Positions 1 through 64,000 of a stretch of 64,000 bases of DNA are shown here, one piece after another; position 1 is the stretch's first letter; every line of letters starts with the position of its first letter. The translations under genes were made by a program, and so were the position numbers. The notes below the pieces were generated by a model. That model searched no databases. It had not been told where the DNA came from and worked only from the letters and a program-made list of their open reading frames with translations. This stretch comes from Rathayibacter sp. VKM Ac-2754 (lineage in GTDB: Bacteria > Actinomycetota > Actinomycetes > Actinomycetales > Microbacteriaceae), in the NCBI RefSeq assembly GCF_009807095.1, contig NZ_WUCC01000006.1, positions 62,001 to 126,000 on the forward strand, in the 5' to 3' direction.

Positions 1-81
1 ATCGCGACGGCGGCCATCATCGCCGCCTTCTTCGTGCGACGCCCGGCCGAGTCGGACGCTCCGCTGCCCGTCGGCCACTAG
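1..81 (+). CDS. C-terminal end of a membrane protein, probably a transporter (partial)
   Basis: The window opens inside a reading frame whose last 26 codons encode a hydrophobic stretch (ATAAIIAAFF) followed by a short charged tail and a TAG stop. A final membrane helix with a basic cytoplasmic tail is typical of MFS-type transporters, but 26 residues cannot identify the family. It runs in the same direction as the synthetase that follows, so an export role for the product of that cassette is possible but unproven. Confidence 0.5.
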   Translation: MATAAIIAAFFVRRPAESDAPLPVGH

Positions 82-149
82 GCTGCCGCGAGCGCGGAGG
101 CGGTTCGGCGCGATCGGCGGCTGTTCACCTCCGCGACACCGGGCCGCTC

Positions 150-155
150 TACGGT
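150..155 (+). promoter_or_regulatory. -10 box for the Pls/PosA synthetase
   Basis: TACGGT matches the actinobacterial TANNNT consensus. Transcription from about 162 would exclude the upstream GTG at 154 and support the SD-preceded GTG at 205 as the start. A TTCACC at 124-129 is a weak -35 candidate with a long spacer. Confidence 0.35.
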
Positions 156-204
156 GACGCCCCGGTCGCCGCGTCGGATCGCGGGTCCGGAACGGAGACG
201 ACAC

Positions 205-3200
205 GTGGGTGGAACGAGCACCGGCAATCCTCAGGACCTCCTCGACGCCGGAGCGCTCGCGACGCCTCCGCGGACGCTGGTGGACGTCCTCCGCGACACC
301 GCGGAGAGGCACCCCGACGCCTCCGCCCTCGAGGACCCGGCCGGTGCGCTGAGCTACCGGGAGCTCCTGGCCCGCGTCGTCGGCACGGCCGGCGAGCTCA
401 CCGCCGCCGGAGTCCGCCGCGGTGATCGGGTCGGCGTCCGGATGGCGAGCGGCTCCCGCGAGCTGTACCTCGCGATCCTCTCGATCCTCGCCGCCGGCGC
501 CGCCTACGTGCCCGTCGACGCCGACGACCCGGAGGAGCGGGCGCAGCTCGTCTTCGGCGAGGCCGCCGTCGTCGGCGTCATCACCGGCTCGGGGCGCTTC
601 GAACGGAGCGAGGGCGAGCCCACCCGCCTCTTCGCCGGCTCGGCGCCGCACCCCAGCACGGCCTCGATCCCGCTGCTGCAGCCGCCCACCCTCGACGACG
701 ACGCCTGGATCATCTTCACGTCGGGCTCGACCGGCACCCCGAAGGGCGTCGCCGTCACCCACCGGTCGGCCGCCGCCTTCGTCGACGCCGAGGCGCGGCT
801 CTTCCTGCAGCAGGAGCCGCTCGGCCCGGGCGACCGCGTGCTGGCGGGTCTCTCGGTCGCCTTCGACGCCTCCTGCGAGGAGATGTGGCTCGCCTGGCGC
901 CACGGCGCCTGCCTGGTGCCCGCCCCGCGCTCGCTGGTGCGGAGCGGCATGGACCTCGGCCCGTGGCTGACCACCCACGGCATCACGGTCGTCTCGACCG
1001 TCCCGACCCTCGCCGCCCTCTGGCCCGCGGAGTCGCTCGAGAACGTGCGTCTGCTGATCTTCGGCGGCGAAGCCTGCCCGCCCGAGCTCGGCGAGCGCCT
1101 CGCGGTCGACGGCCGCGAGGTCTGGAACACCTACGGTCCGACCGAGGCCACCGTCGTCGCCTGCGCCGCCCCGCTCGGCGGCGAGGGTCCGGTGCGCATC
1201 GGCCTCCCCCTCGACGGCTGGCGCCTCGCCGTCGTCGACGCCGAGGGCGCGCGCGTCGGCGAGGGGGAGGTCGGCGAGCTGGTGATCGGCGGAGTCGGGC
1301 TCGCCCGCTACCTCGACGCCGCCAAGGACGCCGAGAAGTACGCCCCGGCTCCGACCCTCGGCTGGGACCGTGCCTACCGCTCGGGCGACCTGGTGCGGTT
1401 CGAGAGCGCCGGGCTCGTCTTCCAGGGCCGCGCCGACGACCAGGTCAAGCTCGGCGGCCGCCGCATCGAGCTCGGCGAGGTCGAGGCCGCCCTCCAGGCG
1501 CTTCCCGGAGTCGCCGGAGCCGCCGCTGCCGTCCGCACGACGAGCGCAGGCAACCAGGTGCTCGTCGGCTACCTCGCCCTGCCCGACGGGCGCGCACTCG
1601 ACCGGGATGCGGCGCTCGCGCGGCTCCGAGAGGAGCTGCCGGCCGCTCTCGTACCCCTCCTGGCGGTCGTCGCCGAACTGCCGACGCGCGTGTCGGGCAA
1701 GGTCGACCGCGCCGCGCTGCCGTGGCCGCTCGAGGGCGGTACCGAGGACGACTCCGCCCTCGACCCCGAGACCGCCTGGCTGGCCGCGCGCTGGCGCGAG
1801 GTGCTCGGTGTCCCCGTGGACGAGAAGGCCAACTTCTTCGATCTCGGCGGCGGCTCCCTCGCGGCGGCGCAGCTGGTCGCGCGGATCCGCGAGCGCGATC
1901 CCGAATTCACCGTCGCCGACGTCTACGCCCACCCGCGGCTCGCAGCGATGGCGTCCGAGATCACCGGCCGCGCGACCGGACTCTCCGAGGTCTCCGACCA
2001 CCGCATCGCCCCGGTCCCCCGCCGCATGCGCGTGCTGCAGACCCTCCTCGGCGCCCCGCTGCTCGTCCTCGGCAGCGCCCGCTGGCTGACCGCGATCCTC
2101 ACGGTGACCGCGATCCTCGACCTGCTGCCCGGCTTCGACTGGCTGCCCACCGTCTGGCTCGCCGTGCTGATCCCCGCCTTCGCGCTGTTCTGCACTCCGT
2201 TCGGGCGGATGGGCCTCACCGTCGTCGCGGCCCGGCTGCTGCTGCGCGGCGTGCGCGCCGGCGATCATCCGCGCGGCGGCGGGGTGCACCTCCGGCTCTG
2301 GCTGGCGGAGCAGATCGCGCACCAGCTCGGCGCGGTGAGCCTCGCCGGAGCGCCCTGGGTCGCCTACTACGCCCGCGCGCTCGGGGCCCGCATCGCCGAC
2401 GACGTCGACCTGCACTCGCTCCCGCCGCTGACCGGCATGCTCACACTCGGTCGCGGGGCCGCGATCGAGCCCGAGGTCGACCTCTCGGGCTACTGGATCG
2501 ACGGCGACGTCGTCCGCGTCGGCGCCGTGCGCGTCGGCGCCGGCAGCACCGTCGGCGCTCGGAGCACGCTGCTCCCCGGCGCCCGGATCGGCAAGAACGC
2601 GCAGATCGAAGCCGGCTCGGCCGTCTTCGGCCGCGTGCCCGCCGGTCAGCGCTGGGGCGGCTCCCCCGCCCAGCGCCTCGGCAAGGCCAATGCCGGCTTC
2701 CCCGCCGAGCGGCCGCCGAAGCGCACTGCCTGGGTGTGGGCGTACGGCGTCTCAGCCGTCGGTCTCGCCGCCGTCCCAGTCCTCGCCTTCGGCGCGGGCA
2801 CCGGAGTCGTCGCGATCGTCACGCAGGGATCGAGCGGTCTCGCGGAGGCGGTGCCGCGCGCCCTCGCCGCACTCGTCCCCGCCGTCTTCGTCACCGGCCT
2901 CGTGCTCGCCGCGCTCGTCGTTGCCTTCGTCCGCCTCCTCGGGCTCGGCGTCGACCGCGGCACCTACCCCGTGCGCGGGCGGATCGGCTGGCAGGTCTGG
3001 TCGACCGAGCGCCTGCTCGATCAGGCGCGCACGCTCCTCTTCCCCCTCTACTCCGGCCTGTTCACCCCGGTCTGGCTGCGCCTGCTCGGAGCGAAGGTCG
3101 GCCGCGACGTCGAGGCCTCGACCGTGCTTCTGCTGCCCGCGATGACGACGATCCGCGACGGCGCGTTCCTGGCCGACGACACCCTGGTCGCCTCCTACGC

Positions 3201-4143
3201 CCTCGGCGGCGGCTGGATGCGGCTGGCCCGCGCCGAGATCGGCGAGCGCGCGTTCCTCGGCAACTCGGGGATGGCGGCCCCCGGGCACACCGTCCCCGCG
3301 GGCGGCCTCGTCGCCGTGCTCTCGTCGGCACCGCGCAAGTCGAAGGCCGGCTCGTCGTGGCTGGGCTCGCCTCCGGTGCGCCTGCGACGGACCGTGGTCG
3401 AGGCGGAGTCGGCGCGCACGTTCCGCCCCGCCACGCGGCTCCGCATCGCCCGCATCGTCTGGGAGCTGCTGCGCTTCGTGCCGGTCGTCGTCTCGGTGGC
3501 GATCGGCTTCGGAGTCGTCGTGAGCCTGCTCGCGCTGGTGCAGACGGTCGGTGCGATCGTGACGACCCTGCTCGGCGGCCTGGTCCTGCTGGTCGCGGGC
3601 GCGGTGGCCGCGGCGGTCTCGACGGCGGCGAAGTGGCTGCTGATCCAGCGCGTGCGGCCGAGCGAGCATCCGCTCTGGTCGTCCTTCGTCTGGCGCAGCG
3701 AGCTAGCAGACACCTTCACCGAGATGGTCGCCGCTCCCTGGTTCGCCCACGCGGCGGCCGGCACTCCCGCGCTCGTCTGGTGGCTGCGCAGCCTGGGCGC
3801 GCGCATCGGGCGCGGCGTCTGGTGCGAGAGCTACTGGCTCCCGGAGGCGGATCTCGTCGAACTCGGCGACGGAGCGGCCGTGAACCGGGGCTGCGTCGTG
3901 CAGACGCACCTGTTCCATGATCGAATCATGAGCATGGATCTCGTGAGTCTCGACCCCGGTGCGACCCTCGGCCCGCACAGCGTGATCCTGCCCGCGGCGC
4001 GCATCGCCGCGCACGGCACGGTCGGGCCCGCCTCCCTGGTCATGCGCGGCGAGCTCGTGCCCGCCGGCAGCCGCTGGAGCGGCAACCCCATCGGACCGTG
4101 GCGCGACGTGCGCGTCGGCGACTACCACGCGCCCGTCGCGTGA
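205..4143 (+). CDS. Pls/PosA-family single-module nonribosomal peptide synthetase
   Basis: About 1312 residues. It should activate one amino acid as an acyl-adenylate, load it on its carrier domain and join units at the membrane, as in epsilon-poly-L-lysine synthetase (Pls). Residues about 20-500 are the adenylation domain: phosphate loop TSGSTGTPKGV (about 171), YGPTEA, YRSGDLV, GRADDQVKLGGRRIE and the SGKVDR lysine motif. Residues about 520-590 are the carrier domain with FFDLGGGSL (phosphopantetheine serine about 551). The remaining 700 residues alternate hydrophobic helices with three soluble blocks rich in hexapeptide-like turns; no HHxxxDG condensation motif and no thioesterase are seen, which is the Pls hallmark. 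GTG at 205 is preferred over 154 because GGAGA sits 5-8 nt upstream. Its stop overlaps the peptidase start. The product is inferred, not shown. Confidence 0.9.
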   Translation: MGGTSTGNPQDLLDAGALATPPRTLVDVLRDTAERHPDASALEDPAGALSYRELLARVVGTAGELTAAGVRRGDRVGVRMASGSRELYLAILSILAAGAAYVPVDADDPEERAQLVFGEAAVVGVITGSGRFERSEGEPTRLFAGSAPHPSTASIPLLQPPTLDDDAWIIFTSGSTGTPKGVAVTHRSAAAFVDAEARLFLQQEPLGPGDRVLAGLSVAFDASCEEMWLAWRHGACLVPAPRSLVRSGMDLGPWLTTHGITVVSTVPTLAALWPAESLENVRLLIFGGEACPPELGERLAVDGREVWNTYGPTEATVVACAAPLGGEGPVRIGLPLDGWRLAVVDAEGARVGEGEVGELVIGGVGLARYLDAAKDAEKYAPAPTLGWDRAYRSGDLVRFESAGLVFQGRADDQVKLGGRRIELGEVEAALQALPGVAGAAAAVRTTSAGNQVLVGYLALPDGRALDRDAALARLREELPAALVPLLAVVAELPTRVSGKVDRAALPWPLEGGTEDDSALDPETAWLAARWREVLGVPVDEKANFFDLGGGSLAAAQLVARIRERDPEFTVADVYAHPRLAAMASEITGRATGLSEVSDHRIAPVPRRMRVLQTLLGAPLLVLGSARWLTAILTVTAILDLLPGFDWLPTVWLAVLIPAFALFCTPFGRMGLTVVAARLLLRGVRAGDHPRGGGVHLRLWLAEQIAHQLGAVSLAGAPWVAYYARALGARIADDVDLHSLPPLTGMLTLGRGAAIEPEVDLSGYWIDGDVVRVGAVRVGAGSTVGARSTLLPGARIGKNAQIEAGSAVFGRVPAGQRWGGSPAQRLGKANAGFPAERPPKRTAWVWAYGVSAVGLAAVPVLAFGAGTGVVAIVTQGSSGLAEAVPRALAALVPAVFVTGLVLAALVVAFVRLLGLGVDRGTYPVRGRIGWQVWSTERLLDQARTLLFPLYSGLFTPVWLRLLGAKVGRDVEASTVLLLPAMTTIRDGAFLADDTLVASYALGGGWMRLARAEIGERAFLGNSGMAAPGHTVPAGGLVAVLSSAPRKSKAGSSWLGSPPVRLRRTVVEAESARTFRPATRLRIARIVWELLRFVPVVVSVAIGFGVVVSLLALVQTVGAIVTTLLGGLVLLVAGAVAAAVSTAAKWLLIQRVRPSEHPLWSSFVWRSELADTFTEMVAAPWFAHAAAGTPALVWWLRSLGARIGRGVWCESYWLPEADLVELGDGAAVNRGCVVQTHLFHDRIMSMDLVSLDPGATLGPHSVILPAARIAAHGTVGPASLVMRGELVPAGSRWSGNPIGPWRDVRVGDYHAPVA

Positions 4144-5462
4144 GCCCCGCGCAGACAGGACTCGAGACCGCCGGCGACCCGTACCTCCCCGGTATCGGCA
4201 ACACCGGCTACCGCGTCGAGTCGTACGACCTCGACCTCGACTACCGGGTCGCGACGAACCGGCTCGCCGCTCGGGCGACCCTGCAGATCGTCGCACTGCA
4301 GCCGCTGCGCCGCTTCTCACTCGATCTGAGCCGCCTGCGGGTGACCCGCGCTCGCGTCGCCGGGCGCAAGGCGCGCACCGAGCAGACGGCGCACAAGCTG
4401 AGGATCACGCCCGCCGAGCCGCTCGAGGCGGGCGAGTCGTTCGTGCTCGAGATCGAGTACGGCGGCCACCCCGGGCCACGCGTCAGCCACTGGGGCGAGC
4501 TGGGCTGGGAGGAGCTCGCCGACGGCGTGCTCGTCGCCTCGCAGCCCTCCGGCGCGTCAACCTGGTTCCCCTGCAACGACGACGTCGCCGAGAAGGCGCC
4601 GTACCGGATCCGCATCACCGCCGAGGAGGGCTACTCGGCCCTCGCGAACGGCGTGCTCCTCGAGACCAGCGGGCGCTCGGGCCGGCGGACGTGGCTCTAC
4701 GAGCAGCGCGAGCCGACCGCGACCTATCTGGCCTCGGTGCAGATCGGCCGCTACGTCATCGAGGACCGCATCCTGGCGGGAGTCGCGGTGAGCATCGCCC
4801 GCCCGGCCGCGCTGGCCCTCCGGGTGGCCCGCGACTTCGCTCCGCTCAGCGACATGATCGCCTTCTTCGAGCGCGTCTTCGGCCCCTACCCGTTCGCCCG
4901 CTACACGGTGGTCGTCACGGCGGACGTGCTCGAGATCCCGCTCGAGGCGCAGGGCATGGCGATCTTCGGCGCGAACCACGCCGACGGCCGCGGGGGCTCG
5001 GAGCGGCTGATCGCGCACGAGCTCGCCCACCAGTGGTTCGGCAACAGTGTCGGCATCGCGAGCTGGCGGCACATCTGGCTCAACGAGGGCTTCGCCTGCT
5101 ACGCCGAGTGGCTGTGGTCGGAGGAGTCGGGCGGCCCGTCCGCCGACACGCTGGCCCGGCGCCACCACGCGCTCCTGCGCTCCCAGCCGCAGGACCTCGT
5201 GCTCGGCGATCCCGGCCCGGTCGCGCTCTTCGACGACCGCGTCTACAAGCGCGGTGCGCTGACGCTGCACGCGGTGCGCCTCCGGGTGGGCGACGCCGTC
5301 TTCTTCGCGCTGCTGCGCGCGTGGGCGTCACGGCACGCCTCCGCGACCGTCACCGACGAGGACTTCCGCGAGCTCTGCGCCGAGCTGACCGACGGCGTCG
5401 ACGACCTGCTCGACGCGTGGCTGCTCGACGAGGCGCTGCCCGCGCTGCCGACCGCTCGCTGA
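4140..5462 (+). CDS. M1-family zinc metallopeptidase (aminopeptidase-like)
   Basis: About 440 residues, shorter than full-length PepN-type enzymes because the long C-terminal helical domain is missing. The catalytic signature HELAH (about residue 292) with the third zinc ligand in NEGFACYAE about 18 residues later is intact. The usual GAMEN exopeptidase motif is replaced by QGMAIF. GTG at 4140 overlaps the synthetase TGA (GTGA), so the two are translationally coupled. M1-type aminopeptidases are known beside pls genes, where they cleave the polymer or protect the producer; that role is inferred here. No signal peptide is evident, so it is probably cytoplasmic. Confidence 0.88.
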   Translation: MSPAQTGLETAGDPYLPGIGNTGYRVESYDLDLDYRVATNRLAARATLQIVALQPLRRFSLDLSRLRVTRARVAGRKARTEQTAHKLRITPAEPLEAGESFVLEIEYGGHPGPRVSHWGELGWEELADGVLVASQPSGASTWFPCNDDVAEKAPYRIRITAEEGYSALANGVLLETSGRSGRRTWLYEQREPTATYLASVQIGRYVIEDRILAGVAVSIARPAALALRVARDFAPLSDMIAFFERVFGPYPFARYTVVVTADVLEIPLEAQGMAIFGANHADGRGGSERLIAHELAHQWFGNSVGIASWRHIWLNEGFACYAEWLWSEESGGPSADTLARRHHALLRSQPQDLVLGDPGPVALFDDRVYKRGALTLHAVRLRVGDAVFFALLRAWASRHASATVTDEDFRELCAELTDGVDDLLDAWLLDEALPALPTAR

Positions 5463-5468
5463 CGCCTG

Positions 5469-6227
5469 CTAACGGCCGCCCGCCGGCACCAGCGACTCCG
5501 CCAGCGCATCGGCGTCCTCGCGGCGCCAGCCGATGATCGGCCCGACGCTCCGCCCCTCGATCGGCCCGAGCGCGACGCTCACGCGGAACGCCGGGTCGAG
5601 CTGCGGCTCGGCCAGCCGGTAGCGCGCCTGGTCGATCCGCGCCTCCGCGGACAGACGCGACTCGTGGATCCGGACCCGGCGCGGGTCGACCTCGAGCCCG
5701 CGGCCGTCGGCCTTCAGCGCCGCCTCGACCCGCGTCCAGTGCAGGATCGGGTCGGCCGGCCGCATCGCTCCCATCGAGAACGGCGCCCCGGCGACCTGCG
5801 TGATGCGGGCGCCCCGATCGGCCGGCCCCTCGACCGGCTCGATGTCGACGCCGACGGTCCCCGCGCTGCTCGCCGCGACCACGACGGCACCGGCGCAGTG
5901 CGCGATGCTCACCGACAGCCGTGCGAGCGCCGCATCGGGCCCCTCGAGTGCCGGGCGGCCGTGCGGCCCTCCGCAGCTCGCGCAGCGCGCCACCACGCTG
6001 ATCGCGGTCGGATCCCCGGCCGTCAGCTCGGCCGCCAGCAGCCGCAGCAGCACCCGCCCGAAGACGAAGCGCTCCGCGATCGCGGCCGACACCGTGCTCC
6101 GGTAGCGCTCGCACTCGAGCGCCGTCAGGAGAGGCAGCAGCGACTCGGCGTCGAGACTCTGCTCCTCCAGTGCCAGCCAGCGCAGATGCACGCCGGGCAG
6201 GTCGAGGCCGTGCTCCCTGTCCTCCAC
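5469..6227 (-). CDS. 4'-phosphopantetheinyl transferase (Sfp-type)
   Basis: About 252 residues, the normal Sfp-class length. It transfers phosphopantetheine from CoA to the serine of a carrier protein. VGVDIEP (Mg-binding DxE) and WTRVEAALKADGRG (the W-x-x-KEA-like motif) are both present; SIAHC replaces the usual SxSHS. It is convergent with the synthetase-peptidase pair and ends 6 bp from the peptidase stop. The adjacent carrier domain (serine about 551 of the synthetase) is the obvious substrate. GTG at 6227 is chosen because the in-frame upstream ATG at 6269 would lie inside the end of the polyphosphate kinase gene. Confidence 0.85.
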   Translation of the reverse strand: MEDREHGLDLPGVHLRWLALEEQSLDAESLLPLLTALECERYRSTVSAAIAERFVFGRVLLRLLAAELTAGDPTAISVVARCASCGGPHGRPALEGPDAALARLSVSIAHCAGAVVVAASSAGTVGVDIEPVEGPADRGARITQVAGAPFSMGAMRPADPILHWTRVEAALKADGRGLEVDPRRVRIHESRLSAEARIDQARYRLAEPQLDPAFRVSVALGPIEGRSVGPIIGWRREDADALAESLVPAGGR

Positions 6228-6268
6228 TCCGCGCTCCCCCCTGTCGTACCGCCGCCCCCCGGCCGGCA

Positions 6269-7255
6269 CTACCGTGCCGTCGCGACGTGCTCGCCGCGCT
6301 CGTAGACCTCGGACGCGGAGCCGACGATCAGCGGGTCCGGTCCCTGCGGCGAGACGACCTCGTCGTCACGGCCGTCGTACTCGTAGAGGCTCAGCACGTA
6401 GCGCATCGCCTCGAGTCTCGCGCGCTTCTTGTCGTTGCTCTTGACGATCGTCCACGGCGCGTCGGAGGTGTCGGTCGCGGCCATCATCGCCTCCTTCGCC
6501 GCCGTGTAGTCGCCCCACTTGTCGAGCGAGGCGAGGTCCATCGGCGAGAGCTTCCACTGCCGCACCGGGTCGATCATGCGGATCGTGAAGCGCGTGCGCT
6601 GCTCCTCCGCCGAGACCGAGAACCACAGCTTGACCAGGTCGATCCCGTCGCCCGTGAGCATGCTCTCGAACAGCGGGGTCTGGCGGATGAACTCGTCGTA
6701 CTGCTCCGGCGTGCAGAACCCCATCACGCGCTCGACGCCGGCGCGGTTGTACCAGGAGCGGTCGAACAGCACGATCTCTCCCGCGGCGGGGAGGTGCGAG
6801 ACGTAGCGCTGGAAGTACCACTGGGTGCCCTCGCGCTCGGTCGGCTTCTCGAGCGCGACCACGCGGGCTCCGCGCGGGTTGAGGTGCTCGGTGAAGCGCT
6901 TGATCGTGCCGCCCTTGCCCGCGGCGTCGCGCCCCTCGAAGACGACCACGAGCCGGCGGCCGTTCTTCTTGATCCAGTTCTGCAGCTTCAGCAGCTCGAT
7001 CTGCAGGAGGCGCTTGCCCGCCTCGTACTCCTCGCGCGACATCCGCTCGTCGTAGGGGTAGCCCTCGCGCCAGGTGTCGATCTGCGTGCCGTCGCGGCGG
7101 AGCAGGACGGGATCGTCGTCGTCCTCGTCGAGCACGACGAGATCCCGGGCGTCCTCGGGAGTCAGCGTGCGCAGGAGCTCGGGTGTGGGGATCAGCTCGG
7201 TCTCGGGGTGAAGCGCGGAGAGGGGCTGCGGAGAGGAGTCGGAGAAGGCAGGCAC
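6269..7255 (-). CDS. ppk2: Polyphosphate kinase 2 (PPK2 family)
   Basis: About 328 residues. PPK2 enzymes move phosphate between polyphosphate and nucleoside di- or monophosphates. Walker A EGRDAAGKGG (about residue 130), the lid region NPRGARVVALEKPTERE, and Walker B DRSWYNRAGVE are all present, the classic single-domain PPK2 layout. GTG at 7255 lies 6 nt after a TANNNT hexamer (7262-7267), fitting a leaderless mRNA. It runs in the same direction as the phosphopantetheinyl transferase gene downstream, so read-through is possible. Substrate class (I, II or III) cannot be decided by eye. Confidence 0.93.
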   Translation of the reverse strand: MPAFSDSSPQPLSALHPETELIPTPELLRTLTPEDARDLVVLDEDDDDPVLLRRDGTQIDTWREGYPYDERMSREEYEAGKRLLQIELLKLQNWIKKNGRRLVVVFEGRDAAGKGGTIKRFTEHLNPRGARVVALEKPTEREGTQWYFQRYVSHLPAAGEIVLFDRSWYNRAGVERVMGFCTPEQYDEFIRQTPLFESMLTGDGIDLVKLWFSVSAEEQRTRFTIRMIDPVRQWKLSPMDLASLDKWGDYTAAKEAMMAATDTSDAPWTIVKSNDKKRARLEAMRYVLSLYEYDGRDDEVVSPQGPDPLIVGSASEVYERGEHVATAR

Positions 7256-7261
7256 GCAGAG

Positions 7262-7267
7262 ACGCTA
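7262..7267 (-). promoter_or_regulatory. -10 box, leaderless promoter of ppk2
   Basis: TAGCGT on the minus strand, 6 nt upstream of the GTG at 7255. No ribosome binding site could fit in such a short leader. Confidence 0.5.
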
Positions 7268-7329
7268 GAGCCGGCGGGCGACGCGCCGGTGAACGGCGGG
7301 TGTCCCTCGCGGATGTGGGCGGCCGGACG

Positions 7330-7335
7330 TACCCT
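7330..7335 (+). promoter_or_regulatory. -10 box, leaderless promoter of the DUF2277 gene
   Basis: TACCCT, 6 nt before the ATG at 7342; it selects this ATG over longer upstream frames. Confidence 0.5.
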
Positions 7336-7341
7336 CGTCGC

Positions 7342-7614
7342 ATGTGCCGGAACATCCACACTCTTCACAACTTCGAGCCCTCCGCGAGCGACGAGGAGGT
7401 GCAGGCCGCCGCACTCCAGTACGTGCGCAAGATCAGCGGCACGACCAAGCCGTCGAAGGCGAATCAGGAGGCGTTCGACCGCGCCGTCGCCGAGATCGCG
7501 CACGTCACGGGTCACCTCCTCGAGGACCTCGTGGCGACGGTGCCGCCGAAGGACCGCGAGGTCGAGGCGGCGAAGGCGCGCGAGCGCTCGGCGAAGCGGT
7601 TCGCCACGGCCTGA
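7342..7614 (+). CDS. DUF2277 family small protein
   Basis: About 90 residues beginning MCRNIHTLHNFEPSASD, which is the characteristic DUF2277 N-terminus (Cys-Arg-Asn-Ile followed by Leu-x-Asn-Phe-x-Pro). It continues with a helical EEVQAAALQYVRKISG region and a basic C-terminal tail (REVEAAKARERSAKRF). No function is established for the family. The reading frame extends upstream to 7183, but the ATG at 7342 matches the family start and sits 6 nt after a -10 hexamer. It converges with the next gene, leaving 6 bp between stops. Confidence 0.88.
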   Translation: MCRNIHTLHNFEPSASDEEVQAAALQYVRKISGTTKPSKANQEAFDRAVAEIAHVTGHLLEDLVATVPPKDREVEAAKARERSAKRFATA

Positions 7615-7620
7615 GCGTCG

Positions 7621-8112
7621 CTAGCCGATGTAGTAGACGAGTCCGCGCTTCGACCGAGCCACCTCGGTCGTGAATCTCACTGCTCTGTCGAGGAAGCGGG
7701 AGATGTACTCCGCGTCGTCCTTCGTCGGATCTCCGGCGTCGAACACCTGTTGCAGCTCGACGAGGTCGTCCGCGATCTCCGCGATCTCCTCGGGCACGAG
7801 AGCCCGCATCCACGGAATCCAGCCGTACCCGTTCGGCGTCACCCGGCCCTCGAACATCCGGTGGGCCGGGCGCGGAGTCCCGCCCGGCGCTCGAGCAGCG
7901 GTCAGCGCCTGCAACGGCGACCAGGCCTTGTCCAGGTGGACCATGTCCCGCTCCGGCAAGGACTGCTCGAAGTTCGTGACCGCCATCGCAGCACCGTGGG
8001 GCATGCCCCAGGCATCCGCCAGCGGATCGTCGCCGATCACGCTCCGTGGATCGGCCAGTGCCGCCTCGGTCCGATCGGCGTCGAAAGCGTATGCGTAGTA
8101 TCTGATTCCCAT
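7621..8112 (-). CDS. DUF1877 / YfbM-like protein
   Basis: About 163 residues starting MGIRYYAYAFDADRTEAAL. Features include WSPLQALT, an HRMFEG element, NGYGWIPWMRALVPEEIAEIADDL and a C-terminal FLDRAVRFTTEVARSKRGLVYY block, the layout of YfbM-like DUF1877 proteins, which have no known activity. No signal peptide or membrane helix. ATG at 8112 is chosen over the longer open frame to 8427 because it matches the family N-terminus; CAGGAT 6 nt upstream is a near-consensus -10 and may give a leaderless transcript. Confidence 0.7.
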   Translation of the reverse strand: MGIRYYAYAFDADRTEAALADPRSVIGDDPLADAWGMPHGAAMAVTNFEQSLPERDMVHLDKAWSPLQALTAARAPGGTPRPAHRMFEGRVTPNGYGWIPWMRALVPEEIAEIADDLVELQQVFDAGDPTKDDAEYISRFLDRAVRFTTEVARSKRGLVYYIG

Positions 8113-8236
8113 CCGCCGATCCTGCCGAGCAGAGCGCGGCCGCATCGGCGAATCCGCCCCGCGTGGGGACGGCTCCCGTTCATCGCCCGCTGTGGAGGAG
8201 CGCCGCTCGTCACCTCCACACCTCTGGTCGCCGGCG

Positions 8237-8914
8237 TCAGAACGCGGCGGGCGGCAGGTCCGTCTCGCCGGCCTCGATCGCGTCCACGATGCGGCCGGCG
8301 ACCGACGCCGGCGAGTGCCCAGCGCCGAACCTCGGGGCCGAGCCGGCGAGCGGATGCGTCGACAGCTCCGTCTCGGTGTGGCCGGGCCGAGCGTCGAGCA
8401 GCAGGACGCCCGCCCGCTTGTACTCACGCGCCGACGCCCTGACGAACGAGTACAGGGCGGCCTTCGACGCGGAGTACGCGGCGAGACCGGCGGTGGGAGC
8501 CTCGGCGACCACTCCGCTGATCGTGACCGCGAACGGCTCGCGCCCGGCCGTCGCCGACTGCGACAGCGCCTCGAAGGCGGCCGTCAGCAGCCGGATCGGT
8601 GCGAGTGCGTTCACCTCGACGAGCTCCTCGAGCACCGCGGGATCGAGCTCGGTCGACGGGCCGAAGGCGACGACACCGGAGGCGACCACTACGCCGTCGA
8701 GACGACCGTGCCGCGCCAGCACCTCGCTGATCAGCCGCCGCGGAGCCTCCTCGCCGCGCAGATCGGCGACCAGCGGTTCGGAACCCAGCGCGTCCGCGTC
8801 TCGTCCGGAGCGGACGGCTCGGGCGCCGCGCGCCTCCAGCTCGTCGGCGATGAGCCGGCCGAGCCCACCGGAGGCTCCGAGGACGAGGACGACGGCGCTA
8901 TCGAGTCGGGTCAT
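8237..8914 (-). CDS. Short-chain dehydrogenase/reductase
   Basis: About 225 residues, Rossmann-fold SDR. The nucleotide-binding GASGGLGRL is at residues 13-21, the catalytic Ser lies in TISGVVAE, and the YSASKAA catalytic Tyr/Lys motif is at about 150. The substrate cannot be deduced. The N-terminal strand carries a glycine-rich loop of the classical type. It is divergent from the small gene at 8992, and both have leaderless-type -10 hexamers back to back in the 77-bp gap. Confidence 0.9.
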   Translation of the reverse strand: MTRLDSAVVLVLGASGGLGRLIADELEARGARAVRSGRDADALGSEPLVADLRGEEAPRRLISEVLARHGRLDGVVVASGVVAFGPSTELDPAVLEELVEVNALAPIRLLTAAFEALSQSATAGREPFAVTISGVVAEAPTAGLAAYSASKAALYSFVRASAREYKRAGVLLLDARPGHTETELSTHPLAGSAPRFGAGHSPASVAGRIVDAIEAGETDLPPAAF

Positions 8915-8921
8915 GCCCCCG

Positions 8922-8927
8922 AGCCTA
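8922..8927 (-). promoter_or_regulatory. -10 box, leaderless promoter of the SDR gene
   Basis: TAGGCT on the minus strand with a 7-nt gap to the ATG at 8914. Confidence 0.5.
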
Positions 8928-8978
8928 GGCGGGGGGGTCTGGCGCGGATCGCCTCTACCGTCCCCGCTCGGGGGGCCC

Positions 8979-8984
8979 TAGCCT
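8979..8984 (+). promoter_or_regulatory. -10 box, leaderless promoter of the small gene at 8992
   Basis: TAGCCT with a 7-nt gap to the ATG at 8992. Confidence 0.5.
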
Positions 8985-8991
8985 GAACGCC

Positions 8992-9204
8992 ATGTCGAGC
9001 CTCGCGACCCGTGCCTCGCTCCGCCGACTCTCCGAGGTCCTCGAGGATCCGGACCCGATCAACCGGGGCCACGCGCACTACGTCCGCGGTCTCATCGACG
9101 CGACCTCGGTCGCGGAGCAGTCGACGAGGCCCTGCGCGGGCGCCGTCGAGCAGCGCGCGGCGATCGCGCCGGACGACGCGGCCGAGGACGACCCGGCGCT
9201 CTGA
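8992..9204 (+). CDS. Small hypothetical protein (70 aa) with a degenerate copy nearby
   Basis: Not recognised. It begins MSSLATRASLRRLSEVLEDP, continues INRGHAHYVRGLIDAT, and ends in an acidic APDDAAEDDPAL tail. It is soluble, with no signal peptide. Support for it being real: a leaderless-type promoter at the right spacing, actinobacterial codon usage, and a recognisable homologous stretch at 10678-10886 in which VEVLEDPAPMDRGHARHVR is preserved. That second copy is frameshifted. Followed by a tandem palindrome and the DUF2510 gene. Confidence 0.55.
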   Translation: MSSLATRASLRRLSEVLEDPDPINRGHAHYVRGLIDATSVAEQSTRPCAGAVEQRAAIAPDDAAEDDPAL

Positions 9205-9214
9205 GCCCTCGACT

Positions 9215-9294
9215 CCTCAGAAGTTGCGGTAGTCGCACGCGACTACCGCAACTTCCTCAGAAGTTGCGGTAGTCGCACGCGACTACCGCAACTT
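9215..9294. repeat. Tandem 40-bp repeat, each copy a perfect palindrome
   Basis: Two identical 40-bp units (9215-9254, 9255-9294). Each starts CCTCAG and holds a perfect inverted repeat, AAGTTGCGGTAGTCGC, 2-nt AC, then the exact complement. As RNA each unit folds into a 16-bp stem. It sits between the small gene and the DUF2510 promoter and may act as a terminator, a protein-binding site, or a mobile REP-like element. Confidence 0.9.
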
Positions 9295-9326
9295 TCGCTG
9301 AATCGGATGTGCCCTCAAGCGCCTCG

Positions 9327-9332
9327 TAGACT
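9327..9332 (+). promoter_or_regulatory. -10 box of the DUF2510 gene
   Basis: TAGACT followed by a short leader and a GGGGAG ribosome binding site (9350-9355) before the GTG at 9359. The pseudogene copy at 12222 has TGGACT instead. Confidence 0.45.
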
Positions 9333-9358
9333 CGATCGGCCGAGAGAACGGGGAGCCG

Positions 9359-10417
9359 GTGGACGAGGATCGACGCGCTCCGGCGGGCTGGTATCCGGAG
9401 GGCGCGGCGATGCGCTGGTGGGACGGCACCCGGTGGACCGAGGACCGCATGCCCGCCGCCGATCGCCCGCCGTCGCGCGCCGAGTCGCGTCCCGTCCTCC
9501 GCCTCCCGAACGCCGACGGCACCCCGACCGTCGACGCGATCGACGAGGCCGAGCGGATCGAGGAGATCGCCGACGTCCTCGGTAGGCCCCTGCGCGCCGC
9601 CGAGGTGGTCGAGGAGTCGCTCGAGGTCGAGCTGGTCCCCGAGCCCGACCATCCCACTGGAGCCCCCGCGATCTCGATCCGCACGCGGGGCCGCGTGATC
9701 GGCTACCTCCCCGACGCGACCGCCTACCGGCCCGCTATCGACCGGATCGTCGCGAGCGGAGTCGTCCCCGTGACGGGCGCGCGCCTCCGGGTCGAGCGCG
9801 GCGAGCAGGGGCTGCGGGCGTCCCTCCGACTCGCTCTGCCGGTGCCCGACCTCGTGGTGCCGGTCAACGAGCCCCCGACGTCGCGCTACTCCGTGCTGCC
9901 CTGGGGCCGCGGGCTGCAGGTGCAGCGCGAGGACGAGCACTTCGCTCAGCTGACCGCGATCGTCGAGGGCCGCGCCCTGGTCCTGGTGACGTTGCACCTG
10001 CTCCCGAGCGACCTGATAGAGGTGCGACTGCACGGCGCCCGTGTCGGCGAGCTCTCGCCCGGCACCTCGCCGCACTTCGCGCCCACCGTCCGCCATCTGG
10101 AGGGGCTCGGGCTGACGGCGACGGCCTACGCCGCACTGCGCAGCTCGCCCCTGAAGGCCGAGCTGACGCTCCAGGCAGCGCGCGCCTCGGAGCTGCCCGC
10201 GCACTGGGTCGACGGGCCCGCGGTGACGCTGCCGGCGCTGGTGCCCGCCGCAGAGCGCTACGAGGTGCCCGCCGCGTACGTCCGCCCGCTGCGCCGCTCC
10301 TCGCGCACCTCGGAGGCGATCAGCCGCTCGACCCGCCGCGTCATCGCCTGGGTCGTGGTCGCCATCGCGACTCTCGTCGGCCTCTCGAGCTGGATCATCG
10401 GAGACCTGCTCGACTGA
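9359..10417 (+). CDS. DUF2510 membrane protein with duplicated HIRAN-like domain
   Basis: About 352 residues. An N-terminal DUF2510 motif (APAGWYPEGAAMRWWDGTRW, residues about 7-26) is followed by two related blocks of about 60 residues: SIRTRGRVIGYLPDATAYRP (about 106) and EVRLHGARVGELSPGTSPHF (about 221). Both pair a short beta strand with G-x-V-G-x-L/S-P and an A-x-LR-V/L strand, reminiscent of HIRAN domains (tentative). A C-terminal helix, RVIAWVVVAIATLVGLSSW, anchors it in the membrane, leaving a very short tail. No function is known. GTG at 9359 follows GGGGAG at good spacing. A deleted copy is present at 12216-12410. Confidence 0.75.
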   Translation: MDEDRRAPAGWYPEGAAMRWWDGTRWTEDRMPAADRPPSRAESRPVLRLPNADGTPTVDAIDEAERIEEIADVLGRPLRAAEVVEESLEVELVPEPDHPTGAPAISIRTRGRVIGYLPDATAYRPAIDRIVASGVVPVTGARLRVERGEQGLRASLRLALPVPDLVVPVNEPPTSRYSVLPWGRGLQVQREDEHFAQLTAIVEGRALVLVTLHLLPSDLIEVRLHGARVGELSPGTSPHFAPTVRHLEGLGLTATAYAALRSSPLKAELTLQAARASELPAHWVDGPAVTLPALVPAAERYEVPAAYVRPLRRSSRTSEAISRSTRRVIAWVVVAIATLVGLSSWIIGDLLD

Positions 10418-10677
10418 CGCTCGCATCCCGGTCTTTCGGAGGCCCGGCACTCCGAGGGGAGGCGCTACTGCCCGAGACGGTCGAGGAGAGCTGCACACCG
10501 TGCCCGCTTGTGCTCGGACAGGGCCGCATCGCCGTCGATCCGGACGCCGGCTCCTCCCGCCTCCGACGAAGCACGCGGTGCGGGATCCGGGCCCCCCGAC
10601 GCTCTGCCGTACCCCGGACTCGGTCGACGAGCGCGTCTCTCCAGCGTGGACGCCTGTCACGTCCCGACAGCCGTGCC

Positions 10678-10886
10678 GTGCACCATCGTCTGGTGGAGGT
10701 CCTGGAGGACCCCGCCCCGATGGACCGAGGTCATGCCCGCCACGTGCGCCGGTCGATCACGGGGGCGATCGCCTCCGAGTCGTCGCCGGCGCGGGGCGGG
10801 ATCGCCCGCCGTGGTGCCGCTGTCGAGCGGATCGGGAGCGATGGAGGACCTCGTCGCGATCGCTCCGGAGGACCCGGCGCTCCGAC
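10678..10886 (+). pseudogene. Degenerate copy of the small gene at 8992
   Basis: After GTG at 10678 the frame reads HHRLVEVLEDPAPMDRGHAR, matching RLSEVLEDPDPINRGHAH of the intact gene. The C-terminal match (VAIAPEDPAL against AIAPDDAAEDDPAL) is found in a different frame, so at least one frameshift separates the halves. The rest of the 10418-10894 gap shows no convincing gene. Confidence 0.6.
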
Positions 10887-10894
10887 AGCAGTGG

Positions 10895-11992
10895 TCAGCC
10901 CAGCTCCCCGTCGAGGGGCTCCTCGTTCCCCGGTTCGCCGTCACTCGGCTCCTCCTCTTGCGGTGCACCGTCTCCGTCCGACCCCCAGACGAAGATCCCG
11001 GGCGGAGACGTGATCTCGACAAGAGCGTCCGACTCCGTCGTGATCGTCGCCCCCACCTCCGTCTCGATGTACTGCCCGCTGGTGTCGACCGCGACGCCGG
11101 CGCTCTCACCGGTCAGCGTCGCCGTGATCGTCTCGTCGACAGCGATCGTCCCGCTCCACGTCACGACCAGGTCGGGCCACTGGGTCTCCCAGGTCCAACC
11201 CTCCCGGTCGAAGTCTCCGTAAGCGCTGAACGCGGCGCGGCCGGCCTCGGGACCGACCGCCGCGGAGAGGGACGCTGTGAACGACCCCGTGAACTCGGTG
11301 TTCTCGGCGACCGAGAACGTCACATCCAGGCTGGTCGTCCCGTCGACGGGGAGGACGGAGTCGTAGAGGCCCCAGCTGACCGAGAGGGTCGGAGCGGTCG
11401 ACGGGTCGCCGCCGTCGTCCGGCGCTCCTTCTCCGTCCGTTCCCCAGTACGCCTGCTCCGGCTCCGAGACGACGACCTCGACCCCCTCGGGACTCGTGAC
11501 GAGGACCGTCCTGGTGAAGGTGTCGACGTACCTGCCATCGGTGTCGATGTCGACCCGGCTCCCGGTGCCGGAGTCGCCGAGGTACCCGGTGGTCGCGGCG
11601 CTCGCGTCGAAGGAGCCCGTGAAGGAGAGGAGGAGGTCCGGCCCGACCTGGGTGTAGCTCCAGCCGGGGTCGCCGCCGATGTCGCCGACCCCCGTCATCG
11701 TCGCGAGGACCTCGTCCGGGTCGGTGTAGGCGGAGGCGAGGAACGAGAAGGAGCCGGTGAACACCTCCCCCTCGGTGAGCACAGCACCGAACTGGATGGC
11801 GGTCGACTCTCCGACCTTCAACTCGGCCTCGACGAACGTCCAGTAGACCAGGAGGCTGGGCGCAGGGGTCGACGCGGCGGCAGCCGGCGCCGACACCGCG
11901 GCGACCACGATCGGCGCCGTCCACCCCGCGGCCTGCACAAGGGAACGGCGGGTCGGCATCGACGGCGATGCGGAGGAGATGTCGCGGTTCAC
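10895..11992 (-). CDS. Tat-exported protein with two copies of an unrecognised domain
   Basis: About 365 residues. The N-terminus has a twin-arginine signal, PTRRSLVQAAGWTAPIVVAA, ending in an APAAAAS cleavage-like region near residue 40. The mature protein has two homologous beta-rich blocks of about 140 residues. Each begins with a short strand plus Trp (VYWTFVE / VSWGLYD), has FTGSF, W-x-x-x-x-x-PDL-hydrophobic-S/W-x-GT, a DT-x-G-x-Y element and ends near YWGTDGEGAP / VWGSDGDGAP. The C-terminal tail is highly acidic (EEEPSDGEPGNEEP). GTG at 11992 follows GGAG at 5 nt. No known family recognised; probably a secreted or wall-associated protein. Paralogue at 12453. Confidence 0.78.
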   Translation of the reverse strand: MNRDISSASPSMPTRRSLVQAAGWTAPIVVAAVSAPAAAASTPAPSLLVYWTFVEAELKVGESTAIQFGAVLTEGEVFTGSFSFLASAYTDPDEVLATMTGVGDIGGDPGWSYTQVGPDLLLSFTGSFDASAATTGYLGDSGTGSRVDIDTDGRYVDTFTRTVLVTSPEGVEVVVSEPEQAYWGTDGEGAPDDGGDPSTAPTLSVSWGLYDSVLPVDGTTSLDVTFSVAENTEFTGSFTASLSAAVGPEAGRAAFSAYGDFDREGWTWETQWPDLVVTWSGTIAVDETITATLTGESAGVAVDTSGQYIETEVGATITTESDALVEITSPPGIFVWGSDGDGAPQEEEPSDGEPGNEEPLDGELG

Positions 11993-12091
11993 AGGTGCTC
12001 CGGTCGTCGGGAAGCTGCGGAGGCGTGGCCCCGCGGCAAGGCGGAACGACGCGATCGGCTGCGGGTCGCGTCGTGAAGGGGGGGTGCTCGC

Positions 12092-12158
12092 TCATCCTGT
12101 CAGCGGGCGGTCGCCCCCGACGGCGGATCCGCGCGCCCACGTACCCCCAGAACAGCAC
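12092..12158 (-). promoter_or_regulatory. Conserved two-block upstream element of the Tat-protein gene
   Basis: On the minus strand GTGCTGTTC followed by a G run (12144-12158) and CTGACAGGATGA (12092-12103). The same two blocks with the same 52-bp offset precede the paralogue at 13143-13209. Likely a shared promoter or regulator site. Confidence 0.55.
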
Positions 12159-12215
12159 CGCCGCTCGCTTCTGGAGTGTCGAGGGCCGCGGCCCCGCGCA
12201 CGACGCCTCTGCGGC

Positions 12216-12410
12216 CCCTCGTGGACTCGACGCGCCGAGAGGACGGGGCCCGGTGGACGACGAACGAGCCGCACCGGCCGGCTGATACAGCGACGACGCC
12301 GACCGGGAGTCGATCGCGCTGGTGGGACGGCTCCTGCGCGTGGGTGGTCGTCGGGATCTCGGTCCTCGTGGGCCTCTCGAGCTGGATCATCGGCGATCTG
12401 CTGAACCGAC
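12216..12410 (+). pseudogene. Internally deleted pseudogene of the DUF2510 gene
   Basis: The 5' part aligns with the intact gene at 9317-9410, including its leader and GTG (12253). The conserved Trp after APAG has become TGA (12283). A later frame reads SRWWDGS and then jumps straight to WVVVGISVLVGLSSWIIGDL, the C-terminal membrane helix, so about 290 codons are missing. The -10 box is changed to TGGACT (12222). The remainder of the 11993-12452 gap is the upstream region of the Tat gene. Confidence 0.8.
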
Positions 12411-12452
12411 CCGTGCACCTCCACCCCCGCTGATCCTGCGAGCCGGATCGGG

Positions 12453-13007
12453 TCAGTCTGCGGGAGGGCCCCACTGCACGTTGCGCGGACCCAGCACGAC
12501 TGCCGTCGCCTCACCGGACTCCACCATCGGCTCGTAGCGCATCCGGGTGTCGACACCGGAGTCGTCGTCACGCAGTCTCAATCCCGCCCCGTCGTCGTTC
12601 GTCAGGAATCCTTCGGCTCGGTCGTATCCCGAGACCGTGCCCTCCCACGTCAGGAGCACTCGGCCCGACAGGTTCTGATAGCCCCAGCCCTCGCCGTAGA
12701 TGACGCCGAACCCGTCGAGATCGGCGCGGTCCTCCCCGACGAGAGCCGACATCAGGACGACGACGCGACCGGTGAAGGGCTCCGAGAAGGGCTCTCCGTC
12801 GAGTCGGCCGATCGCGGCGTACAGGTTGCGGGAGCCGTCGATCGGGTCCTCGGGCACTTCGATCGACAGGTCGACCAGGAGTTCCAGGGCGGCGTCGGAG
12901 GCCGCTGCCGAGGGGGCGGCGACGGCCGCTACTGCGATCGGCGTCGTCCACGCGGCTGCGCGAACGATGCTCCGTCGGGAGAGGGGAGCCGGATCCATGG
13001 TGTCCAT
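12453..13007 (-). CDS. Tat-exported protein, single-domain paralogue
   Basis: About 184 residues with a twin-arginine signal, PLSRRSIVRAAAWTTPIAVA, and an APSAAAS cleavage-like site. The mature part is one beta-rich block related to each half of the protein at 10895: EPFTGRVVVLMSA, GEGWGYQN, VLLTWEGTV and a terminal VQWGPP, equivalent to VWGSDGDGAP. ATG at 13007 is chosen because it directly precedes the signal peptide; 12998 is the alternative. Function unknown. It shares upstream sequence with its paralogue, suggesting co-regulation. Confidence 0.75.
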   Translation of the reverse strand: MDTMDPAPLSRRSIVRAAAWTTPIAVAAVAAPSAAASDAALELLVDLSIEVPEDPIDGSRNLYAAIGRLDGEPFSEPFTGRVVVLMSALVGEDRADLDGFGVIYGEGWGYQNLSGRVLLTWEGTVSGYDRAEGFLTNDDGAGLRLRDDDSGVDTRMRYEPMVESGEATAVVLGPRNVQWGPPAD

Positions 13008-13142
13008 TCCGCCCGTCGAGACGGACTGGGGGTGATGCAGGCGCGGTCCTGCCGTGCGCACGTCGGCTGCCCTCCGACTCGCGCAGCTGCCGCATCACGC
13101 GCCCGCTGCTCCGATCCGGGGCATTGACGGAGGTGACATCCG

Positions 13143-13209
13143 TCATCCTGTCAGTGCGACGGAGGAACGCGGGCCGGGCCGAGCCGGGTGCGCACCCCCC
13201 GAACAGCAC
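13143..13209 (-). promoter_or_regulatory. Conserved two-block upstream element of the second Tat-protein gene
   Basis: GTGCTGTTC plus G run (13195-13209) and CTGACAGGATGA (13143-13154) on the minus strand, with spacing identical to the element at 12092-12158. Confidence 0.55.
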
Positions 13210-13240
13210 CTAGTCCGCGGTCGGCGTCGGTCCGGGACCG

Positions 13241-14314
13241 CTACACGTTGAAGCGGAACTCCACGACGTCGCCGTCCTGCATCACGTAGTCCTTGCCCTC
13301 GATGCGGGCCTTGCCCTTCGCGCGCGCCTCCGCGATCGAGCCCGTCTCGACCAGGTCGTCGAACGAGATGATCTCGGCCTTGATGAAGCCCTTCTGGAAG
13401 TCGGTGTGGATCACGCCGGCCGCCTGCGGAGCCGTCCAGCCCTTGCCGATCGTCCAGGCGCGCGTCTCCTTCGGGCCGGCCGTCAGGTAGGTCTGCAGCC
13501 CGAGGGTGTCGAAGCCGATGGTCGCGAGCTGGTTCAGGCCCGACTCGGTCTGGCCGGTCGACTCGAGCATCTCGGCGGCGTCGGCGGCGTCGAGGTCGAT
13601 GAGCTCCGACTCCAGCTTCGCGTCGAGGAAGATCGCCTGCGCGGGCGCCACGAGCGCGGCCAGCTCGCCCTTGCGCGCGTCGTCGGTCAGCACGGCCTCG
13701 TCGACGTTGAACACGTAGATGAAGGGCTTCGCGGTCAGCAGGCCCAGCTCGCGGATCGGCTCGAGGTCGATCGAGGACGCCGACAGCGGCTTGCCCTGAT
13801 CGAGGAACTCGCGCGCCTTCTTGGCGGTCTCGACCACGATCGGCTCGATCTTGCGGCCCTTCAGCTCCTTCTCGTACCGCGCCTCGGCCTTCTCGAGGGT
13901 CTGCAGATCGGCCAGCACCAGCTCGGTGTTGATCGTCTCCATGTCGCTCGCCGCGTCGACCTTGCCGTCGACGTGCACGACGTCCGAGTCCTCGAAGCCG
14001 CGGATGACCTGGGCGATCGCGTCGGCCTCGCGGATGTTGGCGAGGAACTTGTTGCCGAGCCCCTCCCCCTCGGAGGCGCCGCGCACGATGCCGGCGATGT
14101 CGACGAACGAGACGGGCGCCGGCAGGATGCGCTCGGAGCCGAAGATGCCGGCGAGCACCTCGAGACGGGAGTCGGGCAGGTTCACGACCCCCACGTTGGG
14201 CTCGATGGTCGCGAACGGGTAGTTCGCGGCGAGCACCGTGTTCTTGGTCAGCGCGTTGAAGAGCGTCGACTTGCCGACGTTGGGGAGTCCGACGATTGCG
14301 ATAGTGAGAGCCAC
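13241..14314 (-). CDS. ychF: Redox-regulated ATPase YchF (Obg family)
   Basis: 357 residues, full length. N-terminal GLPNVGKSTLFNAL is the P-loop; DIAGIVRGASEGEGLGNKFL is switch II/G3. The C-terminal TGS-like region carries GPKETRAWTIGKGWTAPQAA and ends in MQDGDVVEFRFNV, diagnostic for YchF. YchF binds ribosomes and prefers ATP to GTP. GTG at 14314 lies 8 nt from TAGGAT, consistent with a leaderless transcript. The gene is divergent from the exonuclease. Confidence 0.97.
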   Translation of the reverse strand: MALTIAIVGLPNVGKSTLFNALTKNTVLAANYPFATIEPNVGVVNLPDSRLEVLAGIFGSERILPAPVSFVDIAGIVRGASEGEGLGNKFLANIREADAIAQVIRGFEDSDVVHVDGKVDAASDMETINTELVLADLQTLEKAEARYEKELKGRKIEPIVVETAKKAREFLDQGKPLSASSIDLEPIRELGLLTAKPFIYVFNVDEAVLTDDARKGELAALVAPAQAIFLDAKLESELIDLDAADAAEMLESTGQTESGLNQLATIGFDTLGLQTYLTAGPKETRAWTIGKGWTAPQAAGVIHTDFQKGFIKAEIISFDDLVETGSIAEARAKGKARIEGKDYVMQDGDVVEFRFNV

Positions 14315-14322
14315 GGGCGACC

Positions 14323-14328
14323 ATCCTA
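14323..14328 (-). promoter_or_regulatory. -10 box, leaderless promoter of ychF
   Basis: TAGGAT on the minus strand, 8 nt upstream of the GTG at 14314. Confidence 0.5.
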
Positions 14329-14382
14329 CGCGGGGCCGCGTGCCGCGGACGGCGGCGTCGGAGGTGCGTGAGAGGGTGAGGC

Positions 14383-14970
14383 GTGCCCATCGACTTCACC
14401 GCCATCGACTTCGAGACCGCCAACTCCCACGGGGCCTCCGCCTGCTCGGTGGGGCTCGTGAAGGTCCGGAACGGCCACATCGTCGACCGCGCGGGCTGGC
14501 TGATCCGCCCGCCCTACGGCTTCGACGACTTCCTCGAGTGGAACACGCGGATCCACGGCATCCGCAAGCACGACGTGCACGCCGCCGCCACCTGGAGCGA
14601 GCAGTTCGCCGATCTCGTCGCCTTCGCGGGAGACGACGTCTTCGTCGCCCACAACGCCGGCTTCGACATGGGAGTCATCCGCGCCGCCTGCGCCGCGACC
14701 GCCCTCGAGCACCCCGAGTACGACTACCTCTGCTCGCTCCAGCTCGCCCGCAAGACCTACGAGCTCGACTCCTACCGCCTGCCCGTCGTCGCCATGGCCG
14801 CGGGCTTCGAGGACTTCCGCCACCACGACGCCTCGGCCGACGCGGAGGCGTGCGCCGCGATCGTCGTGCACGCCGCCCGGCGCCACGGTGCGGCGAGCAT
14901 GGCCGAGCTCGGCGAGCTCGCCGGCGTCTCGGTCAAGCGGCTGCGGCCGAAGGCGCCCGTCGCCGCCTGA
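14383..14970 (+). CDS. DEDDh 3'-5' exonuclease (DnaQ-like)
   Basis: 195 residues. Exo I motif FTAIDFETANSHG (DxE), Exo II HNAGFDMGVIRA, and Exo III HHDASADAEA (HxxxxD) give a complete DEDDh active site. It resembles stand-alone proofreading-type or DNA polymerase III epsilon-like nucleases in actinobacteria, and the C-terminal 30 residues (AELAGVSVKRLRPKAP) could contact a partner. The GTG start at 14383 has GAGGGTGAG upstream. Its TGA (14968-14970) abuts the stop of the convergent next gene with no spacer. Confidence 0.9.
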   Translation: MPIDFTAIDFETANSHGASACSVGLVKVRNGHIVDRAGWLIRPPYGFDDFLEWNTRIHGIRKHDVHAAATWSEQFADLVAFAGDDVFVAHNAGFDMGVIRAACAATALEHPEYDYLCSLQLARKTYELDSYRLPVVAMAAGFEDFRHHDASADAEACAAIVVHAARRHGAASMAELGELAGVSVKRLRPKAPVAA

Positions 14971-15843
14971 TCACTCCCCCGCGCGCGGGTCGCCGAACCA
15001 GTTGCTGAAGATGCGCCAGAAGTTGCGGTTGCCGTAGGCGGAGCAGGCGTCGCCCTCTCCGTAGAGGTTCTCGAGCGCCGCCGCGTTCGGCTGGTACGGC
15101 GTGTAGTAGTAGAGACCCGCGGTCGCCGCGTTCTCGATCAGCACCGGAGCCGTCCCGCAGGTCGCGTCGGGCGAGTACTGGATCTCGCTCGTCTCGCCCA
15201 CCGGGTACCAGTCGAAGCTGCTGTCCGGGTTGCGATAGCGCTGGAACTGCCAGGCGGCTCCATAGACCTGGCCGAAGAACCCGAAGTAGTCGCTGTCGCA
15301 GTCGGCCGTGTCGGGGCAGCCGTAGCCGGTCGCGCTGCGGAACTGGCGCTCGCTCGGCGACGCGTCGGTCACGAGCGACTGCTCCTTCTGCAGCAGGACG
15401 AGGAGCACCGCGGGGCTCACGCCGCAGGCGACGGCCACCGATCCGATGATCTCGGCGGCGGAGCGGTTCGGCCCGCCCCGGTACGCGGCGCACTGCTCGT
15501 CCGCGGCCACGTCGCCGGTGTCCTCCGCGTAGTCGCGCAGGCACGGCACGTCGGTGCCCTCGCACTCCGGGACCCGCGCGTCGAGGAACGCCTGGACGGT
15601 CAGCGGTCCGAGGGCCTGACCGTCGAAGAACACCTCGTCCGACACGATGTCCCCGGCGTCGAAGCCCGAGCCGTCCACTCCGCCGGCGAGGTCCGTCCAC
15701 ATCCGGATGCTCGTGGGCTCGGGCTCGGGAGCCGCCGTCGCCGTCAGATCGGTCGCTCCCGTGAGCAGGAGGGCGGCGAGGAGCGCGGCGAGAACGGAAG
15801 CGCCTCCCCGCCGACGCCGGGCGTCGGTCGAGGAGGCGCTCAT
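14971..15843 (-). CDS. Secreted protein with lysozyme-like domain
   Basis: 290 residues with a signal peptide (ASVLAALLAALLLTGATDL, residues about 15-33). The mature region matches the N-terminal domain of its neighbour at 15875: FDAGDIVSDEVFFD, CGVSPAVLLVLLQKEQSLVT, ATGYGCPDTADCDS, FFGQVYGAAWQFQRY, LYYYTPYQPN and NFWRIFSNWFG. The LxxLQKExSL helix resembles the catalytic Glu helix of lysozyme/transglycosylase folds, so a wall-lytic role is plausible (inference). Several Cys pairs suggest disulphides outside the cell. It lacks the wall-binding repeats of the neighbour. A -10 box lies 6 nt from the ATG. Confidence 0.8.
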   Translation of the reverse strand: MSASSTDARRRRGGASVLAALLAALLLTGATDLTATAAPEPEPTSIRMWTDLAGGVDGSGFDAGDIVSDEVFFDGQALGPLTVQAFLDARVPECEGTDVPCLRDYAEDTGDVAADEQCAAYRGGPNRSAAEIIGSVAVACGVSPAVLLVLLQKEQSLVTDASPSERQFRSATGYGCPDTADCDSDYFGFFGQVYGAAWQFQRYRNPDSSFDWYPVGETSEIQYSPDATCGTAPVLIENAATAGLYYYTPYQPNAAALENLYGEGDACSAYGNRNFWRIFSNWFGDPRAGE

Positions 15844-15849
15844 GCCTCC

Positions 15850-15855
15850 ACGCTA
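15850..15855 (-). promoter_or_regulatory. -10 box, leaderless promoter of the secreted lysozyme-like gene
   Basis: TAGCGT on the minus strand, 6 nt upstream of the ATG at 15843. Confidence 0.5.
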
Positions 15856-15874
15856 GCGGCAGGGGCGGAGGCGA

Positions 15875-18064
15875 TCAGCCGCAGGACTCGAGTCGCGCGA
15901 CCGAGTCGGACAGCGTCCCGGTACCGCCGAGCAGCACAACCTTCTTGGCTCCGAGCGTGCGGATGTCGTCGAGCACGGCCTGCGGGACGCAGGTCGGCTG
16001 CACGGCGAAGAGCGGGCTCCTCGTGAACCCGGCCGCGGTCGCCCCCGCGAGAGCATCCGGGAACTTCTCGCCCGTCGCGAGGTAGACGGTGCTCGCCGAC
16101 GTGAACGCCGCGCGGTTGAGCTTCTCGGAGGTGTCGTAGCGGTTGACGCCGCCGATGCGCGTCGAGGTCACCGGCAGGGAGTTCTTGATCCCCTCGCTGA
16201 CCGAGAGCGCGCTGCCCGCGATGGTGAGGGTCTTGACGCCCAGCTGACTGACGAGGCTCTTCGTCGTGGCGTCGGCCGTCGGGAGACCGCCGTTCACGAG
16301 CACGACCGGCGCCCTGACCGATCCCGCGGCCGCGCTCGCACTGAGAGCGTCCGGGAACTTCTCGCCCGTCGCGAGCCAGGCCTTCGTGGAGCCCTGCGGG
16401 AACGCGTACTGGATGATCTGCTTCGAGGTGTCGTAGCGGTCGACTCCGCCGATGCGCTGGATCGACTTCGTGTACTCGGCGAGGTCGTTCTTGAGCGCGT
16501 CGCTCACGCTGAGCGCCGATCCGACGACGACGATCTTGGCCGGCTTCAGCCGGGTCAGCTCGTCGCGCACGGCCTGGGTCATCGAGTCGCGGTCGACCAG
16601 GAGGAGCGGGCCGCCCTGCTTCGCGGCCGCCGGCCCTGCGCTGAGCGCGTCGGGGAAGTTGCCGCCGGTCGCGACGTAGACGACCGGCACGTTCGCACCG
16701 AAGGTCGCCTTCGAGATCTCGACGGCCGTGCCCTGGCGGTCGCTGCCGGCGAGACGGCTGACGGCCACGGAGCCCTGGTTGCTGGCAGTCGTGCAGCCGA
16801 GGTCCTTCGATCCGGGGGCCTTCGAGTCGCCGGAGCCGGTCCAGAGGTTCCAGGCGACGGAGGCGGCGCTCACGCAGACGGTATAGGTGCCCTGCGCCGA
16901 CGCCGGCACCGTGGCGGTGAAGCCGTGCCGGCGACCCGCAGCCGGGTACTCGCCGGGGATGTCGCCGCGGTCGCCGCCTGCGCTCTGCGTGCGGACGGTC
17001 TTGGAGCCGTCGGGAGCGGTGACGGTCACCGTGGTCGAGAGGGCCGTCTGCTGGGTGGTCGGGTCGACGGCCCAGCCGGAGGCGGTGAGGGTGCCACCGG
17101 AGATGCGCGGCGCGTCCTGACGGCCGACCGGCGCGATCCCCGCGTTGGCGAGCGTTCCGTTCCAGTCGCTGAAGATGTACCAGAAGTTGATGTTGCCGTA
17201 GGTCGCGCAGGCCTGGTTGCCGCTGTTGGTGAGCGCGTAGTCGTTCGGCTGGTAGGGCGTGTAGTAGTAGAGGTTCGCCGTGGCCTGGTTGCGGATCGTC
17301 ACGGGCGACGAACCGCACGAGGTGTCGGGGTTGTAGAGGATGCTCGGCGTCGTGTCCTTCGCGTACGCGGTGAAGGTGGAACCCGATCCGGGCGGGTTCG
17401 CGTACTTCTTGAACTGACGCGCGGCCCCGTAGACCTGGGTGAAGAAGCCGGCCGAACCGTTGTCGCAGCCGGTCAAATCGGGGCAGTTGAAGCCGGTCGC
17501 ACGGTTGTAGAGGCGCTCGGTGGGGCTGGTCGTCGTGACCAGGCTGGTCTCCTTCTGCACCAGCACGGCGAGCACGAGCGGGTTGATGCCGCAGGCCTCA
17601 CCGACCCGGGTGAAGATCGACGCCGCCGACTCCCGCGAGCTGCCGGTGTACGCCTTGCACATCGCGTCGGCCGCCTTGCTCGGCGTCTGCTGACTGAACG
17701 CCTTGAGGCACGGGACGCCGTTGGGGGTGCCGGAGCAGTTCTGGCCCTTGTCGTCGAGGATCGCCTGCATCTGCGAAGCGGTGCGCGAATCGCTGTCGAA
17801 GAAGTTCGCGTCGCTGAAGATGTACCCGGCGCGGAAGCTCTTGGTGCTGCTCGCCTCGTACTGCACCGCCTGGTCGGGCAGCCCGGTGCCGTCGTCGACC
17901 GCGACGAGCGAATCGGTCGTACCCGGGTCGACGAGGACGGACGCCGGCGGGGCGACGTCCTCGGCAGCGGAGGCGGACGAGATCGGGACGATAGCGGTTC
18001 CGAGCCCGACGGCGACGGCGAGCGCGGCGGTGAGCAGGCGCGATGAGCGGCGGTGATTCCCCAT
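15875..18064 (-). CDS. Cell wall-binding repeat 2 protein with lysozyme-like domain
   Basis: About 729 residues. Signal peptide LLTAALAVAVGLGTAIVPIS (about 9-28). Residues about 55-300 form the lysozyme-like domain shared with 14971 (VLAVLVQKETSLVT, LYYYTPYQPND, NFWYIFSDWNG). Then comes an Ig-like stretch (TASGWAVDPTTQQTALSTTV to YTVCVSAASV). The last 300 residues hold three cell wall-binding repeat 2 units, each with R-x-x-G-x-D/N-R-Y/Q, VATGGNFPDAL or ATGEKFPDAL, and a GGxGTLS/GSALSVS element. It is probably attached non-covalently to the wall. ATG at 18064 matches the signal peptide start and lies 8 nt from TAGGCT. Confidence 0.88.
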   Translation of the reverse strand: MGNHRRSSRLLTAALAVAVGLGTAIVPISSASAAEDVAPPASVLVDPGTTDSLVAVDDGTGLPDQAVQYEASSTKSFRAGYIFSDANFFDSDSRTASQMQAILDDKGQNCSGTPNGVPCLKAFSQQTPSKAADAMCKAYTGSSRESAASIFTRVGEACGINPLVLAVLVQKETSLVTTTSPTERLYNRATGFNCPDLTGCDNGSAGFFTQVYGAARQFKKYANPPGSGSTFTAYAKDTTPSILYNPDTSCGSSPVTIRNQATANLYYYTPYQPNDYALTNSGNQACATYGNINFWYIFSDWNGTLANAGIAPVGRQDAPRISGGTLTASGWAVDPTTQQTALSTTVTVTAPDGSKTVRTQSAGGDRGDIPGEYPAAGRRHGFTATVPASAQGTYTVCVSAASVAWNLWTGSGDSKAPGSKDLGCTTASNQGSVAVSRLAGSDRQGTAVEISKATFGANVPVVYVATGGNFPDALSAGPAAAKQGGPLLLVDRDSMTQAVRDELTRLKPAKIVVVGSALSVSDALKNDLAEYTKSIQRIGGVDRYDTSKQIIQYAFPQGSTKAWLATGEKFPDALSASAAAGSVRAPVVLVNGGLPTADATTKSLVSQLGVKTLTIAGSALSVSEGIKNSLPVTSTRIGGVNRYDTSEKLNRAAFTSASTVYLATGEKFPDALAGATAAGFTRSPLFAVQPTCVPQAVLDDIRTLGAKKVVLLGGTGTLSDSVARLESCG

Positions 18065-18072
18065 GATTGCGA

Positions 18073-18078
18073 AGCCTA
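18073..18078 (-). promoter_or_regulatory. -10 box, leaderless promoter of the CWB2 protein gene
   Basis: TAGGCT on the minus strand, 8 nt upstream of the ATG at 18064; supports that start over 18172. Confidence 0.45.
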
Positions 18079-18140
18079 CGGGCAAGCACCGACGCCACCG
18101 CTCCCCGGCCACTACACCCTTCCGAGGGGCAGGAGCACGG

Positions 18141-19415
18141 ATGTCGGAGGTCCGTGGTGTCATCACCGGCATGGACTACTCCTTCGTCATCGGCCTCGCG
18201 ATCGGCGCCCTGCTCGCCTCGATCGCGGCGCTCCTCCTCATCCGCTCCCGTACTCCCGATGCCGCCCTCTCGCTCGAGCTCGCCACCGCGCGCGCTCGCG
18301 CCGAGGGTCTGGAGGAGCGGCACGAGGCCGTCGTCGAGCAGCACCGCGAGCACCTCGGCTCGGCCCGCGAGCAGATCCGCGAGCTGCAGGAGCAGCTCCG
18401 GGTCGTCGCCGAGCGCGAGCGGCACGACGCGCGGATCCTGCAGACCCTCTCCCCCGTCGCCGAGAGCCTGCGCGGCATGCAGGAGTCGGTGCGGCGGCTC
18501 GAGAGCGAGCGCGCCGCCCAGTTCGGCGCGATCACCGAGCAGCTCGAGGTGCAGCGCGTCGCGGGCGAGCGGCTGCGCTCGACCACCGAGACCCTCGCCT
18601 CGGCGCTGCGATCCAGCACCAGCCGGGGCGCCTGGGGCGAGACGCAGCTGCGCAACGTCGTCGAGGCGGCCGGGCTCACCCAGCGGGTCGACTTCGACGT
18701 GCAGTTCGGGCTCGAGGGCGAGGCCGGTCGCGGGCGCGCCGACATGGTCGTCCGCCTCCCCGGCGGCAAGGCGATCGCGGTCGACGCCAAGGTCCCGTTC
18801 GACTCCTACCTCGAGGCGAGCGCCATCCCCGTCGGGGCGGGCACCGACGAGGAGGCGCGCCGCACGGCGCTCCTGCGGGCCCACGTCCGCGCGCTCCGCG
18901 GCCACATCGACGCGCTCGCCGCCCGCGAGTACTGGAGCGGGCTCCCCGCGAGCCCGGAGTTCGTGATCGCCTTCATCCCCAGCGAGCCGCTGCTCGCCAG
19001 CGCGCTCGACGCCGACCCGAGCCTGCTCGAGTACGCCTTCCGCAAGCGCGTCGCGCTCGCCTCCCCGGTCACCCTCTGGTCGGTCCTCAAGACCGTGGCG
19101 TACACCTGGCAGCAGGACGTCCTGACCGACGACGCGAAGCGCCTCCTCGATCTCGGCAAGACGCTCTACGCGCGGCTCGGCACGCTCGCCGACCACGCCG
19201 AGGGGCTGCGCCGCTCCCTCGAGAAGACGGTCGACTCCTACAACGCCTTCGCCGGCTCGCTCGAGAGCCGCGTGCTCGTCACCGCGCGCCAGTTCGACAC
19301 CCTCGACGAGTCGCGGGTCATCGCCCCGCTCGGAGGCGTCACCGCCTCACCCCGTCGCCTCACCGCTGTCGAGCTCCTGACTCCCGACACCCTCGACGAC
19401 GAGCGGAGCGCCTGA
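18141..19415 (+). CDS. rmuC: DNA recombination protein RmuC
   Basis: About 424 residues. A single N-terminal membrane helix (FVIGLAIGALLASIAALLLI) is followed by a long coiled coil (LEERHEAVVEQHREHLGSA and onward) and the RmuC nuclease-like domain: GAWGETQLRNVVEAAGL, IAVDAKVPFDSYLEA, FVIAFIPSEPLL, LWSVLKTVAYTWQQD. RmuC limits recombination at inverted repeats. ATG at 18141 is preferred because AGGAG is 5 nt upstream; the ATG at 18171 has no ribosome binding site at useful spacing. Confidence 0.93.
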   Translation: MSEVRGVITGMDYSFVIGLAIGALLASIAALLLIRSRTPDAALSLELATARARAEGLEERHEAVVEQHREHLGSAREQIRELQEQLRVVAERERHDARILQTLSPVAESLRGMQESVRRLESERAAQFGAITEQLEVQRVAGERLRSTTETLASALRSSTSRGAWGETQLRNVVEAAGLTQRVDFDVQFGLEGEAGRGRADMVVRLPGGKAIAVDAKVPFDSYLEASAIPVGAGTDEEARRTALLRAHVRALRGHIDALAAREYWSGLPASPEFVIAFIPSEPLLASALDADPSLLEYAFRKRVALASPVTLWSVLKTVAYTWQQDVLTDDAKRLLDLGKTLYARLGTLADHAEGLRRSLEKTVDSYNAFAGSLESRVLVTARQFDTLDESRVIAPLGGVTASPRRLTAVELLTPDTLDDERSA

Positions 19416-19466
19416 CGGGCAGGATCGCGCCCGTTCGCGCGTCATCGAGAGGAGCGCCCGTAGGGA

Positions 19467-19510
19467 GGTGGGTCTCGATACGCCGCCTTCGGCGGCTACT
19501 CGACCGGCGG
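19467..19510. repeat. Half copy of the family intergenic inverted repeat
   Basis: GGTCTCGATACGCCGCC, TTCG loop, GGCGGCTACTCGACC: one arm of the dispersed element, carrying its own small hairpin. Confidence 0.75.
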
Positions 19511-19580
19511 GCCGGCGGGGCGTCCTCCCGAGAGACGGTTCTCCCGGGAGATGTCACCTCACCGCTGTCGCCCCATCCAT

Positions 19581-19710
19581 GCTGATCGAGCCCGCAGCCC
19601 GCGCAGCGGGCGTATCGAGATCCACATCCGTCAGAAGGCCGGGCAGAAGCCTGATCTGCTGACGCCGGTGGGTCCCGATACGCCCCTGCGGGGCTACCCG
19701 ACCAACATGC
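19581..19710. repeat. Full copy of the family intergenic inverted repeat
   Basis: Left arm GCTGATCGAGCCCGCAGCCC..., centre around CAGAAGCCTGATCTGCTG, right arm GGTCCCGATACGCCCCTGC...CCGACCAACATGC. The 19416-19755 gap between rmuC and glpX holds only this and the half copy at 19467; no gene seen. Confidence 0.8.
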
Positions 19711-19755
19711 CGGCGTGGCGACTCGACGTGACCCGGGGCGCGGCGGACAGGTTCG

Positions 19756-20736
19756 CTAGAGCCACTTCTCCGCGAGGTGCTGGGCGGTCACGCGGCGGAT
19801 GGTGCCCGAGCGGGAGCGCAGGACGATCGACTCCGTCGTGATGACGTGGCCCTCCTTGCGCACGCCTTTCACGAGCCCGCCGTTCGTGACGCCGGTGGCG
19901 ACGAAGTAGGTGTTGTCGCTGCGGACCAGGTCGTTCGCGTGCAGCACGCGGTCGAGGTCGTGTCCGGCGTCGAGGGCGCGCTGGCGCTCGTCGTCGTCCT
20001 TCGGGTGGAGCTTGCCCTGGATCACTCCGCCGAGCGCCCGGATCGCGCACGCCGTGATGATGCCCTCGGGGGTGCCTCCGATGCCGACGCACATGTCGAG
20101 GCGCGAGTCGTGGCGGGCCGCGTTGATGCCGCCCGCGACGTCGCCGTCGAGCAGCAGTCGCGTGCCCGCACCGGCGGCCCGGATGTCGTCGATCAGCTGC
20201 GCGTGCCGCGGCCGGTCGAGCACCGCGATGCGCATCTCGTCGACCGGCTTGCGCTTGGCGCGGGCAAGAGCGCGGATGTTCTCGCCGATCGGCCGCTCGA
20301 TGTCGATGATGCCGACGCCCTCGGGCCCGGTCACGATCTTCTGCATGTAGAAGACGGCGGAGGGATCGAACATCGCTCCGCGGTCGGCGACGGCGATCAT
20401 CGACAGCGCGTTCTGGCGACCCGCCGCGGTCAGCGAGGTGCCGTCGATCGGGTCGACCGCGATGTCGGCGGCGGGACCCGAGCCGTTGCCGACGTGCTCG
20501 CCGTTGTAGAGCATGGGCGCGTTGTCCTTCTCGCCCTCGCCGATCACGACCACGCCGTCGAAGTTGACGGTGCCGAGGAACGTGCGCATCGCGTCGACGG
20601 CGGCACCGTCGGCGGCGTTCTTGTCGCCCTTGCCGATGAAGGGCACGGCACGGATGGCCGCGGCCTCGGTGGCACGGACGAGCTCCATGCCGAGGTTCCG
20701 GTCAGGGTGGAGATACAGAGAGTCGTTGTCGGTCAC
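19756..20736 (-). CDS. glpX: Class II fructose-1,6-bisphosphatase GlpX
   Basis: About 326 residues, family length. It hydrolyses fructose-1,6-bisphosphate in gluconeogenesis. The metal/phosphate motif [17 protein letters not shown] is at about residue 90; [15 protein letters not shown] and [18 protein letters not shown] are typical of GlpX. GTG at 20736 ([14 protein letters not shown]) is chosen over longer starts because it matches the family N-terminus and is preceded by AAGGA. It lies divergently beside the aldolase gene, pairing two steps of the same pathway. Confidence 0.96.
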
Positions 20737-20931
20737 AGCGCGGAGTCCTTCGCATTCGATTCGTGCAGACGGCGTCGTCGCAGGACCCGCTGTCGCGGAT
20801 CCCCATCCCGGCTCGAAGCCTACCGGAGGCGCCCGACGCACCCCGGGGGCGGCCCAGCCCCGCCTCGCTAGACTCATCGGCGACGCGGGCCTCGCCCGAC
20901 CCACTCCCGTTCATCCGTCAAAGGAGATGCC

Positions 20932-21957
<1,026 letters not shown>

Positions 21958-21968
21958 GACAGCACTCC

Positions 21969-22535
21969 GTGACGAACGCACACGACCAGCCGGGCCGCGC
22001 CGAGCGCCCGAAGCCGCAGTACGGCGAGTACGCGCCGCCCGGCTGGTCGTGGCAGCCTCCCGAGGAGGCGGTGGTCGTCCCGGACCCGCGCGGCTCCGAC
22101 TCCGACCCGCGGCCCGCCACGGCGGCCGCGCGTCCGGCCGCGGCGCACCCCGTCGACCGGCTGCTGACGATCGTGCTGCTGGCCCTCGGCGTCTTCTTCG
22201 CCGTGCCGACGCTGCTCGACCCGTCGAGCTTCGCGACCACGCTCGAGGAGCTCTACCAGACCCAGGGCATCGGCACCTACGCCTCCCCCGATCTCGCTCG
22301 GGCCCTCGGAGTCGTCCTCGCCCTCGCTCAGTCGCTGATCGTCGCCTTCGCCGTCTGGATCTCGATCCGCCGGCTGCGCGCCGGCAAGCGCGCGGTGCTG
22401 GTGCCCATCCTGGGGATCGTCGCGACCGTCGTCCTCTCGATGATCGTCGCCGCGATCGCGATCCTCGGCGACCCGACCTTCAGCGAGTACGTCAACCAGA
22501 TGTCCGCGCAGGGCTCGGCCGGCATCGACGCCTGA
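21969..22535 (+). CDS. Small membrane protein (DUF6264-like)
   Basis: About 188 residues. A hydrophilic N-terminus with PKPQYGEYAPPGWSWQPP, a motif seen in DUF6264 proteins of Microbacteriaceae (assignment from memory), precedes three membrane helices: LLTIVLLALGVFFAVPTLL, a middle helix (ARALGVVLALAQSLIVAFAV), and LGIVATVVLSMIVAAIAIL. No catalytic motif. GTG at 21969, 12 bp after fbaA, suggests co-transcription. Function unknown. Confidence 0.75.
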   Translation: MTNAHDQPGRAERPKPQYGEYAPPGWSWQPPEEAVVVPDPRGSDSDPRPATAAARPAAAHPVDRLLTIVLLALGVFFAVPTLLDPSSFATTLEELYQTQGIGTYASPDLARALGVVLALAQSLIVAFAVWISIRRLRAGKRAVLVPILGIVATVVLSMIVAAIAILGDPTFSEYVNQMSAQGSAGIDA

Positions 22536-22547
22536 TCCCGCGCTCAC

Positions 22548-22588
22548 GCGAAGAGGCCGCCCTCCCTCGGGAGTGGCGGCCTCTTCGC
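22548..22588. terminator. Bidirectional terminator between the fbaA unit and ispH
   Basis: Perfect 14-bp inverted repeat GCGAAGAGGCCGCC / GGCGGCCTCTTCGC with a 13-nt loop between convergent genes. Confidence 0.85.
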
Positions 22589-22604
22589 TTGTGCGGTGCG
22601 AGCG

Positions 22605-23672
22605 TCAGCTCGCGGCGCTGATCCGTCCGCCGACGCCGCGGGCGTCGCGCTTGCCGGCGACGTCCTTCCGCAGCTCCTTGGGCAGCGAGAACATCAGGTC
22701 CTCCTCGGCCGTCTTGACCTCCTCGACGTCGCCGTAGCCGGCGGCGGCGAGGTCGTCGAGCACCTCGCGCACGAGGATCTCGGGCACCGAGGCGCCGCTC
22801 GTGACGCCGACGGTGCGGATGCCGTCGAGCCACTCCTGCTTGATCTCGCTCGCGTAGTCGATCCGGTACGAGGCCTTCGCGCCGTACTCGAGCGCCACCT
22901 CGACGAGGCGGACGGAGTTCGACGAGTTCGCCGAGCCGACCACGATCACGAGCTCGGCGCCGGCCGCGACCTTCTTGATCGCGACCTGGCGGTTCTGGGT
23001 CGCGTAGCAGATGTCGTCGCTCGGCGGGTCCTGCAGGTTGGGGAAGCGCTCGCGGAGGCGGCGCACCGTCTCCATCGTCTCGTCGACCGAGAGCGTCGTC
23101 TGCGAGAGCCAGACGACCTTGTCCGGGTCCTTCACGTGGATGTTCGGCACGTCGTCGGGGCTGCCGACGAGGGTGACGTGATCGGGAGCCTCTCCCGCGG
23201 TGCCCTCGACCTCCTCGTGTCCCTCGTGGCCGATGAGGAGGATCTCGAAGTCGTCGCGGGCGAAGCGCACGGCCTCGCGGTGCACCTTCGTGACCAGCGG
23301 GCAGGTCGCGTCGATCGCCTGCAGGTTGCGGTCGGCGGCACCCTGCACGACGGCGGGCGACACCCCGTGGGCGCTGAACACCACGTGCGATCCCTCGGGG
23401 ATCTCGTCGACCTCGTCGACGAAGATGGCGCCCTGGCTCTCGAGCGTCGAGACGACGTGCACGTTGTGCACGATCTGCTTGCGCACATAGACCGGGGCGC
23501 CGTAGTGCTCGATCGCCTTCTCGACGGCGACCACCGCGCGGTCGACACCGGCGCAGTAGCCGCGCGGGGCGGCGAGGAGGACGCGCTTGGGCCCGTCGAC
23601 GGGGATGTCGCGCAGACGTCCCGCAGCGCGGGGCATGCGGGGCATGGGCAGACTGATCTGGGCTTCGCTCAC
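22605..23672 (-). CDS. ispH: 4-hydroxy-3-methylbut-2-enyl diphosphate reductase
   Basis: 355 residues. The last step of the MEP isoprenoid pathway, making IPP and DMAPP with a 4Fe-4S cluster. The three cluster cysteines lie in [24 protein letters not shown] and [22 protein letters not shown] and [17 protein letters not shown] are substrate-binding loops. GTG at 23672 is 6 nt from TAGAAT, giving a leaderless transcript. It is divergent from xseA, a neighbour pair conserved in actinobacteria. Confidence 0.97.
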
Positions 23673-23678
23673 TCCATG

Positions 23679-23684
23679 ATTCTA
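23679..23684 (-). promoter_or_regulatory. -10 box, leaderless promoter of ispH
   Basis: TAGAAT on the minus strand, the best -10 match in the window, 6 nt upstream of the GTG at 23672. Confidence 0.6.
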
Positions 23685-23787
23685 CGGGCTCGATCCTGAG
23701 CCGCCGCGGTGTCGGAGGCATCCCGTACCGTTGTCGACGCGGGTCCGCCCCCCCCCGCTCCCCCCGCCCGCTCCAGCGAAGGCACCG

Positions 23788-25020
23788 ATGACAGACGCCC
23801 CTCCCACCGCAGACGCCCCCTGGCCGGTCGGCCTGCTCGCGAGCAAGATCAAGGGCTGGATCGAGCGGCTGGGCACCGCCTGGGTCGAGGGCGAGATCAC
23901 GCAGTGGGGCGTGTCGGGCGGCAACGTCTACGGAAAGCTCAAGGATCTCTCGGGCGACGCGACGGTGGGATTCACGGTGTGGTCCTCGGTCCGCGCCCGC
24001 CTCCCCGCCGATCTGGCGCAGGGCGACCGCGTCATCGCCCTCGTGAAGCCCAACTACTGGGTCAAGGGCGGCACGCTCTCGATGCAGGTCTTCGAGATGC
24101 GGCACGTCGGTCTCGGCGACCTGCTCGAGAAGCTCGAGCGCCTGCGCCGGCAGCTCGCCTCCGAGGGGCTGTTCGAGGCGGGCCGCAAGAAGCCGCTCCC
24201 CTTCCTTCCGCACGGCATCGGCCTGATCACGGGAAAGGACTCCGACGCCGAGAAGGACGTCCTCCGGAACGCCCAGCTGCGCTGGCCCGCCGTGCGGTTC
24301 CGCGTCGTGCACGCCGCGGTCCAGGGCGAGCGCACGGTGACCGAGGTCCTCGCGGCCCTTCGCACGCTCGAGGCCGACGAGAGCGTCGACGTGATCGTGA
24401 TCGCCCGCGGCGGCGGCGACTTCCAGAACCTGCTCGGCTTCAGCGACGAGAGGCTCGTGCGCGCGGTGGCCGCCTGCACGACCCCCGTCGTGAGCGCGAT
24501 CGGCCACGAGGCCGACCGGCCGCTCCTCGACGACGTCGCCGATCTCCGGGCCTCCACACCGACCGACGCGGCCAAGCGCGTGGTCCCCGACGTCTCCGAC
24601 GAGCTGCTGCGCATGCAGCAGGCGCGACTGCGGATGACCAGCCGGGTCAGCGGGCTCGTCTCGCACGAGGTCGATCGTCTCTCGCAGCTGCGCACGCGGC
24701 CCGTGCTCGCGCAGCCCCACGTCCTGGTCGACCGCCACGCCGAGGAGCTCACCCGCTGGGTCGCGCGCGGGGCCGAGCTCGTCGAGCGGCGGATCGAGCG
24801 GGCCCACCTCGAGGTGGAGCGCCTCCACGGGCAGCTCCGCGCGCTGTCGCCGCAGCACACGCTCGATCGCGGCTACGCGATCGTGCAGAACGCCTCGGGC
24901 CACGTGGTCCGCGCTCCCGCCGACGCGGCGTCGGGAGAGGCGCTCGTCCTGACCCTGGCGGAGGGCGCCGTCGCGGCGCGGTCCGAGGGCGCATCGGCCG
25001 ATCCCGCCGGGCGCGGATGA
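23788..25020 (+). CDS. xseA: Exodeoxyribonuclease VII large subunit
   Basis: About 410 residues. N-terminal OB fold ([20 protein letters not shown]), then the catalytic domain with [35 protein letters not shown], and [20 protein letters not shown] followed by [16 protein letters not shown]. The C-terminal half is helical and binds the small subunit. ATG at 23788 follows GAAGG at 5-nt spacing and gives the usual N-terminus; the longer proline-rich extension to 23731 is unlikely to be translated. Confidence 0.95.
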
Positions 25021-25057
25021 CAACATCCGCACCGAGTCCCCCTCCAGCACCGATCGA

Positions 25058-25063
25058 TAGGAT
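25058..25063 (+). promoter_or_regulatory. -10 box, leaderless promoter of xseB
   Basis: TAGGAT, 7 nt before the ATG at 25071; suggests xseB and the two genes after it can be transcribed without xseA. Confidence 0.5.
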
Positions 25064-25070
25064 CATCCCC

Positions 25071-25325
25071 ATGGCCGACGCCCGCACCGACTCCCCCGCC
25101 TCGGAGGGCACATCGTCCCCGGGCACGGCCGAGCTCAGCTACGAGCAGGCCCGCGACGAGCTCGTCCGGGTCGTCTCCGAGCTCGAGCAGGGCAACTCGA
25201 CCCTCGAGCGCTCGCTCGCACTGTGGGAGCGAGGCGAGGCCCTCGCGGCACGCTGCGAGGAGTGGCTGATCGGAGCGCGGGCGCGCCTCGACGCCGCCCG
25301 CTCCGGCGGATCGAGCGCCGGATGA
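25071..25325 (+). CDS. xseB: Exodeoxyribonuclease VII small subunit
   Basis: About 84 residues with the family helix pattern [40 protein letters not shown] and LDAARS. Several copies bind one XseA. ATG at 25071 is just after a leaderless -10 box. Its stop overlaps the next start (ATGA at 25322), so translation of the DUF4245 protein is coupled to it. Confidence 0.93.
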
Positions 25326-25969
25326 GCCGCAGCGGCAAGCAGGCCCGCGTGGTCGCGGAGCTCGGCCGTCCCGAGACCCCGGCCGAGATGGCCGCCCGCA
25401 AGGCCGAGAACTCCCGGCTCTACCGCCAGCGCAAGACCGTCAACAACCTCGTCTTCTCCCTCCTGGCCACGGTCGGCGTCGTCGCCCTCATCGTGCTGGT
25501 CGTCCCGCGCGGCGACGGCACGGAGCGTCCCCCGGTCGACGTCTCCGACGTCGCGTCGCAGCTGCAGCTCGGTGAGACGCAGACTCTCGTCGTCCCCGAG
25601 ATGCCCGAGGGCTGGTCGGCCAACGCCGCCGAGCTGCGCACCGACGGCGGCGTCGACTACTGGTACGTGGGCCTGCTCACCCCGAACGCGGGCTACATCG
25701 GCGTGAGCCAGGGCTTCGAGGCCGACGAGGACTGGGTCGGCTCGCAGCTCGACCGTGCCGCCGCGACCGGAGTCGAGCAGATCGACGGCCGCGACTGGAC
25801 GGTCTACGACCGCCGCGACTCGGGAGCGGACACGGGCAACACCCCGTACGCTCTCGAGACGACGGAGGGGTCGAGCACCTACCTCGTCTACGGCACCGCG
25901 TCGACGGAGGAGATCCGCGAGGTCGTCGACGCCATCGCCCCGCAGATCGGCAAGGAGGAGTCACGATGA
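25322..25969 (+). CDS. DUF4245 membrane-anchored protein
   Basis: About 215 residues. A basic cytoplasmic N-terminus, one membrane helix ([20 protein letters not shown]), and an extracytoplasmic domain with [20 protein letters not shown] and [17 protein letters not shown]. This is the DUF4245 pattern, a family often found next to xseA/xseB and glpX in actinobacteria but without known function. ATG at 25322 overlaps the xseB stop and its own stop overlaps the carbonic anhydrase start, so all three are translationally linked. Confidence 0.88.
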
Positions 25970-26748
25970 GCCACGACCTGAACGACCGGGACGCACCGCA
26001 GTCCATCCCCGTCCCCCGGGAGTCCCGACCGCCCGCCTGGGTGTGGAAGGAGATGCTGCGGGGCAACCAGCGCTTCGTCGCCGGCGAGCCCCGCCACCCG
26101 CGCCAGGACGTCGAGCGCCGCGCCGAGATCGCCGCCGAGCAGAAGCCGCTCGCCGCCCTGTTCGGCTGCAGCGACTCGCGCCTGGCCGCCGAGATCATCT
26201 TCGACCTGGGCCTCGGCGACCTCTTCGTCGTCCGCAACGCGGGTCAGGTCATCGCCGACTCGATCATCGGCTCGCTCGAGTACGGCGTGGCCGTCCTCGG
26301 GGTCAAGCTGATCCTCGTGCTCGGCCACGACGAGTGCGGCGCCGTGAAGGCGGCGATCCAGTCGCAGGCCCCCGGCGCGGAGCGCCTCCCGCCGCACATC
26401 GAGCACCTCATCGAGCCGATCATCCCCGCGGTGCGCCGCATCGTCGGCCCCCAGCCCGACGGCCGCGTCCTCGTCGACCCGTCGGCGACCGACGCCCTCG
26501 CCGTCGGGAGGGAGCACCTGCGCGACACCGTCGCCGAGCTGCTCCAGCGCTCCCCGCTCATCGCCGACGCCGTCGCCTCGGGCGAGCTGGCCGTCGTGGG
26601 GGCGAACTACCGCCTCTCGGACGGCACCGTGGGCTCCGACGTCGTCCTCGGCATCGACCCGCCGCAGCTGAGCCCGTACCTCTCCGAGCAGGAGCGGATG
26701 CTGACGCCGCTCCAGGCCGTCGAGCCCGACGGTTCACCGCTCCTCTAG
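25966..26748 (+). CDS. Beta-class carbonic anhydrase
   Basis: About 260 residues. It interconverts CO2 and bicarbonate. Zinc ligands are in [16 protein letters not shown] (Cys and the Asp/Arg dyad) and [12 protein letters not shown] (His and Cys). [10 protein letters not shown] and [19 protein letters not shown] are typical of the family. No signal peptide, so cytoplasmic. ATG at 25966 sits in an ATGA overlap with the DUF4245 gene. Its product could feed carboxylation, but the operon partners do not suggest a specific one. Confidence 0.95.
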
Positions 26749-26839
26749 CCGGCCGGCGCGACACACGTCAGCCGGCACTCCAGACGACGCCGACAACCCG
26801 CACGGCGCCGACGACACAGAAGACAAGGACGAACACAGC

Positions 26840-28252
26840 GTGGTGGATCACTCCCCGACCGATTCCGGCGATTACCGCATCGAGCACGACACGATGGGCG
26901 AGGTGCGCGTCCCCCGCGATGCGCTCTACGCCGCGCAGACGCAGCGCGCGGTCGAGAACTTCCCGATCTCGGGGGCGGGCCTCGAGTCCGCGCAGATCGC
27001 CGCCCTCGCGCGGATCAAGAAGGCCGCAGCACTCGTGAACGCCGAGCTGGGCGTCCTCGACGCCGATATCGCCCGCTCCATCGCGGACGCGGCCGACCTC
27101 GTCGTCGGCGGCGGCTACGACGAGCACTTCCCGATCGACGTCTACCAGACCGGATCCGGCACCTCGTCGAACATGAACATGAACGAGGTGCTCAGCACTC
27201 TCGCGACGACCGCGCTCGGCCGCACCGTGCACCCCAACGACCACGTCAACGCCTCGCAGTCCTCGAACGACGTCTTCCCGACCTCGGTGCACGTCGCCGT
27301 GACTGGCGCGCTGATCGAGAGCCTCATCCCCTCGCTCGAGCACCTCGCCGAAGCCCTCGAGGTCAAGGCTCAGCTGTGGTCCGAGGTCGTCAAGTCGGGG
27401 CGGACCCACCTGATGGACGCGACGCCCGTGACCCTCGGCCAGGAGTTCGGCGGCTACGCGATGCAGATCCGGCTCGGCATCGAGCGCGTCCGCTCGGCGC
27501 TGCCCCGCGTCGCGGAGGTCCCGCTCGGCGGCACGGCGGTCGGAACGGGCATCAACACCCCGGCCGGCTTCCCGCAGAAGGTCATCGCCCGCCTCGCCGA
27601 CGAGACCGGGCTGCCCGTCACCGAGGCGCGCGACCACTTCGAGGCGCAGGGCGCACGCGACTCCCTCGTCGAGGCCTCGGGCGCGCTGCGCGTCCTCGCC
27701 GTCAGCCTCACCAAGATCAACAACGACATCCGCTGGATGGGCTCCGGCCCCAACACCGGGCTCGGCGAACTGCACATCCCCGACCTCCAGCCCGGCTCGT
27801 CGATCATGCCCGGCAAGGTCAACCCGGTCATCCCGGAGGCGGTCCTCATGGTGTGCGCCCGCGTCATCGGCAACGACGCCACCATCGCCTGGGCCGGCGC
27901 CTCGGGCGCCTTCGAGCTCAACGTCGCGATCCCGGTCATGGGCACCGCCCTGCTCGAGTCGATCCGCCTCCTGTCGAGCTCGGCGACCCTCCTCGCCGAC
28001 AAGACCGTCGACGGCCTCACGGCGAACGTCGAGCGCGCCCGCGCCCTGGCCGAGTCCTCGCCGTCCATCGTCACGCCGCTCAACAAGGTGATCGGCTACG
28101 AGGCCGCCGCGAAGGTCGCCAAGAACTCGGTCGCGAAGGGCATCACCGTCCGCGAGTCGGTCGTCGACCTCGGCTTCGTCGAGCGCGGCGAGGTGACGGA
28201 GGAGCAGCTGGACGCGGCCCTCGACGTCATGTCGATGACCCGGCCGGGCTGA
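26840..28252 (+). CDS. fumC: Class II fumarate hydratase
   Basis: 470 residues. Converts fumarate to malate in the TCA cycle, oxygen-stable and cluster-free. Active-site signatures: [49 protein letters not shown], and the fumarase/aspartase loop [19 protein letters not shown] at 26840 has AAGGA upstream. No stem-loop is seen in the 91-bp gap before it; a strong hairpin follows at 28260-28289. Confidence 0.97.
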
Positions 28253-28259
28253 ATCGTTT

Positions 28260-28289
28260 GGTGAGGTCTGCGCGAGCGCAGACCTCACC
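28260..28289 (+). terminator. Terminator of fumC
   Basis: Perfect 14-bp stem GGTGAGGTCTGCGC / GCGCAGACCTCACC with GA loop, 7 nt after the stop. It lacks a T run. Confidence 0.8.
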
Positions 28290-28341
28290 GCGGTCGGCAG
28301 AGCGGAGGGGGCGTTTCGCAGAGCGGGGTGCGAACGGCTAC

Positions 28342-28367
28342 GGCGAAACGCTGGCACGCGTTTCGCC
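28342..28367. repeat. Hairpin with invariant TGGCAC loop, copy 1
   Basis: GGCGAAACGC, loop TGGCAC, GCGTTTCGCC. An analogous hairpin with a different stem but the same loop lies at 60361-60386. CGCAGAGCG occurs about 25 nt upstream in both. Confidence 0.7.
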
Positions 28368-28466
28368 GGTTCGCCTCCGCGGTGGTCGGCTGGTCCGGGT
28401 ACGGGCTGCTCGGTCGAGGTGATCCGGGCGCGCACGGCGGACTCGGTGGATCCCCTTGCCTGGGCA

Positions 28467-28505
28467 TGCTGACCGAGCCCGCAGAACGGGCCTATCGAGC
28501 GGCGA
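28467..28505. repeat. Degenerate half copy of the family intergenic repeat
   Basis: TGACCGAGCCCGCAGAACGGG followed by CCTATCGAGCGGCGAAG: one diverged arm. Confidence 0.55.
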
Positions 28506-28556
28506 AGCCGCTTCTCCTGCCGACGGCGGCGAATCGGCGCGCGGCGTCCTCCCCAT

Positions 28557-28683
28557 GCTGGTCGAGTAGCCCCGCAGGGGCGTATCGAGACCCACCAGCG
28601 TCAGCAGACCAGCCTTCCGATCCGGCCTTCTGACGCTGGTGGATCTCGATACGCCCGCTCCGCGGGCTACTCGATCAGCGAGG
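28557..28683. repeat. Full copy of the family intergenic inverted repeat
   Basis: Left arm CTGGTCGAGTAGCCCCGCAG...CACCAGCGTCAG; right arm CTGACGCTGGTGGATCTCGA...CTACTCGATCAG. The outer arms pair over about 45 bp, each with its own hairpin. Confidence 0.88.
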
Positions 28684-28851
28684 AAGGAGCCCGCCACACG
28701 AGCTGCTTGATCAGCGAGGAAGGAGCCCGCCATACGAGCTGCTTGATCAGCGAGGAGGGGGTCCGCTGTACGGGTCGCTCGATCAGCGAGGAGGGGGTCC
28801 GCTCCGTGGGCTGCTGACCAGCGAGGAGGGGGCGCGCTCCGCGGCCCACTC
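28673..28851. repeat. Tandem 36-bp repeat array, five copies
   Basis: Units start GATCAGCGAGGA at 28673, 28709, 28745, 28781 and 28816, and grow out of the last bases of the family repeat. Copies 1 and 2 are nearly identical and the rest drift. The whole 28253-28914 gap between fumC and the monooxygenase contains hairpins and repeats and no gene. Confidence 0.85.
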
Positions 28852-28914
28852 GAGCGGCAGCGAAGGGAGAAGACCCGCCAGCGTCGGAAGTCGGGGGCAG
28901 CGGTCCGCCGACGA

Positions 28915-30150
28915 TCACGGACGGCGGGACCACGCGGGCGCGCGCTCGGGGCGCGGGCCGACTCCGACGAGGAGGGCGGGCACGACCGCGAGGGCCGGGA
29001 GGGTGCGCAGGAGCGCGACGACGGACGGCGGCGGGCCCGACAGGCGGCCGCTCAGCGCCGGCAGGATCAGGCGGGCGTGCAGGAGCCTCTGCAGGGTCTG
29101 GACGAGTACGGCGGGGAGTCCGCGACGGCGCTGGACGCGCGCGAGCAGCGTGTCGCCTCCGCTCCCGAAGACGCCCCTGCGGAGGGGACCGGCCAGAAGC
29201 CGGGCCGTCGCGACGGCGTCCTGGACGGCGAGGTTGATGCCGACTCCGCCGACGGGAGACATGGCGTGCGCGGCGTCGCCGATGCAGAGCACGCCCGGCG
29301 CGTGCCAGCGGCGGAGGCGGTCGAGGCGGACGTCGAGGTGCTTCACCTCGTCCATCGACGCGATCGCGTCGACGTCGTCGGCCACCTCGGGCAGGAGTGC
29401 CGCCGCCTCCGCCCGGAAGGCCTCGATCCCGCGGGCGCGCACCTCGGCATCGGTGCCCTTCCGCCCCAGGCGCGCAACCTGGAGGTAGCCGCGACGCGGG
29501 ATGGCGATCGCCACCCGGCCCGCCCCGATCCGCGGCAGCAGCGACTCCCCCACCGCGCGCCCGGTCGGGATCCGATACCACCAGACGTCGAAGCCGACGG
29601 CGACCTCCCGCGCCTCGAGGCCGACCGAGCGGCGCACCGCCGACCATCGCCCGTCGCAGGCGACGGTGAGGTCGGCGAGGAGTCGCCCCGACCCCGACGG
29701 CGCCGTGAACCGGACTCCGACGACGCGGTCGCCGTCGCGGACGACCTCCGTCACCTCGTGCTCGGTGAGGAGGGTGAACGACGGTTCGGCCGCTGCCGCC
29801 TCGGCGAGCAGATCCAGCAGGTCCCACTGCGGCACCATCGCGATGTACGCATGCCGCACCGGCAGCCGCGAGAAGTCGGCCAGGACCGCGTGGGCACCGT
29901 TCGCCGTCGGGACGCTCACGCGCCGGATCCTCGACTGCGGCAGCGCGTCGAAGCGGGCCAGGAGCCCGAGGTCGTCGAGGAGCCCGAGCGTCGTCGGGTG
30001 CACCGTGTCGCCGCGGAAGTCGCGCAGGAAGTCCGCGTGCTTCTCTAGCACCGTCACCTCGACGCCGGCGCGCGCGAGCAGCAGGCCGAGCACGAGCCCC
30101 GCCGGCCCGGCTCCCACGATCACGCAGGTCGTCCGCGCGTCCCGATCCAT
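28915..30150 (-). CDS. FAD-dependent monooxygenase (PF01494-like)
   Basis: About 411 residues. FAD-binding GAGPAGLVLGLLLARAGVEV lies near residue 13, HADFLRDFRGDTVHPTTL is typical of aromatic-ring hydroxylases (PHBH family), and VLCIGDAAHAMSPVGGVGIN is the second FAD motif. It would hydroxylate a small aromatic or polyketide-like substrate with NAD(P)H, but the substrate is not recognisable. ATG at 30150 is chosen because GGAGG lies 5 nt upstream. No pathway genes are adjacent. Confidence 0.88.
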   Translation of the reverse strand: MDRDARTTCVIVGAGPAGLVLGLLLARAGVEVTVLEKHADFLRDFRGDTVHPTTLGLLDDLGLLARFDALPQSRIRRVSVPTANGAHAVLADFSRLPVRHAYIAMVPQWDLLDLLAEAAAAEPSFTLLTEHEVTEVVRDGDRVVGVRFTAPSGSGRLLADLTVACDGRWSAVRRSVGLEAREVAVGFDVWWYRIPTGRAVGESLLPRIGAGRVAIAIPRRGYLQVARLGRKGTDAEVRARGIEAFRAEAAALLPEVADDVDAIASMDEVKHLDVRLDRLRRWHAPGVLCIGDAAHAMSPVGGVGINLAVQDAVATARLLAGPLRRGVFGSGGDTLLARVQRRRGLPAVLVQTLQRLLHARLILPALSGRLSGPPPSVVALLRTLPALAVVPALLVGVGPRPERAPAWSRRP

Positions 30151-30221
30151 CGGAGCCTCCCCCCGCGGCGAGTACCGCCGCGTCCGGTCTACCACCGCGC
30201 CGACGGAGAGACCAGGCCCGC

Positions 30222-30698
30222 TCAGCCGGCCGCGACGACGATCCAGAAGCCGGCGAGCAGGAAGGGTCCGAACGCGACCCGTGAGCGGTCGCCGGCGAGC
30301 AGCTGCGGCAGTGTCCAGACGCCGGCGAGGAGGAAGGCCGCTCCGACTCCCGCGGCCGCACGACCGGATCCGAGCGCCGCGAGCGGGAACGCCAGCCCTG
30401 CTCCGAGCTTCACGTCGCCCATCCCGAGCCCGCCGGCGAGGTGGAGCGCACCGAGGACCAGCGCGACCCCGGCGACCGTCGGCACCTCTTCCGGCGCCTG
30501 CACGGCGCCTGCAGCGAGGATCGGCACGGTGAGCACGTTCGGCAGAAGGTGCCGGCGCACGTCCGCGAGCACGAGCGGCACCGAGACCGCCGCGATCACG
30601 AGCCCCGCGACACCCGCTCCCCCGGCAACGGCGACCACCCCCAGCGTCAGAGCTCCGAGCACGACGGCGACCCCATCGAGTACGGGGCCCTGGCGCAT
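30222..30698 (-). CDS. A24-type prepilin peptidase, short form
   Basis: 158 residues with about five hydrophobic helices. The aspartate protease motif GLGMGDVKLGAG (GxGDxK) and the earlier VLADVRRHLLPN (the first Asp) match type IV prepilin peptidases. It lacks the N-terminal methyltransferase domain of the full PilD/GspO type. No pilin, ATPase or secretion genes are in the window, so it is an orphan here; its partner may be a Tad-type pilus elsewhere. ATG at 30698 is 6 nt from a -10 box. Confidence 0.8.
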   Translation of the reverse strand: MRQGPVLDGVAVVLGALTLGVVAVAGGAGVAGLVIAAVSVPLVLADVRRHLLPNVLTVPILAAGAVQAPEEVPTVAGVALVLGALHLAGGLGMGDVKLGAGLAFPLAALGSGRAAAGVGAAFLLAGVWTLPQLLAGDRSRVAFGPFLLAGFWIVVAAG

Positions 30699-30704
30699 CC
30701 GCCG

Positions 30705-30710
30705 ACCGTA
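30705..30710 (-). promoter_or_regulatory. -10 box, leaderless promoter of the prepilin peptidase gene
   Basis: TACGGT on the minus strand, 6 nt upstream of the ATG at 30698. Confidence 0.5.
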
Positions 30711-30794
30711 GACCGAACGGCGCCCGCCCTGCAGAAGTTCTCCACAGCCCGGCCGTCCACTGGAGTGGGCCCCTTCGAAGGACCTCTCGCGGAG

Positions 30795-31961
30795 TCAGTC
30801 CCGGGCCGTGACCGGGCCCAGCCAGGCGTTCGCGAACGTCGAGTGCGCCGACTCGTCGTCGGAGGGGTGGAAGAGCCCTGCCAGCACGTCGCGGTAGAGC
30901 CGGGACAGCTCCGAGTGCCGCGAGTAGGCGGAGCCCCCCGACGCACGCACGGCGCTCTCGACGATGCGCAGCGCCGCCTCCGTGGTGCGGATCTTGACCC
31001 CGACCAGCGAGGGGAACCAGCGCGCGCCCCGGTCGATCAGCGCGTCGACATCGGCGGCGGCCAAGTGCAGAGGAGCCTCCAGGCCGTCGAGCAGGATGGC
31101 CGCGTCGGCGATCCGCCAGCGGATGTCGGGGTCGTCGGCCAGCGAGCGGCCGCCCGCCTTGAGCGAGGTGCGGCGCCGAGCCGCCTCGACGGCGAGGGTC
31201 AGCGCCCGCTGCGCGATCCCGAGGTAGACGGAGGCGATCAGCAGCTCGAAGTTCGCGAAGATCGCGAAGACCAGCAGGTCGGCGGAGGGGCCGACGGGCA
31301 GCGAGCGGAACATCCGCTCGGCCGGCACCTCGACGCCGTCGAGCACCGTGGTCCTGCTCTGCGTCGCGCGCATGCCGAGCGTGTCCCAGTCGTCGCGGAC
31401 GCTGAGGCCCGCCACGGGCGACTCCGGCGATTCGCGGTCGATGAAGCCGTGCACGAGGCGGGGCTCGGGACCGCTGTCGTCGCGGCCGAACACTCCGAGC
31501 CGCGTCCAGGCCGGTGAGAGCGAGGTGAAGACCTTGGTGCCGGTGAAGCGGTGGCCGCCGTCCGGCAGCGGCTCGGCCCGCGTGAGCGAGTCGAAGAGGA
31601 CGAGGTCGTTGCCGGCCTCGCTGTTGCCGAAGGCGAAGACGTGACCGGCGGCCGCGTCGCGCAGCACGTGCGTCAGGGAGTCGTCGCCGCGCTCGCGGAG
31701 GACGCGCGCGACGCCCGTCCAGACGAGGTGCATGTTGATCGCGAGCGCGGTGGCCGGAGCGGCGGTCGCCAGGCGCGTCTGCTCGGCCGCGACCTGCTCC
31801 AGGCCGAGGCCCGGGCCGCCGAGATCCTCGGGGACGAAGAGCGCCAGGTAGCCGATCGACCGCAGCTCGTCGAGGTCCTCGGCGAAGAAGGCGTTGCGCT
31901 CGTCGTAGTCGGCGGCGCGGAGACGGAAGCGCTCGAGGAGCGCGTCATCGAGGATGCTCAC
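30795..31961 (-). CDS. Acyl-CoA dehydrogenase family flavoprotein
   Basis: About 388 residues. N-terminal helical domain (DERNAFFAEDLDELRSIGYL, FVPEDLGGPGLGLEQVAAEQ), a middle beta domain with GHVFAFGNSEAGND, FTGTKVFTSLSPAW and LGMRATQSRTTVLDGVEVP, and a C-terminal helical bundle. The usual catalytic Glu position is not clear, so it could be a monooxygenase-like relative (DszC/hydroxylase type) rather than a true dehydrogenase. GTG at 31961 is chosen because TACCGT lies 6 nt upstream; 31994 is the alternative. The substrate is unknown. Confidence 0.85.
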   Translation of the reverse strand: MSILDDALLERFRLRAADYDERNAFFAEDLDELRSIGYLALFVPEDLGGPGLGLEQVAAEQTRLATAAPATALAINMHLVWTGVARVLRERGDDSLTHVLRDAAAGHVFAFGNSEAGNDLVLFDSLTRAEPLPDGGHRFTGTKVFTSLSPAWTRLGVFGRDDSGPEPRLVHGFIDRESPESPVAGLSVRDDWDTLGMRATQSRTTVLDGVEVPAERMFRSLPVGPSADLLVFAIFANFELLIASVYLGIAQRALTLAVEAARRRTSLKAGGRSLADDPDIRWRIADAAILLDGLEAPLHLAAADVDALIDRGARWFPSLVGVKIRTTEAALRIVESAVRASGGSAYSRHSELSRLYRDVLAGLFHPSDDESAHSTFANAWLGPVTARD

Positions 31962-31967
31962 CTCCCC

Positions 31968-31973
31968 ACGGTA
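31968..31973 (-). promoter_or_regulatory. -10 box, leaderless promoter of the acyl-CoA dehydrogenase-like gene
   Basis: TACCGT on the minus strand, 6 nt from the GTG at 31961. Confidence 0.45.
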
Positions 31974-32013
31974 CGCCGCCCGCCCCGGCGCCACCTCCGG
32001 CTCGCACGAACAT

Positions 32014-32090
32014 CTCCGGCTCGCAGAAACGCGTCCGGCGCGCAGGAATCGGGAGATTCCGCGAGCCGAACGCGTTCTGACGAGCCGGAG
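32014..32090. repeat. Large imperfect inverted repeat after phoH
   Basis: CTCCGGCTCG (32014) pairs with CGAGCCGGAG (32081-32090); inside, AGAAACGCGT pairs with ACGCGTTCT and GGAATC with GATTCC. Possibly the terminator of the PhoH gene. Confidence 0.6.
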
Positions 32091-32106
32091 GTGCCCCGGC
32101 CGGCGC

Positions 32107-33489
32107 TCAGGCCAGCTCGTTCGACTCCAGCATCTCGGTGACGAGGGCCGCGATCGCCGACCGCTCCGATCGCGTGAGAGTGACGTGCGCGAAGAGCGGG
32201 TGCCCCTTCAGCGTCTCGATCACGGAGGCGACGCCGTCGTGCCGCCCGACCCGCAGGTTGTCGCGCTGCGCGACGTCGTGGGTGAGCACCACGCGCGAGT
32301 TCTGGCCGACGCGCGAGAGCACCGTGAGCAGGACGTTCCGCTCGAGCGACTGCGCCTCGTCGACGATCACGAACGCGTCGTGCAGGGACCGACCGCGGAT
32401 GTGGGTCAGCGGCAGGACCTCGAGCATCCCGCGCTCGATCACCTCGTCGAGCACGTTCTGCGAGACGAGGGCGCCGAGGGTGTCGAAGACAGCCTGGGCC
32501 CACGGGTTCATCTTCTCGGCGGCGTCACCCGGGAGGAAGCCGAGATCCTGACCGCCGACCGCGTAGAGCGGGCGGAACACCATGATCTTCTTGTGCTGCC
32601 GCTTCTCGAGCACCGCCTCGAGTCCGGCGCACAGGGCGAGGGCCGACTTGCCGGTGCCGGCCCGGCCGCCGAGCGAGACGATGCCCACCTCCTGGTCGAG
32701 GAGCAGGTCGATGGCGAGCCGCTGCTCCGCCGAGCGCCCGTGCAGCCCGAAGACGTCGCGGTCACCCCGGACGAGCGTGATCTGGCGCTTGCCGGTGACC
32801 CTCGCGAGCGCGGAGCCGCGGTCGGAGTGCACGACGAGCCCGGTGTTCACGGGGATCTCGGCGACCACGTCGGTGAAGAGGCGCTCGCGGTCGTAGAACT
32901 CGCTCATCGCGTCGCCGGCCAGCGTGATGTCGTCCATCCCCGTCCAGCCCGACTCGGGGGCCAGCTCGGCCAGATACTCCTCGGCGGCGATGCCGATGGA
33001 GGCGGCCTTCACTCGCATCGGCATGTCCTTGGACACGACCGTCACGAGAGCGCCCTCGGTCTGCAGGTTCATCGCGACGGCCAGGATCCGGGCGTCGTTG
33101 TCGCCGAGCTGCAGACCGCTCGGCAGCACCGACATGTTCGAGTGGTTTAGCTCGACGCGGAGGGTGCCGCCGTTGCCGACGGCGATCGGGAAGTCGAGCC
33201 GCTCGTGCTGGATGCGCAGCTCGTCGAGATTGCGCAGCGCCTGCCGGGCGAAGTAGCCGATCTCGGGATCGTTGCGCTTGCCCTCGAGCTCGCTGATCAC
33301 CACGACCGGCAGCACGACGGCGTGCTCCGCGAAGCGGAACATCGAGGAGGGATCCGACAGCAGCACCGACGTGTCGAGGACGTAGGTGCGTTGGAGCTGT
33401 CCGGTCGGATTCGCAGAGTCCCGCTGCGCTCGGCGGTGGACGCCGCCCTGCGCTGCGGTCTGCGGATCCATGCCCTGGGGAACTGTCAC
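32107..33489 (-). CDS. phoH2: PIN-PhoH fusion ATPase (PhoH2-like)
   Basis: About 460 residues. Residues about 20-160 are a PIN RNase domain ([43 protein letters not shown]). Residues about 255-450 are the PhoH ATPase with Walker [32 protein letters not shown], and Walker [12 protein letters not shown]. Mycobacterial PhoH2 of the same layout unwinds and cuts RNA. The small antitoxin gene found upstream in mycobacteria is not seen here. GTG at 33489 is chosen because GGAGAG lies 5 nt upstream. Confidence 0.93.
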
Positions 33490-33504
33490 GTCGACTCTCC
33501 ACAC

Positions 33505-33524
33505 TCGGGGGCGCGGGCCCCCGA
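33505..33524 (-). promoter_or_regulatory. Stem-loop directly upstream of the phoH2 ribosome binding site
   Basis: TCGGGGGC, 4-nt loop, GCCCCCGA, ending 5 nt before the GGAGAG site. It could modulate initiation. The rest of the gap to 33733 is relatively AT-rich and probably holds the promoter. Confidence 0.45.
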
Positions 33525-33733
33525 CTCATGCTGCGAGCCGGCCCCATGGGTGCAACTGGTGCACCGCGCAGTTCCCTTCGGTGGTCTGCGCGATATCGAG
33601 CCGTACTTGTGTGGCCGTCTCGACCAGGCGCTGTACCTGATGACTCGAACCTAACCCCGCGAATGACAGGCGTGTGCTTTCTTGCGCTACGAACGTGTAA
33701 CCAGTATGTGAACGGCCGTCGGCGGAACAGCCG

Positions 33734-34867
33734 TCAGTACTCGACGACGGTCGCCGCCGAGACGAGCGCGGAGCGGAGCACGGCCAGGGTCTCGTCGGTG
33801 GTGCTCGCGTGAGCGCTGAATCGCACGGTGCCGGGGCGGAGCCGCGCCGTGACTCCGTGGGCCGCGAGCGCCGCGGAGAGCGGGCCGAGCTCCTCCGGCG
33901 CCGGCTCGAGCACGACGATCCCCGCACGGCTCCGCTCGTCGCGAGAGCCGACGACGGCGAGGCCGAACTCGTCGGCGAGGTCGATGATCGCGCTCACCCG
34001 GTCGGCCACGCGAGCGGCGACGGCGGGCACGCCCACCGCCGCGATGTCCTCGAGCGCGGCCGCCAGGCGGGCCTGCGCGATCGGGTCGGGGTTCGTGATG
34101 CTGAAGGCTCCTGCGCCCGCCCGAGGAGCTCCCACCTCGTCCCACGGCTCCGGAGCGTCGGCGCCCGTCCATCCCGACAGCAGCGGAGCGAGGCGGGACA
34201 GGGCGCGATCGCCGAGGGCGAGGAAGCCCGTCCCCCAGCCGGCCCGCACCCACTTCTGACCGCCCGAGACGACGACGTCGGCGAGCTCGTAGGGAGCGTC
34301 CACGACTCCGAAGCCCTGGATCGCATCGACGACGAGGAGGCGGTCGCCGATGACGTCGCGGATCCCCTCGAGATCGGCGACGTGGCCGGTGCGCGAGTCG
34401 ACCAGGCTGAGGGCGACGGCGGCGATCTCGGGCGTGAGCTGCTCGCGGACGCCGGCGGGCGTCACGTGCCCCGCCGCGCCCTCGAGCCACACCGGCGACC
34501 TCTCTCCGCGCAGCGCTGCCGTGCGCACCGCGGCGAACGGGAGGCTCGGGAACTCCCCCGGCGACAGCAGGACCGCTCCCGGCACTCCGAGCAGGGCGTG
34601 CATCAGGCCGGTCGAGGTGTTCGGCTGGAAGACGATCCGATCGGCCGGGAAGCGCACGAGAGCGGCGACGGCCTCGCGCACCCGCGCGTCCTGCCGGAAC
34701 AGCTCGTCGAGTGTCTCGGCGGCGGCTCGCGCGAGCAGCGCGGAGGCGGCGGCCTGCTCGGCCACGGCGGTCGACGAGATCGGCCCCACCCGCGCGAAGT
34801 CGAGGTACCCCGTCTCCTCGTCGAACGTCTCGAGGTAGGCGGCGAGTGCGGCGTCGTGCGCGGTCAT
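33734..34867 (-). CDS. PLP-dependent aminotransferase, class V
   Basis: 377 residues. The PLP lysine is in VVVSGGQKWVRAGWGTGFLA (about residue 203); VVDAIQGFGVVDA supplies the Asp and Gln that contact the cofactor, and VALSLVDSRTGHVADLEGI and SPGEFPSLPFAAVR are class V features. It may be a cysteine desulfurase-like or kynureninase-like enzyme, but no partner genes point to a substrate. It ends upstream of phoH2 and starts 25 bp after the uppS stop, so it is probably co-transcribed with uppS. Confidence 0.88.
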   Translation of the reverse strand: MTAHDAALAAYLETFDEETGYLDFARVGPISSTAVAEQAAASALLARAAAETLDELFRQDARVREAVAALVRFPADRIVFQPNTSTGLMHALLGVPGAVLLSPGEFPSLPFAAVRTAALRGERSPVWLEGAAGHVTPAGVREQLTPEIAAVALSLVDSRTGHVADLEGIRDVIGDRLLVVDAIQGFGVVDAPYELADVVVSGGQKWVRAGWGTGFLALGDRALSRLAPLLSGWTGADAPEPWDEVGAPRAGAGAFSITNPDPIAQARLAAALEDIAAVGVPAVAARVADRVSAIIDLADEFGLAVVGSRDERSRAGIVVLEPAPEELGPLSAALAAHGVTARLRPGTVRFSAHASTTDETLAVLRSALVSAATVVEY

Positions 34868-34892
34868 GCCGGCCCTTCCGGTCGGGTGTCGG

Positions 34893-35678
34893 TCAGCTGC
34901 CGAAGCGGCGGTGGCGGCCGGCGTAGTCGCGCAGCGCCCGGAGGAAGTCGACCTCGCGGATGTCGGGGCCGAGCGCCTCCATGAAGTAGAACTCGCTGTG
35001 CGCGCTCTGCCAGAGCATGAAGTCCGAGAGGCGCTGCTCGCCGGAGGTGCGGATCACCAGATCCGGGTCGGGCTGCCCGCTGGTGTAGAGGTGCTCGCCG
35101 ATCAGCTCGGGAGTGAGCAGGCCGGCGACGTCCTCGATCGAGGAGCCGAGCTTACCGTGCTCGTCGAGGATGCTCCTGACCGCCTGGGCGATCTCGTGCC
35201 GCCCGCCGTAGCCGACGGCCAGGTTCACGTGCAGGCCGGTGTGGTCGGCGGTCCGCTCCTCCGCGCTGTCGAGCGCCGTCACGAGCGACTCCGGCAGTCC
35301 GTCGTCCGAGCCCACGTGCTGCACGCGCCAGTCGGGCTGCTGCGACACCTCCTCGGCGAGGTCGGCGATGATCGCGATCAGCTCGGTGAGCTCGGAGGTC
35401 TCGCGACCGACGAGGTTGTCCTGCGAGAGCAGGTAGAGCGTGACGTGGCGGATGCCGAGCTCGTCGCACCACTGCAGGAACTCGTGCACCTTCGCGGCGC
35501 CCGCCCGGTGCCCGTGCGCGGCCGTCTCGAGCGCGCGCTGACGCGCCCAGCGGCGGTTGCCGTCGATGATCATGGCGACGTGGTTCGGCAGCGTCCCGGG
35601 AGCGAAGCTCGACCGCAGGCGCTTCTTGTAGACGCCGTAGAGGAGGTCCCTCCCCACAGGCAGTCTCGACTTCGGCAC
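34893..35678 (-). CDS. uppS: Isoprenyl (undecaprenyl/short Z-type) diphosphate synthase
   Basis: 261 residues. Cis-prenyltransferase making the lipid carrier for cell-wall sugars. MIIDGNRRWARQR (catalytic Asp and phosphate loop), LYLLSQDNLVGRET, LHVNLAVGYGGRHEI, and LVIRTSGEQRLSDFMLWQSA with HSEFYF are all conserved. Actinobacteria have both a Z,E-farnesyl and a decaprenyl type; the product length cannot be read from sequence alone. GTG at 35678 is 6 nt from TACCGT, so probably leaderless. It is divergent from the hemolysin III gene. Confidence 0.94.
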   Translation of the reverse strand: MPKSRLPVGRDLLYGVYKKRLRSSFAPGTLPNHVAMIIDGNRRWARQRALETAAHGHRAGAAKVHEFLQWCDELGIRHVTLYLLSQDNLVGRETSELTELIAIIADLAEEVSQQPDWRVQHVGSDDGLPESLVTALDSAEERTADHTGLHVNLAVGYGGRHEIAQAVRSILDEHGKLGSSIEDVAGLLTPELIGEHLYTSGQPDPDLVIRTSGEQRLSDFMLWQSAHSEFYFMEALGPDIREVDFLRALRDYAGRHRRFGS

Positions 35679-35684
35679 AGGGAC

Positions 35685-35690
35685 ACGGTA
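35685..35690 (-). promoter_or_regulatory. -10 box, leaderless promoter of uppS
   Basis: TACCGT on the minus strand, 6 nt upstream of the GTG at 35678; no Shine-Dalgarno is present. Confidence 0.5.
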
Positions 35691-35761
35691 GTCGATGGTC
35701 CACGGCAGTCGGCACGCGGGGCTCGCCTGTGCGGGGCCGGGAGCCGCCCGGGAGCGCGTCG

Positions 35762-35767
35762 TATCCT
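35762..35767 (+). promoter_or_regulatory. -10 box, leaderless promoter of the hemolysin III gene
   Basis: TATCCT with a 7-nt gap to the ATG at 35775. Confidence 0.5.
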
Positions 35768-35774
35768 GTCGCGT

Positions 35775-36566
35775 ATGACCTCGACGCCCGCCTCCCCCGA
35801 CCCGGCCGAGGCGTCGTCAGCACGCGCCGCCGATCTCGCGGTCGCGCAGGACGTCGCGAACGGACCCGACCTGCCGAACCTGCCGCTCGTCGAGGACGAG
35901 ATCGAGCACGGCAGCGCCGCCGAGGCGAAGCCGACCTGGCGCGGCTGGATCCACGCGGGCCTCTTCCCGCTCGCGATCGTGGCGGGAGTGGTGCTGATCG
36001 GCGTGGCCGACGGCGCGACGGCCAAGTGGGCGGCGGCTGTCTTCACGACGACGTCGCTGCTGCTGTTCGGCAATTCCGCGCTCTACCACCGATTCGACTG
36101 GGCGCCGCGGACGAAGGTGATCCTGAAGCGGATCGACCACGCCAACATCTTCCTGCTCATCGCCGGCACCTACACGCCGCTCGCGGCGCTCGCGCTGCCC
36201 CCGTCGCAGGGCTGGCTGCTGCTGGCGCTCGTCTGGGCGGGGGCGCTCGTGGGCATCGGCTTCCGCGTCTTCTGGATCTCGGCGCCGCGCTGGCTCTACG
36301 TGCCGCTCTACCTGCTGCTCGGCTGGGCCGCCGTGATGTACCTCGGCCCGCTCTTCGAGGCGAGCGCGGCGATGATGGTCCTCGTCCTGGTGGGCGGGCT
36401 CTGCTACACCGTCGGCGCGGTCGTGTACGGCTTCAAGCGGCCGAACCCGATCCCCGGGGTCTTCGGGTTCCACGAGATCTTCCACGCGCTCACCGCGGTG
36501 GCGTTCCTCTGCCACTGGACCGCGGCGCTGCTCGTGTGCCTCGACCCCGCCCACAACGCCGGCTGA
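35775..36566 (+). CDS. Hemolysin III / TrhA family membrane protein
   Basis: About 263 residues with seven predicted helices after a 50-residue hydrophilic N-terminus. The PAQR/HlyIII signatures are clear: NSALYHRFDW, LKRIDHANIFLLIAGTYTPL and GFHEIFHALTAVAFLCH, whose His and Asp bind metal in the family. Members affect membrane lipid energetics; haemolysis is not implied. The start at 35775 rests on the -10 spacing. Downstream GCCGGCTGAGCGC is directly repeated around its stop. Confidence 0.92.
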   Translation: MTSTPASPDPAEASSARAADLAVAQDVANGPDLPNLPLVEDEIEHGSAAEAKPTWRGWIHAGLFPLAIVAGVVLIGVADGATAKWAAAVFTTTSLLLFGNSALYHRFDWAPRTKVILKRIDHANIFLLIAGTYTPLAALALPPSQGWLLLALVWAGALVGIGFRVFWISAPRWLYVPLYLLLGWAAVMYLGPLFEASAAMMVLVLVGGLCYTVGAVVYGFKRPNPIPGVFGFHEIFHALTAVAFLCHWTAALLVCLDPAHNAG

Positions 36567-36601
36567 GCGCGACGCCGGCTGAGCGCTACGCCGGCCGATC
36601 G

Positions 36602-36877
36602 TCAGCGCTCGGAGGCGTCGCGCTCCTGCTCCTCGGCGTCGAGCCGCTCCGCCACCTGGGCGCGGTAGGTGGTGCGGCGCACGCGGCGCACCATGTCGAG
36701 GGCGAGCAGGACGACGGCTCCGGCGATCACGAACATCGTGAGGAAGCCGAAGAGGCCCGGGGTGACCGTGTCCTCGTTGAACTCGGGGCCGGGGGTCGGC
36801 ATCGGAGTGGCCTCCGCAGCCCGGAGGAGTGCGGAGGCGACGGTGTCGAACCCGGAGGAGAGGGCGGCGGCGATCAT
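36602..36877 (-). CDS. Small single-pass membrane protein downstream of mca
   Basis: About 91 residues: short N-terminus, TPMPTPGPEFNEDTVTPGLF, one helix (GFLTMFVIAGAVVLLALDMV), then a basic and acidic cytoplasmic tail (RRVRRTTYRAQVAERLDAEE). Its ATG overlaps the mca stop (ATGA), so translation is coupled. A similar small protein follows mca in mycobacteria (from memory, Rv1083-like), suggesting a conserved but unknown partner role. Confidence 0.8.
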   Translation of the reverse strand: MIAAALSSGFDTVASALLRAAEATPMPTPGPEFNEDTVTPGLFGFLTMFVIAGAVVLLALDMVRRVRRTTYRAQVAERLDAEEQERDASER

Positions 36878-37797
36878 GCGGTCACCTCGGCGTCGGCGCG
36901 GAGGTCGACTCCGGCGAAGAGATCGGTCTCTGGGGTCGGCGCCTCGACGCGGCTCTCGATGAGCTGGAAGTCGTCGGTCGGCCAGGCGGCGTCGATCGCC
37001 TCGTGCGGGAGGAAGAAGAAGGCGTTGTCGGGAGCGACCTGGCTCGCGTGGGCGCGGAGGGCGGCGTCGCGACGGTCGTGGTAGCCGGAGATCACGATCT
37101 GCGTGGTCGCGAGGTAGGGCGTCTCGTCGCCCCAGCGCTTCATCTCCTCGAACGTCGCGAGCCGCGGGTCCTCCGGGTCGAGGGAGCGCAGGTGCTCGGC
37201 GATCGCGTGCAGCTTCTGGCTGCTGAACACGCGGTCGTAGTAGAGCTTCGAGACGGACCACGGCGCGCCGAGGTCCGGGTACTCCTCCGCCAGCCCGGCG
37301 GCGCGGAACGCCTCGACGGCGACCTGGTGCGCGCGGATGTGGTCGGGGTGCGGGTAGCCGCCGTTCTCGTCGTAGCTGATGATCACGTGCGGGCGGAAGC
37401 GGCGGACGAGGCGCACGAGCGGCGCGGCGGCGATCCGCAGCGGCAGGCCGGCGAACGAGGAGGCGCTGACGGCGCCGTCCTCCGGCATCCCCGAGTCGAC
37501 GAAGCCGAGCCAGGTGTGCTCGACGCCGAGCGCCTCCTGAGCGGCGGCCATCTCGGAGCGGCGGAGGCCGCCGATGTCGCGCTCGGCGTGGGCGCGGGCG
37601 GCGAGGGCCTCGTTGAGGATCGACCCCTCCTCGCCTCCCGTGCACGAGACGACCATGACCTCGGCGCCGCGATCGGCGTAGGCGGCCAGCGTCGCCGCGC
37701 CCTTGCTCGACTCGTCGTCGGGATGGGCGTGCACGGCGAGGAGGCGCGGAGCCTCCCGCACCTCCGAATCGACGGAGACCTCGACGGCCTGGGACAC
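36874..37797 (-). CDS. mca: Mycothiol S-conjugate amidase
   Basis: 307 residues. It cleaves mycothiol conjugates to a mercapturic acid and GlcN-Ins, the actinobacterial detoxification route. Zinc motifs AVHAHPDDESSKGAATLA and YPHPDHIRAHQVAVEAF are both present; VVSCTGGEEGSILN is typical of Mca/MshB. The length and the KRWGDETPYLATTQI region favour Mca over the deacetylase MshB. It implies a mycothiol-producing organism. Start at 37797; divergent from the DUF4307 gene across a 97-bp promoter region. Confidence 0.93.
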   Translation of the reverse strand: MSQAVEVSVDSEVREAPRLLAVHAHPDDESSKGAATLAAYADRGAEVMVVSCTGGEEGSILNEALAARAHAERDIGGLRRSEMAAAQEALGVEHTWLGFVDSGMPEDGAVSASSFAGLPLRIAAAPLVRLVRRFRPHVIISYDENGGYPHPDHIRAHQVAVEAFRAAGLAEEYPDLGAPWSVSKLYYDRVFSSQKLHAIAEHLRSLDPEDPRLATFEEMKRWGDETPYLATTQIVISGYHDRRDAALRAHASQVAPDNAFFFLPHEAIDAAWPTDDFQLIESRVEAPTPETDLFAGVDLRADAEVTA

Positions 37798-37894
37798 GAT
37801 CGCTCGATTCCTCGGGGTTTAATGGGGGCGGCGCGGCGGCTCGACCGGAGCCCGCGCCATCCGTCCAGAGTAGACGCAACACCCGGGGAGTTCC

Positions 37895-38359
37895 GTGGCC
37901 GCCCGCACGTCCGAGACCGCCGAGCCGAGCGACGCCGTGTCGCTCGACCCGGACGAGGTCCGCGCGGCGGGTCCGCTCGCCTCCCGCTACGGCCGGAACG
38001 GCCGCACGAGGCGCGGCAATCGCTGGCTCTTCGGCGGCGTCGCCCTGGCCTTCGTCGCCGTCTTCGCCGCCTGGGTGACCTGGGCGGGGCTCGACGGGGC
38101 ACGCGGCGGCGTCGACGCGCAGGACACGGCCCACACCGTCGTCGACGACCGGACCGTCGAGGTGTCGTTCGATCTGACCGCGCCCACGGGCACCGCGGTC
38201 GCCTGCGCGGTGCAGGCGCTGAACGAGCAGTCGGCCGTGGTCGGCTGGCTCGTCGTCGAGTACCCCGCCTCGACGGAGCGGTTCCGCTCGTTCACCGAGA
38301 CCGTGCGGACCACCGAGCTGGCCACGACAGGTTTGATCTCGTCCTGCTGGCTCCCGTAG
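37895..38359 (+). CDS. DUF4307 membrane protein
   Basis: About 154 residues. A hydrophilic N-terminus (LASRYGRNGRTRRGNRWL), one helix (GGVALAFVAVFAAWVTWAGL), then an extracytoplasmic domain with TVEVSFDLTAPTGTAVACAV and a C-terminal SSCWLP; the two Cys could bond. This is the DUF4307 layout, found between mca and greA across actinobacteria. GTG at 37895 has GGGGAG upstream. Function unknown. Confidence 0.88.
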   Translation: MAARTSETAEPSDAVSLDPDEVRAAGPLASRYGRNGRTRRGNRWLFGGVALAFVAVFAAWVTWAGLDGARGGVDAQDTAHTVVDDRTVEVSFDLTAPTGTAVACAVQALNEQSAVVGWLVVEYPASTERFRSFTETVRTTELATTGLISSCWLP

Positions 38360-38503
38360 GGTTGCCGGGTGCCCTGACGGACTCGTCGGGGCCTTGTCTT
38401 TTCCACCGCCGCCGGACCTCGGCCGACACGGCCGCCGGGCGCCTATGCGCTCTAACGGCCACGTCCGGCCCCGCGACAGCGGCCGTCACGTGAGGAGCCC
38501 ACC

Positions 38504-38995
38504 GTGGCAGACCAGCCCGAGGTCACCTGGATGACCCAGGAGTCGTTCGACCGCCTCCAGGCGGAGCTCGCCGAGCTGTCCACCGCCGGACGCGAGGAGA
38601 TCGCGAAGCGGATCGAGATCGCCCGCGAGGAGGGCGACCTGAAGGAGAACGGCGGCTACCACGCCGCCAAGGAGGAGCAGGGCAAGATGGAGGCGCGGAT
38701 CCGCCAGCTCACCGCGCTGATCCGCTACGCCGAGATCGGCACGCCGCCCGAGAGCCACGGAGTCGTGGAGGCGGGCACCATCATCACCGCCGAGATCGCG
38801 GGCGACGAGTCGCGGTTCCTCCTCGGCAACCGCGAGATGGCCGGCGAGAGCGACCTCGACGTCTACAGCCCCCAGAGCCCGCTCGGCGCGGCGATCATGG
38901 ACCTGAAGGTCGGCGACTCGACGAGCTTCACCGCCCCCACCGGCCGCGAGATCACGGTGAAGGTCGTCAACGTCGAGACCTGGAACGGCCACTGA
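38504..38995 (+). CDS. greA: Transcription elongation factor GreA
   Basis: 163 residues. It rescues backtracked RNA polymerase. The N-terminal coiled coil carries the acidic tip EEGDLKENGGYHAAKEEQGK with conserved D and E; the C-terminal domain has SPQSPLGAAIMDLKVGDSTS and GREITVKVVNVE. GTG at 38504 follows GAGGAG. The 144-bp gap from the DUF4307 gene presumably contains its promoter. Downstream lies a tandem repeat and then the convergent ilvA gene. Confidence 0.96.
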   Translation: MADQPEVTWMTQESFDRLQAELAELSTAGREEIAKRIEIAREEGDLKENGGYHAAKEEQGKMEARIRQLTALIRYAEIGTPPESHGVVEAGTIITAEIAGDESRFLLGNREMAGESDLDVYSPQSPLGAAIMDLKVGDSTSFTAPTGREITVKVVNVETWNGH

Positions 38996-39010
38996 CCCGC
39001 TGATCCCGTC

Positions 39011-39202
39011 CTGGTGGTCCGTCCGCGGCGTTGTCGTCGGGCGCGATACCGCCGGTATCGCTTCCTCCTCCGCCTTGCGGACGGACCACCAGGCCGCGAT
39101 CAGGGTCCGAACGAGCACCTCCCGCGGCGTTGTCATCGGGCGCGATACCGCCGGTATCGCCTCCTCCTCCGCCTTGCGGACGGACCACCAGGCCGCGATC
39201 AG
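39011..39202. repeat. Tandem 81-bp repeat with 99-bp period and internal palindromes
   Basis: Copies at 39023-39103 and 39122-39202 differ at only two bases seen (GTCGTCG/GTCATCG and CTTCC/CCTCC). Each contains GCGATACCGCCGGTATCGC, a 9-bp palindrome. CTGGTGGTCCGTCCGC (39011-39026) pairs perfectly with 39077-39092. It probably terminates greA. Confidence 0.88.
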
Positions 39203-39244
39203 CGATCGAACGAGGCGCGAGAAGCGAAGTCGAGTCGCCGGCCT

Positions 39245-39370
39245 GCTGGTCGAGTAGCTCCGCAGGGGCGTATCGAGACCGACCAGCGTCAGCAGATCGG
39301 CCTTCTGATCCGGACTTCTGACGCTGGTGGATCTCGATACGCCCGCTGCGCGGGCTACTCGATCAGCGAG
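39245..39370. repeat. Full copy of the family intergenic inverted repeat
   Basis: CTGGTCGAGTAGCTCCGCAG on the left and CTGACGCTGGTGGATCTCGA on the right, ending CTACTCGATCAGCGAG. The 38996-39420 gap contains no gene. Confidence 0.88.
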
Positions 39371-39420
39371 GCAGCAGGCAGCAGCATCCCTCCTACGGGA
39401 TGGCGGCCGCGGCCGGCGGA

Positions 39421-40662
39421 TCAGGCGTTGGAGAGGCGCGGGTGGTAACCGGCGTCGGTCAGCACCTGGAGGACGCGGTCGGCGTGCTCGGGGCCGCGGG
39501 TCTCGACGCTGATCTCGAGCTCGACCTCGCTGATCTGCAGGCCGCGGCCGTGGCGGGTGTGCAGCACCTCGACGACGTTCGCGTTCGCCTCCGAGATCAG
39601 CTCGGCGATGCGCGCGAGCTGTCCCGGCCGGTCGGGCAGGCCGATGCTCATCTTGAGGTAGCGCTCGGAGGCGGCGAGGCCGCGGCTGATCACACGCTCC
39701 ATCATCAGCGGGTCGATGTTGCCGCCCGAGAGGATCACGGCCGTCCGCCCCGCGTTGCGGACCTTGCCGGTGAGGATCGCGGCGATGCCGACGGCGCCCG
39801 CCGGCTCCACGACGAGCTTCGCGCGCTCGAGCAGCACGAGCAGCGCCCGGGCGATGTCGTCGTCCTCGACCGTCACCACCTCGTCGACGAGCTCGCGGAT
39901 GATCTCGAAGTTCAGCAGTCCGGGCTTGGCCACGGCGATGCCGTCGGCGATCGTCGGAGTGATCGTGATGGCGGTGGGCTCGCCGCTCGCGAGCGACAGC
40001 GGGTACGGCGCGGCGTTGGCGGCCTGGACCCCGATGACGCGCAGGGTGCGCCCCTCCTGGGCGGCCTTCTGCTTCGCCGCCGAGGCGACTCCGGCGATGA
40101 GGCCGCCTCCGCCGATGGGGACGATGATCGTCTCGACGCCCTCGGCCTGCTCGAGGATCTCGAGGCCGAGGGTGCCCTGGCCGGTGATCACGTCGGGGTG
40201 GTCGTACGGCGGCACGAAGACGGCTCCGGTGCGCTCGGCGAACTCGGCCGCGGCCGCGAGTGCCTCGTTGAAGATGTGGCCGCTCAGCACGACCTCGGCG
40301 CCGTAGTCGCGGGTCGCCGAGAGCTTGGGCAGCGCGACTCCGATCGGCATGAAGATCGTCGCCTCGATGCCGAGCTCGCGCGCGGCGAAGGCGACGCCCT
40401 GCGCGTGGTTGCCGGCGGAGGCGGCGACGACTCCGCGGGCACGTTCCTCCGGGGACAGGCGCGAGAGGCGGAAGACCGCCCCGCGGATCTTGTAGGACCC
40501 CGTCCGCTGGAGGTTCTCGCACTTGAGGAACACGGGCGAGCCCAGCACCTCGGCGAGGAAGTTGCTCGTCTCCATCGGGGTGGAGGCGATCACGGGGGCG
40601 ATGACGGTTCGGGCCGCCTCGAACTCGTGGAGGGTGGGACCGACGACGCGGCTAGTCTGCAT
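39421..40662 (-). CDS. ilvA: Threonine ammonia-lyase with ACT domain
   Basis: About 413 residues. It deaminates threonine to 2-oxobutanoate, the first step to isoleucine. PLP lysine in GSYKIRGAVFRLS (about residue 57), ASAGNHAQGVA, and the glycine loop PIGGGGLIAG are present. A single C-terminal ACT domain (IGLPDRPGQLARIAELISEA) suggests amino-acid feedback, as in the short IlvA/TdcB type. ATG at 40662 overlaps the 3' end of the AI-2E exporter gene by 11 bp, so they form one transcript. Confidence 0.94.
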   Translation of the reverse strand: MQTSRVVGPTLHEFEAARTVIAPVIASTPMETSNFLAEVLGSPVFLKCENLQRTGSYKIRGAVFRLSRLSPEERARGVVAASAGNHAQGVAFAARELGIEATIFMPIGVALPKLSATRDYGAEVVLSGHIFNEALAAAAEFAERTGAVFVPPYDHPDVITGQGTLGLEILEQAEGVETIIVPIGGGGLIAGVASAAKQKAAQEGRTLRVIGVQAANAAPYPLSLASGEPTAITITPTIADGIAVAKPGLLNFEIIRELVDEVVTVEDDDIARALLVLLERAKLVVEPAGAVGIAAILTGKVRNAGRTAVILSGGNIDPLMMERVISRGLAASERYLKMSIGLPDRPGQLARIAELISEANANVVEVLHTRHGRGLQISEVELEISVETRGPEHADRVLQVLTDAGYHPRLSNA

Positions 40663-41827
40663 GCTCTGCGGCTGCTCTCTGAGGGGTTTGCTGCGAGCGC
40701 CAGGCACCGCTCGCGACGTACTTGACCATGACGTTGAGGGTCGCGACGAAGGGCACCGCGAAGAAGGCGCCCGCGATGCCGGCGACGATCGATCCTCCGG
40801 CGACGGCGAGCACCACGGCCAGCGGGTGCACCTTGACCGCCGAGCCCATGATGAGCGGTTGGAGGATGTGGCCCTCGAGCTGCTGCACGCCGAGGACGAC
40901 GAGCAGCAGGATGAGCGCGACGACCGGCCCGTTGTAGACCAGGGCGATGAAGACGGCGAGGGCGCCCGTCACGACGGCGCCGATGACCGGCACGAACGAG
41001 CCGAGGAACACCAGGACGCCGATCGGGATCGCCAGCGGGACTCCGAGGAGGAACGAGCCGAGGCCGATGCCGACGGCGTCGACGAACGCGACCAGGATCT
41101 GGACCTTCACGAAGTTCGTGAGGGTGATCCACCCCGCGCGGCCGGCACCGTCGACCGCGGGACGGGCCCGACGAGGGAAGAGCCGGACGACCCAGCTCCA
41201 GATGTTGGGCCCGTCGATCAGGATGAAGAGCGTCGAGAAGAGGGTCAGCAGCACGCCCGCGAGGAGGTGGCCGACGGTCGCGCCGACGCTGACGACTCCG
41301 CTGACGAGCATCCCCGAGTCCTGCTGCAGCGCGTCGAGCGCCTGCTGCGCGTACTGGTTGATGTCGCCCTCGGTCAGGTGCAGCGGGCCGTCGAGCAGCC
41401 ACGCCTTGAAGTCGTCGTACGACTGCACGGTCTGCCGGCTGAGGTCGTCGAAGCCCGAGTAGACCTGGGTGACGACGAGGAAGAGCAGGCCGCCGACGAC
41501 GACCAGGAGGCCGATCTCGGACACCGCGATCGCCGCCCATTTGGGCCAGTGGTGCCGCTGCAGGAACGAGGAGAAGGGCACGAGCAGTGCCGCGATCACG
41601 ACCGCGAGGAGCAGGGGGATGACGATGATGCGCAGCTCGATCACGAGCAGCGCGAGGACGGCGAGCGCGGCGACCACGACGAGCAGGCGCCAGGCCCAGG
41701 CTCCCGCGATGCGCATGCCGTCGGTCACGAACCCGGCATCGGCATCGGCCGGGCTGCTCCGGACGACGCGCGGAGCGCTGTCGACGGCGCGCGAGCCGGA
41801 GGTGCGGCGGGACCTGCCGATTCTCAT
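40652..41827 (-). CDS. AI-2E family transporter (UPF0118)
   Basis: 391 residues with about eight helices. The paired N-terminal helices (LLVVVAALAVLALLVIELRI, PLLLAVVIAALLVPF), a large central loop, and conserved VPLAIPIGVLVFLGSFVPVIG and LEGHILQPLIMG match the family. Members export autoinducer-2 or act as Na+/H+ antiporters, so the substrate is not certain. The N-terminal 30 residues are basic and serine-rich. A -10 box is 6 nt from the ATG, so the unit with ilvA likely starts here. Confidence 0.92.
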   Translation of the reverse strand: MRIGRSRRTSGSRAVDSAPRVVRSSPADADAGFVTDGMRIAGAWAWRLLVVVAALAVLALLVIELRIIVIPLLLAVVIAALLVPFSSFLQRHHWPKWAAIAVSEIGLLVVVGGLLFLVVTQVYSGFDDLSRQTVQSYDDFKAWLLDGPLHLTEGDINQYAQQALDALQQDSGMLVSGVVSVGATVGHLLAGVLLTLFSTLFILIDGPNIWSWVVRLFPRRARPAVDGAGRAGWITLTNFVKVQILVAFVDAVGIGLGSFLLGVPLAIPIGVLVFLGSFVPVIGAVVTGALAVFIALVYNGPVVALILLLVVLGVQQLEGHILQPLIMGSAVKVHPLAVVLAVAGGSIVAGIAGAFFAVPFVATLNVMVKYVASGAWRSQQTPQRAAAEHAD

Positions 41828-41833
41828 CTGCTC

Positions 41834-41839
41834 AGACTA
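41834..41839 (-). promoter_or_regulatory. -10 box, leaderless promoter of the AI-2E gene and ilvA
   Basis: TAGTCT on the minus strand, 6 nt upstream of the ATG at 41827. Confidence 0.5.
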
Positions 41840-41875
41840 ATCCCCGGTGCATTCCGCGTGAGGAATCGGCGCCGG

Positions 41876-42931
41876 TCACGATAGGGCGCGGACGGCGACG
41901 GGGCGCAGCGCCAGCACGAGCCCGACCCGCTCCCCCGGCTCGAGCCGCTGGCCGGCCGAGTGCTGGACGACGAGCTCCTCCCCCTGCTCGGTGCGCACCG
42001 TCGAGCGGCGGACCGGGCCGAGGAAGCTGGAGGAGACGACCACCGCCGGCAGCGCTCCGGGTGTCGCCTCGGGCACGATGTCGATGTCCTCCGGACGGAG
42101 GAAGGCCGACACCGCTCCGTCGGCGACGCTCGGGTCGACCAGCGGCACGCGGGAGCCCAGGACGGCCACGGCTCCGCCCGACACCGAGCCCGCGACGGAG
42201 TTGGAGAGCCCGACGAAGTGCGCGACGAACGACGTCGACGGGCGCGCGTAGAGGTCCTCCGGGGCGCCGAGCTGCTCGATGCGGCCGGCGTTCATCACGG
42301 CGACGCGATCGGCGACCGCGAGGGCCTCCTCCTGATCGTGCGTGACGAAGAAGGTGGTGATGCCGATCTCGGTCTGGATGCGGCGGATCTCGTCGCGCAG
42401 CTGCACCCGCACCTTGGCGTCGAGCGCCGACAGCGGCTCGTCGAGCAGGAGCACCCGCGGCCGCGTCACGAGCGCGCGGGCGAGCGCGACGCGCTGCTGC
42501 TGACCGCCCGAGAGCTGATGCGCGTAGCGGTCGCCGAGCGCGCCGAGCCCGACCAGGTCGAGCGACTCCTGGGCGAGGACGCGGCGCTCGCGCGCGGCGA
42601 CTCCGCGGGTGCGCAGGCCGAACTCGACGTTCTCGCGTGCCCGGAGGTGCGGGAAGAGCGAGTACGACTGGAAGACCATGCCCATGTCGCGGCGGGCGAC
42701 CGGCACGTCGGCGACATCGTCCTCGTCGACCAGGATGCGGCCGGAGTCGATCCGCTCGAGCCCGCTCAGCGCCCGCAGCGCCGTGGTCTTGCCGCAGCCG
42801 GACGGGCCGAGGAGGGCGATGAACTCGCCCGGCGCCACGTCGAACGAGACCCCGTCGAGGGCGCGGGCGGTGCCGTAGTGCCGGGCGACGTCGACGAAGC
42901 GCACGCGCGCTCCCGGGGCGGAGGTGGTCAC
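41876..42931 (-). CDS. ABC transporter ATP-binding protein (Fe3+/polyamine/2-AEP-type)
   Basis: About 351 residues. Walker A LLGPSGCGKTTALRALSGLE, Q-loop MGMVFQSYSLFPH, signature HQLSGGQQQRVALARAL, Walker B VLLLDEPLSALDAKVR, and H-loop FFVTHDQEEALAVADRV. The C-terminal 110 residues form a TOBE-like domain (VSAFLRPEDIDIV, SSFLGPVRRSTVRT). GTG at 42931 overlaps the permease stop (GTGA). It powers the importer whose other subunits lie immediately upstream. Confidence 0.95.
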   Translation of the reverse strand: MTTSAPGARVRFVDVARHYGTARALDGVSFDVAPGEFIALLGPSGCGKTTALRALSGLERIDSGRILVDEDDVADVPVARRDMGMVFQSYSLFPHLRARENVEFGLRTRGVAARERRVLAQESLDLVGLGALGDRYAHQLSGGQQQRVALARALVTRPRVLLLDEPLSALDAKVRVQLRDEIRRIQTEIGITTFFVTHDQEEALAVADRVAVMNAGRIEQLGAPEDLYARPSTSFVAHFVGLSNSVAGSVSGGAVAVLGSRVPLVDPSVADGAVSAFLRPEDIDIVPEATPGALPAVVVSSSFLGPVRRSTVRTEQGEELVVQHSAGQRLEPGERVGLVLALRPVAVRALS

Positions 42932-43731
42932 GAGGTGCCTTTCGACGGGGCGCGGTCGGCGAGCGGCAGGCCGATCCGCGCGAGGCGGCCGATCCCGAGC
43001 AGGAGCGCGAACGCGAAGAGGAGGGAGAGGAGCGAGAAGATCACGGCGACGTAGGCGTCCGACTTCGACACCTGCACGAGCCCGGTCTGGAGCGTCGTGC
43101 GGCTGAGCAGGGACGCGATCGTGTACTCGCCGAGCACCACCGCGACGGTGATGAGCGCGGCGGCGACCAGCCCGCGCCGCAGGTTCGGGAGCAGCACCCG
43201 GGTGAGCACGCCGAACCAGCCGGCGCCGAGGGAGCGGGCCGCCTCCGAGAGGGTGACCGCGTCGAGCCCGGCGAGATCCGCGGCGATCGCGCGGTACGCG
43301 TAGGGCAGCACGAGCACGCCGTAAGCCAGCGCGAGCGTCCACGGCGCCGAGCCGACGAGTCGGGTCACCACGGAGTAGACCGGGGCCAGCCCGACGACGA
43401 GCACGATCGCGGGGACGGTGAGCGGCAGCAGGCAGACCAGCTCGAGCACCCGGCGCAGGCGCGGCAGGCGGATCTCGACCAGCAGCATCGTCGGCACCAG
43501 CAGGACCAGCACGATCAGCGCGGTGACGACGGCGAGGATCAGCGAGTTGCCGATGCCCTGGAAGAGGGCGCGGTAGCCGCGCTCGTTCTCGGGGTCGAGG
43601 ATCGCCGTCCAGTGCGAGAGGTCGTAGCCGCCGGCGCCGCGGAGGGTGAACTCGGCCATCGCGACCAGCGGCACCGCGAAGACGAGCCCGGTGACGACCA
43701 GGACCGCGCGGGACAGGAGCCGCCGGTTCAT
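42928..43731 (-). CDS. ABC transporter permease, second subunit
   Basis: About 267 residues, six helices. The binding-protein-dependent transport motif is LSEAARSLGAGWFGVLTRVL (EAA loop, about residue 178), which docks on the ATPase. Helices include LILAVVTALIVLVLLVPTML and LVAAALITVAVVLGEYTIA. ATG at 43731 overlaps the stop of the first permease (ATGA). Typical PotC/ThiP-like second permease. Confidence 0.93.
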   Translation of the reverse strand: MNRRLLSRAVLVVTGLVFAVPLVAMAEFTLRGAGGYDLSHWTAILDPENERGYRALFQGIGNSLILAVVTALIVLVLLVPTMLLVEIRLPRLRRVLELVCLLPLTVPAIVLVVGLAPVYSVVTRLVGSAPWTLALAYGVLVLPYAYRAIAADLAGLDAVTLSEAARSLGAGWFGVLTRVLLPNLRRGLVAAALITVAVVLGEYTIASLLSRTTLQTGLVQVSKSDAYVAVIFSLLSLLFAFALLLGIGRLARIGLPLADRAPSKGTS

Positions 43732-44624
43732 CGCTGCCACCGCCGCGCGCGGCGCTGGAGCAGCGCGTAGCCGGACATCAGCACGATCATCACGACGAGC
43801 ATCCCGAGCGCGAGCGCCCCGGCGAGGTTCTCGCGGCCGAGGACGGTCTCGCTGACCAGCGCCGCGCGGATCTGCAGCGGCACGATCTGCGCTCCCTGGC
43901 TGATCAGAGCGGCGGCCGTCGCGAACGACGAGAACGCGTTGGCGAAGAGCAGCAGGACCGAGCCGAGGAAGGAGGGGGCGAGCACGGGCACCGCGACGCG
44001 CCACCAGTAGCTCAGCGCGCCTCCGCCGAGCACCGCGTTGGCCTCGGCCCACTCGGGCCGCAGCCCCTCGAGCGCGGGCAGGAAGGTGAGCACCATCAGC
44101 GGCACCTGGAAGTAGAGGTAGGGCAGCACGAGTCCGGGCATCTGGTAGAGCCAGACGCCGTCGGCGTAGAGGTCGACGCCGACGCCCGCGAGGAGGCTGG
44201 TGACCAGACCCTGCACGCCGATGGTCGCGATGAACGCGAAGGCGAGCATGACGCCTCCGAACTGCGCGAGCACGCTGGCCGCCGCGTCGACGACCGTGCG
44301 GAGGGGGCCCCGGGGGTCGGCGCCGAGGAGCGCCAGGCAGATGATCGCGCCGAGGATCGCGCCGACGACCGCCGTGAGGGCCGAGAGGCCGAGGGAGGCG
44401 CCGAACGCCGACAGCACGACCGGGTCGCCGAGCGCGGCGACGTTGGCGAGAGTCGGTCGGCCATCGCCGTCCACGAAGCCGGTGCCGACCGCGAGCACGG
44501 TGGGCACCGCGAGGAACAGCAGGACGTAGACCGCGAACGGCGCGACTCCGAGAGTCTCGGGGAGGCCGCGCCGCCTCCGGGGCGCCGAGGCCCCGGAGAC
44601 GGCGCGGACGGAGTCGGACGTCAC
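43728..44624 (-). CDS. ABC transporter permease, first subunit
   Basis: About 298 residues with six or more helices. EAA-like loop EANAVLGGGALSYWWRVAVP (about residue 196). The N-terminus is basic and the first helix is FAVYVLLFLAVPTVLAVGTG. GTG at 44624 overlaps the stop of the solute-binding protein gene (GTGA). With the second permease it should form a heterodimeric channel. Confidence 0.93.
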   Translation of the reverse strand: MTSDSVRAVSGASAPRRRRGLPETLGVAPFAVYVLLFLAVPTVLAVGTGFVDGDGRPTLANVAALGDPVVLSAFGASLGLSALTAVVGAILGAIICLALLGADPRGPLRTVVDAAASVLAQFGGVMLAFAFIATIGVQGLVTSLLAGVGVDLYADGVWLYQMPGLVLPYLYFQVPLMVLTFLPALEGLRPEWAEANAVLGGGALSYWWRVAVPVLAPSFLGSVLLLFANAFSSFATAAALISQGAQIVPLQIRAALVSETVLGRENLAGALALGMLVVMIVLMSGYALLQRRARRWQR

Positions 44625-45760
44625 TGGATCGCCGCGGCCCACTTCTCGGCCAGCAGCGCCGAGGCGGCCTCGGTCTGCTCGGACGTGAACTGGACGAGGT
44701 CGGCCGGAGCCGCACCGACGGCGTCGAGCGCGTCCTGGTCGACCGTGCCGGCGTCGACCATCGCCGCCAGGCGCACCGGGTACGCACCGGCCGCGAGGTA
44801 GAGGTTCTGCGCAGCGTCGGAGTAGAGGTACTCCTGCCAGAGGCGCGCGGCGGCCGGGTGCGGCGCGTCGGCGTTCACGGCCTGGTTGTAGTAGCTGCCG
44901 ACGGCGGTGCCGGGGAGGACGGTGGTGGTCCACTCGCGGGTGCCCTCGTTCGTCTTCGCGGCGGCGAGGTTGTTGTAGCTCCAGTCGAAGACGACGGGGG
45001 TCTCGCCGGAGGCGATGGTCGCGTCGGTCGGGTCGAGCGGGAGGAAGTTGCCGGCGTCGTTGAGCTTCTCGAAGAAGTCGATGCCCGGCTGGATGTCGTC
45101 GGCCGAGCCGCCGGACTGGACGGCGGCGAGCTGGACCGCGGCCGCCGCGGCTCCCGCCTGGGTCGGGTCGCCGTTGATCGCGACGGAACCGCGGAAGTCG
45201 GCTCCGAGCAGGTCGTCGAGCGACGCGGGCTCGGGGACGGCCTCGGCGTCGTAGCCGATCGACATCAGGCCGGTGTAGTCGTTCACCCAGAGGCCGGTCT
45301 CCTCCTTGTTCTCGTCCGGGATGTCGTCCCAGGTCTCGACCTGGTACGGCGCGAACATGTCGGTGTTGGCGAGCGCGACGGCGGCACCGAGGTCGAAGAC
45401 GTCGGGCGCGGTGTCCTGCCCGGCGAGGTTCTTCGCGGTGCTGATCTCCTCGGCCGACGAGACGTCGGGGTCGGCGGAGTTGACGGTGATCCCGTACTCG
45501 TCCTCGAAGCCCGAGATGAGCTCGCCGTAGTTGGCCCAGTTGTCGGGCAGGGCGATGACGTTCAGCTCGCCCTCGGCCTTCGCGGCCTCGACCAGAGCGT
45601 CGAGACCGCCGACGTCGGCGGCCGAGGTGGCGGTCGAGGCGTCGATGGACGACGCGTCGGAGGAGGCCCCGGCGTCGCCGGAGCAGGCGGTCAGGGTGAG
45701 GGCGAGTGCGGCGGTCGCGGCAGCGAGCGCGCCTGCGCGCGGGAAGCGCTGGATCTTCAA
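44621..45760 (-). CDS. ABC transporter solute-binding lipoprotein
   Basis: 379 residues. Lipoprotein signal ALAAATAALALTLTACSGD with the lipobox Cys at about 26. The mature protein has PDNWANYGELISGFEDEYGI, APDVFDLGAAVALAN, INGDPTQAGAAAAAV and ATIASGETPVVFDWSYNN, the two-lobed fold used for Fe3+, thiamine, polyamine or phosphonate ligands. The ligand is not recognisable. Its start is TTG at 45760, preceded by GGAGG. First gene of a four-gene overlapping operon. Confidence 0.92.
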   Translation of the reverse strand: MKIQRFPRAGALAAATAALALTLTACSGDAGASSDASSIDASTATSAADVGGLDALVEAAKAEGELNVIALPDNWANYGELISGFEDEYGITVNSADPDVSSAEEISTAKNLAGQDTAPDVFDLGAAVALANTDMFAPYQVETWDDIPDENKEETGLWVNDYTGLMSIGYDAEAVPEPASLDDLLGADFRGSVAINGDPTQAGAAAAAVQLAAVQSGGSADDIQPGIDFFEKLNDAGNFLPLDPTDATIASGETPVVFDWSYNNLAAAKTNEGTREWTTTVLPGTAVGSYYNQAVNADAPHPAAARLWQEYLYSDAAQNLYLAAGAYPVRLAAMVDAGTVDQDALDAVGAAPADLVQFTSEQTEAASALLAEKWAAAIQ

Positions 45761-45850
45761 GAGTCCTCCAGGAGTCGGGTGGGCGGACCCGGCGGGTCGC
45801 CTCCGGAAACCTAGGAGTGCCTCGCGACGAGACGGGGATGCCCAGGTGAA

Positions 45851-45868
45851 CCGGATGGGAACATCCGG
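45851..45868. promoter_or_regulatory. Small palindrome in the divergent region
   Basis: CCGGATG, GGAA, CATCCGG between the importer operon and the YcaQ-like gene; a possible operator for either side. Confidence 0.35.
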
Positions 45869-45914
45869 CGGCGGGGCGGGATCCTCCGGAACGGCCGATG
45901 TCGGAGGCGTTCGC

Positions 45915-45920
45915 TAGCGT
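45915..45920 (+). promoter_or_regulatory. -10 box, leaderless promoter of the YcaQ-like gene
   Basis: TAGCGT with an 8-nt gap to the ATG at 45929. Confidence 0.45.
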
Positions 45921-45928
45921 GGGGCACC

Positions 45929-47155
45929 ATGACCGAGCAGCTCACTCCCGCGCTCGCGCGCCGCATCGCCCTGGCCGCGCAGGGCTTCGGCGCCGCGAGG
46001 CCGCCCCGGGTCGGCACACGGCAGATCCTCGGGGTGATCGACCGGATCCGGCCGCTGCAGCTCGACTCGGTCAACGTCTTCGAGCGGAGCCACTACCTCC
46101 CCGTCCTCGCCCGCCTCGGCGCCTACGATCGCGCGCAGCTCGACGCCGTCGCGTTCTCGCCGAAGGGCCACTACCTCGAGTACTGGGCGCACGAGGCCGC
46201 GCTGATCCGCCGGGCCGACGTCCCGCTCTACCGCTGGCGGATGGAGCACTACCGCCGCGTCGGGCTCCCCGAGCACGAGGGCTGGGCGGCCGAGAACCGC
46301 GCGACCCTCGACTGGCTGCGGGCGGCGCTCGCCGACGGGCCGCTGCGCGCCTCCGAGATCGAGCACGAGGCCAACGTCCGCACCGGCCCGTGGTGGGGCT
46401 GGTCCGACATGAAGCGCGGGCTCGAGGTGCTGTTCCGCTGGGGCGAGGTGGTGAGCGCAGGGCGCACGCGCTTCGAGCGCTCCTACGCGCTCGCCGAGCA
46501 GGCCCTCCCCCGCGAGGTCCTCGACGCCGAGGTCTCGACCGACGACGCGATCCGCGAGCTGGTGCGGCGCGCCGCCGTCGCGCACGGCATCGGCACCCTC
46601 GGCGATCTGGCCGACTACCACCGGCTCCTCAAGGCGCCGACCCTCGCGGCCGTGCGCGATCTCGTCGATGCGGGTGAGCTGGTGCCGGTCGAGGTCCGCG
46701 GCTGGGAGCGCTCGGGCCGGCCCGTGCCGCTCTGGCTGCACACCGCGGCCCGGCGCCCGCGCGCCCTCCGCGCCGACGCGCTCCTCTCCCCCTTCGATCC
46801 CGTGGTCTGGCACCGCCCGAGGGCCGAGCTCCTCTTCGGCTTCCACTACCGGATCGAGATCTACACGCCGGCCGCCCAGCGGGTGCACGGCTACTACGTG
46901 CTGCCGGTGCTGCTCGACGACGTGATCGCGGCGCGGATCGACCTCAAGAGCGACCGTCAGCAGAAGATGCTCCGCGTCCAGGCCGCCTGGCTCGAGCCCG
47001 GCGCTCCCGCCGACACCGCCGAGAGGCTCGCCGCTCTGCTCGTCGAGGCGGCTCGGTGGCAGGGACTCGACGCGGTCGACGTCGTCGGCCGCGGCACGCT
47101 CGCCCCGGCACTCTCGGCCGCACTGTCGCTCCACCACGCGGAGGTGGTCGAATGA
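45929..47155 (+). CDS. YcaQ/AlkZ-like winged-helix DNA glycosylase
   Basis: 408 residues. The YcaQ (HTH_42) family unhooks interstrand crosslinks and removes bulky alkyl adducts. The catalytic QxD motif is in RIRPLQLDSVNVFERSHY (about residue 46), and the family elements YLEYWAHEAALI, GPWWGWSDMKRGLEVLFRWG, SPFDPVVWHRPRAELLFGF and DLKSDRQQKML are all present. The TetR gene overlaps its stop (ATGA), so the two are co-translated. In antibiotic producers this family confers self-resistance; here the role is probably general alkylation repair. Confidence 0.88.
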   Translation: MTEQLTPALARRIALAAQGFGAARPPRVGTRQILGVIDRIRPLQLDSVNVFERSHYLPVLARLGAYDRAQLDAVAFSPKGHYLEYWAHEAALIRRADVPLYRWRMEHYRRVGLPEHEGWAAENRATLDWLRAALADGPLRASEIEHEANVRTGPWWGWSDMKRGLEVLFRWGEVVSAGRTRFERSYALAEQALPREVLDAEVSTDDAIRELVRRAAVAHGIGTLGDLADYHRLLKAPTLAAVRDLVDAGELVPVEVRGWERSGRPVPLWLHTAARRPRALRADALLSPFDPVVWHRPRAELLFGFHYRIEIYTPAAQRVHGYYVLPVLLDDVIAARIDLKSDRQQKMLRVQAAWLEPGAPADTAERLAALLVEAARWQGLDAVDVVGRGTLAPALSAALSLHHAEVVE

Positions 47156-47772
47156 GCGCGGCGACGCCGCAGCGTCAGGGGACGATCGCGCTCGCCCTCT
47201 CCGAGAAGTGCGTCGCCCTCCTCCTCGAGCGCGGAACCGTCAAGGGCGTCAGCTCGATCGATCTCGCCCATGCGGCCGGGATCTCGCTGCGCACCTTCCA
47301 CCGCTACCTCGGCGGCAAGGAGGACTGCGTCCGTCCCGTCCTCTACGCGGCGATCGCGGCCATGGGACGCGCTCTGACAGCGCGTCCCGCCTCCGAGCCG
47401 CTGAACACCGCACTCGGCGCGGCCTTCGCCGCCGCGGCATCGGGCCGGCAGCTCGAGCGCACCCTCCGGCTCATCCCGCTGCTCACCGAGACCCCCGCGA
47501 TGCGGGCGGTCTGGGCGCAGTCGCTGCACGACGGCGAGGCCGCCCTCACCCCGAGCATCGCCGAGCGGATGAGCCTCGGCCCCGCCTCGTTCCCGCGCGC
47601 CGCCGTGCTCGCCACCGTCGTGCTCGCCCTGGTCCGACGGGCGCTCGTCGACGCGGTCGCCACGGGCACCGATCCCGCGCCGGTGTTCGCGGAGTACCTC
47701 ACGACGCTCGACGGCGGTCCGCTCGCGGCACCCACTCCGGTGCCGGGGCCGGCCGAGGAGTACGACATCTAG
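47152..47772 (+). CDS. TetR-family transcriptional regulator
   Basis: About 206 residues. The N-terminal HTH is recognisable: GVSSIDLAHAAGISLRTFHR followed by YLGGKEDCV (residues about 30-58). The C-terminal ligand domain is helical with no known ligand. Coupling to the YcaQ-like gene (ATGA) suggests it regulates that gene, perhaps through the palindrome at 45851 or the leaderless promoter at 45915 (inference). Confidence 0.88.
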   Translation: MSAATPQRQGTIALALSEKCVALLLERGTVKGVSSIDLAHAAGISLRTFHRYLGGKEDCVRPVLYAAIAAMGRALTARPASEPLNTALGAAFAAAASGRQLERTLRLIPLLTETPAMRAVWAQSLHDGEAALTPSIAERMSLGPASFPRAAVLATVVLALVRRALVDAVATGTDPAPVFAEYLTTLDGGPLAAPTPVPGPAEEYDI

Positions 47773-47778
47773 AGGTCT

Positions 47779-48663
47779 CTAGAAGCGCGAGCCCATCTCG
47801 CTCAGGCGCGCCACGCGGTCGGCGATCGGCGGGTGCGTGGCGAACAGACGCGAGATCGCGCTCGGCTCGGCCGGGTCGGCGATCCAGAGGTGCGCCATCG
47901 AGGTGCTCTGCCGGCGCATCGGCCGGCCCGCCGACTCGAGCTTGAGCAGGGCGCTCGCCAGCGCGTCGGGGTGCCGCGTGGTGAGCGCGCTCGTGGCGTC
48001 GGCGAGGTACTCGCGCTGCCGCGAGATCGAGAGCTGGACGACGGTGGCGACGATCGGCGCGAGCACCAGCGAGACCAGGCCGACGACGAGCAGGATCGGG
48101 TTGCCGCCGCCCCCGCTCCCGTTGCGGTTGCCGCCGAAGAACGCGAAGCGGAGGAAGACGTCGGACAGGAAGCCGACGGCGACGACGAGGCCGAAGACGA
48201 TCATCGAGACGCGGATGTCGTAGTTGCGGACGTGCCCGAGCTCGTGCGCCATGACACCCTCGAGCTCGGCGTCGTCCATGATCGCCAGGAGCCCCGTGGT
48301 CGCGGCGACGACCGCGTGCTCGGGATCGCGTCCCGTGGCGAACGCGTTGGGAGCCGGGTCATCGATCAGGTACACCTTCGGCATCGGGGTGCCGGTCGTG
48401 ATCGAGAGGTTCTCGACGATGCGGTACAGCCGCGGCTCGTCCGCCTTCTCGATCGGGACGCCTCCGCTGATCGCGACGGCCTGGCTCGCGGCGAAGAAGT
48501 ACTGGAACACCGCGTACGCGGCGGCCACGATCAGCACGACGACGACGATCGCGGTGCTGCGGTAGATCGCGGAGGCCAGCGCGCCGAGACCGCCGATGAT
48601 CGCCAGGAAGAGCACGAGGATCAGGACGGTGTTGCGCTTGTTCCTCGCGATCGCGCTGTACAC
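47779..48663 (-). CDS. htpX: Membrane M48 metalloprotease HtpX
   Basis: 294 residues with four helices. It degrades misfolded membrane proteins. The zinc site MAHELGHVRNYDIRVSM (HExxH) is followed by the third ligand in SRQREYLADATSALTT; DDPAPNAFATGRDPEHA is typical of HtpX. A glycine-rich loop (GNRNGSGGGGNP) sits between helices. GTG at 48663 lies 9 bp after the lemA stop, so lemA-htpX is an operon. Confidence 0.95.
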   Translation of the reverse strand: MYSAIARNKRNTVLILVLFLAIIGGLGALASAIYRSTAIVVVVLIVAAAYAVFQYFFAASQAVAISGGVPIEKADEPRLYRIVENLSITTGTPMPKVYLIDDPAPNAFATGRDPEHAVVAATTGLLAIMDDAELEGVMAHELGHVRNYDIRVSMIVFGLVVAVGFLSDVFLRFAFFGGNRNGSGGGGNPILLVVGLVSLVLAPIVATVVQLSISRQREYLADATSALTTRHPDALASALLKLESAGRPMRRQSTSMAHLWIADPAEPSAISRLFATHPPIADRVARLSEMGSRF

Positions 48664-48672
48664 CGCGCGCCT

Positions 48673-49239
48673 CTAGAACTGGACGCGCGGGGGCTCCGAG
48701 ATCGCGGCGAGATCGCCGACCTCGAAGAACTCGCGCTCCGAGAAGCCGAGCCGACGGGAGAAGAGCGTGTTGGGGAACACCTTCACCTTGGTGTTCATCT
48801 CGCGCACGCCGCCGTTGTAGAAGCGGCGCGCGGCCTGGATCTTGTCCTCGGTGTCGACCAGCTCGCCCTGCAGCTGGAGGAAGTTCTGGCTCGCCTGCAG
48901 CTGCGGGTAGGCCTCGGCCACCGCGAAGATCGAGCGCAGCGCCTTCTGCATGTGGTCCTCGGCGACGGACGCCTCGGCGGGGCCCTCGGCCGAGAGGGTC
49001 TCGGCGCGAGCACGGGTCACCGACTCGAAGACCTGCCGCTCGTGCGCGGCGTAGCCCTTCACGGAGTCGATCACATTGGGGATCAGATCGGCCCGCCGCT
49101 TGAGCTGGACGGTGATGTCGCTCCAGGCCTCGTCCACGCGGACGTTGAGGGTCACGAGCGAGTTGTAGGTCGCCCAGAGGTAGACCCCGAGGACGACGAC
49201 GAGGGCCACGACGATGATGAGCGGGACGAGCCATTCCAT
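48673..49239 (-). CDS. lemA: LemA family protein
   Basis: 188 residues. A single N-terminal helix (LVPLIIVVALVVVLGVYLWA) is followed by the LemA helical bundle: NSLVTLNVRVDEAWSDITVQ, LKRRADLIPNVIDSVKGY, HERQVFESVTRAR, AYPQLQASQNFLQLQGELVD, and RRFYNGGVREMN. LemA commonly precedes htpX; its molecular role is unknown. ATG at 49239 is 7 nt from a -10 box. Confidence 0.95.
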   Translation of the reverse strand: MEWLVPLIIVVALVVVLGVYLWATYNSLVTLNVRVDEAWSDITVQLKRRADLIPNVIDSVKGYAAHERQVFESVTRARAETLSAEGPAEASVAEDHMQKALRSIFAVAEAYPQLQASQNFLQLQGELVDTEDKIQAARRFYNGGVREMNTKVKVFPNTLFSRRLGFSEREFFEVGDLAAISEPPRVQF

Positions 49240-49246
49240 GCCGACA

Positions 49247-49252
49247 AGTGTA
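49247..49252 (-). promoter_or_regulatory. -10 box, leaderless promoter of lemA-htpX
   Basis: TACACT on the minus strand, 7 nt upstream of the ATG at 49239. Confidence 0.5.
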
Positions 49253-49332
49253 GGACTGGGCCCTCACGCCGCCCCGCCGGTTCGGCGCATTCGCAGTGTG
49301 GCCGATCGACCGGCGGCCTCGACCTCCGATGC

Positions 49333-49377
49333 CGGTGATCTCGATGCGCCCGCTGCGCGAGTCACTCGATCAGCGAG
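49333..49377. repeat. Right-arm half copy of the family intergenic repeat
   Basis: GGTGATCTCGATGCGCCCGC...CACTCGATCAGCGAG: one arm, slightly diverged. Confidence 0.7.
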
Positions 49378-49398
49378 TGGGGTCGGCACTCGAAGCCT

Positions 49399-49450
49399 GC
49401 TGGTCGAGTAGCCGCCGCAGGCGGCGTATCGAGCGGCGAAGCCGCGTTGC
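49399..49450. repeat. Left-arm half copy of the family intergenic repeat
   Basis: CTGGTCGAGTAGCCGCCGC and GGCGGCGTATCGAGCGGCG; the loop differs but the stem still pairs. Confidence 0.7.
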
Positions 49451-49490
49451 GTCTCGGTGGTGAGGGAACAACCTGCGCCCGTCGCCCCGC

Positions 49491-49618
49491 ATGCTGGTCG
49501 AGCAGCCCCGCAGGGGCGTATCGAGACCCACCGGCTTCAGTGGATCGGACGCCTGACCGGGTCTTCTAGCCGACGTGGATCTCGATACGCCCGCTGCGCG
49601 GGCTACTCGATCAGCGAG
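49491..49618. repeat. Full copy of the family intergenic inverted repeat
   Basis: ATGCTGGTCGAGCAGCCCCG on the left and GTGGATCTCGATACGCCCGC ... CTACTCGATCAGCGAG on the right. The 49240-49661 gap contains only repeat arms; no gene seen. Confidence 0.85.
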
Positions 49619-49661
49619 GGAGGGGCCACACGGGTGGGGTGACTTCTCCTGAGAGACCCAC

Positions 49662-50240
49662 CTACTTGAGGGTCTTCTGCATCAGCACGGTGCTGAGCCA
49701 GCGCTCGAACTTGAAGCCGACGCGGCCCATCCGGCCGACCTCGACGAAGCCGTACCGCGCGTGCATGCCGAGCGACGCCTCCGCGCCCTTGTCGGCGATG
49801 ACGGCCATGATCTGGCGGATGCCGACGGCCTTCGACCGCTCGAGCAGCTCCTCCATCAGCGCCTTGCCGAGTCCCTTGCCGGTCGACGCGGCGCGCAGGT
49901 AGATCGAGTTCTCGACCGTGAAGCGGTACGCGCGCTTCGACGACCACGGCGACACCATCGCGTAGCCGAGGATCTGACCCGAGGGCGAGACCGCGACGAT
50001 GAACGGGAGCCCGAGCTTCTGGTTGCGGAGGAACTTCGACCGCCACTCCTTCAGCGTCGAGTCGTCCTCGTCGAAGGTGACGACCGTGTTGCGCACGTAG
50101 TGGTTGTAGATCTCGCGGATGTCGGGGAGATCGGGCTCCTGCGCCTCGCGGATCTCGAACGAGAAGTCCGGCTCGGGCGGCGGCGCCTTCCGCAGGTGCG
50201 GCGGCAGGACGCGGCGCTGCTCGTACTCTTCCTCAAGCAT
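49662..50240 (-). CDS. GNAT acetyltransferase (phosphinothricin acetyltransferase-like)
   Basis: 192 residues. IREAQEPDLPDIREIYNHYV and TVVTFDEDDSTLKEW match PAT/Pat-type N-acetyltransferases. The acetyl-CoA loop is RAASTGKGLGKALMEELLER (R-x-x-G-x-G). VGIRQIMAVIADKGAEASLG and HARYGFVEVGRM follow. The natural substrate may be an amino acid or a methionine sulfoximine-like toxin. ATG at 50240 has GGGGAGCAGAAG upstream. The first 25 residues are charged and extra to the core. Confidence 0.85.
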   Translation of the reverse strand: MLEEEYEQRRVLPPHLRKAPPPEPDFSFEIREAQEPDLPDIREIYNHYVRNTVVTFDEDDSTLKEWRSKFLRNQKLGLPFIVAVSPSGQILGYAMVSPWSSKRAYRFTVENSIYLRAASTGKGLGKALMEELLERSKAVGIRQIMAVIADKGAEASLGMHARYGFVEVGRMGRVGFKFERWLSTVLMQKTLK

Positions 50241-50309
50241 CTTCTGCTCCCCTCTCCGATGATCCGAGTCAGCGTAGCGGCGTGCGGGGCTCCCGCGCCG
50301 ACACCGTCA

Positions 50310-50996
50310 TCACTCGGCGATGCTCCAGTCGACCGGCTCCGCGCCCCGCTCGGCGAGCAGCGCGTTCGCCCGGCTGAAGGGCCGCGAGCCGAAGAAGCCC
50401 CGCGAGGCCGACAGCGGGCTCGGATGCGCGCTCTCGACGATGCCCGCGTCGCCGAGGAGCGGTCGCAGGTTCGCCGCGTCCCTGCCCCAGAGGATCGCCA
50501 CGAGCGGCTGGTCGCGGGCCGCGAGCGTCCGGATGGCGTGCTCAGTCACCGCCTCCCAGCCCTTGCCGCGGTGCGAGGCCGGCGCCCCGGGAGCGACGGT
50601 CAGCACTCGGTTGAGCAGCATCACGCCGTTCCGGGTCCAGTCGCCGAGGTCGCCGTGCGAGGGAGTCGCGATGCCGAGGTCGTCGTGCAGCTCGCGGTAG
50701 ATGTTCTGCAGGCTCCGGGGGACGGGGCGGACGTGCCGCGCGACCGCGAAGGACAGCCCGATCGGGTGGCCGGGCGTGGGGTACGGGTCCTGACCGACGA
50801 CGAGCACCCGGACGTCGGCGAGCGGCGCCGCGAAGGCGCGCAGCACGTCCTTGCCCGCGGGGAGGTACTGCCGCCCCGCCGCCACCTCGCCACGCAGGAA
50901 GTCGCCCATCCGCGCGATGTCCGGGCCGACGGGCGCGAGCGCCTCGGCCCAGCCCCGATCGATCAGTCCCGCTCCGGCGAGCTCCTGCAGGTCCAT
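50310..50996 (-). CDS. ung: Uracil-DNA glycosylase
   Basis: 228 residues. It removes uracil from [23 protein letters not shown] holds the catalytic Asp and water-activating loop, [11 protein letters not shown] the uracil-binding Asn, and [15 protein letters not shown] the catalytic His loop. It begins 4 bp after the S51-like gene stop on the same strand, so it is probably downstream in one transcript with that gene. Confidence 0.97.
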
Positions 50997-51000
50997 CGGG

Positions 51001-51726
51001 TCAGTTCGCGGCGAGCGTCGCGACGACGACCCCCGCCGAGCCGCCGCTGACGCGCCAGACGGAGCCCGCGCCGCGCACCTGGAGCGCGCCGGTGCCGACC
51101 GTGAGCACGGTCGACTCGTCGATCGCGACTCCCCCGTCGACCAGTCCCGCCTCGACGGCGGCGACGAGGCGCCCGAGGGTGCCCCACTGCGCGGCGTGCA
51201 CCTCGATCGAGACGTCGACGAGGCCGATGCCCTCGAGGACGGTCACCTCGTCGAGCTCCTCGGCGGCCTGCTCCGGAGCGACCGCGACACCGCCGACGCG
51301 GAACCCGCCGACGATCGCGCGGTCGGCCGCGATGGCGGCCCCCGCCGAGAACCCGGCGTAGGGCAGACCGGCGGAGACGAGGTCGCGCAGCGTGGCGAAC
51401 GAGGGCTCGAGGGCGTCTCGGAACGCGGGCGTCAGACCTCCCCCGACGAAGACGCCGTCGATGCCGTCGAAGACCGCGGGGTCGATGCGACCGCCCTCGG
51501 GCTTGAGCACGGCGACCGGCTCGAGCGGCCCCACCGCGGCGAGCATCGTGGAGTAGTGGGCGTAGGCCTCGGACCCGAGACCGTCGTGCACGACCACGAT
51601 CGCGATGCGCGGCCCCTCGATGCGGCCCGCGTCCACGGCGTGCGTCCTGGCCTCGGCGAGGAACGCGGAGTAGAGCTGCGCGTCGTGCTCGGCGCCGCCA
51701 CCGCCGCCGATCAGGTGGACGCTCAT
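51001..51726 (-). CDS. S51-like peptidase / type 1 glutamine amidotransferase-like protein
   Basis: 241 residues. The nucleophile elbow [15 protein letters not shown] (G-x-S-A-G) at about residue 124 and a preceding [10 protein letters not shown] resemble dipeptidase E and cyanophycinase (family S51). [15 protein letters not shown] may provide the His. The usual peptidase E length is similar. Substrate unknown; cytoplasmic. Its start overlaps the phosphoribosyltransferase stop (ATGA), so the two are linked. Confidence 0.75.
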
Positions 51727-52253
51727 TCGTCGTCCTCGGCGAGTGCTCCGGCGACCGGGGGCAGGGCCGACCAGGGGAAGACGATCCAGCGCGGAGTGCG
51801 GCGCCAGAAGAAGTCGGGCTCGAGGACCGTGCGCGGCTTGGTGTACAGCGTGACGGTCTGCACCTCGGCGCCCATCGCTCGGATCAGCTTCACCGAGAGC
51901 GCGAGGGTGTGCCCGGAGTCGGACACGTCGTCGACGAGCAGGATGCGCTTCCCGCGCACCGACGCCTCGTCGAGCAGGGGCGGGAGCACGACGGGCTCGG
52001 CCAGCCGCGCCTCGACACCGGTGTAGAACTCGACGTTCAGCGCGCCGCAGCTCTTGATCCCGAGGGCGTAGGCGATCGCGCCTGCGAGGAGGAGACCGCC
52101 GCGGGCGATCGCGACGACGAGCTCGGGCCGGTAGCCGGAGGCGACCACGTCGTCGGCGAGGTGGCGAGCGGCGTCGCCGAACTCGAGCCAGCCGAGGACC
52201 TCCTTCTCCGTGGCGGCGAGGAGGTCGGCTGAGTCGTCGGCGTCGGAAACCAT
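51723..52253 (-). CDS. Phosphoribosyltransferase (xanthine/hypoxanthine type)
   Basis: 176 residues. The PRPP-binding motif KRILLVDDVSDSGHTLALSV is at about residue 100, with VVAIARGGLLLAGAIAYALG as the upstream flexible loop and RWIVFPWSAL near the C-terminus, a Gpt-like feature. It would salvage a purine base to its nucleotide. It precedes the S51-like and ung genes, forming a three-gene unit with overlaps. Confidence 0.88.
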   Translation of the reverse strand: MVSDADDSADLLAATEKEVLGWLEFGDAARHLADDVVASGYRPELVVAIARGGLLLAGAIAYALGIKSCGALNVEFYTGVEARLAEPVVLPPLLDEASVRGKRILLVDDVSDSGHTLALSVKLIRAMGAEVQTVTLYTKPRTVLEPDFFWRRTPRWIVFPWSALPPVAGALAEDDE

Positions 52254-52308
52254 GAGGGACAGGCTAGGGCGTCGCGACCCTCCGCGTCACATCCCGTCCC
52301 GGCCCCGA

Positions 52309-53091
52309 TCAGGCCTTCGGAGCGAGCGTCCCCTTGGCGACCTTGTGCGGGGCCGCCTGCGCCACCGGCTTGATCGTCACCAGGTCGAGGTTGACGTGCG
52401 CGGGCAGCTCGACGGAGGAGACGATCGCCGCCGCGACGTCCTCGGCCACCAGCGGGGCCGGCACCTCGGCGTAGACGGCGTCGGCCCGGGCGCGGTCGCC
52501 GCCGAAGCGCACGAGCGAGAACTCGTCGGTGTGCACCATCCCCGGTGCGATCTCGATGACCCGGATCGGCTCGCCCGCGAGCTCGAGCCGGAGGACGGCC
52601 ACCAGGGCGTGCGCGGCGAACTTCGCGGCGTTGTAGCCGCCGCCGCCCTCGTACGCGACGTGGCCGGCGATGGAGGTGACGGTGACGATGTCGGCCGATC
52701 CCTCGGAGCCGGTGTCGGCGATCCCCGCGCGCAGCAGCGGCAGCAGCGCGCTCGTCACCAGCTTCACCGAGAGGACGTTGATCTCGAACATGCGCGTCCA
52801 GTCGGACGGGTCGGACGCCTCGACCGAGTCGAGCCCGAGGGCGCCGCCCGCGTTGTTGACGAGGGCGTGCACGGGGCCGGTCGCGGCGAGGTGATCGCGG
52901 AGTGCATCGACCTGCGCGGCATCGGTCAGGTCGGCGACGAACGGCTCGCAGCCGGTCTCGGCGGCGAGCGCCTCGAGACGCTCGCGGCGGCGCGCGACGG
53001 CGACGACCTCCCAGCCGTGGTCGCGGAACAGGCGGACCGTGGCCGCACCGATCCCTGAACTCGCTCCTGTCACGACGACGCGTCGAACCAC
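52309..53091 (-). CDS. Short-chain dehydrogenase (YdfG-like)
   Basis: 260 residues. VVVTGASSGIGAATVRLF (NADP loop; R38-type basic residues RRRERLEAL follow, suggesting NADP), VNNAGGALGLDSV, SIAGHVAYEGGGGYNAAKFA (catalytic Ser, Tyr, Lys) and IAPGMVHTDEF are present. It resembles serine/3-hydroxy acid dehydrogenases such as YdfG. It is divergent from the acyltransferase gene. GTG start with GAAGGGG upstream. Confidence 0.93.
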   Translation of the reverse strand: MVRRVVVTGASSGIGAATVRLFRDHGWEVVAVARRRERLEALAAETGCEPFVADLTDAAQVDALRDHLAATGPVHALVNNAGGALGLDSVEASDPSDWTRMFEINVLSVKLVTSALLPLLRAGIADTGSEGSADIVTVTSIAGHVAYEGGGGYNAAKFAAHALVAVLRLELAGEPIRVIEIAPGMVHTDEFSLVRFGGDRARADAVYAEVPAPLVAEDVAAAIVSSVELPAHVNLDLVTIKPVAQAAPHKVAKGTLAPKA

Positions 53092-53148
53092 GATCGTCCC
53101 CTTCCGTCAAGCCTCCGGCACCACCGACTCCGTCGTCCCGCCCAACGC

Positions 53149-53154
53149 TAGCCT
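53149..53154 (+). promoter_or_regulatory. -10 box, leaderless promoter of the acyltransferase gene
   Basis: TAGCCT with a 6-nt gap to the ATG at 53161. Confidence 0.5.
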
Positions 53155-53160
53155 GACCGC

Positions 53161-54327
53161 ATGCAGCCCGCCGACCCCGCTCCCGCCACGGGCGCGGTCG
53201 CCGCTCACCCGAAGCGCCGCGTCCCCCTCTGGGACAACGCGCGGTTCGTCTGCGTGACCCTCGTGGTGATCGGGCACGGCATCCAGCGCCTCACCTCGCA
53301 GTCCGACGTGTCGCTCATCGTCTATCTGACGATCTACGCCTTCCACATGCCGGCGTTCGCGATCATCTCGGGCTACTTCTCGAAGAGCGGACCGCCGAGC
53401 ACCCGCACCATGCGCCGGGTGATGACCGACATCCTGCTGCCCTACCTGATCATGGAGACGGTCTGGACGCTGGTGCAGTTCGCCGTCGAGGGCAAGCAGG
53501 AGTTCAACCCGACCAAGCCCAGCTGGACGCTCTGGTTCCTGCTCGCGCTCGGGATCTTCCGGCTCGTCCTCCCCTATCTGGCGCTGCTGCGCTGGCCTCT
53601 GCTGATCAGCGTCGCGCTGGCCGTCGGCGTCAGCTACTACGACAACATCGACTCGACGTTCTCGCTGGCGCGAGCGATCGGGATCCTCCCCTTCTTCGTC
53701 TTCGGCTGGCGGCTGCGCACCTGGACGCTCGGCGGGACTCCGCTCATCGACCGCTGGCTCGACCTGCGGCCGGCCCAGCTGCTCGCCTGGCGCGTCGCGG
53801 CTGCGGCGCTGTTCGCGGTCACCGTCCTCGTGATGACCGTCAACATCGAGGCGTTCCGCGCCGCGGACCTGCGCTACTGGTTCTTCTACGACCGCCCCTA
53901 CGACGCTCTCGGCGAGACGGAGTGGTGGGCGGGCCTCGTGCGCCTGGGGCTGATGCTGACGGCGGTCGCGCTCTCGCTCGCCTTCTTCAGCCTGGTCCCG
54001 CGCTCGCGCAGCGCCCTGACCACGTGGGGTCAGTCGACGATGTACGTGTACCTGCTGCACAGCTTCGTCCTCTACCCGCTGCGCGAGTCGGGGATCCTCT
54101 CGGAGGCCGACAGCACGTTCGCGCTGATCGCGGTGATCGTCTTCTGCGTGCTCGTCTCGGTGGTGCTCTCGCTCGGCTGGCCGCGCACCGTGTTCCACAA
54201 GCTGGTCGAGCCGCGCGCCGACTGGCTGTTCGCCCCCGTGGCCGACGAGCGTCCGGAGCGGCCCCGCCGCGCCGACCCGACGGGGTCGAAGCGCGACGTG
54301 CGGGAGCCCGGGCCGGGGCACCGCTGA
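53161..54327 (+). CDS. Membrane acyltransferase family 3 (fucose 4-O-acetylase-like)
   Basis: 388 residues, about ten helices. WDNARFVCVTLVVIGHGIQR and FHMPAFAIISGYFSKSG are the conserved acyltransferase 3 motifs with the catalytic His. It probably O-acetylates a surface polysaccharide or lipid-linked sugar. A hydrophilic C-terminal tail of about 50 residues is rich in Arg/Pro. No glycan genes are adjacent. Start supported by the leaderless promoter. Confidence 0.85.
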   Translation: MQPADPAPATGAVAAHPKRRVPLWDNARFVCVTLVVIGHGIQRLTSQSDVSLIVYLTIYAFHMPAFAIISGYFSKSGPPSTRTMRRVMTDILLPYLIMETVWTLVQFAVEGKQEFNPTKPSWTLWFLLALGIFRLVLPYLALLRWPLLISVALAVGVSYYDNIDSTFSLARAIGILPFFVFGWRLRTWTLGGTPLIDRWLDLRPAQLLAWRVAAAALFAVTVLVMTVNIEAFRAADLRYWFFYDRPYDALGETEWWAGLVRLGLMLTAVALSLAFFSLVPRSRSALTTWGQSTMYVYLLHSFVLYPLRESGILSEADSTFALIAVIVFCVLVSVVLSLGWPRTVFHKLVEPRADWLFAPVADERPERPRRADPTGSKRDVREPGPGHR

Positions 54328-54440
54328 CCGGATTACCGCGTGTGTCGGGTGCCCTCGACCGCCCCGACGGCCGCGCCTAGGCTCGTCGCGGCGGAGAACG
54401 GCCTCCACCCGCAGACTTCGACGAACCGATTGGACGCACC

Positions 54441-55769
54441 ATGACCGACCCGACCCAGTGGCAGTTCGAGACCAAGCAGATCCACTCGGGAGCCGCTCCG
54501 GACCCGGTCACCAAGGCTCGCGCGACCCCGATCTACCAGACCACGTCGTACGTCTTCGACAACGCCGAGCACGCGAAGAACCTGTTCGCGCTCGCCGAGT
54601 TCGGCAACATCTACACCCGCATCCAGAACCCGACGCAGGCCGTCGTCGAGGAGCGCCTCGCCGCGCTCGAGGGCGGATCGGGAGCGCTGCTGCTCGCCTC
54701 CGGCCAGGCGGCCGAGACCGCCGCGGTGCTCAACATCGCGCAGGCGGGCGACCACATCGTGTCGTCCTCGTCGATCTACGGCGGCACCTACAACCTCTTC
54801 AAGTACACACTGGCCAAGCTGGGCATCGAGACGACCTTCGTCGAGAACCAGGACGACCAGGCGGAGTGGCGCCGGGCCGTCCGCCCGAACACCAAGCTCT
54901 TCTTCGCCGAGACCATCGGCAACCCCAAGATCAACATCCTCGACATCCGCTCGGTCGCCGACGTCGCCCACGCGGCGGGGGTGCCGCTGATCGTCGACAA
55001 CACGATCGCGACGCCCTACCTCATCCGCCCCTTCGAGCACGGCGCCGACATCATCGTGCACTCGGCGACCAAGTTCCTCGGCGGCCACGGCACCGTCATC
55101 GGCGGCGCGATCGTCGACGGCGGCACCTTCTCGTGGACGGCGAACGCCGACCGCTTCCCCGGGCTGACCACGCCCGACGAGTCGTACCACGGCGCCGTCT
55201 ACACCGCGGCGGTGGGCGACTCCCTCGCCTACATCATCAAGGCGCGCGTGCAGCTCCTCCGCGACCTCGGCGCCTCCATCGCCCCGGCGAGCGCCTGGCA
55301 GCTGATCCAGGGCATCGAGACGCTGTCGCTGCGCATCGAGCGCCACGTGCAGAACGCGCAGGAGATCGCCGAGTACCTCGAGAACCACCCCGACATCGCG
55401 ACCGTGAACTACTCGGGCCTGCCGACCTCGCCGTGGTACGCGGCCGCGAACCACTACGCGCCCAAGGGCGTCGGCGCGGTGCTCTCGTTCGAGCTCAAGG
55501 GCGGGGTGGACGCGGGTCGCGCGTTCGTCGACTCCCTCTCGCTGTTCTCGCACCTCGCGAACATCGGCGACGTGCGCTCGCTGGTGATCCACCCCGCCTC
55601 GACCACGCACTCGCAGCTCAGCCCGGAGCAGCAGCTCACCGCCGGCGTCACGCCGGGCCTGGTGCGCCTGTCGGTCGGCCTCGAGAGCATCGACGACCTG
55701 CGCGCCGACCTCGCTCAGGCGCTGCAGGCCGCGCGTGCCGTCGTGGAGGCGTCGCGCGCCAACGCCTGA
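54441..55769 (+). CDS. metY: O-acetylhomoserine sulfhydrylase
   Basis: 442 residues. Makes homocysteine (or cysteine) directly from sulfide. PLP lysine in [18 protein letters not shown] (about residue 210); [40 protein letters not shown] and [15 protein letters not shown] are Cys/Met metabolism PLP-enzyme motifs. It pairs with metX downstream, the direct sulfhydrylation route to methionine. Confidence 0.96.
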
Positions 55770-55777
55770 GTCGCTCG

Positions 55778-55821
55778 AGAACGGACGGGGCCCCGATCCT
55801 GCGCGGGGCCTCGTCCGTTCT
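55778..55821 (+). terminator. Hairpin between metY and metX
   Basis: AGAACGGACG and CGTCCGTTCT pair around a GC-rich core (GGGGCCCC.. CGGGGCC). It may attenuate read-through from metY into metX. Confidence 0.75.
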
Positions 55822-55890
55822 GCACGCGGAGCGGAGGCGGGCGTAACAAAGGGCGGGCCGTCGGCACGCCGTGACACGATGGACCACGCT

Positions 55891-57099
55891 ATGGACTGGC
55901 AGCAGACACCCGAGGACACCGTCCCGTCGGCCTTCATCACCGAGCGCCAGCTCCGCTCCGTGATCGGCAAGCCGCCCGCGACCGGCGCCTGGCGGGACGG
56001 CGACCACCCCGGCCACCGCCGGTTCCTCGACGCCGGCCCCTTCGACTTCGAGGCGGGCGGACACCTCCCGCACCTGCGCCTCGCCTACGAGTCGTGGGGC
56101 GAGCTCTCGCCCGCCGGGGACAACGCCGTGCTCGTGCTGCACGCGCTGACCGGCGACTCGCACCTGCTCGGGCGGGGCGACCGCGGCCACGCCACCGACG
56201 GCTGGTGGTCGGGACTCGTCGGCCCCGGGAAGGTGATCGACACCGACCGCTTCTTCGTCGTGGCGCCCAACATGCTGGGCGGCTGCCAGGGCACGACCGG
56301 CCCCGCCTCCCTCGCCCCCGACGGGCACGAGTGGGCTGCGCGCTTCCCGTACACCAGCATCCGCGACCAGGTCCGCGCGCAGGTGCTGTTCTCCGACCTC
56401 CTCGGGATCGACCGCTGGCACACCGTCATCGGCGGCTCGATGGGCGGGATGCAGGCGCTCGAGTGGGGGATCGAGCATCCGGAGCGGGTGGCCCGCCTCG
56501 CCGTGCTCGCCGCTCCCCCGCGCGCCACGGCCGACCAGATCGCGCTGAACTTCGTGCAGCTCGAGGCGATCCGCAACGATGCCGGGTTCGCGGGCGGCTC
56601 CTACTACGACGCCGGCGACGGCCAGGGCCCGTACCACGGCCTCGCGCTCGCGCGGCGGATGGCGCTGCTCAACTACCGCAGCCCCTCCGAGCTCAACGAC
56701 CGCTTCGAGCGCAGCTGGCAGTCGGGTCTCGACCCGCTCGGCGGGGGCGGCCGCTTCGCCGTCGAGTCCTACCTCGACTTCCACGGCAACAAGTTCACCC
56801 GCCGCTTCGACGCGAACAGCTACATCACCCTCGTCGAGGCGATGAACTCGCACGACGTCGGCCGCGGACGCGGCGGCGAGGCCGAGGCGCTCTCGCGGAT
56901 CACCAGCCCGACCCTCGTGCTCGGCATCGACAGCGACCGGCTGTTCCCCGTCGAGGGGCAGCGGATCATCGCCACGCACGCCCCCGGGAACATCGACGGC
57001 GACGAGGTGGCCGTGATCACCTCGACCTTCGGCCACGACGGCTTCCTGATCGAGGACGACGCCGTCGGCGCGCACCTCGACCGCCTCCTGCGCCTGTAG
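55891..57099 (+). CDS. metX: Homoserine O-acetyltransferase
   Basis: About 402 residues, alpha/beta hydrolase fold. It acetylates homoserine for MetY. Nucleophile VIGGSMGGMQALEWGIE (Ser, about 150), catalytic Asp in LGIDSDRLFPVEGQ and His in STFGHDGFLIEDD; NAVLVLHALTGDSHLLG is the oxyanion region. Start is ambiguous between ATG 55879 and 55891; neither has a ribosome binding site and 55891 gives the usual MDWQ-type N-terminus. Confidence 0.95.
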   Translation: MDWQQTPEDTVPSAFITERQLRSVIGKPPATGAWRDGDHPGHRRFLDAGPFDFEAGGHLPHLRLAYESWGELSPAGDNAVLVLHALTGDSHLLGRGDRGHATDGWWSGLVGPGKVIDTDRFFVVAPNMLGGCQGTTGPASLAPDGHEWAARFPYTSIRDQVRAQVLFSDLLGIDRWHTVIGGSMGGMQALEWGIEHPERVARLAVLAAPPRATADQIALNFVQLEAIRNDAGFAGGSYYDAGDGQGPYHGLALARRMALLNYRSPSELNDRFERSWQSGLDPLGGGGRFAVESYLDFHGNKFTRRFDANSYITLVEAMNSHDVGRGRGGEAEALSRITSPTLVLGIDSDRLFPVEGQRIIATHAPGNIDGDEVAVITSTFGHDGFLIEDDAVGAHLDRLLRL

Positions 57100-57140
57100 C
57101 CGCTCGCCGCGGCGGCCCGCCCCTGCCCCCCGTCCGCGGC

Positions 57141-57146
57141 TATCGT
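57141..57146 (+). promoter_or_regulatory. -10 box of the two-component operon
   Basis: TATCGT, followed by an approximately 40-nt leader with GAGGAG (57181-57186) before the GTG at 57192. Confidence 0.45.
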
Positions 57147-57191
57147 GTGTCGGGGGTCCGCCCCGGGACCTCGACGTGAGGAGGAGCGACC

Positions 57192-58355
57192 GTGCCGTTG
57201 AAGCGCAGTGCACGCGAGCGCGATCGGCTCCTGCGCCAGTCCGCCTGCGGGATCGGACTGCTCACGGACGCCGCCGCCCTGTCGATGGTCCTCGTCCCCG
57301 GCACCCTGCACGAGCACGCGGTGCCCTTCGCGGTCGCCATGCTGGCCGGTCTCGCCGTCGCCCACATCGGCCTCGGCCGCACCGGCGGGCGGCTCTGGGT
57401 GGTCCTGACCGGTCTGGGCGGGCTGCTCCTGAGCGCCGGGCTCGCCGTCGACCTCACCCAGAGCAACGCCTTCGCCGGCTTCGTGCTGGTCAGCACGGCC
57501 AACGCGATCACGTCGAGCATCGCGGTCGCCGTCACGACCTCGCTCCGACGCGTCGCCCTCCTGCTCCCCGTCATGCTGCCCAGCATCTTCTTCACGGTGC
57601 TGGTGCGCGCAGACGCGATGGTCCTGGCCGTGATCGTCCAGAGCCTGCTGCCCTGGGGCGTGCTCAGCGGGTTCGCGCTCTGGATCAGCACCGCGGTGCC
57701 CCGCGTCGTGCGCCGCATCGACAGCATCGGCAACGCCCACCGGGTCGAGCGCCAGGCCAGCGAGACGGAGGCGCAGCGCCGCCAAGGCGCGCGCCTGCTC
57801 CACGACACGGTGCTCGCCACACTCACGCTGCTCGCCCACTCCGGCCGCGGTGTCTCGGTGGAGGCCCTCCGACAGCAGGCCGCCGAGGACGCGCAGCTCC
57901 TGCGGCAGCTGCGCCTCGGCGGCACCCCGACTCCGAGCGTGTCGGGCTCGTACCAGCTCACCAGTGTCACCAGCGCGCCGGCCGCCGACTCCTTCGAGAA
58001 CGTCAAGAGCCGCTTCGGCCGGATGGGGCTCGACGTGATCTGGCACGGCTCGGGCCAGGTCGTGCTGACGGGGGCCGCCCTCGACTCGTTCGTGCTCGCG
58101 CTCGCCGAGTGCCTCGAGAACGTGCGACGCCACTCCGGGGTGAACAGCGCCGACGTGACCATCACGGAGGACCAGCGGACCGTGCGCGCGATGGTCACCG
58201 ATGCGGGAGTGGGCTTCGACATCGGGACCGTGCCCTCGACGAAGCTGGGCTTCAAGGAGTCGGTCGTGGCCCGGCTCGCCGATGTCGGCGGCAGCACCCG
58301 GCTCTTCAGCTCGCCGGGCTCGGGCACCACGGTCGTGCTCGAGGTGCCCAAGTGA
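57192..58355 (+). CDS. Sensor histidine kinase (NarL/LuxR-type partner)
   Basis: About 387 residues. An N-terminal membrane sensor with about five helices (LLTDAAALSMVLV, FAVAMLAGLAVAHIGLG, VALLLPVMLPSIFFTVLV) and no extracellular domain. The phosphoacceptor helix is RRQGARLLHDTVLATLTLLA (His near 200), a HisKA_3-like motif. The ATPase has the N-box ECLENVRRHSG and G-box VTDAGVGFDIG with GSGTTVVLEVPK at the end. The membrane-embedded sensor suggests it senses membrane state or a lipophilic ligand. Its stop overlaps the next start. Confidence 0.9.
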   Translation: MPLKRSARERDRLLRQSACGIGLLTDAAALSMVLVPGTLHEHAVPFAVAMLAGLAVAHIGLGRTGGRLWVVLTGLGGLLLSAGLAVDLTQSNAFAGFVLVSTANAITSSIAVAVTTSLRRVALLLPVMLPSIFFTVLVRADAMVLAVIVQSLLPWGVLSGFALWISTAVPRVVRRIDSIGNAHRVERQASETEAQRRQGARLLHDTVLATLTLLAHSGRGVSVEALRQQAAEDAQLLRQLRLGGTPTPSVSGSYQLTSVTSAPAADSFENVKSRFGRMGLDVIWHGSGQVVLTGAALDSFVLALAECLENVRRHSGVNSADVTITEDQRTVRAMVTDAGVGFDIGTVPSTKLGFKESVVARLADVGGSTRLFSSPGSGTTVVLEVPK

Positions 58356-59575
58356 GGGACGGCGCGGACGAGATCGCTCCGCTGCTGCGCGGAACCGGAG
58401 CCTGGCGGGGTCGGCCGTCGCGCGCCGCCCGATCGGCGAAGGGCCAGCAGGAGGGGCTCGGCACCAGCTACCTCGGCAGCGGGCTGAACGGCATCGCCGC
58501 GGCGCTGATGGCCTACGAGTTCCTCGTCTTCTTCACCACGATGGACTCCTACGCGCGACCGGGGCTGGTCCTGGCCGCCTGGTTCCTCCTCGCGGCGTCG
58601 TTCGCCGCCGTCGTCATCACCATCCGCTCCTCGGGCGACCGGCTGCCCACCATGGCGTACACCGCCTTCCTCCTCGGCCTCGCGGGCACGGTCGTGCTCG
58701 ACCTGATCGCCGTCGTCGAGCCGGGCAGCGCCGCGGTCGCGCCGACGGCCGCGGTCGCCGCCGCGGTGTCGCACGCGGCGATGATCGTCCACCGCCGGAG
58801 CGTCGAGATCCTCGCCCTGGCACTCGTCGTCGCCGTGGCCGAGCTGGTGACCTTCGGGGCGATGTCGGCCGGTGATCCCACGTCGTTCTCGGTGCGGGTC
58901 AGCGCGCTCGTCGTCACGATCGCGCCGGCCGTCGTGGTGGTCGTGATGATGCGCGGATTCCGCCGGATGGTGCAGCTCGAGATCGACCGGGCCCTGGTGC
59001 AGAGCACCACGCTCGGGCCGCGCTACGCGGTCGGGATGCTCGCCTCCGAGGAGCTCGCGCGCCTCGACCTCGCCGCCGAGCGCCTGCTCGCCGAGGTCGG
59101 CGACGGCAGCACCCCGCTGCCGCTCGACGCGCACCGCGCCGCGCTCGCCGCCTCCCTCGCGACGCAGCTGCGCCTCCACCTGATCGAGGGTCGGCGGGAG
59201 ACGTGGCTGCACCACGCGATCCTCGAGTCGGAGCTGCTCGCGCCCCTCGTCGACCTGCACGACCCCGACGGCGCCGCCGGACTCCTCGGCCACGAGCAGC
59301 GCGACGGGCTGCTGTCGGCGATCTGGCTGATCGTCGACGGATCCACCTCTCCCCTGCACGTCGAGGCGAGCCCCCCGCGCGATCCCGGCCCCGACGCACC
59401 CCCGCGGACCCTGCTCGTGCCGCTCGTTCTCCGCTCCGAAGGCGTGCCACTGCGCGAAGTGGACCCTGCGACATGGGAAGCTATCGCACAGGTCGGCACC
59501 TTCCGCGAGGCTTCCCACGACGGAGAGCTCGTGGTCGAGATCGATTGTCTGGTCGAGAACCCCGCCGACCGCTGA
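58352..59575 (+). CDS. Membrane protein of the two-component operon
   Basis: About 407 residues, not assigned to a family. Six or more helices lie in the N-terminal half (GIAAALMAYEFLVFFTTM, LVLAAWFLLAASFAAVVITI, VEILALALVVAVAELVTFG, VVTIAPAVVVVVMMRGF). A cytoplasmic half follows, with MLASEELARLDLAAERLLAE, RRETWLHHAILESELLAPLV and GLLSAIWLIVDGST. It looks like a kinase-derived scaffold: the RRETWLHH segment is placed like a kinase dimerisation helix, but no N- or G-box remains. GTG at 58352 overlaps the kinase stop. Probably a sensor subunit or decoy kinase. Confidence 0.7.
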   Translation: MRDGADEIAPLLRGTGAWRGRPSRAARSAKGQQEGLGTSYLGSGLNGIAAALMAYEFLVFFTTMDSYARPGLVLAAWFLLAASFAAVVITIRSSGDRLPTMAYTAFLLGLAGTVVLDLIAVVEPGSAAVAPTAAVAAAVSHAAMIVHRRSVEILALALVVAVAELVTFGAMSAGDPTSFSVRVSALVVTIAPAVVVVVMMRGFRRMVQLEIDRALVQSTTLGPRYAVGMLASEELARLDLAAERLLAEVGDGSTPLPLDAHRAALAASLATQLRLHLIEGRRETWLHHAILESELLAPLVDLHDPDGAAGLLGHEQRDGLLSAIWLIVDGSTSPLHVEASPPRDPGPDAPPRTLLVPLVLRSEGVPLREVDPATWEAIAQVGTFREASHDGELVVEIDCLVENPADR

Positions 59576-59614
59576 TCAGCATCCGCGAATCGCCCGCAGA
59601 GCCGAAGGACCCCG

Positions 59615-60274
59615 ATGACCAACACCGCCGAACCGAAGATCACCCTCGCGGTGGTCGACGATCACAAGATGCTCCTCGGCGCCCTCACCGAGTGGATCCG
59701 CGGCGCCGCGTCCGACATCCAGCTGGTCGCCGCGGTCGCCTCCTGGCCCGAGCTGCTCACCCACCCGGAGTTCCCCGTCGACGTCGTCCTGCTCGACCTC
59801 GACCTCAAGGACAACATCCCGATCTCGGTGAAGCTCTCGACTCTCAAGACGACCGGCGTCAAGACCGTGCTGATGAGCACCTACTCCGAGCCGGCCGTCG
59901 TGCGCGAGGCGCTCGCCTCCGGAGCACTCGGCTACCTCGTCAAGACGGAGGACGCCGACATGATCGTCGAGGCGATCCGCGCGGCGAAGGACGGCCACTC
60001 GTACATCTCGCACGAGCTCGACATGGCCCTGTCGACCGGCGACTCCGACGGCGCCCCGAAGCTCAGCGCGCAGGAGCGCCGGGTGATGGCGCTCTACGGA
60101 GGCGGCGAACCGGTCAAGTCGGTGGCCTTCGAACTCGGCATCTCGGAGGAGACGGCGAAGTCGTACCTCAAGCGCATCCGCGAGAAGTACCGCGTCGTCG
60201 GCATCGACGTCGGCACGAAGGTCGCCCTGCGCAAGCGCGCCATCCACGACGGGATCCTGATCGAGACGGACTGA
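59615..60274 (+). CDS. Response regulator with LuxR-type HTH
   Basis: 219 residues. Receiver: LAVVDDHKMLLGAL (acidic pocket), VVLLDLDLKDN (phosphoryl Asp), VLMSTYSEP (Thr/Ser switch), GYLVKTEDAD (Lys). Output HTH: KLSAQERRVMALYGGGEPVK and FELGISEETAKSYLKRIREK. The receiver fits the kinase encoded 1.2 kb upstream. The target genes are not evident here. A hairpin follows. Confidence 0.93.
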   Translation: MTNTAEPKITLAVVDDHKMLLGALTEWIRGAASDIQLVAAVASWPELLTHPEFPVDVVLLDLDLKDNIPISVKLSTLKTTGVKTVLMSTYSEPAVVREALASGALGYLVKTEDADMIVEAIRAAKDGHSYISHELDMALSTGDSDGAPKLSAQERRVMALYGGGEPVKSVAFELGISEETAKSYLKRIREKYRVVGIDVGTKVALRKRAIHDGILIETD

Positions 60275-60282
60275 GCCGTTCT

Positions 60283-60307
60283 GCACGGCGGTCCCCGCCC
60301 GCCGTGC
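60283..60307 (+). terminator. Terminator of the two-component operon
   Basis: GCACGGCGG, 7-nt loop, CCGCCGTGC, 9 nt after the stop. Confidence 0.7.
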
Positions 60308-60360
60308 CGCGGTCGGCTCCTCCAGGTGGTTGCGATCCGCAGAGCGTCTGACGACGCCTG

Positions 60361-60386
60361 CGGAAATCCGCTGGCACGCGGATTTC
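60361..60386. repeat. Hairpin with invariant TGGCAC loop, copy 2
   Basis: GGAAATCCGC, loop TGGCAC, GCGGATTTCC. The stem differs at several paired positions from copy 1 at 28342-28367 while the loop is the same. Confidence 0.7.
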
Positions 60387-60440
60387 CGAACGGCTCCACC
60401 TTGATGTGCGCGCGAGGCTTGCGCCCGCTCGTCCGCGTGC

Positions 60441-60500
60441 ATGCTGGTCGAGTAGCCCCGCAGGGGCGTATCGAGACCCACCAGCGTCAACAGATCCGTC
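60441..60500. repeat. Left-arm half copy of the family intergenic repeat
   Basis: ATGCTGGTCGAGTAGCCCCG, CAGGGGCGTATCGAGACCCA, CCAGCGTC; no right arm follows. Confidence 0.8.
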
Positions 60501-60554
60501 ATCTGATTCGGCCTGCTGAGCTTGCGTGGCTCCGCCCCGAGACGGGCGAGAGGC

Positions 60555-60574
60555 GCACGCACGCACGCACGCAC
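60555..60574. repeat. GCAC microsatellite
   Basis: Five perfect GCAC units in tandem, in non-coding sequence. Confidence 0.85.
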
Positions 60575-60616
60575 GTCCGCCCGTCCGCACGCCCGCTCAC
60601 CCGCATGACCGCATGC

Positions 60617-60666
60617 ATGCTGGTCGAGTAGCCCCGCAGGGGCGTATCGAGACCCACCAGCGTCGA
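60617..60666. repeat. Left-arm half copy of the family intergenic repeat
   Basis: CATGCTGGTCGAGTAGCCCC and following bases, identical to 60439-60489 over about 50 bp, again without the right arm. The 60275-60824 gap contains these repeats, the hairpins and no gene. Confidence 0.8.
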
Positions 60667-60733
60667 CAGGTGAGGCTTCGCTCCTCCGCTGGGGCGCCCG
60701 CATTCGGGCGAAGTCTGCACCTCGCCCGACAGC

Positions 60734-60799
60734 GAGGGAACCCCGGCCCGTCGAGGGAGCCGGCTCCCAAGGGCGGTCTCGGCTGGCCGGGGTTCCCTC
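60734..60799 (-). terminator. Terminator of the MFS gene
   Basis: Perfect 15-bp arms GAGGGAACCCCGGCC (60734-60748) and GGCCGGGGTTCCCTC (60785-60799), with the nested palindrome GGGAGCCGGCTCCC at 60755-60768. Confidence 0.75.
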
Positions 60800-60824
60800 A
60801 CCGGCCGGCTCCGAGGCGGGTGGG

Positions 60825-62087
60825 TCAGAGGGCGTTGATCGGGATGCCGTTCGTGCCGGGGGCGGAGGGCTCGCGCGGGGCGGGGTAGACGGTGCCGCGA
60901 GCGCGGTCGACGGCGAGGCTCGCGAAGGCGAGGAGGATGCCGGCGGCGGTGAGCACGACGCCGACCCAGATGGGCGAGACGTAGCCGAGGCCGGCGGCGA
61001 TGGTGACGCCTCCGAGGGCCGCGCCGACCGAGTTGCCGATGTTGAGCGCCGAGTGGTTCAGGGCCGCGGCGATGGTCTGGCTGTCGCGCGCGACGTCCAT
61101 CAGCCGGGTCTGGATCGCCGGGGAGGCGCCGGCCGAGAACCCGGCCGCGAGGAACGTGAAGACGAGCAGGCCCGCGGGACTCGTCGCGGTCAGGGCGAGG
61201 CCCACCAGCGACACTCCGACACCCGCGAACAGCACCATCAGCGCCCGCGTGACGTTCTTGTCGGCCGCCCAGCCGCCCACGAGGTTGCCGACCGTCATGC
61301 CCAGGCCGATCACGACCAGCACCCAGGGCACGACGCCGAGCGGCAGCCCGGTCACCTCGGTCGAGAGCGGAGTGATGTAGCTGTACATCGCGAAGAGTCC
61401 GCCGAAGCCGATGGCGCCGATCGCCAAGGTCATCCAGACCTGCAGTCGACCGAACGCCTTGAGCTCGTTGCGCATCGTCGCGCCCGGGTCGCCCGCCTGG
61501 AACGGCACGAGCAGCCAGACCGCGACGACGGTCGCGGCGAAGATGGCGGCCACGACCAGGTAGGCGCTGCGCCAGCCGGCGTTCTGGCCGACCCAGGTGA
61601 TGGCGGGCACGCCGACGACATTCGCGATCGTCAGGCCCGAGAGCACGAAGGCGACGCCCTTGCCGCGCTTGCCCGGCCCCATCAGGTCGGCCGCGACGAG
61701 GGAGGCGATGCCGAAGTACGCGCCGTGCGGCAGCGCCGCGACGAAGCGGGCCAGGAGCACCAGCGGGAAGGTCGGCAGCAGCGCCGAGGCGATCGTCCCC
61801 AGCGTGAAGGCCACCAGCAGGCTGAGGAGGAGGCGCTTGCGCGGCCAGCGGGCGGCGGCGGCCGCGATGGTGGGCGCGCCGACCACCACGCCGAGGGCGT
61901 AGGCCGAGATCAGGAGTCCGGCCTGCGAGTTCGCCTGCTCCGAGCTCGCCGCGTAGACGTCGGGGAGCAGGTCGGCCGCGAGCTGCGGGAGGAGTCCCAT
62001 GGCGACGAACTCGGTCGAGCCGATCCCGAAGCCTCCCATCGCGAGGGCGAGGAGGGCGAGGCGCGTGCGGGCCGGAGAGAGTGTCAC
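60825..62087 (-). CDS. MFS exporter, AraJ/drug-efflux type
   Basis: 420 residues, twelve helices. GGFGIGSTEFVAMGLLPQLA near the N-terminus, GRLxxRW-like loop equivalent RWPRKRLLLSLLVAF after helix 3, and FVAALPHGAYFGIASLVAAD are characteristic of the AraJ/sugar-efflux and chloramphenicol-resistance branch. The substrate is unknown. Start at 62087 is 6 nt from TACCCT. Confidence 0.9.
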   Translation of the reverse strand: MTLSPARTRLALLALAMGGFGIGSTEFVAMGLLPQLAADLLPDVYAASSEQANSQAGLLISAYALGVVVGAPTIAAAAARWPRKRLLLSLLVAFTLGTIASALLPTFPLVLLARFVAALPHGAYFGIASLVAADLMGPGKRGKGVAFVLSGLTIANVVGVPAITWVGQNAGWRSAYLVVAAIFAATVVAVWLLVPFQAGDPGATMRNELKAFGRLQVWMTLAIGAIGFGGLFAMYSYITPLSTEVTGLPLGVVPWVLVVIGLGMTVGNLVGGWAADKNVTRALMVLFAGVGVSLVGLALTATSPAGLLVFTFLAAGFSAGASPAIQTRLMDVARDSQTIAAALNHSALNIGNSVGAALGGVTIAAGLGYVSPIWVGVVLTAAGILLAFASLAVDRARGTVYPAPREPSAPGTNGIPINAL

Positions 62088-62093
62088 CGGTCA

Positions 62094-62099
62094 AGGGTA
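62094..62099 (-). promoter_or_regulatory. -10 box, leaderless promoter of the MFS gene
   Basis: TACCCT on the minus strand, 6 nt upstream of the start at 62087. Confidence 0.5.
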
Positions 62100-62152
62100 C
62101 AGAGAACCGGAGCGGAATCGAAACGATTCGAGAACCGCGCGCCCGGGAGGGC

Positions 62153-62455
62153 TCACTCGTCGAGCGCGCGTCCGAGCCGCTCGATCTTGGCGTCGATCTC
62201 GCCCGAGTAGCCGGGGCGGATGTCGGCCTTGAGCACCAGCGAGACTCGCGTCCCGAAGGCGCCCACCGCCTCCGTCGCCCGCTTGACGACGTCGAAGACC
62301 TCGTCCCACTCCCCCTCGATCTCGGTGAACATCGAGGTCGTGCGGTTCGGCAGGCCGGACTCGCGGACGATGCGGACGGCGGCCGCGACGGCGTCGTGCA
62401 CGGAGGCGTCGGGGCCCTCGCCGCCGGACGGTGCGACCGAGAATGCGACGAGCAT
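62153..62455 (-). CDS. UPF0045 / thiamine-binding-like protein
   Basis: About 100 residues starting MLVAFSVAPSGG, with SVHDAVAAAVRIVRESGLPN, TTSMFTEIEGEWDEVFDVVK and RVSLVLKADIRPG. This is the MTH1187/YkoF-like ferredoxin fold; some members bind thiamine. ATG at 62455 follows GGGAG. It lies between the MFS and glycosyltransferase genes, all on the minus strand. Confidence 0.9.
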   Translation of the reverse strand: MLVAFSVAPSGGEGPDASVHDAVAAAVRIVRESGLPNRTTSMFTEIEGEWDEVFDVVKRATEAVGAFGTRVSLVLKADIRPGYSGEIDAKIERLGRALDE

Positions 62456-62499
62456 GAGGGACTCCCTGCCGCGGCCGCGTCTCGACCGCTCCGAGGAGC

Positions 62500-63807
62500 C
62501 TACGAGGCCGTCACGGGCGACGCGCCGATCCGCGCACTCGCGGAGGCGTCGAGACCGTCGGCCTGCACCCGCCCCGCCCGCCACAGCTCGCGGACGAGCC
62601 ATCCGAGCAGCACGAGGAGCACGACGTTGCGGGCGGTCAGCACGAGCACCATCCACCAGTGCTCCCAGAGGAGGAAGAGGTAGAGGTACGGATAGACGAG
62701 CTGCGTCAGCGCGGCGATCACCAGGGTCAGCTTCGCCGGCGTCGCGAACCATCCGTCCCGGGTCACCACGAGAGCGGCGATGACGGGCGGCGCCAGCCAG
62801 ACGATGTACTGGGGCGAGAGCACCTTGTTCGTGTCGATGAAGACGACGACGAAGGTCAGCGCGAGCAGGGGGAACAGGCGGGTCGGCGCGGGGCCGGCGC
62901 GCAGGGCGCGCAGTCCCAGCAGCGCGACCCCGAGCATCGTGAGAGCGAGCAGCGGAGTCATCACCGCCGCGGCGATCTCGGTGCCGGGCCCGTGCATCTC
63001 GAACGTGTTGATGTCGGCGGCGTACCAGACGTAGCTGCTGCCGCCGTCGGGGCCGAGCGACGCCGCCCACATCCACGGCGTGCTGACGACGGCCTCGATC
63101 TGGAGCCCCCGGGTGGTCTGGTCGCCGACGAAGCTGAAGACCTGGTCGCCTCCGCCGACGAGGACGACGGCGAGCACGATGACGATCGAGGTCGCGACGG
63201 GAACCAGCACGGTCGTCAGGCGACCTCGGAGCACGAGCACGGCGGCCGCGAGGATCGCCGCCGGCCACACCTTGATCCACGTCGCGATCGTGAGCAGCAG
63301 AGCGGACGCGGCCGGACGGGTGCCGGCCCAGAGCATCCCGGCGATGGCGGGCGGAACGGTGAACGCGTCGATCCGCCCCACCGCGATCGGCCCGAGCAGG
63401 ACGAGGAAGAGGAGCCACCAGCGGGCCGCGGCGAGCCGCACCGGCGCGCCGCCGCGCAGCAGCAGCGCGAAGGCGGCAGCATCGACGACGGCCACGAGCA
63501 GCAGCCACATCAGGTCGTAGCCGGCGGCGCCGAACAGCCAGGAGGCGGCGATGGGCGCCCAGGCGAGGATCGGGTAGACCCAGCCGGTGTCGATGCCGGC
63601 GATGGCGCCGCCGTCGACCGCGGTCTGCATCCACTGCTTGTAGACGATGCTGACGTCGCCCATCGGCAGGCCCGGCGCGAAGAGGGCCAGGAGCGACAGC
63701 AGCACGTGCACCAGGGCGAAGCCGCCCCACAGCACGGAGGCGGAGTCGCGGTTCTCGCGCAGCCACGCGACGGGGCGGCGGGGCGCTCGGGTTCCTGGGG
63801 TCGACAC
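62500..63807 (-). CDS. Polytopic membrane glycosyltransferase, GT87-like (DUF2029)
   Basis: 435 residues with about eleven helices. PMGDVSIVYKQWMQTAVDGG after helix 1 holds the acidic residue used by GT-C mannosyltransferases, WVYPILAWAPIA and TNKVLSPQYIVWLAPPVIAA are typical of GT87/DUF2029 proteins that use polyprenyl-phosphate-mannose. It may add mannose to a surface glycolipid. GTG at 63807 is 6 nt from TACACT. Confidence 0.85.
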   Translation of the reverse strand: MSTPGTRAPRRPVAWLRENRDSASVLWGGFALVHVLLSLLALFAPGLPMGDVSIVYKQWMQTAVDGGAIAGIDTGWVYPILAWAPIAASWLFGAAGYDLMWLLLVAVVDAAAFALLLRGGAPVRLAAARWWLLFLVLLGPIAVGRIDAFTVPPAIAGMLWAGTRPAASALLLTIATWIKVWPAAILAAAVLVLRGRLTTVLVPVATSIVIVLAVVLVGGGDQVFSFVGDQTTRGLQIEAVVSTPWMWAASLGPDGGSSYVWYAADINTFEMHGPGTEIAAAVMTPLLALTMLGVALLGLRALRAGPAPTRLFPLLALTFVVVFIDTNKVLSPQYIVWLAPPVIAALVVTRDGWFATPAKLTLVIAALTQLVYPYLYLFLLWEHWWMVLVLTARNVVLLVLLGWLVRELWRAGRVQADGLDASASARIGASPVTAS

Positions 63808-63813
63808 GGCGTC

Positions 63814-63819
63814 AGTGTA
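63814..63819 (-). promoter_or_regulatory. -10 box, leaderless promoter of the GT87-like gene
   Basis: TACACT on the minus strand, 6 nt upstream of the GTG at 63807. Confidence 0.5.
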
Positions 63820-63869
63820 GAGGGGCAGGAAGGCGTGGTCCTGGCAGGAGCCGCGCCTCCCTGAGAGCC

Positions 63870-64000
63870 TCAGTAGCCGGCGAAGGCGTCGGTGCGTACG
63901 CTCTTCGCCCCGGCAGCGCGCAGCGCACCGCGGACGGAGTCGACGAACGACGGCGATCCGGAGACGAGACCGGTGCGCCGCGGGGCGTCCGGGACGGCGT
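63870..64000 (-). CDS. C-terminal end of an FAD/NAD(P) oxidoreductase (partial)
   Basis: The last 42 codons before TGA read RRTGLVSGSPSFVDSVRGAL and end KSVRTDAFAGY. The SGSPxFV element and the terminal T-D-x-F-x-GY are typical of ferredoxin-NADP reductase-type (flavodoxin reductase) proteins, where the GSP loop binds NAD(P) and the last aromatic residue stacks on FAD. The gene continues beyond the window. Confidence 0.75.
   Translation of the reverse strand, partial: AVPDAPRRTGLVSGSPSFVDSVRGALRAAGAKSVRTDAFAGY

Follow-up and report, generated by a model that had tools for sequence, protein, structure and literature searches.

We read the locus at the start of the window (the whole stretch analysed, 64,000 nucleotides from Rathayibacter sp. 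VKM Ac-2754) as a pls-pldII locus for epsilon-poly-L-lysine, of the type known from actinobacteria, to which two helper genes have been added, and give this reading a probability of about 0.8. Most of the locus is already known, namely the synthetase, its lysine pocket and its peptidase partner, and what appears to be new is the linkage of a phosphopantetheinyl transferase (PPT) gene and the presence of a polyphosphate kinase 2 (PPK2) as a fourth gene. Neither the PPT linkage nor the PPK2-pls pairing was found in print, in a search that reached few subscription papers. The initial annotation had described a cassette of three genes, pls (205-4143), an M1 peptidase (4140-5462) and a PPT (5469-6227). 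All three lie at these positions, so that the observation is confirmed, and its first interpretation is partly supported; the fourth gene (6269-7255), which we count as part of the locus, lies beyond the reported end at 6227 and had been missed. The features are as follows.

1..81, + strand: DHA2-family MFS efflux gene, 3' end, upstream of pls, given as context only (TIGR00711, 316.1 bits, cut-off 230.2)
205..4143, + strand: pls, Pls/PosA-family synthetase, adenylation-thiolation (A-T) with a three-part membrane polymerisation module (TIGR02353; closest solved chain 7wew, an epsilon-poly-L-lysine synthase)
271..1734, + strand: adenylation domain with lysine-type pocket D A E S I G T V V K (aligned to 7wew, residues 26-527)
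1777..1956, + strand: thiolation (carrier) domain with the LGGGSL serine (PF00550, 49.9 bits)
2032..4092, + strand: terminal (polymerisation) region of the NRPS, with hydrophobic segments in three groups and hexapeptide (left-handed helix) repeats (TIGR02353 residues 627-1313, hydropathy)
4140..5462, + strand: M1 metallopeptidase, PldII-like (PF01433; GTGA coupling to pls)
5469..6227, - strand: Sfp-like 4'-phosphopantetheinyl transferase, convergent with the M1 gene (motifs; weak HMM matches below cut-off)
6269..7255, - strand: polyphosphate kinase 2 (TIGR03707, 376.1 bits against a cut-off of 301.8)

The MFS gene occupies the same position in each of the 12 pls-bearing genomes of the genus, the source genome included. 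It was rejected as a member of the set, as it stays in a genome that lacks pls (G001) and was near pls in none of 59 Micrococcaceae loci.

A lysine-type synthetase and its coupled peptidase

The pls gene starts with a GTG at 205, preceded by GGAG at 194-197, and stops at 4141-4143, within a frame open from 154. Its product aligned with TIGR02353 over the full length of the profile (1-695 of 695) at 689.6 bits, where the cut-off is 423.1. Pfam assigned it AMP-binding, the C-terminal domain that goes with this, PP-binding and hexapeptide families. At E <= 0.001 the Pfam search detected neither a condensation nor a thioesterase family in it, in line with the initial description of an A-T synthetase free of both. 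Hydropathy analysis placed the three hydrophobic groups at residues 614-668, 842-918 and 1081-1147, and one more at 86-106 within the adenylation domain.

At what we take to be the ten pocket positions, the alignment, read by eye, gave DAESIGTVVK, identical to the 7wew pocket in 10 of 10 residues. The spacing of these residues agrees to within one residue with that of the PosA residues reported in PMC10522769. All 80 named actinomycete relatives, which are the best-scoring among at least 595 matches, have the same ten residues, as do 23 of the 26 loci of a second set, the window's own locus among the 23. Since the substrate can be read from a pocket that agrees with 7wew throughout, the product of Pls is predictably, and very probably, epsilon-poly-L-lysine. 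The source bacterium is thus probably a maker of this antimicrobial polymer, as other coryneform actinobacteria may be.

The M1 peptidase scored 91.6 bits against PF01433 (cut-off 27.7), carries the zinc motif HEXXH-X18-E in the form HELAH-X18-E, and contains a single weak hydrophobic stretch at 211-229. It is 48-52% identical to the peptidase adjoining pls in eight Streptomyces/Kitasatospora loci. Its GTG start at 4140-4142 overlaps the pls stop as GTGA, as had been noted initially, and the gene ends at 5462. A same-strand M1 gene followed pls in every one of these 80 named loci (the top scorers of at least 595 matches), and the arrangement is therefore beyond chance. The same was seen in 23 of 24 genomes with an over-cut-off match in a sample of 60 (own genome included), and an M1 gene lay within 1.2 kb of pls in 53 of 59 Micrococcaceae loci.

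The pls-peptidase operon has already been published for Streptomyces and Corynebacterium (PMC8117764), and pldII is reported to be translationally coupled to pls (PMC9223678). The reading of the pair as a synthetase of an amino-acid homopolymer, accompanied by a peptidase, is supported. The suggestion that the product would be undescribed finds no support: in addition to the legible pocket and the published operon, PMC8117764 lists Pls homologues from Microbacterium and Arthrobacter, and polylysine-type (NAPAA) clusters have been reported in Microbacteriaceae genomes (PMC10303725, PMC10011130). By analogy with published homologues, the synthetase would polymerise lysine and the peptidase would degrade the product. 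A trimming role of the peptidase is uncertain; in the available accounts, earlier PldII knock-outs left chain length unchanged, and a later repression study reported a change.

A phosphopantetheinyl transferase linked to pls

The PPT gene converges on the M1 gene, its stop being the complement of 5469-5471 and the gap between the two 6 bp (5463-5468); its start lies at 6227, or possibly as far up as 6269. The protein contains GVDIE and WTRVEAALK and so has both GxDxE and WxxxEAxxK, which we take to be the motifs of Sfp-type transferases. It scored below every family cut-off (ACPS, 20.2 bits against 25; HetI, 23 against 370), and the term 'Sfp-type' therefore rests on motifs and conservation; we call the protein Sfp-like and do not file it as a family member.

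The motif is intact in linked homologues, with WxxxEAxxK kept in 48 of 48 aligned rows and D-x-E in 41 (48 rows representing 47 loci), whereas all 5 unlinked paralogues examined had lost the catalytic Glu. Among the same 80 best matches (of 595 or more), grouped by hand, 28 of 35 named Micrococcales/Propionibacteriales loci had a PPT linked to pls, as against 0 of 45 others, a contrast that may be overstated as the profile was trained on Micrococcales. A strict regular expression was rejected as a second test: it matched none of the 52 HMM-negative loci and missed 10 of the 28 HMM-positive ones, and aligned columns were used in its place. Together with the M1 counts, these data show that the synteny in relatives on which the initial annotation had staked its reading holds.

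The cassette PPT is the only catalytically intact Sfp-like transferase seen in the source genome, where two PP-binding carriers matched PF00550 at E <= 0.01, namely the thiolation domain of Pls and another within a frame of 94 aa. With two such matches, we rejected the explanation that the PPT is there for many other carriers, and the self-sufficiency proposed initially is plausible. The gene can have other work, since G001 has kept the PPT and lost pls and M1. On balance, we think it likely that the PPT serves Pls.

Polyphosphate kinase 2 as a fourth gene

The PPK2 gene lies on the same strand as the PPT gene, 41 bp upstream of it. The closest solved chains were 5ll0 and 4yeg, followed by 3czq and 6dzg, with matches over residues 65-319 or 47-313. 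The window protein shares the Walker A motif with these enzymes, which we assume to be of class I. Of the 35 linked PPK2 rows, which represent 34 loci, 5 missed a strict Walker B pattern; L027 is the same locus as L053 and L172 the same as L098, so that these are counted twice in row counts.

PPK2 is associated with pls in two families, Microbacteriaceae and Micrococcaceae. In a sample of 120 Micrococcaceae genomes, PPK2 stood beside pls in 20 of the 65 that carry pls. Twenty of the 103 PPK2 matches in this sample lay about 6 kb or less from pls and on its strand, and these included the 19 best-scoring of all 103. In a tree of PPK2 sequences, the pls-linked copies fell into one clade, 46 of whose 47 rows came from pls-bearing genomes, a distribution that sets the window protein apart from the solved PPK2 enzymes. 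Support for this clade was 87 (SH-aLRT, quick search, no bootstrap); rows were chosen by hand (16 of 83 unlinked Micrococcaceae copies), the pls status of unlinked rows was entered by hand, and L074 and L091, on long branches, were left out of a second tree. Among Microbacteriaceae, pls was present in 15 of 15 genomes with a clade-type PPK2 versus 15 of 30 with another PPK2 (Fisher p 0.0006, uncorrected for kinship). One further genome (G013) has a PPK2 and no pls match, on a contig that starts about 20 bases past the PPK2 end, on the PPT-facing side.

The linkage is far from universal. Linked PPK2 was absent in 45 of the 65 pls-bearing Micrococcaceae genomes, G002, which carries pls, gave no match for PPK2 at E <= 1e-40, and the related PPK2 is not next to pls in 11 of the 15 Microbacteriaceae genomes that have it; PPK2 is therefore accessory at best. 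One explanation is that PPK2 and PPT adjoin pls by common descent of the region, with no functional tie. Both the missing and the unlinked copies favour this, as does the PPT that outlives pls in G001. However, gene orientation and order around pls differ between Microbacteriaceae and Micrococcaceae, and four other close neighbours of the cassette (MFS, DUF2277, the 7621 frame and SDR) were shared at >=50% identity by none of the 59 Micrococcaceae loci, a control for which the reach of these loci was checked. Two outer genes (9359-10417 and 13241-14314, 5-10 kb further out) also gave 0 of 59, a count that says little since most loci end short of them. In addition, even the unlinked members of the PPK2 clade come almost exclusively from genomes with pls, and in G001 PPK2 is absent from the site, as are pls and M1, and gave no match anywhere at E <= 1e-40. 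We regard common descent as unlikely, though it is the strongest of the alternatives.

In the pathway we propose, the PPT would place the phosphopantetheine arm onto the Pls carrier domain, and the adenylation domain would activate L-lysine at the cost of ATP, releasing AMP and PPi, and load it onto the carrier. The membrane-bound C-terminal module, for which a structure prediction has been published (PMC10522769), would join the lysines via their epsilon-amines, and the coupled M1 peptidase may degrade the product as self-protection. PPK2 could then use polyphosphate to remake ATP from ADP for this costly synthesis. Class I PPK2 enzymes mainly use ADP and Pls releases AMP, so that adenylate kinase would have to bridge the two. 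Whether PPK2 supports the pathway is, in our estimate, an even bet. More tentative, and somewhat below even odds, is the wider proposal that some Microbacteriaceae and Micrococcaceae loci have their own energy supply, a dedicated PPK2 subfamily drawing on stored polyphosphate for polymer synthesis and a dedicated PPT, such that four adjacent genes would make, activate, power and degrade the polymer.

PPK2 is reversible, and polyphosphate is a polyanion, opposite in charge to the polycation epsilon-polylysine. PPK2 could thus work in the other direction or to another end, making or adjusting polyphosphate that binds intracellular polycation and so detoxifies or stores it, with no ATP supply. 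The genomic evidence for this is identical to that for the ATP model. Against it, 6dzg, one of the closest solved chains, is named a polyphosphate:ADP phosphotransferase, and PPK2 added with PAP to S. albulus is reported to have raised both epsilon-PL and ATP (PMC10012588). We consider this explanation improbable, rather more so than common descent.

Under the ATP-supply model, the PPK2 gene bears on how cells pay for an ATP-limited polymer synthesis, and its association with pls suggests that evolution has paired, in two actinobacterial families, the enzyme family that engineers added to S. albulus (PMC10012588). The locus names a ready-made PPK2 and PPT for testing or for production strains, and a role of polyphosphate is directly testable.

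Comparison with known systems

The locus resembles Streptomyces albulus pls-pldII in domain layout and lysine pocket (7wew is the adenylation domain of that enzyme) and in the translationally coupled M1 gene directly downstream (PMC8117764, PMC9223678). In contrast, the eight other Streptomyces/Kitasatospora loci among the 80 named ones, top-scoring out of at least 595 matches, had neither a linked PPT nor PPK2. In Corynebacterium variabile, another coryneform actinobacterium, pls and a peptidase gene also form an operon, which makes epsilon-PL in S. coelicolor (PMC8117764); in contrast to the window, neither a PPT nor any polyphosphate kinase is mentioned in the results and discussion of that account. 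The engineered ATP regeneration in S. albulus likewise pairs the PPK2 family with epsilon-PL synthesis, but there the pairing is man-made, with C. glutamicum PPK2B and PAP (PMC10012588), whereas in the window PPK2 naturally lies beside pls.

PosA, the delta-poly-L-ornithine synthetase of Acinetobacter, shares the TIGR02353 family and the A-T-membrane module plan, and differs in its substrate, ornithine, and in pocket position 2, which is Met and not Ala (PMC10522769). That the window synthetase makes another such basic polymer (of ornithine, diaminobutyrate or beta-lysine) is very unlikely: although relatives with different pockets make different polymers (PMC10522769) and the code does not always predict the substrate, all ten residues are those of 7wew, position 2 is reported to be Ala in lysine enzymes, Met in ornithine and Phe in diaminopropionate/butyrate enzymes (PMC10522769), and a peptidase gene in this setting is reported for the lysine enzymes and not for the other three (PMC8117764). 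A match at E <= 1e-60 was present in 15 genomes of a phylum sample of 296, and the 18 new loci of this sample had the full lysine code in 12 cases and a partial or divergent one in 6. The pocket of locus L043, which has no same-strand M1 gene downstream, reads DFEYNGTVTK.

Gene order and the synthetase pocket

The initial annotation had proposed a cassette of a Pls/PosA synthetase, an M1 peptidase and a phosphopantetheinyl transferase, and all three genes were found in the window as described. A polyphosphate kinase 2 gene adjoins them, with 41 bp between its end and the start of the transferase gene (6227), and these two genes are read in the same direction.

205-4143, plus strand: pls, probable epsilon-poly-L-lysine synthetase gene, GTG start at 205
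4140-5462, plus strand: M1, PldII-like metallopeptidase gene, start within the pls stop (GTGA at 4140-4143)
start at 6227, minus strand: PPT, Sfp-like 4'-phosphopantetheinyl transferase gene, on the opposite strand to M1 with 6 bp between the gene ends
6269-7255, minus strand: PPK2, polyphosphate kinase 2 gene (TIGR03707, 376.1 bits, cut-off 301.8)

The synthetase matched the Pls/PosA family profile over its full length (689.6 bits, cut-off 423.1), and its Pfam content comprised the AMP-binding, PP-binding and hexapeptide families only. The nearest solved chain was 7wew, an epsilon-poly-L-lysine synthase (612.6 bits over the aligned stretch), and all 10 pocket residues (D A E S I G T V V K) were equal to those of 7wew in an alignment read by eye. 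Ala at the second pocket position is a mark of lysine, according to the accessible text of PMC10522769. The same pocket was present in 80 of 80 named relatives (the best 80 of at least 595 pls matches) and in 23 of 26 further loci, our own counted; the other three were DFEYNGTVTK (locus L043), one divergent pocket and one that was not covered. Among 59 loci from Micrococcaceae, 56 carried DAESIGTVVK and three, L230, L232 and L233, carried DAESIGTVIK. The Pls/PosA-type synthetase of L043 (2617-6639) has Phe at position 2, like diaminopropionate/butyrate enzymes, and is convergent with a divergent M1 peptidase gene (6650-7909) 10 bp away.

Peptidase and phosphopantetheinyl transferase genes beside pls

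An M1 gene followed pls on the same strand in all 80 named loci (the best 80 of at least 595; in one, L108, the pls match is partial). Of 60 genomes searched, our own included, 24 had pls above the cut-off, and 23 of these showed the same arrangement, the sole exception being L043 with its non-lysine pocket and opposite-strand, divergent M1. In the 59 Micrococcaceae loci, M1 lay within 1.2 kb of pls in 53 and further away in four, and was not found in two. Four of these loci (L228, L229, L230 and L231) represent a second Pls lineage, with M1 about 3.4-4 kb past pls. The arrangement in the window equals the pls-pldII arrangement described for S. albulus and C. variabile in the available sections of PMC8117764, which also report Pls homologues from Microbacterium, and the accessible part of PMC9223678 describes pldII as translationally coupled to pls. 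Hence the main part of the finding, pls with pldII, is already known, and NAPAA clusters in Microbacteriaceae have likewise been reported (PMC10303725 and PMC10011130, in the portions available). A literature search for PPT and PPK2 linked to pls found no report.

Using a profile trained on Micrococcales and taxon groups assigned by hand, we detected PPT in 28 of 35 named Micrococcales/Propionibacteriales loci, 24 of them convergent with M1 at a distance of up to 1.3 kb, and in 0 of 45 named loci of other groups; these counts are within the best 80 of at least 595 matches, and one locus per group stops less than 0.8 kb past M1. Of the 59 Micrococcaceae loci, 35 had PPT convergent with M1 and no more than 1 kb from it, 15 had PPT at another place in the locus, and nine showed none. 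Alignment to the window PPT gave 48 linked rows, the window included (L027 and L053 are one locus, and L045 adjoins a different Pls/PosA-type gene), of which 48 kept the catalytic W-xxx-EA-xx-K pattern and 41 the D-x-E.

A second PPT-like gene in our genome (G000:C18:53203-53808; L130:10201-10953, minus strand) is 40% identical to the linked PPT, and 14 of the 15 genomes in the genus carry genes of this type with comparable score. The catalytic Glu was absent in five of five copies examined and D-x-E was retained in two, indicating a conserved PPT relative that is probably inactive; with this Glu lost, the linked PPT appears from its residues to be the only intact Sfp-like PPT found in the genome apart from AcpS. 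The C18 gene adjoins a class A penicillin-binding protein with PASTA domains. Two carriers in the genome matched PF00550 at E <= 0.01: the T domain of Pls and a second within a 94-aa frame. Genome G001 keeps PPT with pls and M1 missing (the equivalent of window 69-5469 is absent), which is evidence against strict dedication of PPT. At this site (G001:C6; L129:15664-15735 and 16460-16764) the gap lies between an MFS gene and PPT, and PPK2 and the following genes are also missing on the other side of PPT; we read it as a natural deletion or a never-filled site.

Polyphosphate kinase 2 beside pls

Eleven of the 12 pls-bearing genomes in the genus, ours among them, have PPK2 adjoining PPT, as does G025 from one other genus. 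Searches at E <= 1e-40 gave no PPK2 match in G001 and G012, both without pls, or in G002, which has pls. Genome G013 has PPK2 and no pls match; its contig begins about 20 bases past the PPK2 end, on the side facing PPT, so the lack of pls may be only an assembly gap.

Outside the genus, we sampled 120 Micrococcaceae genomes, 65 of which carried pls. The family was recognised through G424 of this sample, one of whose loci is identical to L098 from Paeniglutamicibacter terrestris. Among 103 listed PPK2 matches (E <= 1e-70), 20 lay downstream of pls, sharing its strand and no more than about 6 kb away, and the 19 best-scoring matches were all among these 20. Loci were fetched from 59 of the 65 pls-bearing genomes; 20 held PPK2, and 14 of these were ordered pls, M1, PPT (reversed), PPK2, which is the order of the window but with the orientation of PPK2 flipped. 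As controls, the other genes close to the cassette in the window (MFS, DUF2277, the 7621-8427 frame and SDR) were found at >=50% identity in none of the 59 loci, 58 of which extend at least 4.8 kb past pls, far enough to reveal them; one SDR matched at 27% identity. In L174 (G379:C136), from a genome that is in about 350 contigs and 82% complete, the PPK2 beside pls has an internal stop, either a pseudogene or a sequencing error.

In a tree of 76 hand-picked PPK2 rows, all 35 linked rows (34 loci) fell within one 47-row clade (SH-aLRT 87), and the linked label required 3 changes, compared with 25.5 on average after shuffling. The remaining 12 clade rows were 11 unlinked copies from pls-bearing genomes and that of G013; of the 29 rows outside the clade, 13 came from pls-bearing genomes and 16 did not. 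The window's own family was recognised as Microbacteriaceae through G018, a genome of that family with a locus identical to L053 from Frondihabitans sp. Leaf304; in this family, pls was present in 81 of 199 sampled genomes. PPK2 with the similarity of this clade (E below 1e-150) occurred in 15 of these 199, all with pls and four linked, and other PPK2 in 30, 15 with pls (Fisher p 0.0006 for PPK2 type versus pls, with genomes counted as independent and kinship uncorrected). The Walker A pattern was present in 35 of 35 linked rows and a strict Walker B in 30, and the nearest solved chains were PPK2s, one named polyphosphate:ADP phosphotransferase.

By analogy with the named homologues, PPT would most likely yield holo-Pls, Pls would activate and polymerise lysine at the membrane, and the coupled M1 peptidase would degrade the product. 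We infer that PPK2 may help to restore ATP using polyphosphate. In support of this role, intracellular ATP rose by 71.56% and epsilon-PL by 21.24% when PPK2 with PAP was engineered into S. albulus (PMC10012588, in the text accessible, which makes no mention of a natural PPK2-pls linkage). As a rival explanation, PPK2 could adjust polyphosphate as the counter-ion to the polycation.

Two features further along the window were also recorded. The frame at 7621-8427, minus strand, has no NCBIfam match and is conserved across the genus, with 59-84% identity to its counterparts in six relatives. The neighbouring minus-strand frames at 10895-11992 and 12453-13061 have, by eye, similar Tat-like signal starts, RRSLVQAAGWTAPIVVAAVSAPAAAA and RRSIVRAAAWTTPIAVAAVAAPSAAA.
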